Shown here piece after piece: positions 1 through 64,000 of a stretch of 64,000 nucleotides of DNA. Made by a program: the position numbers and the translations under genes. The notes below the pieces were generated by a model, which had not been told where the DNA came from, ran no database searches, and worked only from the letters and a program-made list of their open reading frames with translations. Source of the stretch: Canna indica (lineage: Eukaryota; Streptophyta; Magnoliopsida; Zingiberales; Cannaceae); the NCBI GenBank assembly GCA_034359265.1, contig CP136890.1, positions 42,878,501 through 42,942,500 of the forward strand, read 5' to 3'. The stretch's first letter is position 1. Every line of letters begins with the position of its first letter.

Positions 1-574
1 GTCGTGTTCTTGGACTTGCGATGTAGAAGACAGAATTCGGTCTTCAAAGGTATAGCTCTTGACATAGTATTGATTTAACCGAGATGCATGGATCCAATTG
101 AGTAGAGGATCAGCTTTATTTCTGCTGCGTGTAAAATTTTTGTTACTTGTCCAGCCCTCGATGACCCAACACATCATATGATTCATTGTGAGCCTTACTT
201 AAGCGATTCTTCTTGAAAACCCTAGCTTGAGCCTTTTTTCACTTGATCTTGCCCTTGGGCTTGGCATGCATCAGCAGGAATTAGGACATCTTGTGTGAAG
301 CTTGTTCTACTTACTTGCTCCATTTTTATTGTAATTTGTTTGATTTTTCATTGTATTTTAAGTGATTGTGTAGACCTAGGGTGTAGGTCTTAGAATTGGG
401 TGTATGTCTTAGTGTTAAGACATAAATCCACTAGTTGTCGTACTCAATCCACCTTCGTCAACCTTGCCCAACCATCGATTTTCGCATAAATTGAAGAATG
501 TCATCAAAGTTTGTGTCTAATCCTTCATTTAGCTTCGGTTTAGATTTTACATCTTGGAACGAGGTTGGGTTATA
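1..574. other. Unassigned AT-rich sequence, possibly old LTR debris
   Basis: No gene is visible. The stretch around 195-350 weakly resembles the transcribed part of the C-family LTRs seen later (for example near 43780-43960): both have an 'aaaaccctagcttgagcc' type stretch followed by a 'tgctccattt...attgta...ttgt' stretch. This suggests a very old LTR fragment in plus orientation, but the similarity is short and could be chance. Confidence 0.2.
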
Positions 575-1165
575 CTTGTAGGATGTTAGATCTGGGTGAC
601 ATGTTATGGACAAGACAAATTATTGTGAGAGTGGGCAAGATGTTATAAAGTTTGTGGGATATTTTGGATGGATTGTTGTGGGAGTTGGCAAGATGTTATA
701 GAGGGGACAAGATGTTGTGGATGTGACGAGTTATTGTGAGAGTGGACGAGATGTTATATAAAGGTTCCTAGATATTTTGGACCGGTTGTTGTACGTGAGA
801 GTGGGCGGAATGTTATAGAGGGGTCGGGATGTTTTGGATGAGACAGATTATTGTGAGAGTGAGCGGGATATTTTGCACGGGTTGTTGTGGGAGTGTCAAG
901 ATGTTATATATATAGGGGACGAGACGTTGTGAGAGTGAGCGGGTTGTTCTCTATTGTCGCATGATGTGACTTATCATTTTTTGGGTTAGACTTATGCCAC
1001 TGGATGTTAGAAACTTTTCATGGATGTTAGAAGCTTTCTCGGGATGTTATAATCATAAGCGAGTTGTTTTCGATTGCCGTGGGATGTTGACTTGCCATTT
1101 CTGGGGTTGGATTTATGTCCCAGGATGTTCTAAGATCGGACAAATTATTTTGGTATGGCCAAAGA
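575..1165. repeat. Degenerate GT-rich tandem repeat
   Basis: Variants of 'attgtgagagtgggcaagatgttata' recur about five times (near 621, 733, 793, 850 and 927), interleaved with 'gggatattttggatgg(g)ttgttgtgggag'. Spacing is about 60-110 bp and copies are strongly diverged. A 60-codon open frame inside (994-1176) has no recognisable protein character and is taken as chance. Confidence 0.45.
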
Positions 1166-1478
1166 TGTTGACTTAGCCATTAAAAATATAAAGACTATTT
1201 TGTCCATAATACAGTTCTCTTGATTATTTTTGTTAAGTTTATATTGGAGGTTATTTTTTTTAAAGACCTTATCCGAAAAAGGCCATATATAAAGATTGTC
1301 CAATAATAAAAAAATTTATTTTGACTCAAATAATTTTGACAAAGTTATTGAGTAATAAAATAAAAGGAACCATATTAGAAATGAAGGACATTCAATTTCT
1401 AAAGCATCCTGAGTATTTTGAAAAATGTATTATGAATCTGAGTATTTTAAAAAAGTTTATTTTCTTATTATAAATTGG

Positions 1479-1847
1479 GAAAATGGCTAAATTTGCCTCT
1501 GAAGTATTGAAAAAAGTGCAAATTTGCTCCTCAACTATGTTTTTTACCAAAATTGCTATCGACGTTACATAATTGGATCATTTTTGCTCTTCTCGTTAAT
1601 GGAAGTCCACGTCAGCAAAAGGGAATCCCACGTGGCAAGTGCAGCTCGGCCACATAAGATGCTACGATGGAAAATGATATGTGATAATTTATGTAGTGAC
1701 AAGGGCAATTTTGGCCCAAAACATATTTAAAGGGGCAAATCTAAATTTTTTTCAACACTTTAGGGTTAAATTTGCACCATTATTAATACTTCAGGGGCAA
1801 ATTTGCATATTTTTCAATACTTTAGAGGCAAATTTTACCCGTTTTTC
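1479..1847 (+). mobile_element. MULE-like MITE, copy 1
   Basis: A 369-bp non-coding element with long imperfect terminal inverted repeats. The left end begins gaaaatggctaaatttgcc; the reverse complement of the right end begins gaaaaacgggtaaaatttgcc. Both ends continue with '(c/t)ctgaagtattgaaaa'. Internally it carries a CCACGTGG-type palindrome. Size, long inverted repeats and the GAAAA-type terminus fit non-autonomous Mutator-like elements. No clear 9-bp target duplication was found. Confidence 0.6.
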
Positions 1848-2047
1848 TTGAATAAAATATATAGAGTGCCCAAACAACGTGTTTTATGTTCATTGCACAA
1901 TTTCTGCAAATTTGGTTTCTATCTTAGAATTTGAACAAATACTTTAGTAAATTTTTTAAGAAATATAAATTTTAAAGATGAAACAAAAATAATATTTAAA
2001 AAAGATATTTCTTAATTACTAAAATAAAAACTTGATTAAATTTAATT

Positions 2048-2240
2048 ATTAGTAACCGGTCCGGTCCAACCCGAAAATTCGGGGATAATTCCGTCCCAAT
2101 TCAAAATCGGGATGAGACCGGGATAAAATTGTGATGTTTCATATTCAGGACTAAGATTAGGACACATATTTGCGTCCCGACTCAAAATTAGGACGGGATC
2201 GAGACATACCAAATCTCGATCCATCCGACCTAAACTAATC
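2048..2240. other. Repetitive-looking GGGAC-rich segment, unidentified
   Basis: A composition island in AT-rich DNA built of short alternations such as 'cgggat...ccgtccca' and 'aggacgggatcgagac'. It resembles degraded non-autonomous DNA transposons of plants but no termini or target duplication can be defined. The 60-codon minus-strand frame across it is judged non-coding. Confidence 0.2.
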
Positions 2241-2428
2241 CCTACTATGTTGATTGATTTCTTATTATAATGATAAGTGACTAAAGTTGTTCATATCTTT
2301 GAGTAAACACTTCAGTTACAATACAAAGTATAATTGTCGCTTATATTTTTTTGATTTTGATAAAGATGATATCAACATCATTCTTATAATGTTAATTAGA
2401 ATCACATTAATGATAATAATATATAAAA

Positions 2429-2765
2429 GAAAAAATATTTAAATTTGCCCCTGAAGTATTGAAAAGGGTGCAAATTTGCCCCTAAAGTATTGAAAAAAAT
2501 TCATATTTGCTCATTTAAATATGTTTTGAGTCAAAATTATCTTTGTCACTACATAATTGTCACATGTCATTTTTCATCGACATCTTATGTGGTCGAGCTG
2601 CACTTGCCACGTGGGATTCCGTTTGTTGACGTAGATTTCCGTTAACGAGAAGGGCAAAAATGATCCAATTATGTAACATCGTGGGTAATTTTGATTAAAA
2701 AATATAGTTGAAGGACAAATTTGTATATTTTTCAATACTTCATAGGTAAATTTGACACTTTTCTC
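2429..2765 (-). mobile_element. MULE-like MITE, copy 2 (inverted relative to copy 1)
   Basis: A 337-bp relative of the element at 1479-1847 in the opposite orientation; its sequence aligns along its length with the reverse complement of copy 1. The terminal inverted repeats carry the shared core aaatttgcccctgaagtatt and a degenerate G-A-rich terminus. The internal block reading 'gtggtcgagctgcacttgccacgtgggattcc' in pieces is shared. No coding capacity. Confidence 0.6.
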
Positions 2766-3695
2766 TTGTAAATTTTAAAATTTGCTCAATATTTTGAGTT
2801 TTTATATATACGCAGGCACGTAATATTTTGTTTACGTTATATTGAAGTAGTTGACCAGTTGTAAGTTAAAAGGCGAAGATGAAAAATAAAGTAAGAATTT
2901 AATAATTAAATATATTAATCAATCACTATGGCAAAAGAAGAATACAATCATATATATTATAGAGAGGGAAAGAAACATGGAAGTGAAAAAGAACAGCTTG
3001 GATTTTGCCTGTGTTTTTTATGGTGAGCCCCACACATGTGCGCACGGGAGGAGTCGTGAACCGCGCGCTCCTCCGCACGTGCGCCATGCAGCCGCTCGGG
3101 GGAACACAAGGAAGAGGAGCAAGAAGCAATGTATTTGGTCAGATACATATGCATGCATGCATTGCATGGTAGGAGAAAGAAGAGCCGAAAGCTGCAGCAG
3201 AACAAGTCAAAAGCGCATCGATGATGAGTGGAAGCTGCTGCACTCTCCATATCCCTCCCTCCCCCTTTTCTCCCTTACTAATTGGACCTCATCTGCTTTA
3301 TCATCTCCCTGCACACATGCACATGATCATAATACATTATTTTCCTTCAATTATTTGACACAAATCTATAATCTATATAAATGGAAGGGTCTTTTGCGTA
3401 ATTTGCCTCTGTTTATTCATCTTATCAAATATTTAAGACTGCCAACTATAAAGAAAGGATAGGGACATGACTTTACTTTGAGAGAAAGCAGTTAAACTTC
3501 TTCTTGTTTCTTGGTCTATATTTATAGTTTTGAATGATGACAAGACTGCTAGAATCTTGTCTTCTCAAATGCACTTAATTATGAACAGTGGAATTTGACT
3601 GTACTGCTAAATTTAGGCAGCATTATGTAACAACAAGATGTGGTCCATGATCTGATCATTTCAACACTGCCCTTGATTCTAGTTTGCCAAAATGT
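2766..3695. other. Intergenic region downstream of the bHLH gene
   Basis: No supported gene. It contains a short GC-rich island (about 3030-3120) with overlapping open frames on both strands (largest 2977-3462 plus, 161 codons) and an RY-type CATGCATG run near 3150-3160. The frames have no recognisable domain and low-complexity composition. The part nearest 3696 is the expected 3' untranslated and termination region of the bHLH gene; no AATAAA-type signal stands out. Confidence 0.4.
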
Positions 3696-4727
3696 TCATT
3701 TTTTCTCTGCGAGCTTCACCTGATTTGTCGCCGTTGCCTGGACACCCAAATTGTAGTCATAAAAGGAGCTTGCAGCCGAAAGTTTCATTGAAAGAAACTG
3801 TACGAGTATCAATAATAATAACTAGTTAGAGATTAATCCATTTTAAAGTTTAACTAATTAACTGGTGTATTGATTTAATTACCTCAACTTGGTTCTTAAG
3901 TGACTGCACATAATTAATTATCTCATCCAGCACTCCTGCCATGCCCATTGTCTGCATATAACCGAAATTTTAGTAACATAAGATTTGATTTATAGATTAT
4001 ACTTTAATCTGTACCTTGTAGCATCCAGGAACAAGGTCTTGTAAACATCTCATCCTTTCATTTATCTTCTTTCTTCTCACCTGAAAAGTTGAATCTCAAC
4101 TTATCACTAAATTGAAGTCGAATTTAGTATATTTACCTTGACAGAGTAAAATTACTTTCTCACCCTCTCTGCTAAGCTGTGACTGTCAGTGGCTTGCCCT
4201 CTTTTTGCCCTGGTATGAACCAACTCCTGCGGCTTCTCCTCTTTTTTTGGATTTCCCCGGCGTCTCTTCCCCTGAATTAATCATGCAACATGTTCAGACC
4301 AGATCGAATTAAGACAGCATCATCTCAAATTATACACAAAGTACAGTTTACGTACATTCTTGTCTTTAGGTTTTGCTGCTACTGATGTGGTCGCAGAGGA
4401 GACCGCAGAATAGTTATGCGTACTCGTATTCGGCGTTTCAGTCGTCTTCCTCTTCCTATCGCCATGACTCTGCTTTGTAACAGAGCTGACGACCGGCGGC
4501 GGATCCGCCGCTGCCGGCGTTTGGCATTCGAACGGGAGATCATTGATAAAGGGCAAGTGGTAATCCATCAACCCTAAGCTCGGGCTCTGCATGAGAGAGG
4601 AGGCATCGAGCTCCGCAAGCGGGGTCATCATATCCAAGTTGGGGTATTCCAGTTCCATGAAGGAATAAGGGAGCTGGGAAAGCTGCTGCTTGAGGCAGTT
4701 GAGTGATTTCTCCAAGAAATCCCCCAT
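3696..4727 (-). CDS. BEE-type basic helix-loop-helix transcription factor (five exons)
   Basis: Deduced protein of 238 residues from exons 4356-4727, 4164-4271, 4015-4080, 3883-3951 and 3696-3797. All introns are GT-AG and every exon is a whole number of codons. Residues 1-124 are a low-complexity, acidic N-terminus starting MGDFLEKSLNCLKQQ. The bHLH domain follows: basic region RGQATDSHSLAERVRRKK with the H155-E159-R163 triad known to read G-box/E-box DNA, helix 1 INERMRCLQDLVPGC, then MGMAGVLDEIINYVQSLKNQ. The exon break inside AER|VRR and the tail FLSMKLSAASSFYDYN are typical of plant subfamily XII (BEE/CIB-like) factors. These are nuclear dimers that promote growth in brassinosteroid and light responses; that role is family knowledge. 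The tail after FYDYN is short; a possible donor at NQ|VK could give another C-terminus. The gene looks intact. Confidence 0.93.
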
Positions 4728-4786
4728 GGATTGAGATTGCCGGAGCTATAATTAGTGGAGGGAGGGGGGGAAGAAAGCCGCCCTTC

Positions 4787-4792
4787 TATATA
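4787..4792 (-). promoter_or_regulatory. TATA box of the bHLH gene
   Basis: TATATA read on the minus strand, 60 bp before the ATG. A start about 30 bp downstream would give a 5' leader of roughly 30 nt; the intervening sequence is C/T-rich on the minus strand, as plant leaders often are. Confidence 0.55.
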
Positions 4793-4860
4793 CCCCTGTG
4801 ATTTTACGTGATGATGCTGCTTGTGTTGTGTTGTAATCAATCAGGAATTTGAAGATGGGA

Positions 4861-4873
4861 CACGTGTGACGTC
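4861..4873. promoter_or_regulatory. G-box and adjacent TGACGTC element in the bHLH promoter
   Basis: CACGTG (4861-4866) is followed at once by TGACGTC (4867-4873), about 135 bp before the bHLH start codon. CACGTG is the site bound by bHLH and bZIP factors; TGACG(TC) is a bZIP/TGA site. A second ACGT core (TACGTG) lies at 4805-4810. This suggests light, hormone or autoregulatory input, by inference only. Confidence 0.5.
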
Positions 4874-5671
4874 CAGCTTGGCCGCTGGGTTTGGAATGGG
4901 TCCTCCATTCGAAGTATATCCACAACTATTTTCTTTGGATTTGGATTCATAAAATGTTCAATGTTTTAAGCAATGAAGAAGGTGGATTAGATATATGAAA
5001 TATCAAGAGAGTGATGGCTGTAATGCACACAGTGAAAAGCTGGGTGTAGAAGACTTCACAACAGTCAACAGGAAGCAGGATATTAATGGGATCCAATAAT
5101 CGAAATTAGAGTTAAAATGAATAACAAATTTTGAAGTTTCCACTTATAAAAATGCTGCACAAGCCTTGATGAGGTTTGTTTGTTATTGTATTTGTCTTTA
5201 GTGTTTGTTTGAATGCCTTAAATATTAATTTCCTAATCAAGTGAAACTTAGGATGTCCCTGAGGAAGATGTTCAGGAAGCCATGTGATGGCTGGGCCCTC
5301 CCTTACACATTCCAACATTTAGTGGTAAATTTTACACCACAGAATTCTTGTTATAATTCTTTCTTTGATTTGGTTGGCATCTTATTGCTTTGAGAAATTT
5401 ATAAAAGCATAAAGATTTTGGGTAAATTTATCAAAACCATAAACATTTTAAATTGTTTATCAAAATCATAGCTATTTTTGAAAGAGCCCTAAAATACCTA
5501 AAAAAATATCAAATCATTTCAAATCCTAGTGGTTAATTTTTTGGTCTGGTTTTTTTTTAAAAAAAAATTGGTGCGATTCGACAATTTTTTTTAAAACTTG
5601 GTTCTTCTATAAAATTTATTCAAATTTTTTTGTTGCACTAAAAGAATTTTGGGTTTTTTTTAGTTTGAACA
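4874..5671. other. Intergenic sequence, no gene seen
   Basis: AT-rich DNA with no supported gene. A 68-codon minus-strand frame (5112-5318) has no recognisable family. From about 5400 the sequence becomes runs of A/T with 'ttggttc' and 'aaaaccat' motifs that reappear at 9590-9850, so the copia element K sits in one AT-rich host tract. Confidence 0.4.
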
Positions 5672-5771
5672 TGTAGAAAAATGTGTAGGAGAAAGAATAA
5701 CTTCTATATCTCTCCGAGTCTTCAAATTGTTCACCTTCCTTGGTTAACAGCAAACCAGGAGTCATTGGTGT
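5672..5771 (-). repeat. Terminal direct repeat of K, 3' copy
   Basis: Direct repeat of 9442-9542; five or six differences including one indel. Reading on the minus strand it starts in RT coding sequence and finishes in an about 40-bp LTR-end-like tail. Here the RT frame runs into it directly from pol, so this copy is in its natural coding context. Confidence 0.8.
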
Positions 5772-8230
5772 ACTATATGACTTAGCACCCAATTTTCGTG
5801 TTTCTGTCAACAAGTCAAGAACATACTTCTTCTGAGACAAAAATATTTCTTTCTTGCTTCTTGTAATCTCAACACCCAAGAAATACTTCAACAATCCCAA
5901 ATCTTTTGTCTTAAATCGACTATGAAGAAAGAATTTAAGAGATGAAATACTTGTAGTGTCACTCCTAGTAATAACAATATCATCTACATACACAACTAGT
6001 AGAATTATGCCATCTTGAGATTGTTTGTAAAATACAGAGTGATCACACTTACACGAGTGATCACACTTACACATTTGTATTCCAAATTCCTGAACAGTCT
6101 CGCTGAATTTCCCAAACCAAGCACGAGGACTTTGTTTCAAGCCATACAAGGATTTTCGAAGACGACAAACCTTCCCATACTCCCCCTGAGCAACAAATCC
6201 AAGTGGTTGCTCTATATAAACTTCTTCTTGGAGATCACCATGGAGAAAAACATTCTTGATATCCAACTGATGTAATGGCCAGTTGAAAGTAGCCGCCATA
6301 GAAAGAATAGTCGAACTGAAGAAAACTTAGCAACCGGAGAGAAAGTGTCAGAATAGTCAACACCATACACCTGAGTATACCCCTTAGCAACCAGGCGAGA
6401 TTTCAAACGATCCACTTCACCATCAAAATTAGTCTTGATGGCAAACACCCATTTACACCCAATAGTTATCTTCCCTTCAGGTAAGTTCACCAAGTCCCAA
6501 GTACCATTATCATCTAATGCCATCATTTCTTCTACCATTGCAGCACGCCAGTCAGGATGAGACAAGACTTCTTTAACAATTTTAGGAAAAAACACAGAAT
6601 CTAATGATGCAATAAAAGAGCTAAAGGAATAAGACAGGTGAGCGTATGAAACAAATGATGAAATAGGATAATTACACTGACGTTTACCTTTTCGAAGGGC
6701 AATGGGTAGATCGAGACTAGGATCAGGGTTATTTGCCACTGGATTCGATGACGAAGAAGCTGGTAAAGTGCATGAGTCCTAAGTCTTTAACCTTCTGGAA
6801 TACAAATGAACAATAGGAGGCCTAGCAGGTGCAGCAAGAGGAACACACTGAGGCACAGTATAAATGAGTAGATCATCTCCTCCCCCTGTTTATCATAAGT
6901 AGAAGATGAAGGAAAGAAATAAGTATTTTCAAGAAATGTGACAGTAGTTGATACAAGATAACGATTGAGTATGAGAGAATAACATATGTATTCTTTCTGA
7001 AGACGAGAGTAGCCAAGAAAAATACACTTCTGAGCTTTGGGATCTAATTTAGTGACCTGAGGACGAACATCACGAACAAAGCATGTACAACTGAATATCT
7101 TGGGTTCAATAGGAAATAAAGATTTAGAAGGAAAGAGAACAGTATAAGGGATATCACCATTCAGGACAGAGGAGGGCATACGGTTGATTAAAAAACAAGT
7201 TGTTGAAACAGCATCAGCCCAAAACTCCTTAGGAACTTTCATTTGGAAGAGAAGTGCCCGAGCAACTTCAAGAAGATGTCTATTTTTTTCTTTCAGCCAC
7301 TCCGTTTTGAGAAGGTGTATCGACACAAGAAGTTTGGTGGAGAATGCCATTCTGAGTCATGTAGGACTGAAACTTTTTCGAAACATATTCTTTGGCATTA
7401 TCACTTCTTAATGTACGTACATGAACATTACATTGAGTCTTTATTTCAGCACAAAAGGCATAAAAATGGGAGAACAACTCAGAATGATTTTTCATTAAAT
7501 ATAACCAAGTAACACGAGAATAGTCATCAACAAAGGTAACAAAATGCTTGAAACCAATTTTGGACATAATTGGACAAGGACCCCAAACATCATAATAAAC
7601 TAACTCAAAAGGAGTAATAGCCCGTTTATTGACTCTAGGACAAGAGGGAAGACGATGGTGTTTGGCAAACTGATATGACTCACAGTCTAATGAAGACAAG
7701 CTCTGAAACTGAGGATATAATTTCTTTAGGGAAGACAAAGAAGGATATCCCACTTGACAGTGTACCTCAAAAGGGGTGGAAACACTTGAACAAGCAATGG
7801 ACCGTGGCACCTCTGGATCTAGGTAGTAGAGACCTCCGGACTCATGACCTTTACCAATAATCTGCTTCGTCATAAGATCCTGAAAGAGACAAATGTCGGA
7901 ATAAAATGAGATAAAACAATTCAATGCACGAGTAAGTTTACTGACATAGAGTAAATTGAAGGCAAAGTTGGGTAGAATTAAAACATCAGTCAAACAAATA
8001 GATGCAGTGAGACTAATAGTTCCTGAACCAAGGACAGAAGATGTATACCCATTTGCTATTGTGACACCGGAAGGAATTGATTTTTGTTCAAAAGAGGCAC
8101 AAAGTTTTTGATTACCTGTCATATCATCTATGGCACCAGAATCAATGACCCATTTGGAGGATGACGAAGCAAGGCATGCATTGGAGTTACCTGACTCGGC
8201 AAGAGTAGTGGTAGAAGCAGTGGATTTCAA
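5690..8230 (-). pseudogene. copia K pol: protease, integrase, reverse transcriptase
   Basis: Frames joined by shifts. The protease motif is WVIDSGAIDDMTGN near 8130. The integrase core has the first acid in YYDVWGP, then LRSDNAKEY and NGVAERKN (about 7300-7650), followed by a C-terminal KAQKCIFLGYS motif. Reverse transcriptase carries WVFAIKTNFDGEVDRLKSRL, LYGLKQSPRAW and the catalytic YVDD at about 5985. A frameshift near 6300 splits RT. An 18-bp in-frame tandem duplication (about 6038-6075) doubles a CKCDHS segment. Translation ends after DSERYR, about where the RT-to-RNase H linker should begin; the RNase H domain is missing. Confidence 0.85.
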
Positions 8231-9136
8231 TTATTGCTGGTACTGGGTAAACTTGGCATACTCATCTTCAGAGACTAGAATAGTCTTGTCAGAAGAAGTC
8301 GCAACATGAGCAGATGGATCACGCAGAGACTTACTTTGTATTTTTTTGCATGTATATTTTGTGTGGCTTGGCTCATGGCAATAATAACAAACAATGCTTG
8401 ACTCTTGTCTACGAGAATCATCTTTGTTACGATTACTTGTCCTTCCTCCTCGATAACCACCTCGACCATTGTGACGACTAACAAGAGCACTAGTATGAAT
8501 TTGAGACACCTGTGAGGATTCTGTACGAAGAAGTCTTGAAAAAGTATCTTGTAAAGATGATATCTCATATCCAGAAAGAATTTGAGACCGAACACTCTCA
8601 AGTTCTGGAGGAAGGCCTGCAAGAAAACTTATAACAGCCATCTGTTCTTGTTGGGCCTATTGAACTCTGACATCAGGACTAAAAGGCAACAAAACATTAA
8701 GTTCCTCATAAATCCTTTTAAAATCCATAAATTAGGTTGTTAGAGACTTATCCTGTTTCTCGGCATGATAGAACGCCTTACAAACTTCAGAGATACGAGA
8801 AATATTCCCTTTACCAGAGTACAAAAATTCTAAATAATCCATTAATTCTTTAACAAACTCACACTGATTGATCAAACATACGATCTCACTATTAATGGAG
8901 TTTCAAATCTGCAAGATCAGTCATGCATCATCTCAAAGCCAAGTTTGCCTAGTATGATTAGTAGGAGGTTCATTGGTGAGATGATCATCCTTATCCATGC
9001 TCCTGGCATAAACTCGAGCTGTTTTGCTCCAATCAAAATAATTTGAACCATTAAGTTTATGCTCCGTAATCCTTGACATTACTGAAACCATATCAGTCAC
9101 TACCAAAGACTTATTCTCAACCCTAAATTCTGTCAT
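8231..9136 (-). pseudogene. copia K gag
   Basis: Start ATG at 9136 (MTEFRVENKSL). It includes the HKLNGSNYFDWSKT segment typical of UBN2/DUF4219 copia Gag, then VISFLAGLPPELE and a zinc knuckle CYYCHEPSHTKYTC near 8360-8400 (CX2CX4HX4C, with S in place of the usual G before H). Several in-frame stops (for example near 8913-8935, where CGA codons read TGA) break it. Gag packages element RNA in the cytoplasm; this copy cannot make a full protein. Confidence 0.8.
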
Positions 9137-9368
9137 CTTCAATGTTAATGACCAAAAAGGAAAAAATTCCAACAAGAGCGAAATCTGAAATATCAGGCAA
9201 GTAACCAACAAAGAACAAAACCACCAATAAGAAGATCAGGCACACAGTCGGAATCCGTCGGCCGGAATCTACAGATCCGCTGATCAGGGACTGGACAACC
9301 TCCTGAGCTCGACGGTGAGGACAAATGTTGGCCGGCAGGGGATACACGATCTCTCCTGATCGCGAAGA

Positions 9369-9387
9369 CACGATCCTTTTGATCGTG
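9369..9387. other. Perfect 7-bp stem-loop in the K leader
   Basis: CACGATC-cttt t-GATCGTG lies about 45 bp from the primer-binding site in the untranslated leader, the usual place for retroelement packaging or dimerisation signals. That function is inferred only from position and pairing. Confidence 0.4.
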
Positions 9388-9429
9388 ATTTCTTCCTCTT
9401 CAAGCAACGGAAGAATGGAAGAATGGCAT

Positions 9430-9441
9430 GCTCTGATACCA
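9430..9441 (-). promoter_or_regulatory. Primer-binding site of K
   Basis: Minus strand TGGTATCAGAGC, complementary to the 3' end of plant initiator tRNA-Met, directly follows the TCTACA end of the terminal repeat. It fixes the orientation of the element. Confidence 0.85.
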
Positions 9442-9542
9442 TGTAGAAAGATATATAGGAGAAAGAATAATCTTCTATATCTCTCCGAGTCTTCAAATTG
9501 TTCACCTTCCTTGGTTAGCCGCAAACCAGGAGTCATTGGTGT
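9442..9542 (-). repeat. Terminal direct repeat of K, 5' copy
   Basis: Repeat of 5672-5771 at the 5' end of the element, directly before the primer-binding site. It still encodes the RT-end peptide although no pol lies upstream, so the pol piece here was acquired rather than inherited in place. Confidence 0.8.
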
Positions 9543-9864
9543 GGTATTAGAGCTAGGTTACAGGCAAAATCGTGATACCAAATAAATATTAAGAATTTTT
9601 TGGTTGAACCAAAACAAATTTTAGCCCCGCAAAAATATAAAAAAATATTTTTATGGTATATTTCTTAACTTGGTTCAATAAAATTTTTGAGTCAACCAAA
9701 ACAATTGGGTCCATATTTTTTAGGACCAAAATATTTTTTGGTTCCACCAAAAATCCAAAACTTTTGTGGTTCAATTAGAACAACTAAAAGCAATATTTTC
9801 TGTTCAACAAAAAAATTTAGGTAAATTTTATTTTTAAAATGGTTCACTTAAAAAAATTGAACTA
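9543..9864. other. AT-rich host tract ending in the probable LINE target duplication
   Basis: No gene. It has repeated 'ttggttc(a)acc' and 'ccaaaa' motifs. The last bases (9850-9864), seven A then TTGAACTA, match 38245-38260 with one extra T and are the best candidate for the LINE target duplication. Confidence 0.45.
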
Positions 9865-10060
9865 AAATTAAGATAAGTTTGAAATGTCGAGAGAAGGGGC
9901 CAAGGGCCACTCTCCCGGCTATGAAAAATTACCTTCGTAAATTTGAATCTCGAAGCCAAAAAAGCCGCCGAATCCCATCAAGGACGGAGACGCTACTCCT
10001 TCCTCTTCGTATTGCCCTATTAATAAGGTGCTCAGCCCTGCTCTTTGCACGGAGGCGGAG

Positions 10061-11440
10061 ATGCAACCTGGAGATGAGGCGAAAGAAAGGGATCTGACGG
10101 CAAGAGTCGTGATTGCAGGATCAAGACCTAATCCTCCAAAGGCATATCCAAAGATGCTGAACTCTTGGGCTGCAATGTTCAAGGAGGCCAGTTTCCATTC
10201 TACCCCGGAAGTAAGCAAGAAGACAGAGTCAAGGATTAAAACTATCCAAGAGAGCTCTTCAAACAAATTGTTCATTGATGATAAATTGATGGAATCAGCT
10301 AGGCTTAACTGGGTAAATTGTTGATACGGTAATTTTTTTGGAAAGACTCCCCCATTAGCTTTGGTTCAAGCTGTCATGCCTAGGATTTGAAAGATTAAGC
10401 ACATTATGCATGCAATTGATCTTGCTTTGTTTTTTTTGCTTTAAATTTACAAATATTGATTATATGAATGTTGTTCTGTCAAATGGACCTTGGTTTCTAA
10501 ATGGCCAAGTACTGCTGCTTATTCCTTGGAAAGCCAATTTCCAACCATTGCTTGAGAAAATTGATACTATCCTGGTTTGGATGCAATTCTCGGGGCTGCC
10601 AGTAGAATACCTTTAAAAATACATCCTCTTCAAGCTAGCTTCTAGAGTAGGTCAACCAATAAAAATCGATGAAGTAACTAATAGGGGCTTAAGGGAAAAG
10701 TATGATATAATATGTATCCTATGTAAGTTGAACAATAAGGTTCCAAAAGGCATCTGGATAAACTATATGGGCAGTAGTAGTATTTGGCAGGCTCTAGCTT
10801 TTGAAAATATTCCAAAACTTTGCTACGAATGTGGGAAAATGGGCACCTTGTAGAATCTTTGTTTTGAAACCAACAAGTCTAATGTAGCGACTAATACATC
10901 AGGTGTTAATAATGAAGAAGGCATAATAAAAAATAGTAACGACACTAGAGTAAATTCAAATGAGGAAAATGTAGCTGTTGACATCCATGGGCCTTGGCAG
11001 CTTGTTAGTAGAAGGAGAAAGAATGGTTTAAGGAGAAATGACAATCCAAAGTTAAAAACCTCAGTTCAACATGAAAAAAGAACTGAAACTGATAAGCATA
11101 CTGTTCAGAAGAAAGAAAATATAGCAAATGAAATGATCATAGAAAAGGCCAAGGTGTTTGTTGAACAAATTGATAAAAAGATGGAATGATTTGAACCCAG
11201 CTCCTATGAAAAGGCTACAACTAGCTCACTGGAAAACCCCTTCAGTAAAATTAATGGACCAGGACAAAATTCAGCTTGTAAGTAATAAATCAGTCAGCTT
11301 CACTACACCAAAAATAGAGGAAATAAAAGTACCAATAGGTGTAGACAAAGAACTAGAAACTTTTCACAAAAAAATGACAGAGGTTTTTGAAATCACTGTC
11401 AGTGAAATAAAAGGAAATAAAATTTTTGACAGGAGGAAAT
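10061..11440 (+). pseudogene. LINE ORF1, 5' part (DUF4283 and CCHC zinc finger)
   Basis: Begins MQPGDEAKERDLTARVV. A DUF4283-like segment follows (CFKFTNIDYMNVVLSNGPWF...LVWMQFSGLPVEYL), then a CCHC_4-type knuckle CYECGKMG at about 10830. A 1-bp deletion there destroys the His. Other shifts and stops occur near 10320 and 10615. ORF1 proteins bind LINE RNA. The frame runs open to the G2 insertion at 11440 and continues in the same frame at 15829. Confidence 0.75.
11436..11440. repeat. Target-site duplication of G2 (left), GAAAT
   Basis: GAAAT at 11436-11440 is matched by GAAAT at 15824-15828. Excising G2 and one copy leaves LINE ORF1 open across the join, reading DRRKSILNCLL. Confidence 0.8.
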
Positions 11441-11810
11441 TGTAATATCCTAAATATTTAATTATATCATTTTCCTTTATGGTTATATTTGCCAGCCTAG
11501 CAGACTAGATCGAGGTTGAGCCGAGTGGACTCATGGTCCGGTGCGAGTTTGCGAACTCGTGTAAGTAAGAATTCGAGTTATGTTAATTTTGCTTGTATAG
11601 ATTAATTTATTTAATCTTTTTATGTTGCGTATTCATAAGTGTTTAATTATGTGGCATGTGGATGTGGATGTGCATTGTGGTTATATTAGTTATGGATGAT
11701 TATGTGGAAAATAAAATTAATTAAGTTAATTTAAGTTAGCGGGTTCGGGTTTTGCTTAAGGTGGATACGGGTTTGATAAAGGGCTAGTGGAGTTAGGGTT
11801 GAGGAGGGAG

Positions 11811-11817
11811 TATAAAA
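11811..11817 (+). promoter_or_regulatory. TATA box of LTR G2
   Basis: TATAAAA in a G-rich to C-rich transition, followed by a C/T-rich leader. It is the likely start of R in this LTR. Confidence 0.55.
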
Positions 11818-12190
11818 TCCCCCTCCCCTTGGCTTATGGCTCCCTATTTGGAGCCACCCAAGCTTTAGAAGAACGGAGCAACTGCCAGCCGCAGGAGCCG
11901 CCAGCCGCCCCCTTCCTCTCTCCCTCTCTCTTGCGAGCCGCCGCCCTCAAGCCCAGTTGCCGAGCTTCTTCCCTTCCCTTTCCTTCTCTCTTCCTTCCCT
12001 TTGGAGCCGAGCTAAGAGGAGCCTGCCAAAGCCAGCCCCTCTCTCTTCCTCTCTCCCTCTCTCCAAGCCGATAGCTTGGAGTGAGCCGCCGCCCCTCTTG
12101 TCCCCTCCCTTGGGTCAAGCCGCCATCTTTTCAAGCCGGATTCGAGGGCCGTCATCTGGGATTTCTCCTTTATTCATTCTTCCTAATTAG

Positions 12191-13870
12191 GTGAGTGGTT
12201 TTACCCTCCTTCTTTCGAGTTTCTTCGAGTTCTTGAAGCCAATCTTGAAGGCTATTGAAATCTTGATTTGTTTCCGATGATTTCTCGAATTCTAGACGTT
12301 CTTTTTGTGTGCCATGTTTGAGGAGACCCTAAACCCTTCCCTTTAGGGTTCAGCAGCCCTAGGACGGCCCTAGGGGTGCTTGTCCAAGGGTGGAACAAGA
12401 GTGCCCTCAAGGTGTTCGATGAAATGCCTAAGCGATGGATCTTGATTATCTTGTAGTTTATATCTCAAATTGATGATTAAAATGAGTTCTTATATGTTCA
12501 AGCATGCTTAGTATTTAATCTGTGATTCTTGGAGAAAATCATATTTTTGTGAAAATTAGGATCTTGATGTTGATGCCATGAAGGTTTTTGCAAGATGATT
12601 TCTTGATTTAAATCCTTGATCTTAAAGGTTGTTCTTGATTAAAGATGATGGTAGGGCTTGATAATCTTGTTTAAAAATATGATTTTTGTGAGAATTATCT
12701 AAATGTTATAATTCTGATATGTTGGTGAATTAAGGATTTAATTTCTGTGAATTTTCGGATTTATTTTCATGACATGCTGAACATTCAATGTTGCTGGAAT
12801 TTCATGCTGAGATGATGAATCTGTGCTATTTTTGTAATGCTTGTTGTGGTGATTATATTTCTCTGAACATAGTCATGTAACCTATCATTTTAATCCGAAA
12901 ATATAGTTTGGAAACATAGGACACACTCTGGAGATCAAATTCGGATTAGGTACATCGGTTTCGGGCAAAACAGTAAGCTAAAACAAAACCCTAATTGTGG
13001 TGAACTAAATTTTAATTGCATAATTAAAATTGGGTAAAAGGGTCAGCATAATCTATTATGAACCAACATGAGAATTTTATGCATAAAATAAAACTACACG
13101 GGTTTATGACATTACGGGTCTAGGAGTTGGGATCGGATATTGGAGTGTTGAGACACTTTCCAATAGGAACACCCATGAGACACCGTAGGAAAGACTTGAC
13201 TTAGGTCATGGTGTGCCAAATCTTTATGAATGGCGGAGAGGCTCGTCGAGGAGCCGAATTGCGGGCTAGGCCCAGGAGGTTGGGTGGCTAATTACCAACC
13301 TGAAGAACAAGTTCGGAGGGTCTTTCCCGATTGTTCTAGTTTGGCCTCGTGGGATAAGTTCGGAGGGCCTACCCGATTATCCCCGAGGTGGTTTTAAGGA
13401 ATAAGTTCGGAGGGAATTTCTCGATTATTCCTATGATATCTTTTAAGAGTAAGCTCGGAGGGCATACCCGATTACTCTTATGATATTTTAAAGGGGCAAG
13501 TTTGGATGGGCGAATCCCAATTGTCCCTACGCGTCTCGTGGAGCAAGTTTGGAGGGATTTTCTTGATTGCTCCCGAGTTTATTTATACTAGGATAAGTTC
13601 GGAGGGCCTTCCCGATTATCCTAGTATGTGTTGTTGCTTTATGGCATGGCAGGCTTAGGCTTGTTGTCCTTCACCATTTGGGTGTTGGTTGCCTTCGGGC
13701 AGGTGGTGGCTGGATGACCTATTAGCAAGTCACTCCTTTGTGACATTTTCCTGCTTGAGTCAGGAGTTTTACCTTATTCAACTTAGCTGTGATGTTTGTT
13801 TTTATGAGGGTTGGTAGAACCGCTCACGGAGTTCTATGAACTCACCCGTTGTCGTTGTTTTATTTTGCAG
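12191..13870 (+). other. Possible leader intron inside LTR G2
   Basis: AG|GTGAGTGG at 12191 matches the plant donor consensus. TTTATTTTGCAG|AGCC at 13859-13870 matches an acceptor with its pyrimidine tract. The same pair occurs in G1 (23321 and 24722) and the acceptor in G3 (39131). Splicing would remove the hairpin array from the transcript. Splicing itself is inferred. Confidence 0.4.
13277..13625 (+). repeat. Array of stem-loops with covarying stems in LTR G2
   Basis: Seven units share the loop 'gttcggaggg...cccga' and are each closed by a different but matching stem: GAACAA/TTGTTC (13305-13336), GGGATAA/TTATCCC (13351-13383), AGGAATAA/TTATTCCT (13397-13432), TAAGAGTAA/TTACTCTTA (13444-13480), GGGGCAA/TTGTCCC with one G-U (13493-13527), GGAGCAA/TTGCTCC (13540-13573) and ACTAGGATAA/TTATCCTAGT (13587-13625). 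A leading hairpin AGGTTGG/CCAACCT is at 13277-13301. Spacing is about 36-57 bp. The paired changes point to conserved RNA or DNA folding. Confidence 0.85.
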
Positions 13871-13926
13871 AGCCTGACTGGTGAGGTGGGCTGGAGCACT
13901 TGGCGCAACTGGAGGGCAGAGGAACC

Positions 13927-15465
13927 TGTGGGCGAAATGGCGACAATAGAGGGGGGATGAATAGAGTGTTTACTAAAGAGATTAGCCTAAATTCACTTTT
14001 AATCTTTTCTTGGATTGGTTTAGGCAATTTGCGATTCAATGATTATATGCGAAAGCAATAATAATTAAGCAATTAAAGACACACAATGAATCAACGCAAA
14101 CACATGTATTTATAGTTGTTCGGCCCCAATGCCTACTCCACTACCTAAGCATTCCGCTTAGCATTTCCAAACTAGAATTACTAGATTATATCGAGTTTCC
14201 CTTACAACGATGACTTTTCACTGGAAAGTCTCCGCTCTCCAACCGAAGGCACTTCCACATCCGGAAGTATCCCGCCTTCCTACCGAGAGCACTTTCCCAC
14301 CTCAACCTAAGGGACAACTAGAGCTAATCCTAGTAACAACTAAGTTTACACAAGTGGCTTTACTCCTTCTACACCAAGGATACCACTTCACGCGACAAGG
14401 CCTAACAACCCTAGGTCTTTACACAAACACAAATCCAAAAATAGTTTAAATAATAAATAAAATTTACAATCAAAAGAGCTTAAGAATAAATCAATAATAA
14501 AAGCTCCTTTGCAAGCCTTTGGCACCTTTAACTCGTCAGGGGATGAGCTTGATCAAAACCCGAGTTGAAGCAGCAGCTGGCACTTGAGAAAGGTTGCCGC
14601 TGAAAGAAATAGGGTGCACTGCAATCACTCTTTGGAAGGATTTAATCTCCTTTTAAATGCTCAATAAATTCTGTTAGAGTAGGAGAAGTACATTAAATGA
14701 AGTATATGAGGGTGTATTTATACCCTCGTGAAGAAATGACTACTCAACGGATAGAAAACTATCTGTTGCAGACCGTCGGTCGAATGGTCGGTCGATCGAC
14801 CTATCGACCTATCGACCGATCATTCGACCGCTTCACATCTGTTTGTAATCGGTCGATCGACAGGTCGACCGCCAGACGCCACTGTTCATTCCTGACCTTC
14901 GGTTGACCCATCGGTCGACCGACACGATCTCGCATCTTGGGTATCCATAGGTCGGTCGACCGCCCGAGCTACTGCCCAATTTGGGCTTCAATCGGTCGAC
15001 CGCCCGGTCGACTGAAATAGCTCTACTGCGATTTCTTCCCTATGTTCGATCGACCGACGGGTCGACCGAATGTCTACTGCCCCTTTTTCCTATAGTCGGT
15101 AGACCGCCTGGTCGACCGAACCTAGGCTGAGATTGATTTCTTCAGCCTTTTTCTTCCGCGCTTTATTTCCGGGTTTCGGCTTTCAACGACTATTGACTTG
15201 GAGAGCTTTCATGTGATCTTTGAGCCCGTCCAATATGTCTTTCATGCATGCGTCGCTCTTCGAGAAGTTTCCGCGACGAACCCGAGCGCGACGATCAATG
15301 TCCTTCCGATTTTTTATTTCTCCGATTTTTCTAATCGAGGACATCGGACGCTAATTGATATGGAACCTGAAAGATATTCTCAATGAAATCATTAGTCCCA
15401 TGTTTATTATCATCAAAACTATCAAAACCGATATTAAGGCTAAGGTTGAAAACCTAAAGCCAACA
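13927..15465 (-). mobile_element. Solo LTR C1 (TGTTGG copia family)
   Basis: Plus-strand ends TGTGGGCGAAATGG and AAAACCTAAAGCCAACA. Target duplication GAACC at 13922-13926 and 15466-15470. It is inserted in G2. Length 1539 bp. The family is tied to copia by copy C7 (45114-46345), which abuts a tRNA-Met primer site and a UBN2-type gag. A palindrome-rich block fills 14770-15115. Confidence 0.85.
14770..15115. repeat. TCGACC/GGTCGA palindrome array in LTR C1
   Basis: Tandem units of about 60-75 bp, each with one or two self-complementary cores such as CGGTCGACCG or GGTCGATCGACC, separated by 'ctactgccca.ttt.ggcttc'-like spacers. Open frames across the block are by-products of its composition. 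Equivalent blocks mark every C-family LTR in the window. Confidence 0.7.
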
Positions 15466-15828
15466 GAACCATATGATCTCATAGCGCGCAGTCCTAGTTA
15501 GGGTCGTAGTCAACTCTTTTGGTAGTGTGTCATGCACTTTTGTTGGTCTTTTTGAGTTGTAGCCCTTGAGGGCATTTATGTCACTTTATTCAGATTTTAT
15601 TATATTTGGTCTGTTGGACTTGCTGTATTATTTCCATACTTTATTTGTTTGTCAAAACTTGTTTATGATGAACTCTGTTTTTATTTTTAGATGAAATAAC
15701 AACTTGTTGAATTCTTTTCGCTATTGTTTATTCTTATGATGTTGGCATGTGCATGAGTTAGGCTGCGGGGTATAGGCATGTATACACTGGCCGGTCACGT
15801 GACCCTATATTTGGGACATGATAGAAAT

Positions 15829-16024
15829 CAATACTGAACTGCCTATTAATACTAAACTCAAGAAGTAGGAAGCCTAATTCACAAATTATTCACCTCTCTA
15901 GCTTCCCCTTTAATGTAAAGCAAAATAAAGGAAAGAAGAGGAGATTTTCCATTGATTCTAAGGCAATTCAGCCAGATGGAGACCCAAGCAAAGCCAAGGG
16001 GGAACACTCCAAGCACACAGTGAT
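15829..16024 (+). pseudogene. LINE ORF1, continuation after G2
   Basis: Open, lysine-rich frame in phase with the 5' part (…SILNCLLILNSRSRK, later KQNKGKKRRFSIDSK). It lies between the G2 duplication (15824-15828) and the C2 LTR starting at 16025. Basic, low-complexity tails are usual for plant LINE ORF1 proteins. It ends at the C2 junction with GTGAT. Confidence 0.65.
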
Positions 16025-16858
16025 TGTTGGTGAAATGGCCTATACTAGAGGGGGAGTGAATAGTGTGTTAACTAATCTTTTCGTCTTATTCTGATTTTAA
16101 TCATTTCTTGATTAGTTAGGCTAAGCACGATATTAATAGCAAGCAAAAACAATAAATATGAAGTAATAAAGACAAATAAAATATCAATGCTAACACAATG
16201 ATTTATAGTGGTTCGGCCCCAATGCCTACTCCACTACCTAAGAACCCCGCTTAGGATTTCCAAACTAGTTTAACTAGATTAATCTTATTTCCCTTACAAT
16301 GAGGACTTTAACTCGAAGAGTCTCACTCTCAACCTAAGGCACTTCCACACCCGGAAGTCTTTGCCTTCTTACCGAGAGTACTCTTCCACTTCAACTAAGG
16401 GACAACTCAACTAATCCTAGTAAACTAAGTTTACAATGTTGGGTTTAAACCTCAACACCAAGGCAACCACCAACTCAATCAACCTAGCACTCTAGGTTTA
16501 CACAAATTGATATACAATCAAAATAAATAATAAAATACAATAACAATTGGAGCAATAAATCAAACAACAAGTACTTAGCTCCAAAAGCAACTCCCTAATC
16601 CTCTTGATGCCTCGAGAAGACGAATCTATGAAGCTTGAAGGCTAAATTAACAAATGGAGATCAAAACTAGGGCTCTTGGCAAAGATGGCTCAAGAATTCT
16701 TGTAGAGATGCAAGGAGTGGCTCTTTGAGACTTAGAAGCATCATTAGTAGGCTAGAAATGAGTTTGGGATGCGTATTTATAAACCCCCAAACAGCAAGGC
16801 TCGTCAACAGGCATTTTTTTGCCCGTTGGCGACGCCCGATCGCTTGCCGGTCGATCAT
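16025..16858 (-). mobile_element. LTR fragment C2 (C family)
   Basis: Starts TGTTGGTGAAATGGCC (the LTR 3' end read in reverse) inside LINE ORF1 and follows the C-family sequence to the palindrome block near 16830. At about 16858 it switches abruptly to a second copy that restarts at the 'gtgaatagtgtgttaac' position. It is therefore truncated, not a full LTR. No matching GTGAT duplication is found on the far side. Confidence 0.7.
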
Positions 16859-18100
16859 TAGTGAATAGTGTGTTAACTAAATCTATTTGCCTAAGTTCGA
16901 TTTTAAATATTTTCTTAAACTACTTAGACAATTCACAATTGAATGACTAAATGTGGAAGCGATTAATGATAAAGCAATTTACACAAATAAAATATAAATG
17001 CTAACACAATGATTTTTAGTGGTTCGGCCCCAATGCCTACTCCACTACCTAAGCACCCTGCTTAGGATTTCCAAACTAGTTTAACTAGATTAATTAGTTT
17101 CCTTACAATGAGAATTTTACACTGGAAAGTCTCTGCTCTCAAATCGAAGGCACTTCCACACCCGGAAGTATCCCGCCTTCCTACCGAGAGCACTCTCCTA
17201 CCTCAACCTAAGGACAACTCAACTAATCCTAGTAAACTAAGTTTACAATGGTGGATTTAAGCCTTAAAACTAAGGCAACCACCAAATCAATAAACCAAGC
17301 ACTCTAGGTTTACACGAACGATATAAAATGAAAATAAATGCCAAAATACAATAACAATTGGAGTAATAAATCAAACAACAAGTACTTAGCACCAAAAGAA
17401 ACTCCCTAGTCCTCTTGATGCCTTGAGAAGATGAATCTATGAAGCTGAAGGCTAAATCAACAAATGGAGATCAAAACTAGGGCTCTTTGCAAAGATGGCT
17501 CAAGAATTCTTGTAGAGATGCAAGGAGTGCCTCTTTGAGGCTTAGAAGCATCATTCAAGGCTTGGAAGAGAGTTTGGGGTGGGTATTTATAACCCCCCAA
17601 ATAAAATGGCTCATCAACGAGCTGATTTCTGCCCGTTGGCGATGCCGGGTCGCTTGCTGGTCGATCGTTGGTCGATCGACCGAGCAACTGCCGAGCGACC
17701 GAAGGTATTCAGCCAAATTCTAGCATCGTTCGGTCGAGCAGTCGATCGACCGAAATGCCTTCTCCTTCGGGTCAAGTATGTTATATAAGGATTATCCCTC
17801 ATTTGGATTCAATAAAAATATCTAAAAAATCAAAATCCTTAAGAATCAAAATCCAACTTTTGGGGTCTAGTATAAATTTTTGAAAAATGGAAATTTTATA
17901 ATCTTTCGGTCAAGTATGGGTAGGCTAAAGGCTTTCAAAAAATCCTTTAAAATATCTCATTTTCTAGTTTTTACCTAGAGAATAATTACCGGTATTTTTG
18001 GTGCCAAGAAAATGTCTAGGTTATATAACCCTCCATGGAACTCACTAGGCTTAGTGAATTTCAGTGCAGTTTCTGAATTTTAATGTTTTGGGGTTCGAGT
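16859..18100 (-). mobile_element. LTR fragment C3 (C family) with unassigned tail
   Basis: Close repeat of C2 from 16859: the same primer-side sequence and the same 'cctcttgatgcc..gagaagatgaatctatgaagc' segment. The palindrome block is at about 17635-17760. After about 17770 the sequence no longer matches the other C LTRs and stays AT-rich to 18100; it may be a diverged LTR 5' part or other DNA. C2 and C3 in tandem suggest unequal recombination between LTRs. Confidence 0.6.
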
Positions 18101-19763
18101 TGTTGTATGAAATTCGACACTAGAAGGGGGGGTTGAATAGTGTCAGTCCCCTTTTCTTTTTATTCAATTTGACTTTAATCAAATGCAAATGTATCTTAAC
18201 AATGAATGTGATCAAATATTAAGAATAATAATAGGCAAATAAGAAAACAATGCAGACAAGAGTAATTATAGTGGTTCGGCCAACTGCCTACTCCACTACC
18301 TTGGCTCCTCACCAAGGATTTGTAACCACTACTTTATAGAACTTGTGTTTTCCTTTGAATACAATTGAGGACACTCTTCTCACCTCTTTGAGAACCCCTC
18401 ACCCTCAAACCTATTCACCTAGGCAAAACACAATTCTACAAAGTTTCCCCTAAGTGTTTCTCTAGCACACCTAGCAGCTATTACAGATTAAAAATAAGTC
18501 TGAAATAAAACTTCAAATACAATGCAAAAGAGCTTAAGAATAGAGAGAGGAACCACAGCTCTTTTCCCAAGCCTTCACTCTTTTAACTTGCCGGAAGATA
18601 GACTCGAGTTGCAGCAGAGTTGAGAGAAGCAGACGCTTGAAGATGATTTTGACGAAAGATTAGGGCGCAGCAAATCGATCACTTTGAAGGCTTTTAATCA
18701 CTTCTTGAATGCTCAATTAATCCACTAAGAAGTTTTTAAGAAGATAGGTGAGGGGTATTTATAACCCCTCAGCTGAACAGTGATTCAACGGGTAGAAAAC
18801 TAGCCGTTACAATCGTTCGGTCGATCGTCGGTCGACCGACCGATCGACCGCTACCCTTTCTATGTGTTTTTAGAATTGTTCGGTCGACCGACGCCCGAAT
18901 GAGTCGCAGCTTCCTTAATCCCAGATTCGGTCAACCGAATCAGTCGATCGATGCAGGGAAGCCAGACGTGTGATCTGCAATCTTCAATCTGGTCGATCGA
19001 TGCGCCTTCTGCCTAATTTTGGCTTCGGTCGGTCGACCGACGTAGCCTTTCGCCTATGCTTCACCAACTTCTATCGACCGATAGGACGACCGAATGACTA
19101 CTGCTATATTTTGGCATCATTCGGTCGACCGACCGATCGATTGAATAGGTTACTGCCAAAATTCTACCTTGTTCGGTCTATCGAACTCAAGCTGAGACTG
19201 ATTTTTACTTTGAATTTTTTACATGCTTTTTTATGGTTTAGTTACCAAGTTTCAACTTGGATAACTTTACAATTTGGCTTGGGATAAGATCTTCCTAAGG
19301 GTATATTACATGATTTCTACTTGAACTAAACCTGAGCCTTTCTTTGACATTTTCTTCTTTCGTTTCTTCAACGATCTTTTTTTTTGTTTCGTTTGAACGA
19401 ACTTCGCATGCTTATCGCAACCTCAACCTGAACTCAAAACTTCACACATAGATTAAATACTTTTTTGTTATCATCAAAATAAAGATCGAGACTTAAGAGA
19501 AACCCTTAAGCCAACACGGGTTTGGTTTTTCGGATCTTTGCATCATAAAAGAGGATTACAACACATGCTAGACACCCTAAACCTAAACTATAACTTCCCA
19601 AAGACTCCCAAGCGTTGACGAGCGTCCTTGCCGATTTTTCCGATCGCGGACGTCATGCGCTAACCGACTTGGAACTTGAAAGATTTTTCAATGAAACATT
19701 AGTTTCATATTTGTTATCATCAAAACTGAGATTAAGATCAAGATAGAAAATCTTAGGCCAACA
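18101..19763 (-). mobile_element. LTR C4 (C family)
   Basis: Ends TGTTGTATGAAATTCGACAC and AAATCTTAGGCCAACA. Length 1663 bp with a long palindrome block (about 18810-19190). Flanks CGAGT (left) and GATCC (right) do not match, so it is not a simple solo LTR at this site. It abuts the left side of the hAT element. Confidence 0.7.
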
Positions 19764-20959
19764 GATCCCATGCAGTCAAGTGATTGCACTAAGTGTGCAG
19801 TGTGCATTTTTTTAGAAGGATATTTTTGTCCAATCACCAATGGTACTCTTAGTTAAATTCATAAATCTTAAATCCCTCCTTCCCAATTCAGTTCACCTTC
19901 ACGCCTTCGCCCTTTTACTCACACCTCACGCCGCATGATAAGCGAGCAACCGAGCACGCCTCACGCCGTCGCCACTCCAGCAGACTCAGGCAAGGATTCT
20001 TCTACTCTTCATGGATTGTATTATTGTGCAGCAGTTGTGTCTTCATCTATTTCTAAGCATCGCTCAGAAGAAGGCTTTCTTCTGATCAAGCGTGAAATTG
20101 AGGTTACATGAAATCAGTAACAGTAACACTTCATTTCTTGTAGAAAGAAAAAAAGAAAATATGATTGACTTGCATGCACAACAAAAAATGAGCAAAATGT
20201 GCCTTTTTGATACTATTTCTATTGTCTGGATAATGAATTAGAAAGAACGAATCAAAGAGAGGTAATTAAGGATAAGTACATAGTTAGAGTATTACTTATT
20301 GATTGTTGGAAAAAAAAACCAGCATTAATCAATATAATGTACTGAGTTTAGCTTTTAGATATTTTACTTGAAGCCCTAGAAAGGAGTGTAATTTACTAAT
20401 ATTTTACTAATATTTCCAATCAACCCACTCAGTTATTTTCAACAAGTTCTTTTTAATGGTTAATTTATACACGAGTGTTTTTAATTGATAAAGGAGTCAA
20501 TTTTTAATTGTTAATTTATACATGAGTTTTTTTTGTTTTTGATTTTTTTGGGTGTTTTTAAATTATTGACATTTGAAAAAGACAATACTTCATAAATAAA
20601 AGATAAATAAAAATAAAAATTGTTAACTATTAATTACTTGAACAAGTTTGTTATTAATTGTTACAATGCTTGCATTCAATTTTTATTGTTAATTGTTTGA
20701 TGCCAATTTTTTAATTTGTTATTTGTTATAATTACCTATTGCCCATTTGTTTTTAATTTTATATACTTGTTTTATTATAAACTATTATCAAGATTAGATT
20801 CTTATTTTAAATGTCTTAAGCCCACGGTCGTACAAGATGAACTTTCAAATGAACAACAAGAAGCTTCTAATAGTATTCCAACACCAATTCTTGTTCGAGA
20901 AGAATCTTCTCAAATTCAAGGGCAAAATATCCAAATTTTCAATAGTACTTCATCAATTT

Positions 20960-22845
20960 CAAATTGAGATAAATCTCAAGAAAAAAATAAATACAGAGAA
21001 TCTTGAGGCGGACCCGAGAAAGAGAATTCTAATTTATTTGATGACAAAAGATCCGACAGAAAGAGAACATACGGAAAGCATATTTGCTAAAAGGTCCAAC
21101 TCAAGCAATGCTCAAGAATTTTCCTTAAAGAGAAGTCTATGAAAAATTACAAAGATTTAATCCAATGTGGTATGATGAATTTGGTGCTTGGTTGGAATAC
21201 AGTGAAGAGAAATATGCGTGCTTTAGCTTATATTGCTATCTTTTCAATCTAGAATTTAGGAGTTCAAAATTTGGTCATGATGGCTTTGTTGGGACTGATT
21301 TTAAACAGTGGAACAAAAAGGATAGAATCAAACTTCATGTGAGAGATCCTAGCAGCATTCATAGAAAATGTTATGAAGCTGGGCAAGACTTGATGAGCGG
21401 CAAAAAGCACATTGACATTGCTCTTTCTAATATTTATGAACAGTCAAAAGTTGATTATCGTCTTCGGTTGAAAGCATATTTGATGTGTACAAGACATCTT
21501 CTGCGAAATGGACAATCTTTTTGAGGTCATGATGAGTCAGATAGCTCCAATCGACAAGGTTTATTCCTTGAAACTCTAAAGTTTGTTGTTGTGCTTAATA
21601 AAAAAAAAATTAATGTTGTTTTGAAGAATGCACTAGAGAATCATAAATTGACTGCACCATCAATTCAAAAAAATATTGCTCAAGTTTGTGCTGATTTAAT
21701 AGTAAAAGCAATTGTTGATGATGTTGGAGATGATAACTTTGCCTTACTTGTTGATGAAGCTCGTGATGTGTCAATTAAAGAGCAAATGACTGTCATGATA
21801 TGTTATGGGGACAAAAAAAGATCAGTTCTTGAGCATCTTATTCGAATTGTTCATGTTCAAGATACTACTGCAAGGTCACTGAAAGCAGCAATTAATCGTC
21901 TCTATTCTAAACTTGGTCTGAGTTTATCAAAATGTCGTGGTCAATGCTATGATGGTGCAAGCAAAATGTCTGGTAAATTTAATGGGCTTAAGAGCTTGAT
22001 TTTGGCAGATAATAAATTTGCATATCAATTACAATTGGTTCTTATAAAGGCTGTGAAAATCATAGAAAAGTTCAAGAATTATTTGACATGCTTCAGAAGA
22101 TGGCTACTGTTGTTGGAAGTTCTTGTAAGCGAAAAGATTCTCTTCAGAATAAACAATATAAGTTGATTGTCCAAGACATTGCTTCTGGTAAAACAACAAC
22201 CGGAAGAGGCCTGAATAAAGAAACAACAATGAAACGTCCGGGTGATACACGCTGGGGTTCTCATTATGCCACAGTTGCAAGTGGCATCTCAATGTTCTCC
22301 CCCCTTGTTTCTTTAATGAATGAAATTGAAGAGGACCCGGATAATACTTCAGCAAGAACTGAAGCTACCTATATTTCATATATGATGGATAGCTTTGAGT
22401 TCGGGTTCTTGTTGCATCTTATGCTTCTTATCTTGGGTATCAGTTTTGAGTTATCACAAGCATTACAAAGGAAAGATGAAGATCTTGCAAATGCATTTGC
22501 TTTCATTGGAGTAGAGAAGCGTCGATTGCAAGACGTAAGAGATAGTGCCTTTGATAGTTTGCTCTAAGAAACTATTGATTTTTGTAACAAACATGAAAAT
22601 GCGGTTGAATCACAAACAGACCTATTGTCCTAAAGGAAGATCAAGGAATAGAGTGGAATTACATACCTTCTCCAACTTTTTTACGGTCGAATTATTCAGT
22701 CAAGTCATAGATAGTCAGCTTCAAGAGTTGAATGACTGCTTTGATAACATCAATACAAGCTTGTTCAAGTGCTCGAGTTGTCTTGACCCGCGTGAGAAGT
22801 TTGTCTCCTTCATTACACATAAATTGGTTAACTTTGCTAATTTCT
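20960..22845 (+). pseudogene. hAT transposase, N-terminal and central part
   Basis: Segments in shifting frames: NLEADPRKRI (about 21000) and WYDEFGAWLEYSEEKYACFSLYCYLF (TTF-type zinc-finger region), then RSSKFGHDGFVGTDFKQWNKK. Next comes the DUF4371/catalytic part with LLVDEARDVSIKEQM and RGQCYDGASKMSGKFNGLK. The expected 'HCFAHQ' stretch near 22015-22040 is shortened. VVGSSCKRKDSL and RPGDTRWGSHY follow. Multiple stops and shifts. These enzymes cut and paste DNA in the nucleus; this one is dead. It is cut by G1 at 22845. Confidence 0.85.
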
Positions 22846-25118
22846 TGTAATGCCCAAAATCCTAAAAATAACATTTTATTCTTAAGCAGGGGATCATGGG
22901 CTCGAGTTAGCATGGGTTGGCGTAGAGCTGCGAAATTGAATTCAAGTAAGCTTCAAATATAAAAAAAAAATTAGAAAAAATCTATTTATTTTGTTTTTTT
23001 TATTTATCATACTAATATGATAGAGGATATTGAGACGAGTCTATAGGTTCAAGCGGAACTCAAATCGGAGTTAGAATGAATTAATTATAGAATTTAGAAG
23101 TCAGGTCGAATAAGTGAGAGCATTTTGGTAATTTGGGCTAACTAGGGCCCATAAATTACCCATTGGGGGCGCACAGCTACTGTTTAGCCGCACAGAGAGA
23201 GAGAGAGGAGGTGACACCAAGGAGGAGGAGGAACCGTCAAAGTCGGAATTTCGCGAGTTCGTCGGTGCCGATTGAAGGAGGATCTCTATCATCTTCTTCC
23301 TTCTTGTTTTTTCCAAAGAGGTGAGTGGATTAACCTTCTTTTTCTCTCTTTTTCATCAACCATGCTGCCACCCCTATGTCATGGGGTTTCGTCAATTTTT
23401 TTATATTCGATTTCGTCATATTGGTTTGAGAAATTGTATTGAGGGTTTTCCTATCGTCGTTGTGATTTTGTTGGATCTATTTTTGGGCGATTTGGCCGCC
23501 CCAACCCTTGCTGTGCCACCCTACTTTTCCTTCAATTTTTAATGATTTCTTTGGGGCTTCTTGATGATTGTTGAGGGTTCTTGGTTCTTGCTTTAAATCT
23601 TGAGGGAAGAAGGTGTTTTGGGGGGGATTTAGGGTATGCCCCCCCTTTAGGGTTCTTTAGAAACCCTAGGGTGCCCGGCCACTTAAAGGAAGGATTTTTA
23701 GGTTTTTTAGCATATTTCCACACTTAGGGATTTCACTTTAGGGTATGTTGAATTTATTCATAATTATATAAACATTGTATGAACCTATACCTCTGAATTA
23801 AGGACCCTAGGGATACCTAGAGACATTAGGATCCTAATTTCTCATTCGGAAGGGTCGACCGTAAGGACACCTATGGGGGCCGAACCTTCCTTGCCCTTAG
23901 GGCACTCGGGTGAGGGAGGTAGGCCGACCCTAGGGTACTCGGCTAGGGTCACCAAGCCGGGCTAAAATTGCATAGGATTGTTGGGTGGTGATTCCCTATT
24001 TTATGGCTTATTATATATGCTTTTTGTTCTATTTTCCTACGCTATTGGATTTGTTGTACCTTTTATTTATGAGTTCTACATTCCATGTTATATTCTTATA
24101 TACATGTGTGGTTGTGATTTATGACTTGAGGAGGTGGAGGTGGAGGTATGTCCTTAACCTAGCTTGTTATATAATGATAGCGCATCTTATGCTTATTCTT
24201 ATAACTGCGTGTGTGATGTTTCTTGTGCATTTCCTGGTGGCCTCGCTGGTGAGGGGAGGGTATTCCCTAATGCGACAATATTGGCCTTATTTTGAAAGTT
24301 CTGATGGTGAGGGAAAATCATACCCCAAAGAGACAGTCCGTAGACCCGACCGGTGAAGGGAACGTATGCCCCAAAGACACGGTTTGGAAGAGCCAGTGCC
24401 GGTGAGGGGAGTGCATGCTCCAAAGAGATGGCATTGAGCTGGGTGGTAGTTTGGAGTCCACACCGTCTACCTACCCTATGTGGCTTGAGGGGCCGATGGG
24501 TTTAGAGATCATTCATGTGGATGTGACATTGCATTATGATGTTTTATCTGTGATGGATGTGGTTGTCATGCGTAGAGTAGTAGATATGCTTATTATGTTA
24601 TGATGCAATTTACTGCTTTTTATTATGCTTCCTTATTGCATGATGATGATGTTGAGGAATCGAGGACTGATCTACTCACTAAGTCTAAGTTGGACTTACC
24701 CCTCATTTGTGTTGTTTTACAGCACCTGTGTTAGATTAGAGAGGTACTGGGGTGCAGTAGCGTGGCTGGTGGTACCAGGGTAGCGGGTCTTGTGACATGT
24801 CGTGGTCGAGGGGGATACCTGAGTGTTTTCTCTTTTCTTTGAGTTAATGAATCATTTAGAATTAGGTCGATGTGGTCGAGGGGGATACTTGAGTCTTCTC
24901 TCTTTTCTTTTAGGCATCTTGGTTATTTGTAAAACTTTCTTTAATAACTTGAACATTTTATGTTATTTGAGTCTATAGTTTGGTTGAAATTGAGTTTATT
25001 TATTCTCTTTGAAATATTATGGTTTGTTTAGGTTATTTCTATATTGTAGTTTGAGTTGGGTAAGACTTCGGGGTACGTGGCATACCCTGGCCAGTCATAC
25101 CGGATTTGGGGTGTGACA
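22846..25118 (+). repeat. G1 5' LTR
   Basis: Has a TATA-like ATAAATTA (23151), a GA-repeat leader, donor-like AGAG|GTGAGTGG (23321), a GGGG/CCCC hairpin repeat block (about 24235-24425), an acceptor-like TTTTACAG (24715-24722) and the end GGTGTGACA. Confidence 0.9.
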
Positions 25119-25121
25119 ATG

Positions 25122-25133
25122 TGATATTAGAGC
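25122..25133 (+). promoter_or_regulatory. G1 primer-binding site
   Basis: TGATATTAGAGC, two transitions from the tRNA-Met-complementary TGGTATCAGAGC, three bases after the LTR end. Confidence 0.75.
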
Positions 25134-25310
25134 GGGTACGATAATAGGATAGTGGGTATCGTAAAGGGGCATTGCTAGCGTGTTCACATATGGTATGTCC
25201 TAGTCACGAGATCGACAGCTGAACCTGTACACCGGTGGTGGTACGTATTTTTGATTAAGTTGTTTGTTCATATATTAAATTGTGTAGTACTTGCTTTTGT
25301 ATTAATAGAA

Positions 25311-25959
25311 ATGGAGGCACATGATGATGCCGTGATGAGTGGAAGCGGAAGTAACTCCGCTGGCAAACGAGGCTGAGGCCTGAGTCGCGACCGAGGCACA
25401 GACCATGCTAACAGCCAGATGGCTCATGAGGAGGTAGTGCGAGATCCCAGAGTTGTACTGCTAGAGACCCAAGTGACGGAGCTGACCGAGGAGCTTCGCA
25501 GAGAATGGGATGAATTCCGTAGAGAACAAGAGGAGTTTCATAGGGAGCGAGAGGAGCTTCGTAAGGAGCGGGAGCTAGCGCAGCAGTGGATCCCACTTGT
25601 ACCACCAGCCGCACTCACAGTGACCGAGCTGGTTGAGCCGTTTGGTCTGGATACGGGTAGGAGGATCGGCGAGAGCCGGTGGTACGCAGCTCATTGTACA
25701 TGGACTTTGTAAAGCTGAAGCCGCCAGTATTCACAGGCACAGATCAGGTAGTGGAGGTGACGGCATTCCTAAATGATTGTACAGAGTTATGATCAGTCTT
25801 GGAGTGTTTCTCTGAGGCGATAGCGCACATAGTTTAGATGTAACTTAGGGGCCCAGCGAAAGAGTGGCACTAATCATGGAGAGCATTTAAGGGGACTCAT
25901 GTATCAGCCCCTACGTGGGGAGAATTCCAGACTACTTTCATTGAAAAGTACCTACCCAG
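25311..25959 (+). pseudogene. G1 gag, 5' part
   Basis: ATG at 25311 (MEAHDDAVMSGSGS). A charged coiled-coil-like run, EELRREWDEFRREQEEF, lies at about 25490-25560. A gypsy Gag core (FTGTD, LRGPAKEWH, EFQTTFIEKYLP) follows in other frames. Stops are frequent. It is interrupted by C5 after EKYLP. Confidence 0.75.
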
Positions 25960-27431
25960 TGTTGGCTTTAGGTTTTCAACCTTGGTCTTAATCTCGATTT
26001 TGATGATAACAAACATGGAACTAATATTTCACTAAGAAATCTTTCAGGTTCCATATCAGTTAGCGTTCGATGTCCTCGATCGGATAAATCGGAGAAATCA
26101 ATAAATCGGAAGGACATTGATCTTCACGCTCGGGTTCATCGTGGAACATCTCAAAGTTCGACGTGTGCACCAAAGTCGTATTGGACGAGTCCAAAGATCA
26201 CATGGAAAGCTCTCCAAGCTGATGCTCGTTGAAAAGCCGAAACCCGGAAATGAAGCGCACAAGAAAAAGGGCTAAAAAATAATATCAACCTATGTTCGGA
26301 CGATCGAAGAGTGTAAAAAAAATGGCAGCAACATTTTGATCGATCGGTCGGTCGATCGAACAGTGCTAAAAAGCAGCAGAAGCTACTTCGCTCGATCGGG
26401 CGATCGACTGATCGAAGCCCAAAATGGGCAGTAGCTCTGTCGGTCGACCAATCGCTAAAGACGCGACCTGCGTCGGTCGACCGATGGGTTGACCGGATTG
26501 AGGATCGCAGGTTTTGTGTCTGGCGGTCGACCCGTCGGTCGACCGCACACACAGAGGAAGGCAGCGGTCGTTCGAGCGATCGATCGGTCAGTCGACCGAC
26601 CAATCGACCGAGCGTCTGCAATGGATAGTTTTCTATCCGTTGAGCTGTCGTTTCCTTGAGAGGCTATAAATATCATTCATCTAACCTCTCTAAACCCTCT
26701 CCTTGATTCTTACAGACTTTATTGAGCACTCAAAAGGGAGAATTGAGCCTTCTAGAGATTGAATCGCGGCGCCCTAATCTTCCATCAAAATCCGCTTCAA
26801 GCGCACTCTTTCTCAACTCGGGATCTGATTCGAGTCTATCTCCTTGGCGAGTTGAAGGCGTGAAAAGAGCATTGATTTTTGGTTACATTCTAAGCTCTTT
26901 TTCATTGTAATTTTAACTGTTACTTTTCTTGGATTTGAGATTGCACAAAGACCGAGTGTTAGGTCTTGTTGTGTGAAGTGGTATCCTCAGTGTAGAAGGA
27001 GTAAAGCCACTTGTGTAAACGTAGTTTTACTATGATTAAGTAAGTTGTCCCTTAGGGTTGAGGTGGAAGAGTGCTCTCGGTAAGAAGGCGGAGACTTCCG
27101 GGTGTGAAAGTGCATTAGGTCGAGAGTGCGACTCTTCGAGTCAAAAGTCCTCATTGTAAGGGAAACAAGCATTAATCTAGTAAACCTAGTTTGGAAATCC
27201 TAAGCGGGGTATTTAGGTAGTGGAGTAGGCATTGGGGCCGAACCACTAAAAATTTGTGTGTTTGTATTGATACTCTATTTTGTGCTTAATTATTTTATCT
27301 TGCTTCGGCATCTAATCATCGAATTACAAATTGCCTAAACAATCTAAGTAAACGACTAAAATTGGATTTAGGCAAATTGATTTAGAAAATACACTATTAA
27401 CCCTCCCTCTAGTGTTACCATTTCGCCTACA
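25960..27431 (+). mobile_element. Solo LTR C5 (C family) inside G1 gag
   Basis: TGTTGGCTTTAGG to TTTCGCCTACA, 1472 bp, flanked by CCCAG (25955-25959) and CCCAA (27432-27436). Removing it restores the Gag reading YLP-KNVRERRAREFDC. The palindrome block is at 26335-26620. Target duplications one mismatch apart fit an old insertion. Confidence 0.85.
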
Positions 27432-28605
27432 CCCAAAAATGTCCGCGAAAGGCGGGCTAGGGAGTTTGACTGCTCGCTAGATGGGCACCATGACGGTGTT
27501 GGAGTTTGAGATCGAGACCACTTGATTGTCCCATTACCACCCATCCATGGCGATGACTGAGATAGACCGGGTGAGGCAGTTCATGGAGGGTCTAAGGGTA
27601 CATATTGGTAGACTGATACACTATACCGACGACACTACCTTTGTTCAGGTGGTGGAAGAGGCGATGCAGAAGGAAGCCATGGTACCTACTGACCGATAGG
27701 ATGCACCAGCAACGTACATAGACAAGACCACTGACGGCTACTAAGAGTACCATGGTACTAGGAGGGTAGAGAGGCGAGGTGCCAGAGTGTGGGCAGTGCG
27801 GGAGGAGGCACGGAGGAGCTTGCTACGATCCGAGTACCTTTTTTGGGTGTGGCCAACTAGGCCACATCAAGAGGGACTGCCCTACAGGCGGTCAAGCAAC
27901 AATACCACCAAGAGGGAGAGCTCCTATGTCGACAGCTTCAGTGGCACAGCAGACTCAGACTTAGGGGATGGGGCAGCAGCGAACGGCGGGTCCAGGGAGG
28001 CCACCTGCTCGCGTCTTTGCATTGACTCCTAAGGGCGCGGAGGCGTCGAATGTAGTGGTGACAGGTATCATTTCAGTTAGTACGTTACCTGCTTATGCAC
28101 TATTTGATCCAAGTGCTACACATTCATTCCTATCTGAGTTGCTGATATCGAGGTTGGAAAAGGACAAAAGTTGGTTAGTTGAACCATTAGCAGTGTCTAC
28201 ACCTACAGGCAGTACTGTTGTCGCTAGGACGTTCTTCAGGGACTGCGATATCTCCATAGGTGGGCACGATCTGAAAGCGGAGCTGATGTTATTACCAACC
28301 CTAGAGTTGGATGTAACTCTGGGCATGGACTGGCTATCAGCCCATTATGCGTTACTCAATTGCAGGACAAAGGTGGTCACATTTTGCAAGCTAGGAATAT
28401 CACTCTTTACCTTTCAGCTCGATGGGAGACGGGACTCTATCATGGTGATATGTGCTCTCCAGGCTCGTAAGTTGGTGGTGGGTGGCTGTCAGTCCTTCTT
28501 GGCTTTTGTTTTTGTATATGTTACCGGTGAGGGCTCGGCCAACAGTATAGAGAGTACACCAGTTGTCATGGACATCCCATTCCTGAGGAGTTTTCGGGAC
28601 TACTA
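27432..28605 (+). pseudogene. G1 gag 3' part and aspartic protease
   Basis: RVRQFMEGLRVHIGRL (Gag) is followed by a zinc-finger region with CGQCGRRHGGAC and a CCHC knuckle CGQLGHIKRDC (27840-27880). The protease region follows (YALFDPSATHSFLSELL, where D-P-S replaces D-S/T-G, a likely inactivating change; then LELDVTLGMDWL). Frames are broken near 27700 and 27960. Confidence 0.8.
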
Positions 28606-28659
28606 GCGGTGCGGGAGACCAAGTTCTATTTTGATCAGCAGCCGAGGGTGAAGCCTATA

Positions 28660-29860
28660 TCGATTCCCTCATACTGAATGACACCCGCCGAGTTGAGGGA
28701 GCTTAAAGTACAATTGCAGGAGCTATTAGACATTGGGTTCATTTGCCCAAGTGTCTCACCCTGGGGAGCGCCGGTGTTGTTCGTGAAAAAGAAAGATGGA
28801 TCCAGCGAATGTGCATTGATTACCGATAGCTCAATAAGGTGATGATCAAGAATCGATACCCGCTTCCCAAGATTGATGACTTATTCGATCAGTTGCAGGG
28901 GGCTTTGTGGTTCTCAAAGATTGATCTGAGGTCAAGGTATCACCAGTTGAGGATCATGGATCAAGATATTCAGAAGACTGCTTTCAGGATGCGGTATGGA
29001 CATTATGAGTTCCTGGTCATGTCCTTTGGACTTACCAACGCCCCGGCAGCCTTTATGGAGCTGATGAACTGGGTGTTGAAGGATTTTTTGGACAGATTCG
29101 TCATAGTATTCATTGATGACATTCTGGTATATACTAGGAGCGAGGAGGAGCACAGGGAACACTTGAGGGTAGTTCTAGAGACCCTTAGACAGCACCAGCT
29201 CTTTGCAAAGTTTTGAAAGTGAGAGTTCTGGTTGACCAGTGTGGGATTCCTAGGGCATATTATATCCCGGGATGGTGTAAAAGTCAACCCTGCAAAGATT
29301 GAGGCAGTTCGGAATTGGGAGAGGCCGACCAACATGATCGAGATCTGCAGCTTCTTGAGGTTGGCTGGTTACTATAGAAAGTTTGTGGAGAATTTTTCCA
29401 AGATTGCCGCCCCGCTCACACGCCTAACTCAAAAGAAAGTAAAGTGTATCTGGAATGACAAATGCGAGGAGAGCTATCAGAAGCTCAAGGACTGTTTGAC
29501 TATCGCTCCTGTACTGACATTATCGTCGGGATTGGGAGGATTTGCAATTTATTGTGATGCTTCTGGGGTCGGATTGGGGTGCATTTTGATGCAGCATGAC
29601 AGGGTGATCGCATACGCATCCAGACAGTTGAAAACTCATGAGAAGAATTATAGTCTTTGCTTTGAAGTTGTGGCGTCACTACTTATATGGGGAGGCATGT
29701 GACATATTCACATATCACAAGAGCCTTCAATACCTGCTTTCACATAAGGATCTGAACTTGAGGTGGTAGAGATGGCTTGAGCTGTTGAAAGATTATGAAT
29801 GCATTATTCAGTACCACCCAGGAAAGTTAAATGTAGTAGCGAATGCTTTGAGCAGGAAGT
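28660..29860 (+). pseudogene. G1 reverse transcriptase and RNase H
   Basis: [21 protein letters not shown], then [34 protein letters not shown] and the catalytic FIDDILVYT (about 29110). The connection is RFVEN-type [20 protein letters not shown]; RNase H follows with [18 protein letters not shown] and a tail DYECIIQYHPGKLNVVANALSRK. Stops at about 28830, 29214, 29700 and 29768. Confidence 0.85.
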
Positions 29861-30119
29861 CGATGGGTAGCTTAGCCCACTTGGCCGTGGGTAGGAGATC
29901 CCTGGCTAGAGAGCTGGCTGTGAGCTTGGGTCTATCTTGTCTGATTCGGGTGGATTGGTGGCACACATGCGTGTACAGTCCACTTTGGTTGATATGCTAC
30001 GAATGGCTCAGGATGAGGATGCTTCTGATCCCTAACAAAGGATCTAGCTGTGCAAGGTGATGCAAAGGGTTTTAGGGTGGACTCCGAGGGGATTCTCAAA
30101 TACAGAGACTGAATTGTGG

Positions 30120-31450
30120 TACCAGACATGACAAAGGTCCGTAGGCGGGTACTAGAGGTGGCCCATTGCTCCTCTTACACTATGCATCTGGGGGCCACCA
30201 AGATGTATCGAGATCTGAGGCAACACTACTGGTGGAAAGGGATGAAATGAGAGGTGGCAGAGTTCATATCTAAATATTTGGTCTGCCAGCAGGTAAAGGC
30301 CGAACACTTGAGACCCGCATGATTGTTGCAAAATCTTGAGTTGCCAGAATGGAAATGAGAGAAAATTACATGGACTTTGTAACTGGATTACCGAGGTCAG
30401 AGAAAGGAAATGACTCTATTTGGGTAGTGTTAGATCGCTTGACCAAATTGGCACAATTCATTCCGGTGAAGACCACTTTCTTTGCTGAGCATTATGCACG
30501 ATTGTTTCTTGACCGTATTATGGCTTACCATGGGATCCCAGTGATGATCATATCCGATCGAGGCATAGAGTTCACTGCTCAGTTCTAACAGTCATTTCCG
30601 GAGGCTTTAGGTATGCAAGTGTTGTTCAATACCGCTTTTCATCCTCAGACGGTCGGGCAGTCAGAGAGGACCATCCAAACACTTGAGGACATGCGTGATG
30701 GACATGGAGGGTAGTTGGGAGAGGCACTTACCTTTGGTAGAGTTTGCCTATAATAATAGCCACCATAGCAGTATTGACGTGACCCTATTTGAGGCTTTGT
30801 ATGGGTGCAGGTGCAGGTCATCGGTAGACTGGTTTGAGGTCGATAAGTCCTAGATGCTGGGCCTAGACTTGGTTCATGACGCTGTTGAGAAAGCAAAGCT
30901 GGTCAAGGAACAACTTCTAGCAACTCAGAGTCGTTAGAAGATGTATGCTGATGGTAAAGCCCGCGACGTGGAGTTTCAGGAAGGGGATTTGATTTTCTTG
31001 AAGATGTCCCCTGTGAAGGGGGTTGTGCGCTTTGGAAGAATGGGAAAGTTGAACCCCAGATTCATCGAGCCCTTCCCTATCTTGCGGTGTAGAGGAGCGG
31101 TTGCTTATGAGTTGGCTCTACCGCCTAGCATGGACCGGGTGCATCCTATTTTCCATGTATCCATGCTTAAGCAGTATGTTCGGGATGAGTCCCATATTAT
31201 AGATGTAGCTGCAATGGAGGTCGATCCGGCCATTTCTTATGAGAAGCGGTCTATAGAGATCCTAGACAAGTAGGTGAGGAGGATGAGGTCCAAAGAGGTC
31301 CCCTTGGTGAAAGTTCATTGGGAGCATCACTCAGAGCAGGAGGCCATTTGGGAGGTCGAGCAGGATATGAGAGAGAAGTACTCGTACCTTTTTGATGCCG
31401 AGGTGAGCTTCTCTTCTTCATTTCAAAATTCAAGGACGAATTTCCTTTAA
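30120..31450 (+). pseudogene. G1 integrase and chromovirus-type C-terminus
   Basis: An HHCC-like part (AHCSSYTMHLGATKM) precedes the core: MDFVTGLPRSEKGNDSIWVVLDRLTK (first D), IISDRGIEFTAQF (second D) and ESE-type [13 protein letters not shown] near 30655. Then FKMSPVKGVVRFGRMGKLNPRFIEPF (GPY/F-like) and VHPIFHVSMLKQY. The last segment, PLVKVHWEHHSEQEAIWE, is the divergent chromodomain-like tail. It ends TAA at 31450, next to the polypurine tract. Confidence 0.85.
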
Positions 31451-31463
31451 GGGGGGAGCAAAT
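31448..31463 (+). promoter_or_regulatory. G1 polypurine tract
   Basis: AAGGGGGGAGCAAAT immediately before the 3' LTR. Confidence 0.75.
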
Positions 31464-31816
31464 TGTAATGCCCAAAATCCAAAAAAATAATATTTTATTC
31501 TGAAGCATGGGACCGTGGGCTCGACTTAGCGTAGGTTGGCGTAGAACTGCAGAATTGAATTCGGGTAAACTTTAAATATACAAAAAAATTAGAAAAAATC
31601 TATTTATTTTGTTTATGTGATTTAGCATGCTAATATGATAGAGGGTCTCGAGACGAGTCTATAGGTTCAAGCGGAACTCGAATTGGAGTTAGAATGAATT
31701 TATTATGGAATTTAGAAGTCGGGTCGAATAAGTGAGGGCATTTTGATAATTTGGGCTAACTAGGGCCCATAAATTATCCATTGGGGGCGCATAACTACTG
31801 TTTAGCCGCACGCCAC

Positions 31817-31861
<45 letters not shown>

Positions 31862-33720
31862 GAGGAGGAGGAGGAGGAGGAGCCGTCGGAGTCGGAATTT
31901 CGCGAGTTCGTCGGTGCCGATTGAAGGAGGATCCCTATCGTCTTCTTCCTTCTAGTTTTCTCCAAAGAAGTGAGTGGATTAGCCTTCTTTTTTCCTCTTT
32001 TTCATCAGCCATGCTGCTACCCCTATGTCATGGGGTTTCGTCAATTTTTTTATATTTGATTTCGTCGTAATGGATTGAGAATTCGTATCGAGGGTTTTCC
32101 TATCGTCGTTGTGATTTCGTCGGATATATTTTTGGGCAATTTGGCCACCCCTACCCTTGCTGTGCCACCCCACTTTTCGTTCAATTCTTGATGATTTCTT
32201 TGGGGTTTCTGGATGATTGTTGAGGGTTCTTGGTGCTTGCTTGAAATCTTGAGGGAAGAAGGTGTTTTAGGGTGGATTTAGGGTATGCCGCCCCCCTTTA
32301 GGGTTCTTTAGGAACCCTAGGGTGGCCGGCCACCTAAAGGAATGATTTTTAGATTTTTTAGCATATTTCCACGCCTAGGGATTTCACTTTAGGGTATGTT
32401 GAATTTATTCTTAATTATATAAACATTGTATGAACCTATACCTCGGAATTAAGGACCCTAGGGATACCTAGAGACATTAGGACCCTAATTTGTCATTCGG
32501 AAGGGTCGACCCTAAGGACACCTAAGGGGCCCGAACCTTCCTTGCCGACCCAAGGGTACTCGGCTAGGGTCACTAAGGGCGGGTTAAAATTGCATAGGAT
32601 TGTTCGGTGGTGATTCCCTGTTTTAGGGCTTATTATATATGCTTTTCGTTCTCTTTTCCCTACGATATTGGATGTATTTTACCTTTTATTTATGAGTTGT
32701 ACATTCCGTGTTATATTCTTATATACATGCGTGGTTGTGATTTATGACTTGAGGAGGTGGAGGTTGAGGTATGTCCTTAACCTAGCTTGTTATATACTAA
32801 TAGCACATCTTATGCTTATTTTTATAACTGTGTGTGATGTTCTTGTGCATTTTCCAGTAGCCTAGCTGGTGAGGGGAGGGTATGCCCCAAAGAGACATCG
32901 TTGGCCTTATTTCGGAAGTTCGGCTGGTCAGGGGAGATAATACCCCAAAGTGACAGTCCGGAGACCCGACCGGTGAGAGGAACGTATACCCCAAAGAGAT
33001 TGTTCGGAAGAGCTAGTGCCGATGAGGGGAGTGCATGCCCCAAAGAGACGGCATTGAGCTGGTTGATAGTTCGGAGGCCACACCGTCTACCTACACTACA
33101 TGGCTTGAGGGGCCTACGGGTCCGGAGATCATTCTTATGGATGTGACATTGCATTATGATGTTTTATATGTGATGGATGTGGTTATCATGCGTAGAGTAG
33201 TAGTTATGCTTATTATGCTATGATGCAATTTACGGCTTTTTATTATGCTTCCTTATTGCATGATGATGATGTGGAGGAATCCAGGACTGATCTACTCACT
33301 AAGTCCTAGCTGAACTTACCCTTCATTTATGTTATTTTACAACACCTGAGTTAGATCAGAGAGGTATCTGGGTGCAGTTGCGTGACTGGTGGCGGTAGGA
33401 CAGCGAGTCTCGTGACATGTCATAGTCAAGGGTGATACCTGAGTGTTTTCTCTTTTCTTTGAGTTAATGAGTCATGTAGACTTGGATCGGTGTTTCCACA
33501 TTTTATTTCTTTTAGGAGTCTTGGTTATTTGTAAAACTTTCTTTAATAACTTGAACACTTTATGTTATTTGAGTCTATAGTTTGGTTGGAATTGAGTTTA
33601 TTTATTCTCTTTGAAATATTATGGTCTGTTCAGGTTATTTCTATATTGTGGTTTGAGTTGGGTTAGGCTTCGGGGTACGTGGTGTACCCTGGCCGGTCAC
33701 ACCAGATTTGGGGTGTAACA
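31464..33720 (+). repeat. G1 3' LTR
   Basis: Pairs with 22846-25118. It contains an expanded GA run (31819-31860) followed by GAG repeats to 31880, a donor-like GAA|GTGAGTGG (31970) and a GGGG/CCCC hairpin repeat block (32868-33062). The acceptor-like site here reads TTTTACAA, so the AG has been lost in this copy. Confidence 0.9.
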
Positions 33721-34123
33721 TTTCTATCCTTTGGAGTTTGATGAGTATGTGGATCTCCCTTTCCTTTCTTCAAGTCTTTGTAATTTTATTATTGATGTAA
33801 GAAGTTATGATGATTTTGCTAATCTACAAGGAATCAGCGAACTTGTTCGGAAGATGGTTCAGAAGAAAAAAGATATTGCTTATCCAAATATTTACTTATT
33901 GATTAATTTGGCATTAATTTTACCGGTTGCAACTGCAAGTGTTGAGGGAGTGTTATCATCAATGAAATTTATGAAGGATAAACTCCTCAACCAGATGAGT
34001 GATGATTGGCTTAATTCTTGTTTGATGACTTACATTGAGTATGATGTATTTGACAAAGTAGAAGATGAAGCTATTATGCAATATTTTCAAGAAATGAAGC
34101 CTCGAAGAATGACTTTGTACTAG
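33721..34123 (+). pseudogene. hAT transposase, C-terminal dimerisation part
   Basis: Open frame of about 130 codons continuing from 22845. The hAT dimerisation domain is recognisable: YLLINLALILPVATASVEGVLSSMK, then DDWLNSCLMTYIEYDVF. It ends TAG after RRMTLY. It lacks the charged residue usual in SVERSFS and is separated from the rest by 10.9 kb. Confidence 0.85.
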
Positions 34124-34243
34124 AAAGAATTTATATTATTTTGTAGAACATCTATAAAACTTAGTATTAAATTTAATTTTTTTTGTCTTTATTATTTTTT
34201 AAAAAGTGACTGCACTGTTCAAAAATCCTGGATCTGCCACTGG

Positions 34244-34869
34244 TAGGGGTGAGCATCGGTCGATTCGGTAAATTACCGAACCGATCGGTCGGTTAACCAA
34301 ACCGAAATTCTATATCTTTTATTAACCGTTTTCCAAACCAAATTTTTTTGTTAACCGACCGAATTAATCGAGAAATTTGGTTTGGTTCGGTTAACCGACC
34401 GAAATTATCGAATAAAATTCAAATAAATATAAATTGCTAAGATTCAAACCTTAGACCTCTCAATAAATTTTTGTACACCTTAACCAATACAACAATAGAT
34501 ATTGTTTGATATATAATTATTATTAAACTATCTATATTCTAAGTATAAATTAAACAATAAATATAAATAACTTACTAGGATTTGAACCCTAGCAACTTGT
34601 GTAATTGCAATCAAACATAACCAGTTTAGCTAATAGCAGTATATGATATATTTGTATTTTTGTTATACTTAATATATAATTTGGTTAATTCGGTAATTAA
34701 CCGAACCGATCGATTAATTTACCGAACCGAACCGAAAACCGAAAACTTATATTTTTTTAACCGTTAATCGAACCGAAAATTATTAGGAAAATTCGATTCG
34801 GTTAATTCGGGTTCGGTTCATTCGGTTAATCGGTTAATTCGGTTAATCGGTAAATTTTGCTCACCCCTA
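34244..34869. mobile_element. hAT-type MITE with TTCGGTTAA-rich interior
   Basis: 626 bp. Terminal inverted repeats TAGGGGTGAGCA/TGCTCACCCCTA are flanked by 8-bp duplications GCCACTGG (34236-34243) and GCCACTAG (34870-34877). The interior near both ends is built of 'ttcggttaaccgaaccg' palindromes; the centre is AT-rich and non-coding. It landed on the last bases of the resident hAT terminus. Confidence 0.9.
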
Positions 34870-34877
34870 GCCACTAG

Positions 34878-37800
34878 GACAAGGAACTCAAAGAAACTAA
34901 GGCTGAATTAGAAAAGCTTGACCATCTTGATGAATTGGGTCTTTGTAATGACCAAGATATCATTAATATGCAATGCCTATCAAATAAAGTGATGGCGCTT
35001 AATAGGCAAATGCATATTATGTGGTGGTCTAAGGCTAGAACAAAATTACTAAATGAGAATGACAAAAACACCATATTTTTCCCGACCTTGCCAAATTCAG
35101 AAAGAGCAGAAACAATATCAATTGCATCAATATTGATGGAGACACAATTGAGGATCCTCATGATATAGTTAATGCCTTTACCAATTGATGACCCTGTAAA
35201 CACTATGCATGCTGAATGAAACCTGACAAAGGAACTTAATTAAATGGAAAAAAATTCCTAATAGAATGAAAGATCACCTATGTAGAGACTTCACAGCTGA
35301 TGAAATTTGGAAGGCTGTTAATGGATTAAGAAGAGGAAAGGCACCTGGCCTGATGGGTACAATGTTGAGTTCTTTGTTAACTATTGGAACACTATTGGAA
35401 ATTCTATAGTGACTGCCTTGAAAGAATTTAAATCCACTGTAGTTATCCCTAGCACTTGGGGTAAAACCAATCTGGTTTTCATCCCTAAGGAGGGACCGAT
35501 GGGAATTGCTGATTATAGACCCATTGCTTTATGGAGTGTTGTCTACAAAATCTTGTCCAAGGTTATTGTTAATAGAGTTAAACCTTGTATTAAAAGACTG
35601 ATTTCAAATGAACAATGTGCATTTATTGAAGGCAGGAGAATACATGATAATATTTTGATAGCTAGCTAGCGAAATAATATATATTATTCACAAGTTCAAA
35701 AGAAAGAAACCTTACATAGTGCTTAAAGTTGACTTAGAAAAAACATTCAATAGGATTTCTTAGAAAGCAGTCAAGCAAATTCTTTTAATCATGAACTTCC
35801 CAAAACTTGTTATTTGTTCGATTATGGCTTGTTTGGAATCAGCAAGCTTTAATTGTTGTATTAATGGCTACAAATCTCTTAGCTTCTCTAGCTTCAAGGG
35901 TGTAAGACAAGGTAACCTCTTGTCACCTTACATATTCATAATTATGCAAGAGCTACTCTCTAGAATATTGAATGAACAAGTTAAAAAGGGCTATATAAAA
36001 GGTTTCAAGTACAGGGGCTTAAAGGTCCGCCACCTTTCTTTTGTTGATGACTTATTAATAATAGTAAAGGGCAGTCTAGAGAATTGTTGAAAAGTTCAAC
36101 ATGTCTTAATTTTTTATTGTAGATTAACTGATCAGAAAGTTAATAGCAGCAAATCTGAAGTATTCTTTCCCAAGGAATGTTTAAATAGTTTCAAGAGAGA
36201 AATATGTGAAGAATTTGGGGCTAATGTAGGTGAATATCCAATGAAATATCTTGAGACTTCTATCGGACCTCAGAAGCTGGATAAAGTTCACCAGGAAATT
36301 ATCCTAACCAAGGCTATACCTAAGGTTGGTGGATGGGCTGGCAAAAATATTTCCGAGGCTGACAAAGTAGTATTGTTAAACTCTGTTATGAATTCCATTC
36401 CAATTCATAATCTTGCCACCACATGGATCAACAATAGTGTTGTTACCCGATATCAAAGAATAGCTAGGAAATACCTCTAGAGTAATGATAAATTGAAGAA
36501 AGGCTTTCACCTCATTGGCTGGAACAGGGTCACTGCAAGGAAGCACTGTGGCTTGGGTATAAAGGATTTGGGTATAGTTAAACTCTCTATTCATGCCAAG
36601 AGAATCTTACCATTCTTAAATAAAGAAAAGCACTTATGGTTTAGGATTTTACTTGCCAAGTATGGAAACTATCACCCAAAGTAGTATTCTACTTATGATA
36701 AAAAACCCATATCTTGGGCTTTCAAGGGTATGCATGAAGTAATCCAATGTTTGAAAGAAGGTTTAAGAATCAGAAATGGATCTGGTAAGAATGTTGACAT
36801 TTTTAGGGATCCTTGGATTTCAAATATCCCTATTAACAAGTGACCCACTTACATTAATATGGATGTCCAAGATAATTATCAGAAAGTCTCTCAACTGATA
36901 AAAAATGGTAAATGGGACTACGAGCTAGTGCTTGAGCTCTTTGGGGAATGACATTTTAATAATATAGTTCAAATTCACATTACTGATAAAAACACCAAGG
37001 ACAAGTGGATTTGGAGTGTGGAAAACAAGGGCCTCCTTGTAAATATGCCTATAACTTCTTGAAGGATAGGCATATGGAGGACAGTACATTTGTTCATAAT
37101 TGGAGAAAAGTATGGAATCTCAGAGTCATACCAAAAACTAAAACTTTTATTTAGAAGCTACTCTGGGCAGGCTGCCCACATCTTCCCACTTAGCTAAATT
37201 CAGTAAGATCTTTCCAAGCAGTTGCTATGTTTGTAATGGTGAAATTGATAGCTCAAGTCACATCCTATTTGAATGCAGCCTTGCCAAACATTTTTGGAGC
37301 AGATTAGAGCTAGAGCTAGGCCTTAGCTTCAAGTGTAAGGAGGATTGGAGTAAGCGAGATTGTCTCAAAGAGGATATAAAAGCAAAATCTGATATTTAAT
37401 GTTGGTTTGTAGATCTCATTGCAGCCTTTTTGCGGAACTTATGAGAACATGAATAATATTTGCTTTCGAAACACCAAAATTGGTATGAACTCTATTCTAT
37501 GCAAAGTTTTAACTAACATAAAATGGAAAGACAAAAATCGTGGTTATGGAAATCAAGAAAAGGGATTGAAGGAAGCTGAAAACATGGTATGTTCATAACA
37601 GTAGCTGTAGCCACAAAAAAATTTGTGATGCTGCATGGAAAGATAAGGATACTGATGCAGGAATAGGTATCGACATAACTGATGAGCTTGATAATGAAAT
37701 TGATAGAAATTGCTATAAAAGAAAGGCTTCTTTACCACTCACTGCCGAAATGTGAGCCATATGGTTTGGCTTACAAATTTTTTTTGATTTAAAGCTTACT

Positions 37801-38172
37801 AACACTTGGCTATTCTCTGATTGTTTATAGGTCATTAATATCCTAAACAAGAAAGAAAAACCACTTTGGTTCCTCTACAGCCTTGTCAAGGATATATGGC
37901 ATCTTAACGGTCAGCTGAATGTAAACAAATGGCTTCATGTGAAGGCAGAATTCAATGTAGAGACTCACCTACTTGCAAAGAATGCTATTCCCAGTCGACC
38001 AAATGATATCCAGGATCATATTGGTTGTGAAGTTAATGGTTTACAAATTGTAACTGATAACATGAATGTTAATCAGCTTCATGTACATATTGTAAATAGT
38101 ATGGAAACTAATGCCACTACTTGCAAGGCTGTAGACAGTTCTGATGATTTTAATAAGATGAGTAATTCTTAA
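34878..38172 (+). pseudogene. LINE ORF2: reverse transcriptase, zf-RVT and RNase H
   Basis: Starts in the linker after the (missing) endonuclease: ETKAELEKLDHLDELG, MWWSKARTKLLNENDKNT. RT has FIPKEGPMGIADYRPIAL, AFIEGRRIHDN, GVRQGNLLSPY and the catalytic FVDD near 36040. A zf-RVT region (CYVCNGEIDSSSHILFECSLA, about 37220) and a plant RVT_3 RNase H follow (AAWKDKDTDAGIGI, AIWFGLQIFF, FSDC) to TAA at 38172. There are about ten stops or shifts. A 3' tail to the A-run at 38245 follows. Confidence 0.85.
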
Positions 38173-38260
38173 GGGGGAATATCCAATGCACCATCTACCC
38201 TCTCAGATTAATAGGGAGTGATCTGTCATTGAGTTTCATTCTTTAAAAAAATTTGAACTA

Positions 38261-38546
38261 GGCTGATACATGAAGAGGGTTTGAAAGTATTTAATGATTT
38301 TTAGGGACTTTTTAGGACTTATAAAAAATAATTATGATTTTGACAAATAATTTAAAATTATAATTTTAATAAATTGGTCAAAAAAATTTGTACTTTTTAC
38401 AAATTTGTCTATTATTTTTTTTCCAATAATACAAAGCTGGGTTTTATTAGATTTATATATTAAACTGAAATAACTTATACATATTAGAAATGCTTTAAAT
38501 TGAATCATTTTAAAAATTTGTCATAAAGTCTTCTTTCTTTAAATTT
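38261..38546. other. AT-rich sequence, nothing recognised
   Basis: No coding potential or defined repeat boundaries were seen; the A/T runs resemble the tract left of the LINE. Confidence 0.4.
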
Positions 38547-38749
38547 GGGGGTTAACGTACAATTTGATCCCTAAAATATAGCCGAATTTTCATAGTGGTC
38601 ACTCAAAATAAAATTCGATCAATGTGATCCCTCTAAAATATGACTCGGGCAAAAATAGTCAAGTTTTGGGGGTTTTGGTACTTGTTGACATTCATGTTAG
38701 GGACTATTTTGCCAGAGTTATGTTTTAGAGGAACCATATTGACCGAGTT
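38547..38749. mobile_element. MITE-like remnant cut by G3
   Basis: Begins GGGTTAACGTACAATTTGATCC and contains mirror-like 'gatccctctaaaatatgactcgggca' and 'gccagagttatgttttagaggaacc' segments, consistent with an inverted-repeat element ending where G3 begins. The family is not established. Confidence 0.35.
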
Positions 38750-40260
38750 TGTCACACCCCAACTCAGGATCACGTGACTGGCCAGGGTATACGTGCTTAT
38801 ACCCGACAGCCTAAACCGTGCATATGCCAACTCAACAATAAAACATAGCGGAAAGAAATAACGAGTTTTATTTCAAATGAAAAATCAAATCAGAATTCAT
38901 TATAAGTTTAGCAAAATAATAAAGTGCGAAAATAATAAATCAAGTTCAACTGTTCAATTACAATGAAATATGAAATAAATACATGAATGTCCCCAAAGGA
39001 CTACAACTCCAAAATACTGAAACACAAGTGCATGACTAACTACCAAAAAACTCGACTACGACCCCTAACTAGGACTGCTATGAGAATAATGTAGCTCCTC
39101 TATCCTCCAGCCCACCTCACCGGTCAGGCTCTGCAAAACAAAAACAACGACAACGGATGAGTTCAAAGAACTCAGTGAGCAATTCTACCAACCCCCACGA
39201 AAAAACGACACAGAGATAAAGCATAAGCATAACACTTATCTCAACAGGAATAAAGTCACGAAGGTGTGACTAGCTATCAAGCCATCTCAACATGCCCTAA
39301 GGCATCCAACACCCCAAGGGTGAAGTACAACAGGCCTAGCCTACCATGCCCTAAGGCAACAATCATACAAGGATAATCGGGATTGGCCCATCCGAACTTA
39401 TCCTAATATAAAGAAACTCGGGAGCAATCGAGATTGGTCCGTCCGAACTTGCTCCATGAGACGCGAAGGAACAATCGGGATTCACCCATCTAAACTTGCC
39501 CCTTTTAGATATCGCAGGGATAATCGGGATTTCCCATCCGAACTTACCCCTTTAAGATATCACAGGAATAATCGGGATTTGCCCGTCTGAACTTATTCCT
39601 TCAAAATACATCGGGAATAATCAGGATTTCCCCGTCCGAACTTATTCCATGAGACCATATCGGAACAATCGGGATTTGCCCATCTGAACTTGTTCCAAAG
39701 AAATAACGTAGGAATAATCGGGATTCGTCCATCCGAACTTATTCCTTTAAAATAGGTTGGGAATTAGCCATCCAACCTTACGGGCCTAGCCCGTAATCCG
39801 GCTCCTAACTGAGCCTCTTCGTCATTCATAAAGATATGGTGCAACAAGACCTAAGTCAAGTCTCTCATATGATGTCTTAGGGGTGTCCTTATTGGGAAGC
39901 GTCTCAACACTTCAATACTCGACCCCAACTCCTAGACCCGTAATGTAATAAACCCGTGAGGTTTTATTTCATGCATAAATTTTATTTGTTGGTTCATAAC
40001 AGATTATGCTGACTCCTTGCTCAATTTTAATTATGCAATTAAAATTTAGATCACCAAGATTAAGATTTTATTTTAGCTTACTATTATGCCCGAAACTAAT
40101 GTATCTAACCCGAATCTGGTCTCCAAAGTGTGTCCTATGTTTTCAAACAATATTTTTTAGTCAAAATGATAGATTACACGACTATATTCCGCAAACTATG
40201 CACATCATAAACAAGATTTCAAAATCAGCCTTGATTTATGAAGTTTCAGCATAATTAAGA
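38750..40260 (-). mobile_element. Truncated LTR G3 (G2 family)
   Basis: Reverse complement ends GAGTTGGGGTGTGACA, a canonical gypsy LTR terminus. It matches G2 from about 12800 to its end (shared 'ctgaccggtgaggtgggctggag', the hairpin array and an 'aggacacactttggag' block). The first about 1.3 kb of the LTR is missing; the break at about 40260 joins element A. The acceptor-like TTTTGCAG is kept at 39131-39138. Confidence 0.8.
39370..39778 (-). repeat. Array of stem-loops with covarying stems in LTR G3
   Basis: Eight units plus the AGGTTGG/CCAACCT hairpin (39754-39778). Stems: AGGATAA (39370-39404), GGAGCAA (39421-39455), GGGGCAA with two G-U pairs (39468-39502), GGGGTAA with one G-U (39517-39550), AGGAATAA (39564-39600), GGAATAA (39614-39648), GGAACAA (39662-39696) and AGGAATAA (39710-39746). 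The wobble pairs form only in the LTR-sense transcript, in three of three cases in the two arrays. One unit more than G2. Confidence 0.85.
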
Positions 40261-40272
40261 ATTAATTATACG

Positions 40273-40650
40273 TTGAAATCTCAAATGCATGTTTTATATA
40301 AATCCATGGATGACTTGAAAAGTGAGGTTTTAGTATTGACTAAAAACGTTAATGAATTTACTAAAATTCCATCCTTTAAGACTTCTAGAAAGAGAAATGA
40401 TACATTGAATACTCATGCTTCTCATACTTATCATGCTAAGTGTTCAACATCTAGACCTCATGTTTACAAGAATGATAAAAATAAGAAGTTCATGGACATT
40501 GTTTTTGTTGAGGTACATATGGACATGCAATCTACGATTGTGCATTTAAGAAGAATTCAAGTGTTGCTAGGACACTTTGGATACCTAGGCCAACTAATCC
40601 CCAAGGACCCAAAGCCATTTGGGTACCAAATGTTTCTTGTTCTCTTGTAG
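40273..40650 (+). pseudogene. Element A gag, 3' part
   Basis: Frame MKSQMHVLYKSMDDLKSEV (coiled-coil-like), shifting into a decayed zinc-knuckle stretch ending YGHAIYDC, then LWIPRPTNPQGPKA and WVPNVSCSLVGGATTEG. Tails with repeated 'W-(I/V)-P' follow the knuckle in plant copia Gag. The same segment recurs in B at 46350-46540. Confidence 0.65.
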
Positions 40651-43158
40651 GGGGAGCTACCACAGAAGGGTAAAGAGAAGTGAAGAGTTGAAGTTGACCA
40701 TGGACTTAAATGAATTATCATTCCTTGGTTGCAACTTCAAACCATAATGATGCCATAGGTATAGAAATTGGCATCTAGGTATATTTTGGTATCATCTCCT
40801 ATACCCTCTTGCTTAAATTATAGTTGGAGTTTGATATATGATTAATGGTAGAAGATTTTCCGCTCTTGATAAGTTTCAAAAACGTTTTTTGGTTTTTTTA
40901 TTTCCGGTCTCTTTAGAGACCTATGTGGCCTATAACGAGCTTAAGCGACCTTGCGATTCTAAATCATAGGCTAATTGCGGCCTTTCGATTTTCAACCAAT
41001 AGGAATGATTGGAGATCATGCATGTTTTCATTTATATTTTACTTGTGATCTCTTTAAATTCGTTTTGATATCACTCAATTTCATTTTGAAACAAATTTGA
41101 AACTATCTAGCAAAGTAGACTTTGATATCGATAATTGATCCCTCTCTTTGCTACTTAGTTTGATAACTTGCTAGTAATTATATTTTCATTATCCTACTAA
41201 TCATTATTGCTTGCAAGTTATAATAAAATGGAAGGCTTTAGAAATTGGAAAGAAAAAGACAAGTTTGGCAAAATTTCCAAGAATAGATATGATTTTGGTT
41301 TTACAAAAATCTTAGTTTAATACCTCAATATTAACACTTTATCGGTGTCTCTATACTCATGATTAGAATTGCATGATAAATCTTTGAATTCTCATGAGTA
41401 GGTAGGATTTTAGTACTTAGGCAAATTTCATTGAATGAAACTTGCTCTAGGTTGATACTTATTATTAGAGACTCTATTTTAAGTACAAACTAGTAAACTT
41501 ATTTAGAGATCCTATTCCTCAAATATTTCATACCTTAAGATCTATCTGATTCATTTTGATATCATGATAATTCCTTTAAAATGAATTCCTACTATCTAGC
41601 ATAGGTTAAGACTTTTAAATGAAACTTTGCATTGAACCTTTGCTATTTAGTAAATTAGCTTGCTAGTTGGTATATGATTTCATTATGGTACTAATGAAGC
41701 CTACTTGCAAGTTGAGAAAGTGGTAAAATTTGAAAGGCTAAAGGAAAATGGAAAGAAATTGGAAATTTTGGAATTTCTCAAGAAATGAGGTAGGAGTTTC
41801 ATTTTGGTAAAATTCTTGCATAACACCTCCATTTTCTTGATTAAATGATTTCTCTATGCTCATGAATGATCTTGCATGATAATTGATTGAAATCTCATGA
41901 GTAGATAAAATTTTGATACTTAGGCAATTTCATGAAATCCTATTTGAATAAAATGTGCCCTAGGTAGAATTTCATCTTAGAGACTTCATTTTAAGTTGAA
42001 ATTTGATAAATATGTTTGATTTCACTCATGATTTGTTTCCATGTTATTAAAATTGAAAAATCATGTGAAAATGGATAAATTGATAACAAGTTCACTTTAG
42101 GAGACCTAAAATTGAGTAGAGTTAACATAAGTCAACAAATTGGCTTAGAGACTTCATTTTATGTCCAAATTTCACAAACATGTTTAGATTTACTCATGTT
42201 TGGTGTCCATGTGTTAAAATTTGAAAAATCATGAGTAAAGGTTAAAACTTGGTACTTAGCAATTTCATGATACAATGTTTGTTTTTGAATGAAATCATGG
42301 TAAGGTAAAATTTTGACCAAATGATATTATTTTCATCTCAAACTTAATATACATGCTTTAAATAATCATACTTTGGTATCTAGAAAGTTTGGATGAAATC
42401 TGAAAATGTATGGAAAAAATGACTTATATTTACAAAATGCCACTAGAACTCAATGAATTTTAGAAAAATGTAGAAAAATAATTTTTTTGTTGATTCTTGA
42501 ATTTGCATCTTCCTTGAAAAATCTAGTTTATGGCATAAAATTTTTGAAAATCTTTGAGTATGAATATGATTTGATTTGGATTTTTGAAATTGGATTTTGA
42601 AACTTTAAAGTATCGTTATTCCCAAATGCTCATTTCTCGATACTTTGGATTTTCGTCGAAATCTTTGAATGGGACTTCAAGTATGATGTTAGATTCATGT
42701 TTTCGGTATCGTTCTCATTTTGACTTGTGAAAAATCATTTCTAAAATAGTTTTTGATATGTTGACCGATACATGAAAATATCATAACTTGAGCTTGGTAC
42801 ATGATTTCTAGTCTTAGATTATGTTTAGCATTCTATGATATCATGTATTGATTAGTCTCACTTGTATGTATGTTTTCATCCCTTGAGTTGAGATCTACAT
42901 GTTTTCATGAAAACAAGTTTTTAGGTCCCAACTTTGATTATAGGTTGACCTTTTTTGCCCTTTTTGATTGATGTCAAAAAGGGAAGAAAAATATAGGTAA
43001 AAAGGAAAGAAAATATAGGAAAACCATGCATATAAATAGGGGGGTTTATTTTCATAGAAATGCATGTCGATAGAGGGAGAAATCCCATGTTTGATATCCT
43101 TTGTGCTTGAATGATATATTTTCTTAAGGATGTTTGTCATCATCAAAAATGGTGAGAT
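40651..43158 (+). other. Non-coding internal region of element A, with internal repeats
   Basis: No open frame of note. Two diverged direct copies of about 320 bp (about 41190-41510 and 41690-42000) share 'gcttgcaagtt', 'tctatactcatga', 'gcatgataa' and 'tgatacttaggcaatttcat'. Shorter 'catgtt...aatttgaaaaatcatg' blocks recur near 42020-42240. 43145-43158 is the A/G-rich tract before the LTR. Confidence 0.55.
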
Positions 43159-44293
43159 TGTTGGCCTAAGGTTTTCTACCTTGGTCTTAATCTCGGTTTT
43201 AATTATAACAAACATGGAACTAATGTTTTATTGAGAAATATTTTTAGGTTCCATATCGATTAGCACTTCATGTCCTCAATCGAAAATATTGAAGAAATTA
43301 GAAAATCAAAAGGACATTGATCGATGGGTTCGTCTTCGAAATCTCTAGAAGTTCGACGCGTGCACCAAAGATGTCTTGGACGAGTCTAAAGAACACATGG
43401 AAAGCTCTCCAAGTTGACGCACGTTGAAGGCCGAAACCCGAAAATGAAGCATGCAAGAAGAAGACTGAAAAAATCAAGCTCAGCCAAGGTTCGATCGATC
43501 GACCGAATGTGGTCAAAAATTGGTAGTAGCCAATTCGGTCGATTGGTTGCCAAGAAGCGGCAGAAAGCCTTCGGTCGCTCGGTCGATCGACCGACGATCG
43601 ACTGGCAGGCGACCGACGATCGATAACGGGCAAAATTTTGCCCATTGAGAAGAGAGGTGTACTCTTCTCTTCATGGCCTATAAATATAAGGTCATTAGAG
43701 CCTTCCTCCCTAATCTTGATCACTTCTACTACCTTTGAAACATCCTTTTGATCAATCCTAAGCCCTCATTGAGCCAATCTTGTGAAAACCCTAGCTTGAG
43801 CCAAAAACCTTGATCCTCCATTCACTCCTTCATTGATTAACTATCAAAGGCATCAAGAGAAAGCTAGGAATCTTATTTTGGAGCTAAGTATTTTATTATT
43901 TGATTTATTGCTCCATTTAGTGTTGTATTGTCTTGTTTATTTCTTTGTATTTGAGTTTGTGTAAGACTTTCCGAAAATGTTTGAGAGTGGAGACTTTTCG
44001 GTGTAAAGTTCTCTTTGTAAGGGAAACAATTAATCTAGTAAAGTTTAGTTTGGAAATCCTAAGCGGGGTGCTTAGGTAGTGGAGTAGACATTAGGGTTGA
44101 ACCACTATAAATACTTGTGTTAGCATTGTTTTCTTTGTGTATTACATTGCTTATCTTTATTACTCGCTTTCGCATTTAGTCGTTGAATTATGAATTGCCT
44201 AAGTAATCTAAGAAACATTTAAAATCGAATTAGGCAAAAAGATTTAGATAACACACTATTCAACCCCCCTTTAGTGTGGCCATTTCACCAACA
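43159..44293 (+). repeat. LTR C6, 3' LTR of element A
   Basis: TGTTGGCCTAAGG to TTTCACCAACA, 1135 bp, preceded by 'catcatcaaaaatggtgagat', a typical copia polypurine context. The palindrome block is short (43488-43625). The expected CTATC duplication is seen only on the right (44294-44298). Confidence 0.8.
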
Positions 44294-45061
44294 CTATCAA
44301 CATCCTTCCAAGGTGAATCATCTCTTCTTGGTTCTCGGATTCTTCATTCTCCGATGATGATGATGAGGTCCTATCATAAGATGATGCTTTTTAGGCAATG
44401 TTCTTGCCTTTGGGGAATCTTCCTCCTTTTTTGCCCTCATATGGATCTCATAGGTCATGAGGGATCCAATGAGTTCGGTGAACTTCATGGTGCCAAGATT
44501 CTTAGTCTCCATGATAGCAACCACCTTTGCCTCCCATGCTTTGGGAACTGATCGAATAAGCTTCCTCACTTTTTCTTCCTCTTGTATGTCACTTCCAAGG
44601 TTAGTCAAAGCATTCACAATATTTTGAAAGCGGACATACATTTCATCTATGGACTAGGACTCATGAGCATCCTTTTTAAAGAGTTCATAATCATGCATAA
44701 GTAAATTAATTTTGGACTCTTTAACTTGGGAAGTTTCCTCATGAGTAGTCTCTAAAACATGTCAAATTTCAAAAGCGGATTTACAACATGATATTCTATT
44801 AAATTCATTTATAGATAAACCACAATGTAATGCATTAATTGTTTTGGCATTTGAGTTAAACAATTTGATCTCTTCTTGTGACCAATCATCCATGCTCTTG
44901 GAGGGTAGTTTATAATATACATGAATAGTTCTCTAAGCATCTAATCCTAGGGATTGCAAGAAAATACTCATCCTAGTTTTCCAATAGGCATAATTGTTTC
45001 CATCAAAAAGAGGAGGTGCATGAGTTGAAGTCCCTTGGCCTAGTGTGATATTTGAAGCCAT
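44294..45061 (-). pseudogene. Element C gag, N-terminal part
   Basis: ATG at 45061 (MASNITLGQG). LFDGNNYAYWKTRMSIFLQSL is the DUF4219-like start of plant copia Gag. VRFQNIVNALTNLG and VRKLIRSVPKAWEAKV match the UBN2 core, followed by LGSLMTYEIHM-like sequence. In-frame stops occur at three or more places. It ends at the C6 junction. Confidence 0.8.
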
Positions 45062-45113
45062 AAGTGAGGATAGATGGTTAAACCTAAACCTACAACCTTG
45101 CTCTGATACCAAA

Positions 45114-46345
45114 TGTTAGTGAAATGATCACACTAGAACGGGGGGTTGAATAGTGTGTAGATTACTTTAAAGTTCAATTCAATTCTTTTCCGATTTTAAT
45201 CAACTTAACTAGCCAATTCAAATTTCTTGATCCTAAGTGTAACTAGATGCAATCACACTTAAATTAAGCACAAGTAAGAATCAAATTAAGCAATCAAGAT
45301 AGTAATGCAAACAAGAAATATATAGTGGTTCGGCCAATCCCGCCTACTCCACTACCTTGGCTCCTCACCAAGGATTTCTAACAACTACTCTTTATAACTC
45401 GAATGTTTTTCTAAGAATACAATGAGGACTTATCCCTTAACCCTAGAGGCGGGCCTCAACACCTATTCTCTAGCAAAACCAACAATCTACAAGACACCAA
45501 GGTGTTTACACGCACACCTTGCAAGCTACACCTAAAATTGATACAAAACAAAAGGAAAACAAGATTAATGAAGCTTAAATATAAAACAACCTTGATGAAA
45601 CTCCAACAACGCTCCTCCTGGCACTTCAATGCCTCAAGTATGAATTTCTCAGTTGAAAGCAAAGCTTGATGAAGTGAGGAGGGATGAAAATGTAGAAGTG
45701 AAGATTAGGGCTTTAGATAAACTCTTTTAGGCTCAAATACTCTTAGGATGGACTCAATGAATATAAAGAGAGGTTAGGAGGCAAGTATTAGGCTTCTATG
45801 TATAAGCCAAGAAGAGAGAGCAAGCTGACAGCTATTGCAACGGGTATATTTTTGCCCGTTGACGCCCACCGATCGATCGTCGATCGACCGGCCGAATGAT
45901 CGGCCATCGACCGCGAGGCCCCTGTCAATTTTGGGCCTCTGGTGGTCGGTCGACGATCGATGGTCGATCAATCGATGGTCGATCGATCGACCATCCACCA
46001 GCCAAAGACCAGCACTCTAATTTCCACCCAGTTTTTTGAATTTTCTACTCGATGTCCATTTTCAAGTTTCGTCTTCGAATTTTGACTTGGGACATATTAC
46101 AAATAGGTTGACTTAAGGCCTTAGAATGATTTTACAATCTTTCAAACTCTAGACCTAACTTCCAACTTGATCGCCTCTGAAGTTGTCGATACTTGAGTTT
46201 TCGTGATTTCTCCGTGATTTTTCGACGAACTTCGCACACGTACCGAATGCCCAACCTGAGATCAAACACTTGATAGACTCATTAGAATAAGTTTTTTATC
46301 ATCAAAATCGAGATGGTAACTAAAGTTGAAAACCTTACGCCAACA
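45114..46345 (-). repeat. LTR C7, 5' LTR of element C
   Basis: Plus-strand ends TGTTAGTGAAATGATC and CTTACGCCAACA; 1232 bp. The palindrome block at 45868-46000 is unusually rich in ATCGATC variants. Right flank AAACG is a candidate duplication, but the partner is not found. Confidence 0.85.
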
Positions 46346-47530
46346 AAACGAAAAAAAATTTAATGGGCATTGTTTTCTTGTGTTATCTATATATGGCCAC
46401 TCCATATGATTGTGCATACAAACGAAATCCAAGTGTTGCTATAACACTTTGGATTCCTAGGCCAACTCACCCTCAAGGACCCAAAGCCTTTTGGGTACCA
46501 AAGGTTTCTTGCTCTCTTGTAGGGGGGGCTACCACGTAATGATAATGAGAAATGAAATATTGAAGTTGACCTTGGATTCAAATGAAAAATCTCCATGAAG
46601 TTGCAACTTTACGCCATCTTGATGCCTAGGTAAGATTGGCATCAAAAGTCTTTTGGTATCATCCTTTTCACTCTAATTGCTATATTAAAGTTGGAATTAT
46701 GATACTTGATTGAATTGGTTGATCTCCCCGCTCTCGATAAGCTTCTAAGAAATGAGTTTTTGATTTTGATTTCTCGGTCTATTCGGAGACCTTTGTAGCT
46801 TATAAAGGGCTAATGCGATCTTGCGGCTCTAAATCGTAGGTTATTGTGGCCTTTCAATTTTTAACCAATAGGAATGTTTCGAGATCTTACTTTTAAAAAT
46901 TTTATATTTTGAGATATCCTTGATTCATTTTGGTTTCATTCTTAACCTTATTTTGAAAATGAATCTTCACTATCTAGCGAAGTTGAATTTAGAAAATGAT
47001 ACTTGATTTCTCGCTTTGCTATTTAGTTGATTAACTTGCTAGTATCTGTATTTTCATTATGATACCAATGAAGATTACTTGCAAACTAACAATTGAATGG
47101 AAGGCTATTATGAAGAAAATTAGAATGAAAATGACAAGTTTGGCCATTTGTCTTGAATGAGGTATGATCTTGACTTTTATTAAAATCTAGTTTAATTACC
47201 TTCATATTTGTGCTTAAATGATTTCTCTATATATGATCATGATTGATTATGCATGATACATATTTAAAATTTCATGAGTAGAAAAATTTTGATAACTTAG
47301 GCAATTTCATGATACCTTGATTAAATGAAATTGACACTAGGTTGAAATTCTTCATTAGAGACTTTATTTTAAGTTGAAAATTGGATGAACATATTTAGGT
47401 GTGTTAATGATTAGTTGACATGTGTTACAAATTAGAAATTCATAAGAAATTGAGCAAAATGATAACTAGCCCACTTTAGGATCCTAAAATTTAGAAAGTT
47501 TGACCTAATTCAATTGAGAAATTGAGAAAA
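46346..47530 (+). mobile_element. Fragment B: internal region of the element A family
   Basis: Parallel to A from about 40480 on: the gag knuckle tail (46365-46540), the 'ttgtagggggggctaccac' stop region and the start of the non-coding internal region with the same motifs. It ends near 47530 at the GC-rich tandem array. It lies directly against LTR C7. Confidence 0.65.
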
Positions 47531-48722
47531 ATGCTCGAATCTTCGAGGGCCCTGAGGACGAAGGTAGTAAGGGCTTTGAGGCCAAGGATTGTGCCTGGGG
47601 TCAAGTAGAGCTCGTCGAGGAGCGTAAGGCAGCACCGCACTCGAGGTCATTAAGGGCTCTTATGCTGAAAGTAGTAAGGTTTCTGAGGTCGAAAGTAGCG
47701 ACGTTGAGGCCGAGTAAAGACTAAGGTCGGAACTAGCAGCACTAAGGCCGACTAAGGGCTCTGAGGCCGAAAGTAGCGGTGCTAAAGCCGAGTAAGGGCT
47801 TTGAGGCTGGAAGTAGCGGCGTTAAAGCCGAGTAAGGACTCTGAGGCCGAAAGTAGCAGCACTGAGGCTGAGGACCACACTTGGGGTCAACCCAAGCTCA
47901 TTGAGGAGCGTATGGCAAGACCGCGCTCGGAGTCGTTAAGAGCTCTGAGACAGAAAGTAGCAGCGTTGAGGCCGAGTAAGCGCTATGAGGTCGGACTCTG
48001 AGGCCGAAAGTAACGATGCTAAGATCGAGGACCACGCATGGGGTCAAGCCGAGCTCGCCGAGGAGCGTTAGGTAGGACCATGCTCGGGGTCATTAAGGGC
48101 TCTGAGGCTAGAAGTAGTGGCGTTGAGGCCGAGTAAGTGCTTTAAGGCCGAAAGTAGCGGCGTTGAGGTCGAGTAAGGTCTTTAAGGCCGAAAGTAGTAA
48201 GGGTTGTGAGGTCGAAAGTAGCAGTGCTACAGTCAAGTAAGGGATCTAAAGTTGGAAGTAGTGGCGCTGAGGCCGAGTAAGGGCTCTAAGGCCGAAAGTA
48301 GTAAGAGCTCTAAGGCTGAAAGTAGTGGCGCTGAGGTCGAGGACCACGCTTGGGATCAAGCCGAGCTTGTAGATGAGCGTTAGGCAAGACCGCGCTCGGG
48401 TGCACTAAGGGCTTTGAGACAGGAAGTACCGGCGTTGAGGCCAAGTAAGGGCTTTGAGGCTGAAAATAGTGGTGCTAAGGCCGAGTAAGGGCTCTTAGGA
48501 CGAAAGTAGTAAGGGCTCTAAGTCCAAAAATAGTGGCGATGAGGACGAGTAAGGGCTTTGAGGCCAAAAGTAGTAAGGGCTCTAAGGTTGGAAGTAGTAA
48601 GGGCTCTAAGGTTGGAAGTAGTAAGGGCTCTAACGCCGAAAGTAGTGACGTTGAGGCCGAGCAAGAGCTCTGAGGCCGGAAGTAGTAGAGCTGAGTCCGA
48701 GGACCATGCCTAGGGTCAAGCC
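47531..48722. repeat. GC-rich tandem array, unit about 39-40 bp
   Basis: Some 25-30 imperfect copies of 'ctgaggccgaaagtagcggcgttgaggccgagtaagggct', punctuated about every 160-360 bp by a longer segment around 'ggaccacgcttggggtcaagccgagctcg' (near 47872, 48029, 48341, 48700). This gives a higher-order pattern. Open frames (for example 47801-48001) result from units near a multiple of three. GC content contrasts sharply with the neighbours. Confidence 0.8.
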
Positions 48723-49500
48723 GAGTGTTAGTAGTGTGCCCTAGGCCAATGGAATAATCATTGACACGGTTCTTTCCTTTTGTTTAAATGGAACATTTGC
48801 TTTATCTTGTTATTCATTATGAGCATGTTTGACTTGATAAGAGATTCCTTGAATAGTAGACTGCGCCTAATAGTTATCAAGTAGAAGACTTGATAGTAAA
48901 ATCCTAAGGCAGTTGGAATCCTTTTTAAATAGACCCTAGTCGGTCATTATCATTGGAACGATAATGAATGAATACTAGTATATATGTAGTCAGACTTACG
49001 ATGATAATATTTTACTGGTCATGAATATGTGATATTAAAGTAAAATCATAGACACATCTTTAACTACATGAGGAATTCTGTATTTTGACCTAGTCTAACA
49101 TTATCTTTAACTGGATGTAATAAAGACTACAGTGGACATAGGATAAATCATGCTGAGAAATATGTGTAGTCGTAAAGGAATTTGTCTCTCTCATATATGA
49201 GAGAGATATCTCTGGCCCCTTGATGAGTGTGACTGAGGAAATGTATGATCGTGCTCAAATGAATTAATAGGAGTATCAATGTTATTTGTTGAGTTAGTCT
49301 ACTCACAAATGAAGAAACTAGATTGAGCAATATAAGGATGGTGTAATCCATACCTTATGCTCGATCCAGATTTCGCGTGGCAAAAGGACGGAGTATCATA
49401 CTGTGAGTTAGGTTGCTCGGATCACCAACCTCACTTGACTTGGATAGTCATAATGTCTTACTAGATGCCACTTATGACTTGTGAGTTGGAAATGAGTTTT
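48723..49500 (+). mobile_element. Possible LTR fragment (unknown copia family)
   Basis: Begins TGTTAGTAGTGTGCCCTAGG, a start common to one group of plant copia LTRs, in a context of stretches such as 'ataatcattgacacgg' and 'gagcatgtttgacttgataagag'. No far end, primer site or target duplication could be fixed. Confidence 0.35.
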
Positions 49501-50905
49501 GACCTTATTTAGGTTTTTCTTATTTGAAAAAATATCATTTATGTTGCTCTTCTTGGTGTAATTATTGAATTTATTTTTAACAAACTATTATTGATGAAAT
49601 TATTTTAAATTAAATTTTATTTATTCAAAAAAATTTATTAAGAACTTCTAATTGTCAAGTGTTGTAAAAGATGAAGTTTGGATATAATTTTCATTTTAGT
49701 AGAATAGATTTGATTTTAGTTTCAATTTGGAGCTAATTTAGAAATCCATTTGTTGTTGAAGAAAATGGATTTGAATCTAATTCTACTCCAAAAGCTAGCT
49801 CACAGTGAAAAAATTATCCAAGCCATTATAAGAAGCACTTTACATTTATAACCAACACTGTAAAATTTGTAGGATTGGACATCTACAGGTGGTGGCTTAA
49901 CATCGCAAGACTGGTGGCACTGGTGGCTCTAATAACATGTTGAAAAAATGTTATAAGAAATACTGTTCAACATCCCAAAAGATTGATGGTTCAACATCGC
50001 AAGACTAGTGGCACTGGTGGCCCTAACTCCATCCCAGAAGCTAGTTCACAGGAAAAGAATTGTTCAAGTTATTATAAAAAATATTTTACATTTATAATCA
50101 ACCGACGTGGAATATTTAGCATTTGTTTTGAATAACTAGTTTTACCATTTAAAAGAATATTCTTATATAATCACGTAGCGATTAAAGATGGCTCAAATAG
50201 TTGAATGAAAACCTACATTATAATTATCTAGTTGAACTTAAATTGAGGAGTCGTTTATATTTGTCTTGAGCACTTTAAGGATCAGTTTGGTTCCTCTGTC
50301 ATAAATTCTTCTAATGAATAGTTGATGGGGCGGGCGAATGACATGTCTTATGCAAAGATGTGGCCCTCGTTTAGGAAGATATCTGAATCATGAGACGTCT
50401 TATTTGACAAGATTGAGATACCTGAATTGAAATTTACCGACTACATTTAAACCTTTTGCGGAGCCTTGCGGAGCCTTGCAAACTTACCCAAATCCATGCA
50501 ACATGTGAATTAATCTTATGATATATTGAAATTTTACTGGGGTATTTTCCAACATTGAAAATTATAATATCACACCCCTTTATAATCTACTCAAGACAGT
50601 GGTCCATTTGCTTCATTTGATAAAATATGATAAAAAATAAGATGATGAAATCCATTTGATTCATTGAATAGAATAGGATAATAAATAAGATGATGAACTT
50701 TTTTATCCGGTTTATACGGGATGTATAACACTAATTTATTCTAATTCAAGCATCAAAATAAACAAAGAATTCAAATTAGTCCATTATTCTAACCTGATGT
50801 TTACATGGATGGTTCAAAATTTGTAATAAAAAAATTATTTGTCAGAACACTGCCAAATTTCCCCATGGATGAGGTTGGTTTTAAAGATCCCATTACAAAA
50901 TATTT
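49501..50905. other. Intergenic sequence with a short direct duplication
   Basis: No gene. Two related segments (about 49780-49870 and 50025-50110) share 'agctagytcaca', 'ttataaraa' and 'ttttacatttataa.caac'; two further segments share 'caacatcgcaagact.gtggcactggtgg' (about 49900, 49990). The part near 50905 is the 3' flank of the hydrolase gene. Confidence 0.45.
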
Positions 50906-53900
50906 TTAGACAACTTGATCTTTTTGCAATTCCTGCAACCATAATAGAAGTATTTGGGCACCTTTACACCAGAGAGAGTCTAGCATCATATCATGGGCAA
51001 CCCCTTCCACGCAAATAGGTTGGACACCATAAAACCTTGTTGTTTCGTTGAGCCCTTCTGCATCCTGCAACAAGGAATTGTCATTTGTCAAATTATGCTG
51101 GATTCAAGCCAATATGTTACTAGCATGAGAAGTCAAAATTTCTCTTATTTCCATTCGATTACAGGTATATAGAACAAGGAGTTAATTTCGAAATAAAACA
51201 GCAATGATAAGGGCATATTTGGTTGCTCATTCTGCAAATTCATTTGCAACAAATGCTTGCAAACAGCCCATATTCTATAAAGAAAATGGCTTATTTGCTC
51301 ACTCATTTGCTACAGATTGATCTATGGCATGGAACATAAACTAGAGCGAGGTTTTTAGCCCAAATCTGACACAAGGATTCATGCTTTTAGATTCAAACAC
51401 AACCTGACCCCACATGGTGAAAACATGATCCAACCCGAGTCTGTTCGGGTCAAATACTAGTTGAGATCAACTAAATGCGATCAAGTCAATTGTCAGATCA
51501 AAACATATATGTTTATAAAAAGAAGAGATCAGGTTGAATCAATGGCAAAAGAATGTGTTCTCAGGTTAAGATCTCAAAATAATCGTATTTTCAGGTCAAA
51601 TGGCATCAATCAGGTTTTTTACTCGCCCCAACTAGCATTTATGCATACTCCAAAAATTGATACCAGCTAAAGAGATAAAGTGCATTAAAATTTGAAAACC
51701 TCCCATGAAAAATTTTTGTATGATCAAATGGCGCAACATAGAAAAATGTGTCTACTGCATAAGACTTCCAAGTACACTAAAGAATTTGAATGCTCAAACT
51801 AATTGTTGCAACTTCGAATTAGAGAAGCATATGGGAAAGGATAAAGAAAATGATAAAAGAAGGATTTTCCTATATGGAGAAATGTCGATTATTTTATCTC
51901 AAAGGATCAGGTATGCTAGTGAGCAAATCGTATAAACTCCAACAAAAAAGTAAAAAAAAGAGAGAGAATAACAGTGGTCAAACAAAATATATAGTACACA
52001 GATAATATTTACTCACCACTATGAAGTCATTGCTTGCACCCATTATAAGGAGTTTCACTGTGTTTTTTGCAGGTGAAGGTACAGGTAGTGAGGCATTAAG
52101 TTTACGGAGGTCAAATAGTGACAGCTTCGAACTTGCTTTCATGAGCTTCTGATATCTATAAACCAGTAACAAATTACCAAATGGAATTAGTGGGAAAAGA
52201 AGATTCAGAAATTACATTACTGATAAATGAATCTAACTAGGACAACAACCAAATTTCCTTCTTCCAAAAATTAACTACAGAAAATTCTTGTCTTTTGGTA
52301 TCAAAAGCATGTGCTGGAAACATTACGCTTTTGTGCACATTACCTATGTCTACTTTATAGGTTCAAATGTAAATGATAGAAACTTGAATAGAAGCACAAT
52401 AAAGAGTAGCTATTCCAACAAAATATTCCTGACCAAGCAATCAAATATAAATGCTGTCCTAATTCAAACATGTACATACTTTAACACGAGGTGATCTTCC
52501 ATTGTTGATGAGAAAAATGTTTCTTTGCATAGTGGCAATGAATTTGCAAAAGCTTTGGCAGCTAAGCTGAGAGTCACCTAATACAAAGAAGCCAAAACAA
52601 ATGTGTGAGCATCGCTAACTCAAAATGGGAGGAATAATATGTCCATAGACCACAAAACTACAAATAGCATAGTATGCATTATAATGCATTTTCCATAGTC
52701 TTTTTTTTCAACTAAATCCGGAACCTGCATCAGCTGTGTGCAGGAGAGGGATTGGAATGGTAAGTAAAACAAAGAAGTACAGTTGCCTAGAAGAGTATCA
52801 AGAAATTGAGGACATAAAGGTAATATTTTGGACTGATAATTTAATTAAACAAAGAGAAAATAAAACATACCTTTGACTTTAGCTGATTGAATCAGAAGCC
52901 TAAGAAAGAATTACAAATGGAAAATTACACTTGTTACAACCCAAGAGTCACTCGATAACAAGAGGAAGTAGACAACACTTTAATCCTTGGATTAGTTTGG
53001 AGGACAACTCTTACCCTTTAAAGTGTATGGGGAATATAAACATTGAGATGGTTTGTGTAGCGGTGTGGATTGTAGAGACACACCTCTTAATGGTAGGGTC
53101 ACACCCTCTAATCAAATAACCAACATATTGGGTTGGGTTTTGACTAAAAGCCCATCATGGACAGATCCACAAATACGATAAGTCAACAACCCAATAATCC
53201 AACTATCTTCCACTCATACAATGAGCATTTACTCCTTGTCATTTTCATATTGACTAATGGGTCATAGAATCTGTGAGTAATGTATATAATATATTTAATA
53301 ATCATAGTAGCTATCAAGAAGTAGAGACAAACATTATCTCACTATACCCAAAACAAATGTAAAGCCAATTTAATCAATCTCATAAATTTCAAATTTTACA
53401 TTCATAAAATATATATTCACAATCATGTCTTGGCACATCTCCAGCACAACTTGTCAACCAACAATCATGTATTATTAATTAACAAATGTGTCTTTCTTTG
53501 CAACTCCTAGATGTGCTACATAGGTTAATTATTTTATCACTATTGAGACACATGCATAATTAATTAACAAATGTAGCATCACAATTTCATCACTTCTAAA
53601 TATAGTTCAAAGTCCAAAGGGTATTGCCTTAATATCCTCAAATTAACTCACCCAGTATGCATATAGGGATTGCCTTAATATTTTACCATATTTCACTTCC
53701 TTTTTTCGACCTTGTACATGCGGTATGAAACACGTGCTTTGGTCTACTTTTTCTCTTTGAGCATATGTTATATTCTTGAAGCACCATATAGACTCTCTAC
53801 TGAGGAATAACTCCACATTTATATGACATGACAATGGAATTATCATGTTCGGCCTAATTTATTAAGCAAGTATGGACCTCATCTTAATTTCCAAGGCAAC

Positions 53901-56900
53901 ATTCAAGAGAGCACATGCTTAACTTTCTTTCCAAGATAACCATGTTCAATTCAACAATAGATTTATATGTCTCATCTTAGCACACCCTCCAAGTATATGA
54001 GATTGTCACTTGTTTGGGCAAACAAGCATAAGCCTAGTGAACATTTGTTAAACAAAAAAAAAAGCTAATGCTAGTGAATAAGAATATTCCAATCTATCCA
54101 AAACAAAATTATCTTGATGTTCAACAATAGATATATATGTCTCATCTTAGCACACCCTCCAAGTATATGAGATTGTCACTTGTTTGGGCAAACAAGCATA
54201 AGCCTAGTGAACATTTGTTAAACAAAAAAAAGAGCTAATGCTAGTGAATAAGAATATTCCAATCTATCCAAAACAATATTATTCATCAAAATAATATTAG
54301 ACTATTAGTATGGCAGGATTCTTAGAACATATCACACTTTATATAAACCAAATGATTTAACATGTGATTTAAATAAATTTCTAGGTATTCCTAGAGGTGG
54401 CACTAGGCCATGTCGAGCTTGACAACATGATTAAACATATGATTTGAATAAATTTCTTGGTATTGGTGGCAATGGGTCGAGCCCAACCCGAGCTAGAGGT
54501 GCCATGTTTGGCTCCACCCTCATGTTGAGCCGACTAGAACTTTTTTAGATTTTTTTATTTTTAATAAATTAACTAATATTTTAAATTACTTAAATACTTA
54601 AATAAGTAATTATTTTTCATTATTTAAGTTCTTAATTACTTTATTGTTGAGCTATTAATATTTTAAATTTATTAGTGATGGATCCTATCAGTAATGATCG
54701 GTGCAGACGATAAACGCACGGCCCCAAAGATAAAGATAAGGGGTCCACTATTTGATTGCTTTGGCAAGTCCGACCAGCTCCTTTTCATATGCTGCTAATT
54801 TTTGCATATGGGCTGGAAAGGGCCGGCTGAAATATGCACTTCGGTGTTTTTGTTGAAGGACAGCCCCAATACCGCTAGAAGCTGTCTCACATTCCACAAT
54901 GAAGGGCGATGAAAAATCACAAAGAGTGAGAGTGGGCCAGTGGGGGCTGTGGTGAGTGCTGTTTTGAGTGAAGTGAAGGCATTGGAAGTGGCTTCAATCC
55001 ATTGAAAGCTGTTTTTGCACAACAAATTGGTGAGAGGGGCAGTCATGACACCATAGTTGCGGATGAATTTTCAGTAGTAGCCCGCAAGATCAAGGAAGCC
55101 GTGAAGTTAGGAAATGGTTGTTGGTCGTGGCCATGCTTGAATGGCTGAAATGATGTGACCCAAGTCACAGTGGAGGTGGCAAAGGAACATTTGGATTCTT
55201 TGAGGAAGAGTTGGTGTTGTCTCAATGTTTTGAAAACACTGTTGAGATGTTGAAGATATGACTCCAATGAACTGTAAACAAGGATATCATCGAAGAAATT
55301 AAGTAAAAAATTTACGTAGCACAGGCCGAAAAATATGATTCATCAATGCTTGAAAGGTGGAGGGAGCGTTAGCCAAACGAAAGAGCATCACGAGGAATTG
55401 GAATTTGACCATGGTGCGTGCGGAAGGCTGTTTTCTCAATGTCCTCTTCATGCATCCAAATTTGGTGATTGCCCGAACGTAAATCAAGCTTGGAGAAAAT
55501 GCAAGACCCATGTTACTCATTAAGTGATTCGTCCGTCGATCACTGGAATCGGAAACTTGTCTTTGATGGTGACGACATTTAGAGCATGGTAGTCGATGCA
55601 AAGGCGCCATGTATCATCTTTTTTCTTAACAAAGAGGGCTGGTGCTGAAAATGGCGAGGTGCTAGGACGAATGATACCTTGCTGGAGTAGTTGTCAACAT
55701 TGTTTCTTGATCTCATCTTTTTGACGGAAAGGATAGCGATAGGGACAAACTGCTACTAGTTGAGAGTGAGAATGAAGATTGAGTCTATGGTCCCTTGACC
55801 CGTATGGAGGCAATCCTTTTGGTTCTTGAAAGATGCTTTGAACTTATGTAGCACAACATGTAGGACGACAATGATGATTTCCGGTGTCTACTGGAATTGG
55901 ATGCCTTCAAGTGTAATGTTACGATTATGGGCGAAGTATTGCAGTTGGAGTTTGTCAAAGTTCCATGTGATTGGACCTAATGTTTGCAGCCATTGAACGC
56001 CGAAAACAGCGTCGCAGCCGTATAACTCAATGATTATGAAAGGTGTTGTGATGGTTTCCGTTGCCTAGGCGTATGGTTGTCGTGTGTTCACCTTGGCAGC
56101 GTATACGAGCTCGGTTGGCAACGGTGACTAATTGGTTGTTGCTAGGGAGAATGAGAAGGTGGAGATGGGATGCAACAGTCATGCTCAAAAAATTATGTGT
56201 ACTGCCCGAGTCAAGTAGCAGGCGAATGGGCAATTCGCTGATGGTACCCGCTATCTGCATAGCCTGGGTGTTTGGCTTCTCTTGCAGAGCCACGAGGGAC
56301 ACCTCACGATTGTTGCTTGCTGGCAAGGACAAATGCAGCCTGTGTGTTTGTGCTGGACAGATCCAAATCATTGAGGGAGGGCACTGGAATCGCTGATTCT
56401 TCTTCTAGCGAGATTTTAAGGAGGAAGAGTTGAGGACATCGGGACCATGTCGCCTTGCAATGAGAGCATATGCCTTGTTGGCGGCAACGAGAAGCGTCAA
56501 CGTGTGAGAGGCGCTTGGTGGGAAGCGCCCACCCACGTCCTCTGTTCGGAATAGAGGAATCAGGTGCAATCGGGCGATTATGGCAGCATGAACCTTCCGC
56601 GACGAGTCTGCCGATGTCCAGGATGCTGGCCAACGTGCGGTTGGTTGCGGAGGTTTGAAGGTGAGGCCTGGTGGAACCCCAGCAATCGTATGGGGAGGTT
56701 GTGGATACCCGACGGTTCGTTGGTTCGCCAGTGTTGTCCATGCAGCCCGTTCATAGAGACGGGCCAGCCGCATTGTTTCTGTGAGTTCGACTAGATTTAG
56801 CGCTTCGACCATGGCTTGGAGGTTGGGTGTGAGCCTGATACCAACACCAACCAGCTCACTCACGACGTGCGTTACAAGATTAAATATCAGCGTCGTAATC

Positions 56901-59900
56901 ATCAAACACCAACACCTTAATTACTAAGTGGTAGACAATAAATGTCACCATGAGGAAGACAAAGACAACTTGATCTACAACTCTATGGAGACACCAAGGA
57001 AGACGATTTCAATTTGAATTGCATCTCTATTTATTAAGTCATTGGAATCACGCAAGACAATTCCAATTTGAAATGCTTTTTTATTTATTGAACCATTGGA
57101 ATCAAGCATTGCAATCAATGCTATCCTTGTAATCTCTATTTAAAGAGAGATGAGATGAATACAAAGACAACCATGACTTGACTCCAATCTCTCTTTCTCT
57201 CTCTCCCTCTCCCTCTCTCTCTCCCTCTCTCTATAGCCGACCACCTCCATCGCTTCTCTAACCAGTCTTGCAGCAGCTAGCTGCAAGAAGACACCAAAAA
57301 TAGGTGAAGAAAGCAGTACACATTGACCAACAACTCGAGCTTACACCAAGAACTGAGACGTTACTCCCTGCTGGCCTTCTTCAACCGCTGCCCATTCCAC
57401 AACAACTCTGGGCAGACATCTCTATCGATTTTATTGAAGGTCTCCCTATCTCTGTTGGCAAATCTGTGATCTTGGTGATTGTGGATTGCCTCTCCAAGTA
57501 TGGACACTTCATCGGCCTCCAACATCCTTATACAGCATCGTCGGTAGCCCGTGTCTTCTTCGACAATATAGTTTGCCTCCACGGGATACCCGAGTCCATC
57601 GTCTCACAGCCTGCCTACCATCCTCAAGCAGACAGTCAAACCGAAGTTGTCAACCGCAGCCTTGAACTCAACCTTTCGTGTTTTACTAGTGACCGCCCCA
57701 AAACTTGGCTTAAGTGGCTTCCATGGGTGGAGTATTGTTACAACACTGTGTTCCATTCAGCCCTTAAAACCAACCCCTTTGCAGTAGTTTATGGCCGGCC
57801 ACCACCTTCTCTCCTACACAGCGGGTGTCTCCCACCTTGGGGCGGTTGACCATTCCCTCCAAGAACGTGACCAGCACCTCCAACTTATCAGGGCCCGACT
57901 ACTTCAAGCTCAGCAACTCATGAAAAGGAACTATGATCGCAAACATCGCGATCTCCAATTTCAGCCCCATGATCTCGTACTTCTCAAGTTACAGCCCTAT
58001 CGCCAAAGTTCACTCGCCCGGCGGACTTCTAACAAGTTGACCCATCATTTTTACGGTCCCTTCCGTATCCTCCGCCGCATTGGTAATGTTGCTTACGCTC
58101 TTGAATTGCCTAAGGAGTGCAAGCTTCACAATGTCTTCCATATCTCCTTCCTTAAGCACTTCCATGGGCCCTAGCCGTCAACACCACCATGTCTTCCTTC
58201 GTTGCCACATGCTGCCATAAACTCAATCCCTGTGGAAATTTTGGCTCAACGTTCCAACAAAGGCACTGATGAATGTCTTGTCCAATGGGCAGGCTTCCAA
58301 TATCTGAAGCTACTTGGGAACCAACCAGCTCACTACAATCATCTTACCATGATTTCATGCTTGCGGTCAAGCATAAATCTCAGGACGGGGAAAATGATAC
58401 CAACACCAACTAGCACACTCACGACGCGCGTTACAAGATTAAACATCAGCGTCATAATCATCAAACACTGGCACCTTAATTACCAAGTGGCAGACAATAA
58501 ATGTCACCATGAGGAAGACAAAGACAACTTGATCTACAACTCTATGGAGACACCAAGGAAGACAATTTCAATTTGAATTGCATCTCTATTTATTAAGTCA
58601 TTGGAATCATGCAAGACAATTCCAATTTGAATTGCTTTTTTATTTATTGAACCATTGGAATCAAGCATTGTAATCAATGCTATTATCCTCGTAATCTCTA
58701 ATTAAAGAGAGATGAGATGAATACAAAGACAACCATGACTTGACTCCAATCTCTCTTTCTCTCTCTCCCTCTCTCTCTCCCTCTATCTCTCTCTCTATAT
58801 ATATAGCCGACCACCTCCGTCCCTTCTCTAACTGCTAGCTGCAAGAAGACACCAAAAATAGGTGAAGAAAGCAGTACGCATCGACCAACAACTCGAGCTT
58901 ACACCAAGGGCTCGTAATAGAGCCCTCGGAGGAAGAGTTCCACTTATTGCGCCGACGAGTGTTGGCCGGCACGAGCCAGTAATCTTTGGAATGTCCGTTC
59001 GTATTCGACAACAATGACCATTCGTTCGACCAATTTGTTTCCACGACTTAGGGGCCGAAATGCCGATGACATTGATCTTGAAATTCCTCCCATGACAAGA
59101 AGGGGATGTCGGAGATTATCTTGAGGACCCAAAATTGATCGTCCTCTGCCATATGGTATGCAGCAATGGAAATCTTGTTCACAACGAAATAGCCATGGTA
59201 ACGGATCTGATGCTCTGTCGTAACATGGAAACTCGAAGCGAGGTACACGGTGGCGAAAGCCTATCAACCCGATTTCGTTATGAAGGGGTGAAACTTGCCC
59301 GGGGTTACGAAAACGAGCAACGTAATCTAGGATTCCTATAATACTCCACTCCAGTTTAGTCCCACATATGGAGTATATTGAATGTGGTGTTGGCTTATAA
59401 GACTTGATGGGTGTACTACCATCAACTTTAATTTGAGCATTTTGATTAGGCCAATAGGTTGACCTATGAAGTTGGTGGGTTAGTTATCCCATCAAGCGGG
59501 TTATAACAAATGGTATCAAAGCAGAACCTAATCCTAATCATTGTGGAGGAGCCTATGTGAGAAAGGGGCTGCCCAGGAGTTGTGGTGGAGCCGCTACTAG
59601 GCTAGGCATCACATGCCTTCGACTTGGGTGTGATTTTGGGCTGTGTAGACTCAAGTTGGATCCTGATGAGGATGTCAAGATATAAGTGGGGGAGATTGTA
59701 ATACTTCAATTTAGTCCCACATCTAAAGCATATTGGATGTGGTGTTAGCTTATAAGGCTTGATGGGTGTACTACCAACAACTTTAGTTTGAGCATTTTGA
59801 TTAGGCCAATAGGTTGGCCTATAAAGTTGATGGGACAATTATCCCATCAAGCGGATCGTAACAATTCTGCTCCTGTATGATGCTTTGTTTTGGGGAGGGG

Positions 59901-62900
59901 GAGGGGGAGGGGGGGGGTTGTTTCGGCAAACAAACATGTTTTTAAGGGCTTCAATATGCTTTGATAGTGCAACAATTTGATTCAATATTTGGCCTCCTTT
60001 AGTACGTTCTTGCTCTCGAGATGCTGTCATGACCCAAATGAAAGCGAGAACTTGCTCTTGGGAGGCGTCCCGCATCCTTATCTTTTATACCACTTTGTTA
60101 TGAGCCTTAGTACTTAGTATAAGCTCTTGTTGAGGGGCAATGAGGGTTTAATCTTTTCACCTACCTTTGATGTTGTTGGTACTTGCTGGATCCTTGTTGG
60201 AATCTGGAGATAATGGAGTGGTCGGCTAGGAAGGAGAATAGAGGGAGAGAGAGAGAGTAGAATGAGATGTAATTGGAGTGAAAACCAACTTGTATTCATT
60301 CCTCTTGTATAAATTACAATTGTCAATAGATGTCTTCACAAGAGTTGTCACTATACCCAAAGAGGTGTTGTGACTCTTCCCAAGAGTTGTGACTGTACCC
60401 AAGAGGTGTAAATGTTTAAATATAAGGTTGTAACTTTTCTTAATAAATGGATTTGATTACAGCCATTTAATCTTCTCATGTTGATGATGTCTACTCCAAG
60501 TCTTTGTCGACAGTTCGCTTTGTGCGCCGTTGATATTTGTATCTCCCTTTTGTGCTTGTTGCTTCATCTTAGAAATTGATTGGTGATATGTCATTGGTAT
60601 CATGATGTGGCAACCCTATGGTTATAACATATACCCATAGGTAGATTTGAGACTATCTAGATATCCAACTGAATATCTCATGAATTGCGCACCATTGCCT
60701 TGATAAAACAAGGAGTAGTCAACAATTCAATTGAAGTACCTTAGAATCATTTAATGATAGCTGTTGAGATACGTTATGTCATTGGTTTAGTGAGCCACTT
60801 GGATATTTGTTTAATGGATTCTAAGTTGTCTCAAAAGAACAATTGATTACTTGTTTTATCAAGGCAATGAATTGAGATTGAAGTGCTATTTAGACGCAAA
60901 TTGAACTGCTTATCTACATCTAATTGTGCCTTCTTATGAAGTAATTATGTCATCATGGAATAGTAAGAAACAAAATTGCATTGGATTATAAACAAAGGTG
61001 AATATATAGCATGCTCAAGCAGTTTGGTTAAAGAGATTTTTACAAAGCATAAAAGTAGTCAAAATGTCTATAAAACAATAAACAATCCGTCGTAATTGTC
61101 AACCTACAATCACTTACATAGAGGACCTAAATATCATGGGCAGAGTAAGCATATTGTCATAAAGTATAATTTTACAAGGGATATCATGGCACAAAAGTAA
61201 TTATGAACCAAAATATTCCAACCTACCTGATGTTTGTTGATCCTTTCACAAAGGTAATACATAGGTGTATTTAGATTACATGTAAAATCACTTGGTTTGT
61301 ATAAGGTATGATATGTTGATGATGTTGCACTAATATTATTTTTGTGAATATATATTTTGGATAAATTAGAATATATTTACGAGCATATCAACATTTGTTT
61401 TTGTTAAAGCCTTAAAGTATATCACTAGGCTTACGTCCACTTAATAACACAAGCGTACTCACACAAGTGATAACCAAAGAACACTTGAAGGGTGTGTTGT
61501 GATCGACTCATATGCATGCATTATTGACCCAGATTTATTTTGGAGAAAAACATAAATCAAATAATTTTCTAAGATTAGAGAACATGGTAATCCTTGATCA
61601 AATTAGCCTAGACAAGGAGTAATGCCAAATTAATGAATCTATATGGTGTTACAAGAATTTGGCACATGTTTGTAGAAAGAGAATACATGCTAGCATATGT
61701 TGTAATATATCACATGTATAATGTGACATAAAGGAAAGTGTGGTAAAATGTTAAAGCAATCCCTAAATTCATTTTTGTGAGTTCCTTCTTGCTACAGTTC
61801 TTTTTTAGCCTCTTAATACCCTTATATTCAGAAGTGATGAAATAGAGATGCTACTTTACCAAGTTTTTTATGGTGATAAATTAATTATCTTGATGGAGCA
61901 TCTCTATCTAAGGAAAGCAGTTATTTTTAAAATAAATCAATGAGTTGCAAGGGAAGCATGGTTTTAAATCTCGTACCGTACTGAGCGGTAAGCCCGGTAT
62001 ATACCGGTTTTTGAAAAAACCGGTATACGAGATACCCGGTATGGGTAAATACCGGGTATCTCGGTAAATACCGCCCGGTATGCCCGGTATTTGCTATCAT
62101 ACCGGGCGGCAAACCGGGCTATACCGCCCGGTATGACCTTGTGTACTGTTGCAACATAACGGGTATTGGAAAATACCGGTATCTCGGTAAATACCGCCCG
62201 GTATGCTCCGGTATTTAGCAAATACCGGGCGGTATTTTCTATCATACCGGGCGATACCGCCCGGTATGATCCAACAGCTCTTAAAAAGAGTCGTTGGGTA
62301 CTGTTTGATACTGCATTAGAGTTTTTCATAGATACAAGAGAATCATTACGTTAGAGTTTATATAGAGCGACACAAGCCCACATTACTTTGGGTTGTGGGC
62401 CTGTGTCGCCCTATATAAACTCCAATGTAATGATTCTCTTGTATCTATGAAAAACCCTAATACAGTATCAAACAGTACCCAACGGCTCTTTAAATATTGT
62501 ATTCATGTATTTAACATTTGAATCTTAAATTTAAGTATTCTTGATCAATGATGTGTTATTGGAGTTATTTTTAACAGCAAAATCAAAAAAAAAAAAGGCC
62601 CGGTATACAATTTTCGTACCGGACCGTATTGTGTGTCGATACAATACGGTACCGGTCATCCACCGAGATGATGACCAGTATCGATATTTTAAACCTTGAA
62701 GGGAAGACAAATTTTTAAAACAATAATGTAAGTTCACTAATTGATCAATTGTGTTTGAGATGTACCTAACATAATTCTGAATATATATAGACACTAAAAT
62801 ATGATTTTTATGGCATTCATTAAATTAGTCTACATTTTCCTAGTGATGTTTGTCTCTCGTTCTTGATTGCTACTATGTATTCCTAATAAGTGCATGGATA

Positions 62901-64000
62901 AGCTTGTAGATATACCTGCAGATTGCACAACACATTAGTCGTTAACAAAATGACAAGTTTATAGTTCCCAACATATGTGAGTGGGAGATTTTTGGATTAT
63001 TAAGTCATTGGATTATGGATCTGGCCATGATGGGCTTTTGCTCCAAACTCAATCCAATGGTGGTTATTCAGTAAAGGGTATGACTCTACCATTACAAGGT
63101 GTATTTCTATAATAGACACCAATTTATAGAGTTTACATATCTTCTCAGTGTATTCTCTAATAACTATAAAACTAATCCATTGATGGATTAAAGTGTTCTC
63201 CTCTCTTCTTCACGTCTCTTCTCTCCTCTTGTTATGGAGTGGCTTTTAGGTTGTGAAAAATAAGAGTTTCCAATTTGTGATTTCTCGATTGACTTGTGAT
63301 TCAATCATCAATTAATGAACTTGGAAAATAACATTTTAATGCCCCGAGTTCTTGAACCAATGATTGAATCACAAGTCAAGGGAGCAATCACAAATGAAGA
63401 ACTCCCATCTTCCACAACACTAAAGTCATTCAGTAAGAAGAAGAGAGTAGAAAATATTTTAATCCTGCAATGGATTAGTTTAGAAGATAAGTAGACAACA
63501 GCCTTTTCTGCTTTTGTAGATTACTGGGAATACATTGAGAACATTTGTGACTCCTATTCCTATGAATTGGTGTGTATCATAGAGATAGACCTCTTATTGG
63601 TATAGTCACCCTTTAATAAATAACCAGCATATTGAGAAGGGTTTGGACTTTGGATCAAGCCCATTATGGGCGGATTCAAGATACAATACCTCAATAACCA
63701 AATAGTCCAACATTAATAATGGTATGGTTGTTCAGCTACGATAATTGATAATGGATGAACGTTCAGTTGCATTGTGATCTTAAGTAGACGATAATAGTTT
63801 TATGCAACTTACACTACACAACTTTCAATCTTGAACAAGAAAGGTACAGCTGCTATATAGTCAAATTAACCAATTACATGGCAAGTTAGTTAAAATAAAC
63901 TATAATTATATCATGTAGTGTAGATAAATTCAGGCTTGACTCATGTATAATGCATAAAATAGAGGGAAAAAAACAAACTAGTCATACCTTTATAGCAGCA
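50906..64000 (-). CDS. Alpha/beta-hydrolase gene, 3' part (four exons in window)
   Basis: Exons on the minus strand: 63988-64000 (partial, ends AAIK), 52480-52577, 52017-52155 and 50906-51064. All junctions are GT-AG and phases agree (0, 2, 0). The visible protein is about 135 residues: [39 protein letters not shown], then [20 protein letters not shown], then [17 protein letters not shown] sequence (here [13 protein letters not shown]) and a helix [14 protein letters not shown] before TAA. In this fold the Asp of the GASNDFIV loop and the His of VAHDMML are expected to be the acid and base of the catalytic triad; the nucleophile lies upstream outside the window. It resembles plant plastid-type hydrolases (the chlorophyll-dephytylase/pheophytinase group is one candidate), but substrate and location cannot be assigned. 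The first visible intron is about 11.4 kb. The exons look intact. Linking 63988-64000 to exon 52480 rests on phase and on family-like AAIK|VTLSLAA. Confidence 0.78.
52934..53202 (-). mobile_element. Copia-type LTR D1
   Basis: Minus-strand sequence starts TTGGATTATTGGGTTG after a 'tatgagtggaagat' polypurine-like tract and ends near TTGGGTTGTAACA. It shares 'ccatgatgggctt', '(g)gttggttattt' and 'aatccat.gattaaagtgtt' with D2 and D3. About 1 kb of AT-rich internal sequence (53203-54300) follows on the same element side. Confidence 0.55.
53951..54287. repeat. Tandem duplication, two units of 170 bp
   Basis: 'tcaacaatag...atatgtctcatcttagcac' starts at 53951 and again at 54121. The units are nearly identical through 'ccaatctatccaaaacaa', with few differences, so it is a fairly recent local duplication in the internal region next to D1. 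Confidence 0.85.
54288..54679. other. Non-coding AT-rich sequence
   Basis: No gene. Two related 'tgatttaaataaatttctaggtattcctagaggtggc' / 'tgatttgaataaatttcttggtattggtggc' segments occur at about 54362 and 54439. Nothing else is recognised. Confidence 0.4.
54680..55640 (-). pseudogene. Element F reverse transcriptase and RNase H
   Basis: In broken frames: [50 protein letters not shown] (catalytic FDD in place of YVDD near 55290), [27 protein letters not shown] and the RNase H end [14 protein letters not shown] then CTDHY. Stops and shifts at many points. RNase H ends at the element break. Confidence 0.8.
56027..56830 (-). pseudogene. Element F gag 3' part and protease
   Basis: Gag tail [26 protein letters not shown], a CCHC-like knuckle ([13 protein letters not shown], degenerate), an acidic linker, then aspartic protease [16 protein letters not shown] with the catalytic DSG, and [13 protein letters not shown]. 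In-frame stops and shifts between pieces. Upstream continuity is across E. Confidence 0.8.
56836..58919 (+). mobile_element. Gypsy deletion derivative E nested in F
   Basis: LTR 56836 to about 57348, integrase to chromodomain coding (57349-58390), polypurine tract GGACGGGGAAAA, LTR 58395-58919. GAGCC flanks both sides (56831-56835, 58920-58924). F gag resumes exactly across it. The first LTR loses its last bases where it joins integrase coding at ACACCAAG, so primer site, gag, protease, RT and RNase H were deleted in one event. Confidence 0.85.
57349..58390 (+). pseudogene. Element E integrase and chromodomain
   Basis: [18 protein letters not shown], the core [11 protein letters not shown] and [11 protein letters not shown], then HGIPESIVS; the segment that should carry the second acid (SDRG) is deleted before [20 protein letters not shown] (third acid). 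The C-terminal GPY/F-like part ([33 protein letters not shown]) is followed by a short chromodomain ([21 protein letters not shown]). A frameshift lies near 57800. Confidence 0.8.
58925..60078 (-). pseudogene. Element F gag, 5' part (split by TRIM)
   Basis: Starts [23 protein letters not shown] at 60075 with a proline run from the poly-G tract at 59893-59919. After the TRIM it continues [28 protein letters not shown], a typical gypsy Gag core, to [17 protein letters not shown], then jumps E to [13 protein letters not shown]. One stop replaces a Gln or Glu codon near 58945. Confidence 0.8.
59337..59863 (+). mobile_element. TRIM (miniature LTR retrotransposon)
   Basis: LTRs 59337-59518 and 59697-59863 (182 and 167 bp), start TRTAATACT and end TAACA. 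Primer site TGGTATCAAAGCAG at 59521, polypurine tract AGTGGGGGAGAT before the second LTR, internal part only 178 bp and non-coding. Duplications ATTCC (59332-59336) and ATTCT (59864-59868). All hallmarks of a TRIM are present. The family is not Cassandra: no 5S-like sequence is seen. Confidence 0.9.
60096..60602 (-). repeat. Element F 5' LTR
   Basis: Minus-strand TGATACCAATGACATATC to GGCTCATAACA, 507 bp. It includes a GA-rich run (60238-60258) near the expected leader, as E's LTR has at 57190-57230. The primer-like site follows three bases later. Confidence 0.75.
61957..62698. mobile_element. hAT-like foldback element with CCGGTAT palindromes
   Basis: Perfect 8-bp duplications AAGGGAAG (61949-61956, 62699-62706). 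Ends CATGGTTTTAAATCTCG and, reversed, CAAGGTTTAAAATATCG. The left third is dense in 'taccgggcggtatac' inverted units; the middle is a long hairpin (62285-62491). No transposase. An 8-bp duplication suggests hAT mobilisation. Confidence 0.85.
62285..62491. repeat. Long hairpin, two 98-nt arms and 11-nt loop
   Basis: 62285-62382 is complementary to 62394-62491 at about 91 of 98 positions; all differences are transitions. The loop is 'ttactttgggt'. A transcript would form a near-perfect duplex long enough for Dicer-like processing. Confidence 0.9.
62992..63318 (+). mobile_element. Copia-type LTR D2
   Basis: Follows the polypurine tract of H. Starts TTTGGATTATTAAGTC and shares motifs with D1 and, reversed, with D3. 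Its tail (63245-63318) pairs with the start of D3 as an inverted repeat. Confidence 0.55.
63355..63712 (-). mobile_element. Copia-type LTR D3, inverted relative to D2
   Basis: Minus-strand sequence TGTTGGACTATTTGG... to '...gattcaatcat'. Aligns with D2 at perhaps 65-70% by eye. D2 and D3 form a head-to-head inverted repeat centred near 63335. The rest to 63987 is AT-rich with no feature. Confidence 0.5.

Follow-up and report, generated by a model that had tools for sequence, protein, structure and literature searches.

In Canna indica, the LTR of a high-copy Ty3/gypsy-type retrotransposon carries a tandem array of short hairpins whose stems differ in sequence while their pairing is kept. We analysed a 64,000-nt stretch of contig C1 (the window) and surveyed the 753 Mb genome, comprising nine contigs, for further copies. 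Selection on pairing is well supported at the level of the helix, and the structure of the array is very probably under selection. As an explanation of the whole, we tentatively propose that the array, within a predicted leader intron, is a multivalent RNA element under selection that would probably mark the unspliced genomic RNA.

A hairpin array within the LTR of a Ty3/gypsy-type element

The window carries decayed pieces of Ty1/copia and Ty3/gypsy elements. Its LTR copies with arrays, and the hairpins in them, are as follows.

11441..15825, forward strand: LTR copy A, beginning TGTAATATCC; right end known to within a few bases; placed from the start and end contexts of other copies
13924..15487, forward strand: repeat nested in LTR copy A, foreign to the element
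13277..13301, forward strand: hairpin preceding the copy A array, AGGTTGG/CCAACCT; alike in the copies examined
13304..13337, forward strand: array hairpin A1
13351..13383, forward strand: array hairpin A2
13397..13432, forward strand: array hairpin A3
13444..13480, forward strand: array hairpin A4
13491..13528, forward strand: array hairpin A5; outer stem with one G.U, inner stem TTGG/CCAA
13540..13573, forward strand: array hairpin A6
13585..13627, forward strand: array hairpin A7, the longest, with a 12 bp outer stem
38750..40189, reverse strand: LTR copy B, the part homologous to copy A; ends GGGGTGTGACA
39370..39745, reverse strand: array of copy B with eight diverged hairpins, loop mostly GGAYGGGCNAATCC
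39754..39778, reverse strand: pre-array hairpin in copy B, of the same AGGTTGG/CCAACCT type

The host of the array is assigned to the Ty3/gypsy type because an LTR, a PBS-like site and pieces of gag, RVP_2 protease and RT are present. Some other LTR copies run on into TGTGGTATCAGAGC, presumably an initiator-Met PBS-like sequence, and several others end in ...GGGGCGTGACA followed by AATGTGGTATCAGAGC, which we take to be the usual initiator-Met PBS. An LTR end joined to the PBS-like sequence TGTGG(T/A)AT(C/T)AGAG(C/T) was found at 13 places. The internal region of one locus (L026) encodes pieces of Retrotrans_gag, RVP_2 and RVT_1, and that of another (L027) RVP_2 and RT. Within copy B, the piece at 39105-40189 (reverse strand) is about 80% identical to copy A and contains the eight diverged hairpin units. 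The family of the nested repeat has further window copies at 25960-27431 and 43153-44293 and bears GGTCGACC-type repeats.

Consistent with the preliminary description, seven hairpins with differing, complementary stems and a shared core were found at 13304-13627 inside an LTR (copy A, 11441..15825), and the stem sequences quoted there are correct. Of the span it gave, 13277..13625, the part 13277-13301 is a separate hairpin, and the array ends at 13627. Likewise, the loop it held to be constant proved to be a shared core with exceptions: GGATGG...CCCAA in unit 5, CTCGA in unit 3 and CTTGA in unit 6. From the outside in, each unit consists of at least five variable outer pairs, AA/TT, a core that is asymmetric and conserved (AAGUUCGGA...CCCGAUU), and a short loop. 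The outer stem, at least about 7 bp long, varies in sequence and keeps its pairing; counting the conserved AA/TT, most stems in the loci examined measure 7-9 bp, and none exceeds about 15 bp, before an internal loop. Units of copy A are spaced about 47-50 bp apart. Since short inverted repeats (e.g., ATTGGAGTGTTGAGACACTTTCCAAT, GGCTCGTCGAGGAGCC) border the array at 13130-13260 and 13640-13790, the structured domain may extend past the array itself.

Exact core matches in the genome numbered 2194 + 2277 (4471) and 1594 + 1690 (3284) for two core patterns, and the reversed control patterns for both cores gave no genome match. We took 90 loci, 58 as near matches to either window copy and 32 chosen from position listings; two of them (L001 and L029) duplicate the window copies and do not enter the unit counts, leaving 88. 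Units were found by their core, independently of the five variable stem pairs. A strict finder (38 arrays, 192 units) gave way to a laxer one (78 arrays, 596 units), from which units with more than two core mismatches were removed to give a set of 573; a later set held 653 units from 89 arrays. At least three units were detected in 83 of the 88 loci. As detected, arrays comprise 3-12 units, and 79 of 89 have 6-10. At C1:33467538-33776683, six copies of an unusual unit variant (TGTTTACC loop) lie about 54-73 kb apart, which suggests a large tandem duplication. A search of viral contigs gave one match in each of three contigs and none for the PBS region, which we took as chance.

The window also contains other repeats. 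Dense palindromes of ACCGGTAT / ATACCGGGCGGTAT words occupy 61970-62275, the richest place for short inverted repeats in the window (21 in 350 bp), and nested tandem repeats with units of 19 to 312 bp and AGTAAGGGCTCTGAGGCCGAAAGTAG-like words lie at 47673-48701. Direct repeats at 22845-25118 and 31463-33720, about 88% identical, surround protease and RNase H open pieces and are probably the LTRs of another Ty3/gypsy element; neither showed an excess of hairpins (12 and 7, with about 12 expected in each).

A predicted leader intron around the array

The signals that place the array within a putative transcript are listed below.

11811..11817, forward strand: TATA box TATAAAA, putative promoter, near the LTR 5' end
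11840..12190, forward strand: predicted leader exon 1, with a start position derived from that of the TATA box; 59% GC, no ATG
12191..12196, forward strand: predicted splice donor GTGAGT
12191..13870, forward strand: predicted leader intron with the array; 1680 bases, 40% GC, 35% T, 44 ATG
13861..13870, forward strand: predicted splice acceptor TATTTTGCAG
13881..13886, forward strand: possible second donor GTGAGG, speculative; after a 10-nt exon, in the conserved block

TATA-like letters are kept in the 8 commonest forms listed, which represent 12 of 28 aligned copies, and the exon 1 region of 7 other copies contains 0 or 1 ATG each. The donor GT is intact in all 42 aligned copies, compared with a mean of 0.61 over the 18 GT of 12050-12400, the donor included. 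At the other end, an AG within TGCAGAG is kept in 56 of 58 copies, the conservation of the acceptor's own AG (0.86) is ordinary among nearby AGs, and the acceptor region TTTTGCAG sits in 13841-13900, which of all 60-bp blocks in the LTR is the best conserved against B copies (91%). A second acceptor-like sequence, TTTTCTTTCTGGTGATTCCAG (pyrimidine-rich, ...TTCCAG), stands directly before the gag ATG, and its AG is kept in 8 of the 10 loci reaching that site, counted by eye. The LTR part past the 13870 acceptor, the predicted exon 2, has 11 ATG and more follow before gag, so that only the gag-proximal acceptor would give an ATG-free leader.

As the array lies between the donor and both acceptor-like sites, it falls within the predicted leader intron. 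The simplest reading is an intron that would start in the LTR and end past the array or before gag, and we consider it fairly likely that this intron is real; start site, splicing and polyadenylation of the LTR transcript are predictions. Searches of the genome with exon-junction patterns found no spliced-leader copies, the patterns fitting the exon end of the window copy only, so that copies with any of several other exon ends would be missed. The junction of exon 1 to AGCCTGAC gave 15 genome matches at 3 mismatches (reversed control, 1), which we rejected as spliced copies and read as unspliced acceptors with altered letters; 9 of the 12 fetched have the array upstream. The junction from the short exon to gag had no genome match, and that from exon 1 to gag had 2 inexact ones. 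Such an absence of spliced copies is expected if unspliced RNA has to serve as template: in reverse transcription, the 5' end of unspliced RNA supplies the U5 of new LTRs.

In the proposed mechanism, the LTR promoter would lie upstream, and the donor at 12191 would be joined to the acceptor at 13870 or to one just before the start of gag. The array would then be present only on unspliced RNA and may offer many binding sites to Gag or to an RNA-binding protein of the host. In this way it could mark the unspliced genomic RNA for export and packaging, while the spliced RNA would be the gag mRNA. Because progeny LTRs must be copied from it, the unspliced RNA is the one that the array most likely marks. 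In addition, a fixed core, stems that need only pair and mostly 6-10 repeats form the pattern expected of a binding platform. Among the roles named in the preliminary description, RNA packaging would best fit the position of the array. We favour a packaging or export tag on genomic RNA over all rivals, although for this role by itself our confidence is somewhat lower than for the explanation as a whole. More speculatively, and rather doubtfully, this retrotransposon family may have a leader intron with renewable tandem RNA sites, through which Gag or an export adaptor would select the unspliced RNA and the gain or loss of units would tune the strength of selection.

In the closest rival, the array would act on the splicing or the translation of the leader, either by slowing splicing or by helping ribosomes past the 44 ATGs of the unspliced leader in a shunt- or IRES-like manner. 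Several features agree with it: the array lies in the predicted intron and stops about 245 nt short of the acceptor, that intron has 44 ATG compared with none in exon 1, and the donor GT is intact in 42 of 42 copies. However, a role in splicing or shunting would call for stability rather than for a core fixed in hundreds of units with varying stems, and a single motif that is repeated points to a bound factor. We therefore regard control of splicing or translation as unlikely, and prefer the marking of unspliced RNA.

Pairing of the stems and the strand on which it may act

Pairing in the window was assessed with the 7 units of copy A and the 8 of copy B against 500 shuffles of the 3' letters. 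In the outer 7-bp stem all 105 cells pair, 18 of them changed on both sides. Over 180 cells, 97.2% were paired compared with 90.7% in shuffles, and 19 cells were changed on both sides compared with 7.0; the covariation score was 0.394 compared with 0.245. None of the 500 shuffles reached any of these three values, and registers slid by 1-3 columns paired in 19-56%. The other two of the five shuffle measures showed no excess in these 15 units: pairs with a change on both sides (5 vs 3.9; 124/500 shuffles) and further pair types (10 vs 11.0; 476/500).

Folding of the whole array gave z = -4.6 (sense) and -5.7 (antisense) for copy A and only -1.1 and -0.8 on the two strands of copy B, where the array would be missed by folding alone. 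We dropped folding energy as the main test and as strand evidence, given that it is weak in copy B and favours neither strand. In RNAalifold, the folding check proposed in the preliminary description, the outer stem was kept and an alternative inner pairing was offered, GGAK with WUCC in place of UCGG/CCGA; single units fold with either inner pairing.

In the set of 573, all five variable pairs were canonical in 74% of units compared with 31% after shuffling arms (maximum 35% in 1000 shuffles), the mean number of canonical pairs was 4.66 of 5 compared with 3.96 (maximum 4.02 of the 1000), and register 0 paired in 93% compared with 35-69% when slid. Left arms in these units went with their own right arms: GGAAT mostly with ATTCC, GGAAC with GTTCC, GGAGC with GCTCC, AGGAT with ATCCT, GGGAT with ATCCC, AGAGT with ACTCT and AGAAC with GTTCT. 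In the 653 units of 89 arrays, 12 stems recurred in at least 10 loci, with 59 of 60 pairs canonical and 11 of the 12 stems complete; 20,000 permutations of the right arms reached at most 57 canonical pairs and 10 complete stems. The innermost variable pair was T..A 4171 times and C..G 2779 times genome-wide.

Arm shuffles overstate the support, since both copies and units are related. We therefore used a tree null in which the stem substitutions of each branch were kept and moved among stem columns (592 distinct rows, 300 runs). With a tree built without the stem columns, the canonical fraction was 0.918 compared with a null of 0.751 (sd 0.037, maximum 0.871; 0/300), while for double-changed cells (613; null mean 353.5, maximum 660) some nulls exceeded the observed value. 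The full tree also gave 0/300 for the canonical fraction, but it was badly rooted (root only 0.2 canonical), which is why we rely on the tree without stem columns. The covariation statistics that the preliminary description called for, as an R-scape-like pairwise null on the 573 units (487 distinct rows), came out borderline: the loop-side pair c9/c-9 reached E = 0.017, but the innermost variable stem pair had 0.067, the third pair 0.33 and the other pairs 0.33 or worse. Similarly, the inner-stem pairs of the 653 units in 89 arrays showed almost no excess over independence except c9/c-9. Pairwise covariation is weak because the differences go back to old unit lineages that are modest in number, as are the independent paired changes. 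Taken as helices, the stems keep pairing with different sequence, as had been claimed, beyond what arm shuffles, slides and the tree null give, and differ from a pattern in which stem positions change independently.

A reading without function would have the array arise by tandem duplication of a palindromic unit, its arms kept alike by template switching in reverse transcription or replication. The variation in unit number (3-12) implies that duplication and loss are frequent, pairwise covariation is near its null, and an array of at least three units was not detected in 5 of the 88 loci (L062, L077, L085, L086 and L087), possibly owing to truncation or decay of those copies. Three of these five belong to the 12 loci found via the neighbouring acceptor motif. 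On the other hand, 9 of the same 12 loci retain 5-8 array units, the asymmetric core is conserved, and arm copying predicts perfect Watson-Crick stems, yet G.T stems recur in 23, 14 and 11 loci. Thus, a mechanism that copies palindromes, which the preliminary description had offered beside selection, accounts for alike arms but by itself fails to explain the recurrent G.U pairs and the conserved asymmetric core. We consider the neutral origin slightly less probable still than control of splicing or translation, and a selected RNA structure preferable to both.

The G.T stems also bear on the strand. Read on the sense strand, the 21 stems present in at least 5 loci have 91 Watson-Crick, 11 G.T, 2 A.C and 1 other pair; single-locus stems have 88 G.T and 48 A.C. 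The recurrent G.T stems are GGGGC/GTCCC (23 loci), GGGGT/ATCCC (14) and GGGGC/GTTCC, with two G.T (11). On the tree without stem columns, G.T:A.C was about 31:12 on branches leading to at least 5 loci and 157:126 at single-locus tips, so that the ratio rose from about 1.2 at the tips to about 2.7. On the full tree the counts were about 30:18 and 130:102, the ratio rising from 1.3 to 1.7, and for the outer stem alone G.T:A.C was 11:9. Decay through cytosine methylation hits both strands and should be even-handed. The predominance of G.U, on the sense strand, among recurrent pairs other than Watson-Crick is a hint of RNA rather than DNA, the excess being modest once the tree is considered, and selection probably acts on the sense RNA.

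This preference weighs against the array acting as DNA, that is, as dyad protein sites or cruciforms controlling transcription or chromatin. In Tnt1 and similar plant elements, repeated LTR motifs act as enhancers and offer a precedent, and antisense folding equals sense folding in strength. However, the arms differ between units and leave no fixed binding sequence, a cruciform would treat G.T and A.C alike where recurrent stems have 11 to 2, and the TATA box is about 1.5 kb upstream of the array. Action as DNA is accordingly improbable, more so than the neutral origin.

Stems of mostly 7-9 bp and at most about 15 bp compare with about 20 bp or more in a miRNA precursor and are too short for Dicer-like enzymes, so Dicer targeting, named in the preliminary description (stems here about 7-15 bp), is unlikely. 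That the hairpins feed miRNA-like or siRNA pathways is the least credible reading by far, even though TE-derived hairpins can turn into miRNA precursors, according to the available part of PMC10578108. That part, and the corresponding part of PMC2832683, held nothing bearing on LTR arrays. A search of 11000-16000 against Rfam 15 gave 8 sub-threshold matches, none in the array, and no model at gathering score.

Relation to known retroelement RNA structures

The favoured role, a tag on unspliced genomic RNA, has its closest counterpart in the retroviral psi of HIV-1 and MMTV, which in the excerpted accounts likewise consists of several hairpins in the 5' leader. Psi sits past the major splice donor and is thus confined to unspliced RNA, as would hold for the array in its predicted intron. 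The array differs in being one hairpin motif in tandem within the LTR itself, and binding to it is only proposed. Among export elements, the CTE also exports full-length LTR-element RNA, and CTE, RTE and MTE differ from the array in position and in repeat form. The RTE of IAP and the MTE of musD are structured RNAs that export full-length LTR-element RNA, as outlined in the accessible part of PMC12786077. The same part describes a plant element in which a structured leader is used for RNA export, the CaMV leader recruiting TREX (PMC12786077). CaMV is a pararetrovirus with one long leader structure, in contrast to the repeated short hairpin found here.

The tandem repeats of Retand and Ogre lie between pol and the 3' LTR, and we know of no paired, covarying units in them. 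They are tandem repeats in non-coding parts of Ty3/gypsy elements (cf. PMC11963269). Dimerization of Ty1 and Ty3 uses short palindromic or kissing sites at the RNA 5' end, the abstracts mentioning no tandem array (PMC11381356, PMC5454406); the Ty3 RNA was mapped in the former, according to its abstract. Introns in Ogre, EVADE and BARE1 yield spliced and unspliced RNA pools, and BARE has distinct RNA pools, in the accessible parts of PMC12786077 and PMC3735527 (the latter for BARE). The BARE1 intron, as excerpted, is 104 nt long and lies within gag, whereas the intron predicted here would be about 1.7 kb or more and begin in the LTR.

According to the accessible part of the 2025 review PMC12786077, plant LTR elements mostly lack introns, those with introns being exceptions, and RNA export of plant LTR elements has never been studied directly. 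Among the literature matches listed, in a search covering mostly papers outside subscription, none reported a hairpin array in an LTR, and no retrotransposon title was among the matches listed for the literal motif. For the question of how plant LTR retrotransposons separate the RNA to be translated from the RNA to be copied, a covarying hairpin with thousands of genomic copies offers a definite candidate cis-element together with a simple assay. The array also preserves a natural history of RNA stem drift via G.U and compensatory changes. A cis-acting RNA structure of an LTR element is of a known kind, while the tandem form is unusual. If the proposed role is true, the array would be the first packaging or export element of a plant LTR retrotransposon, following the retroviral plan with one hairpin repeated.
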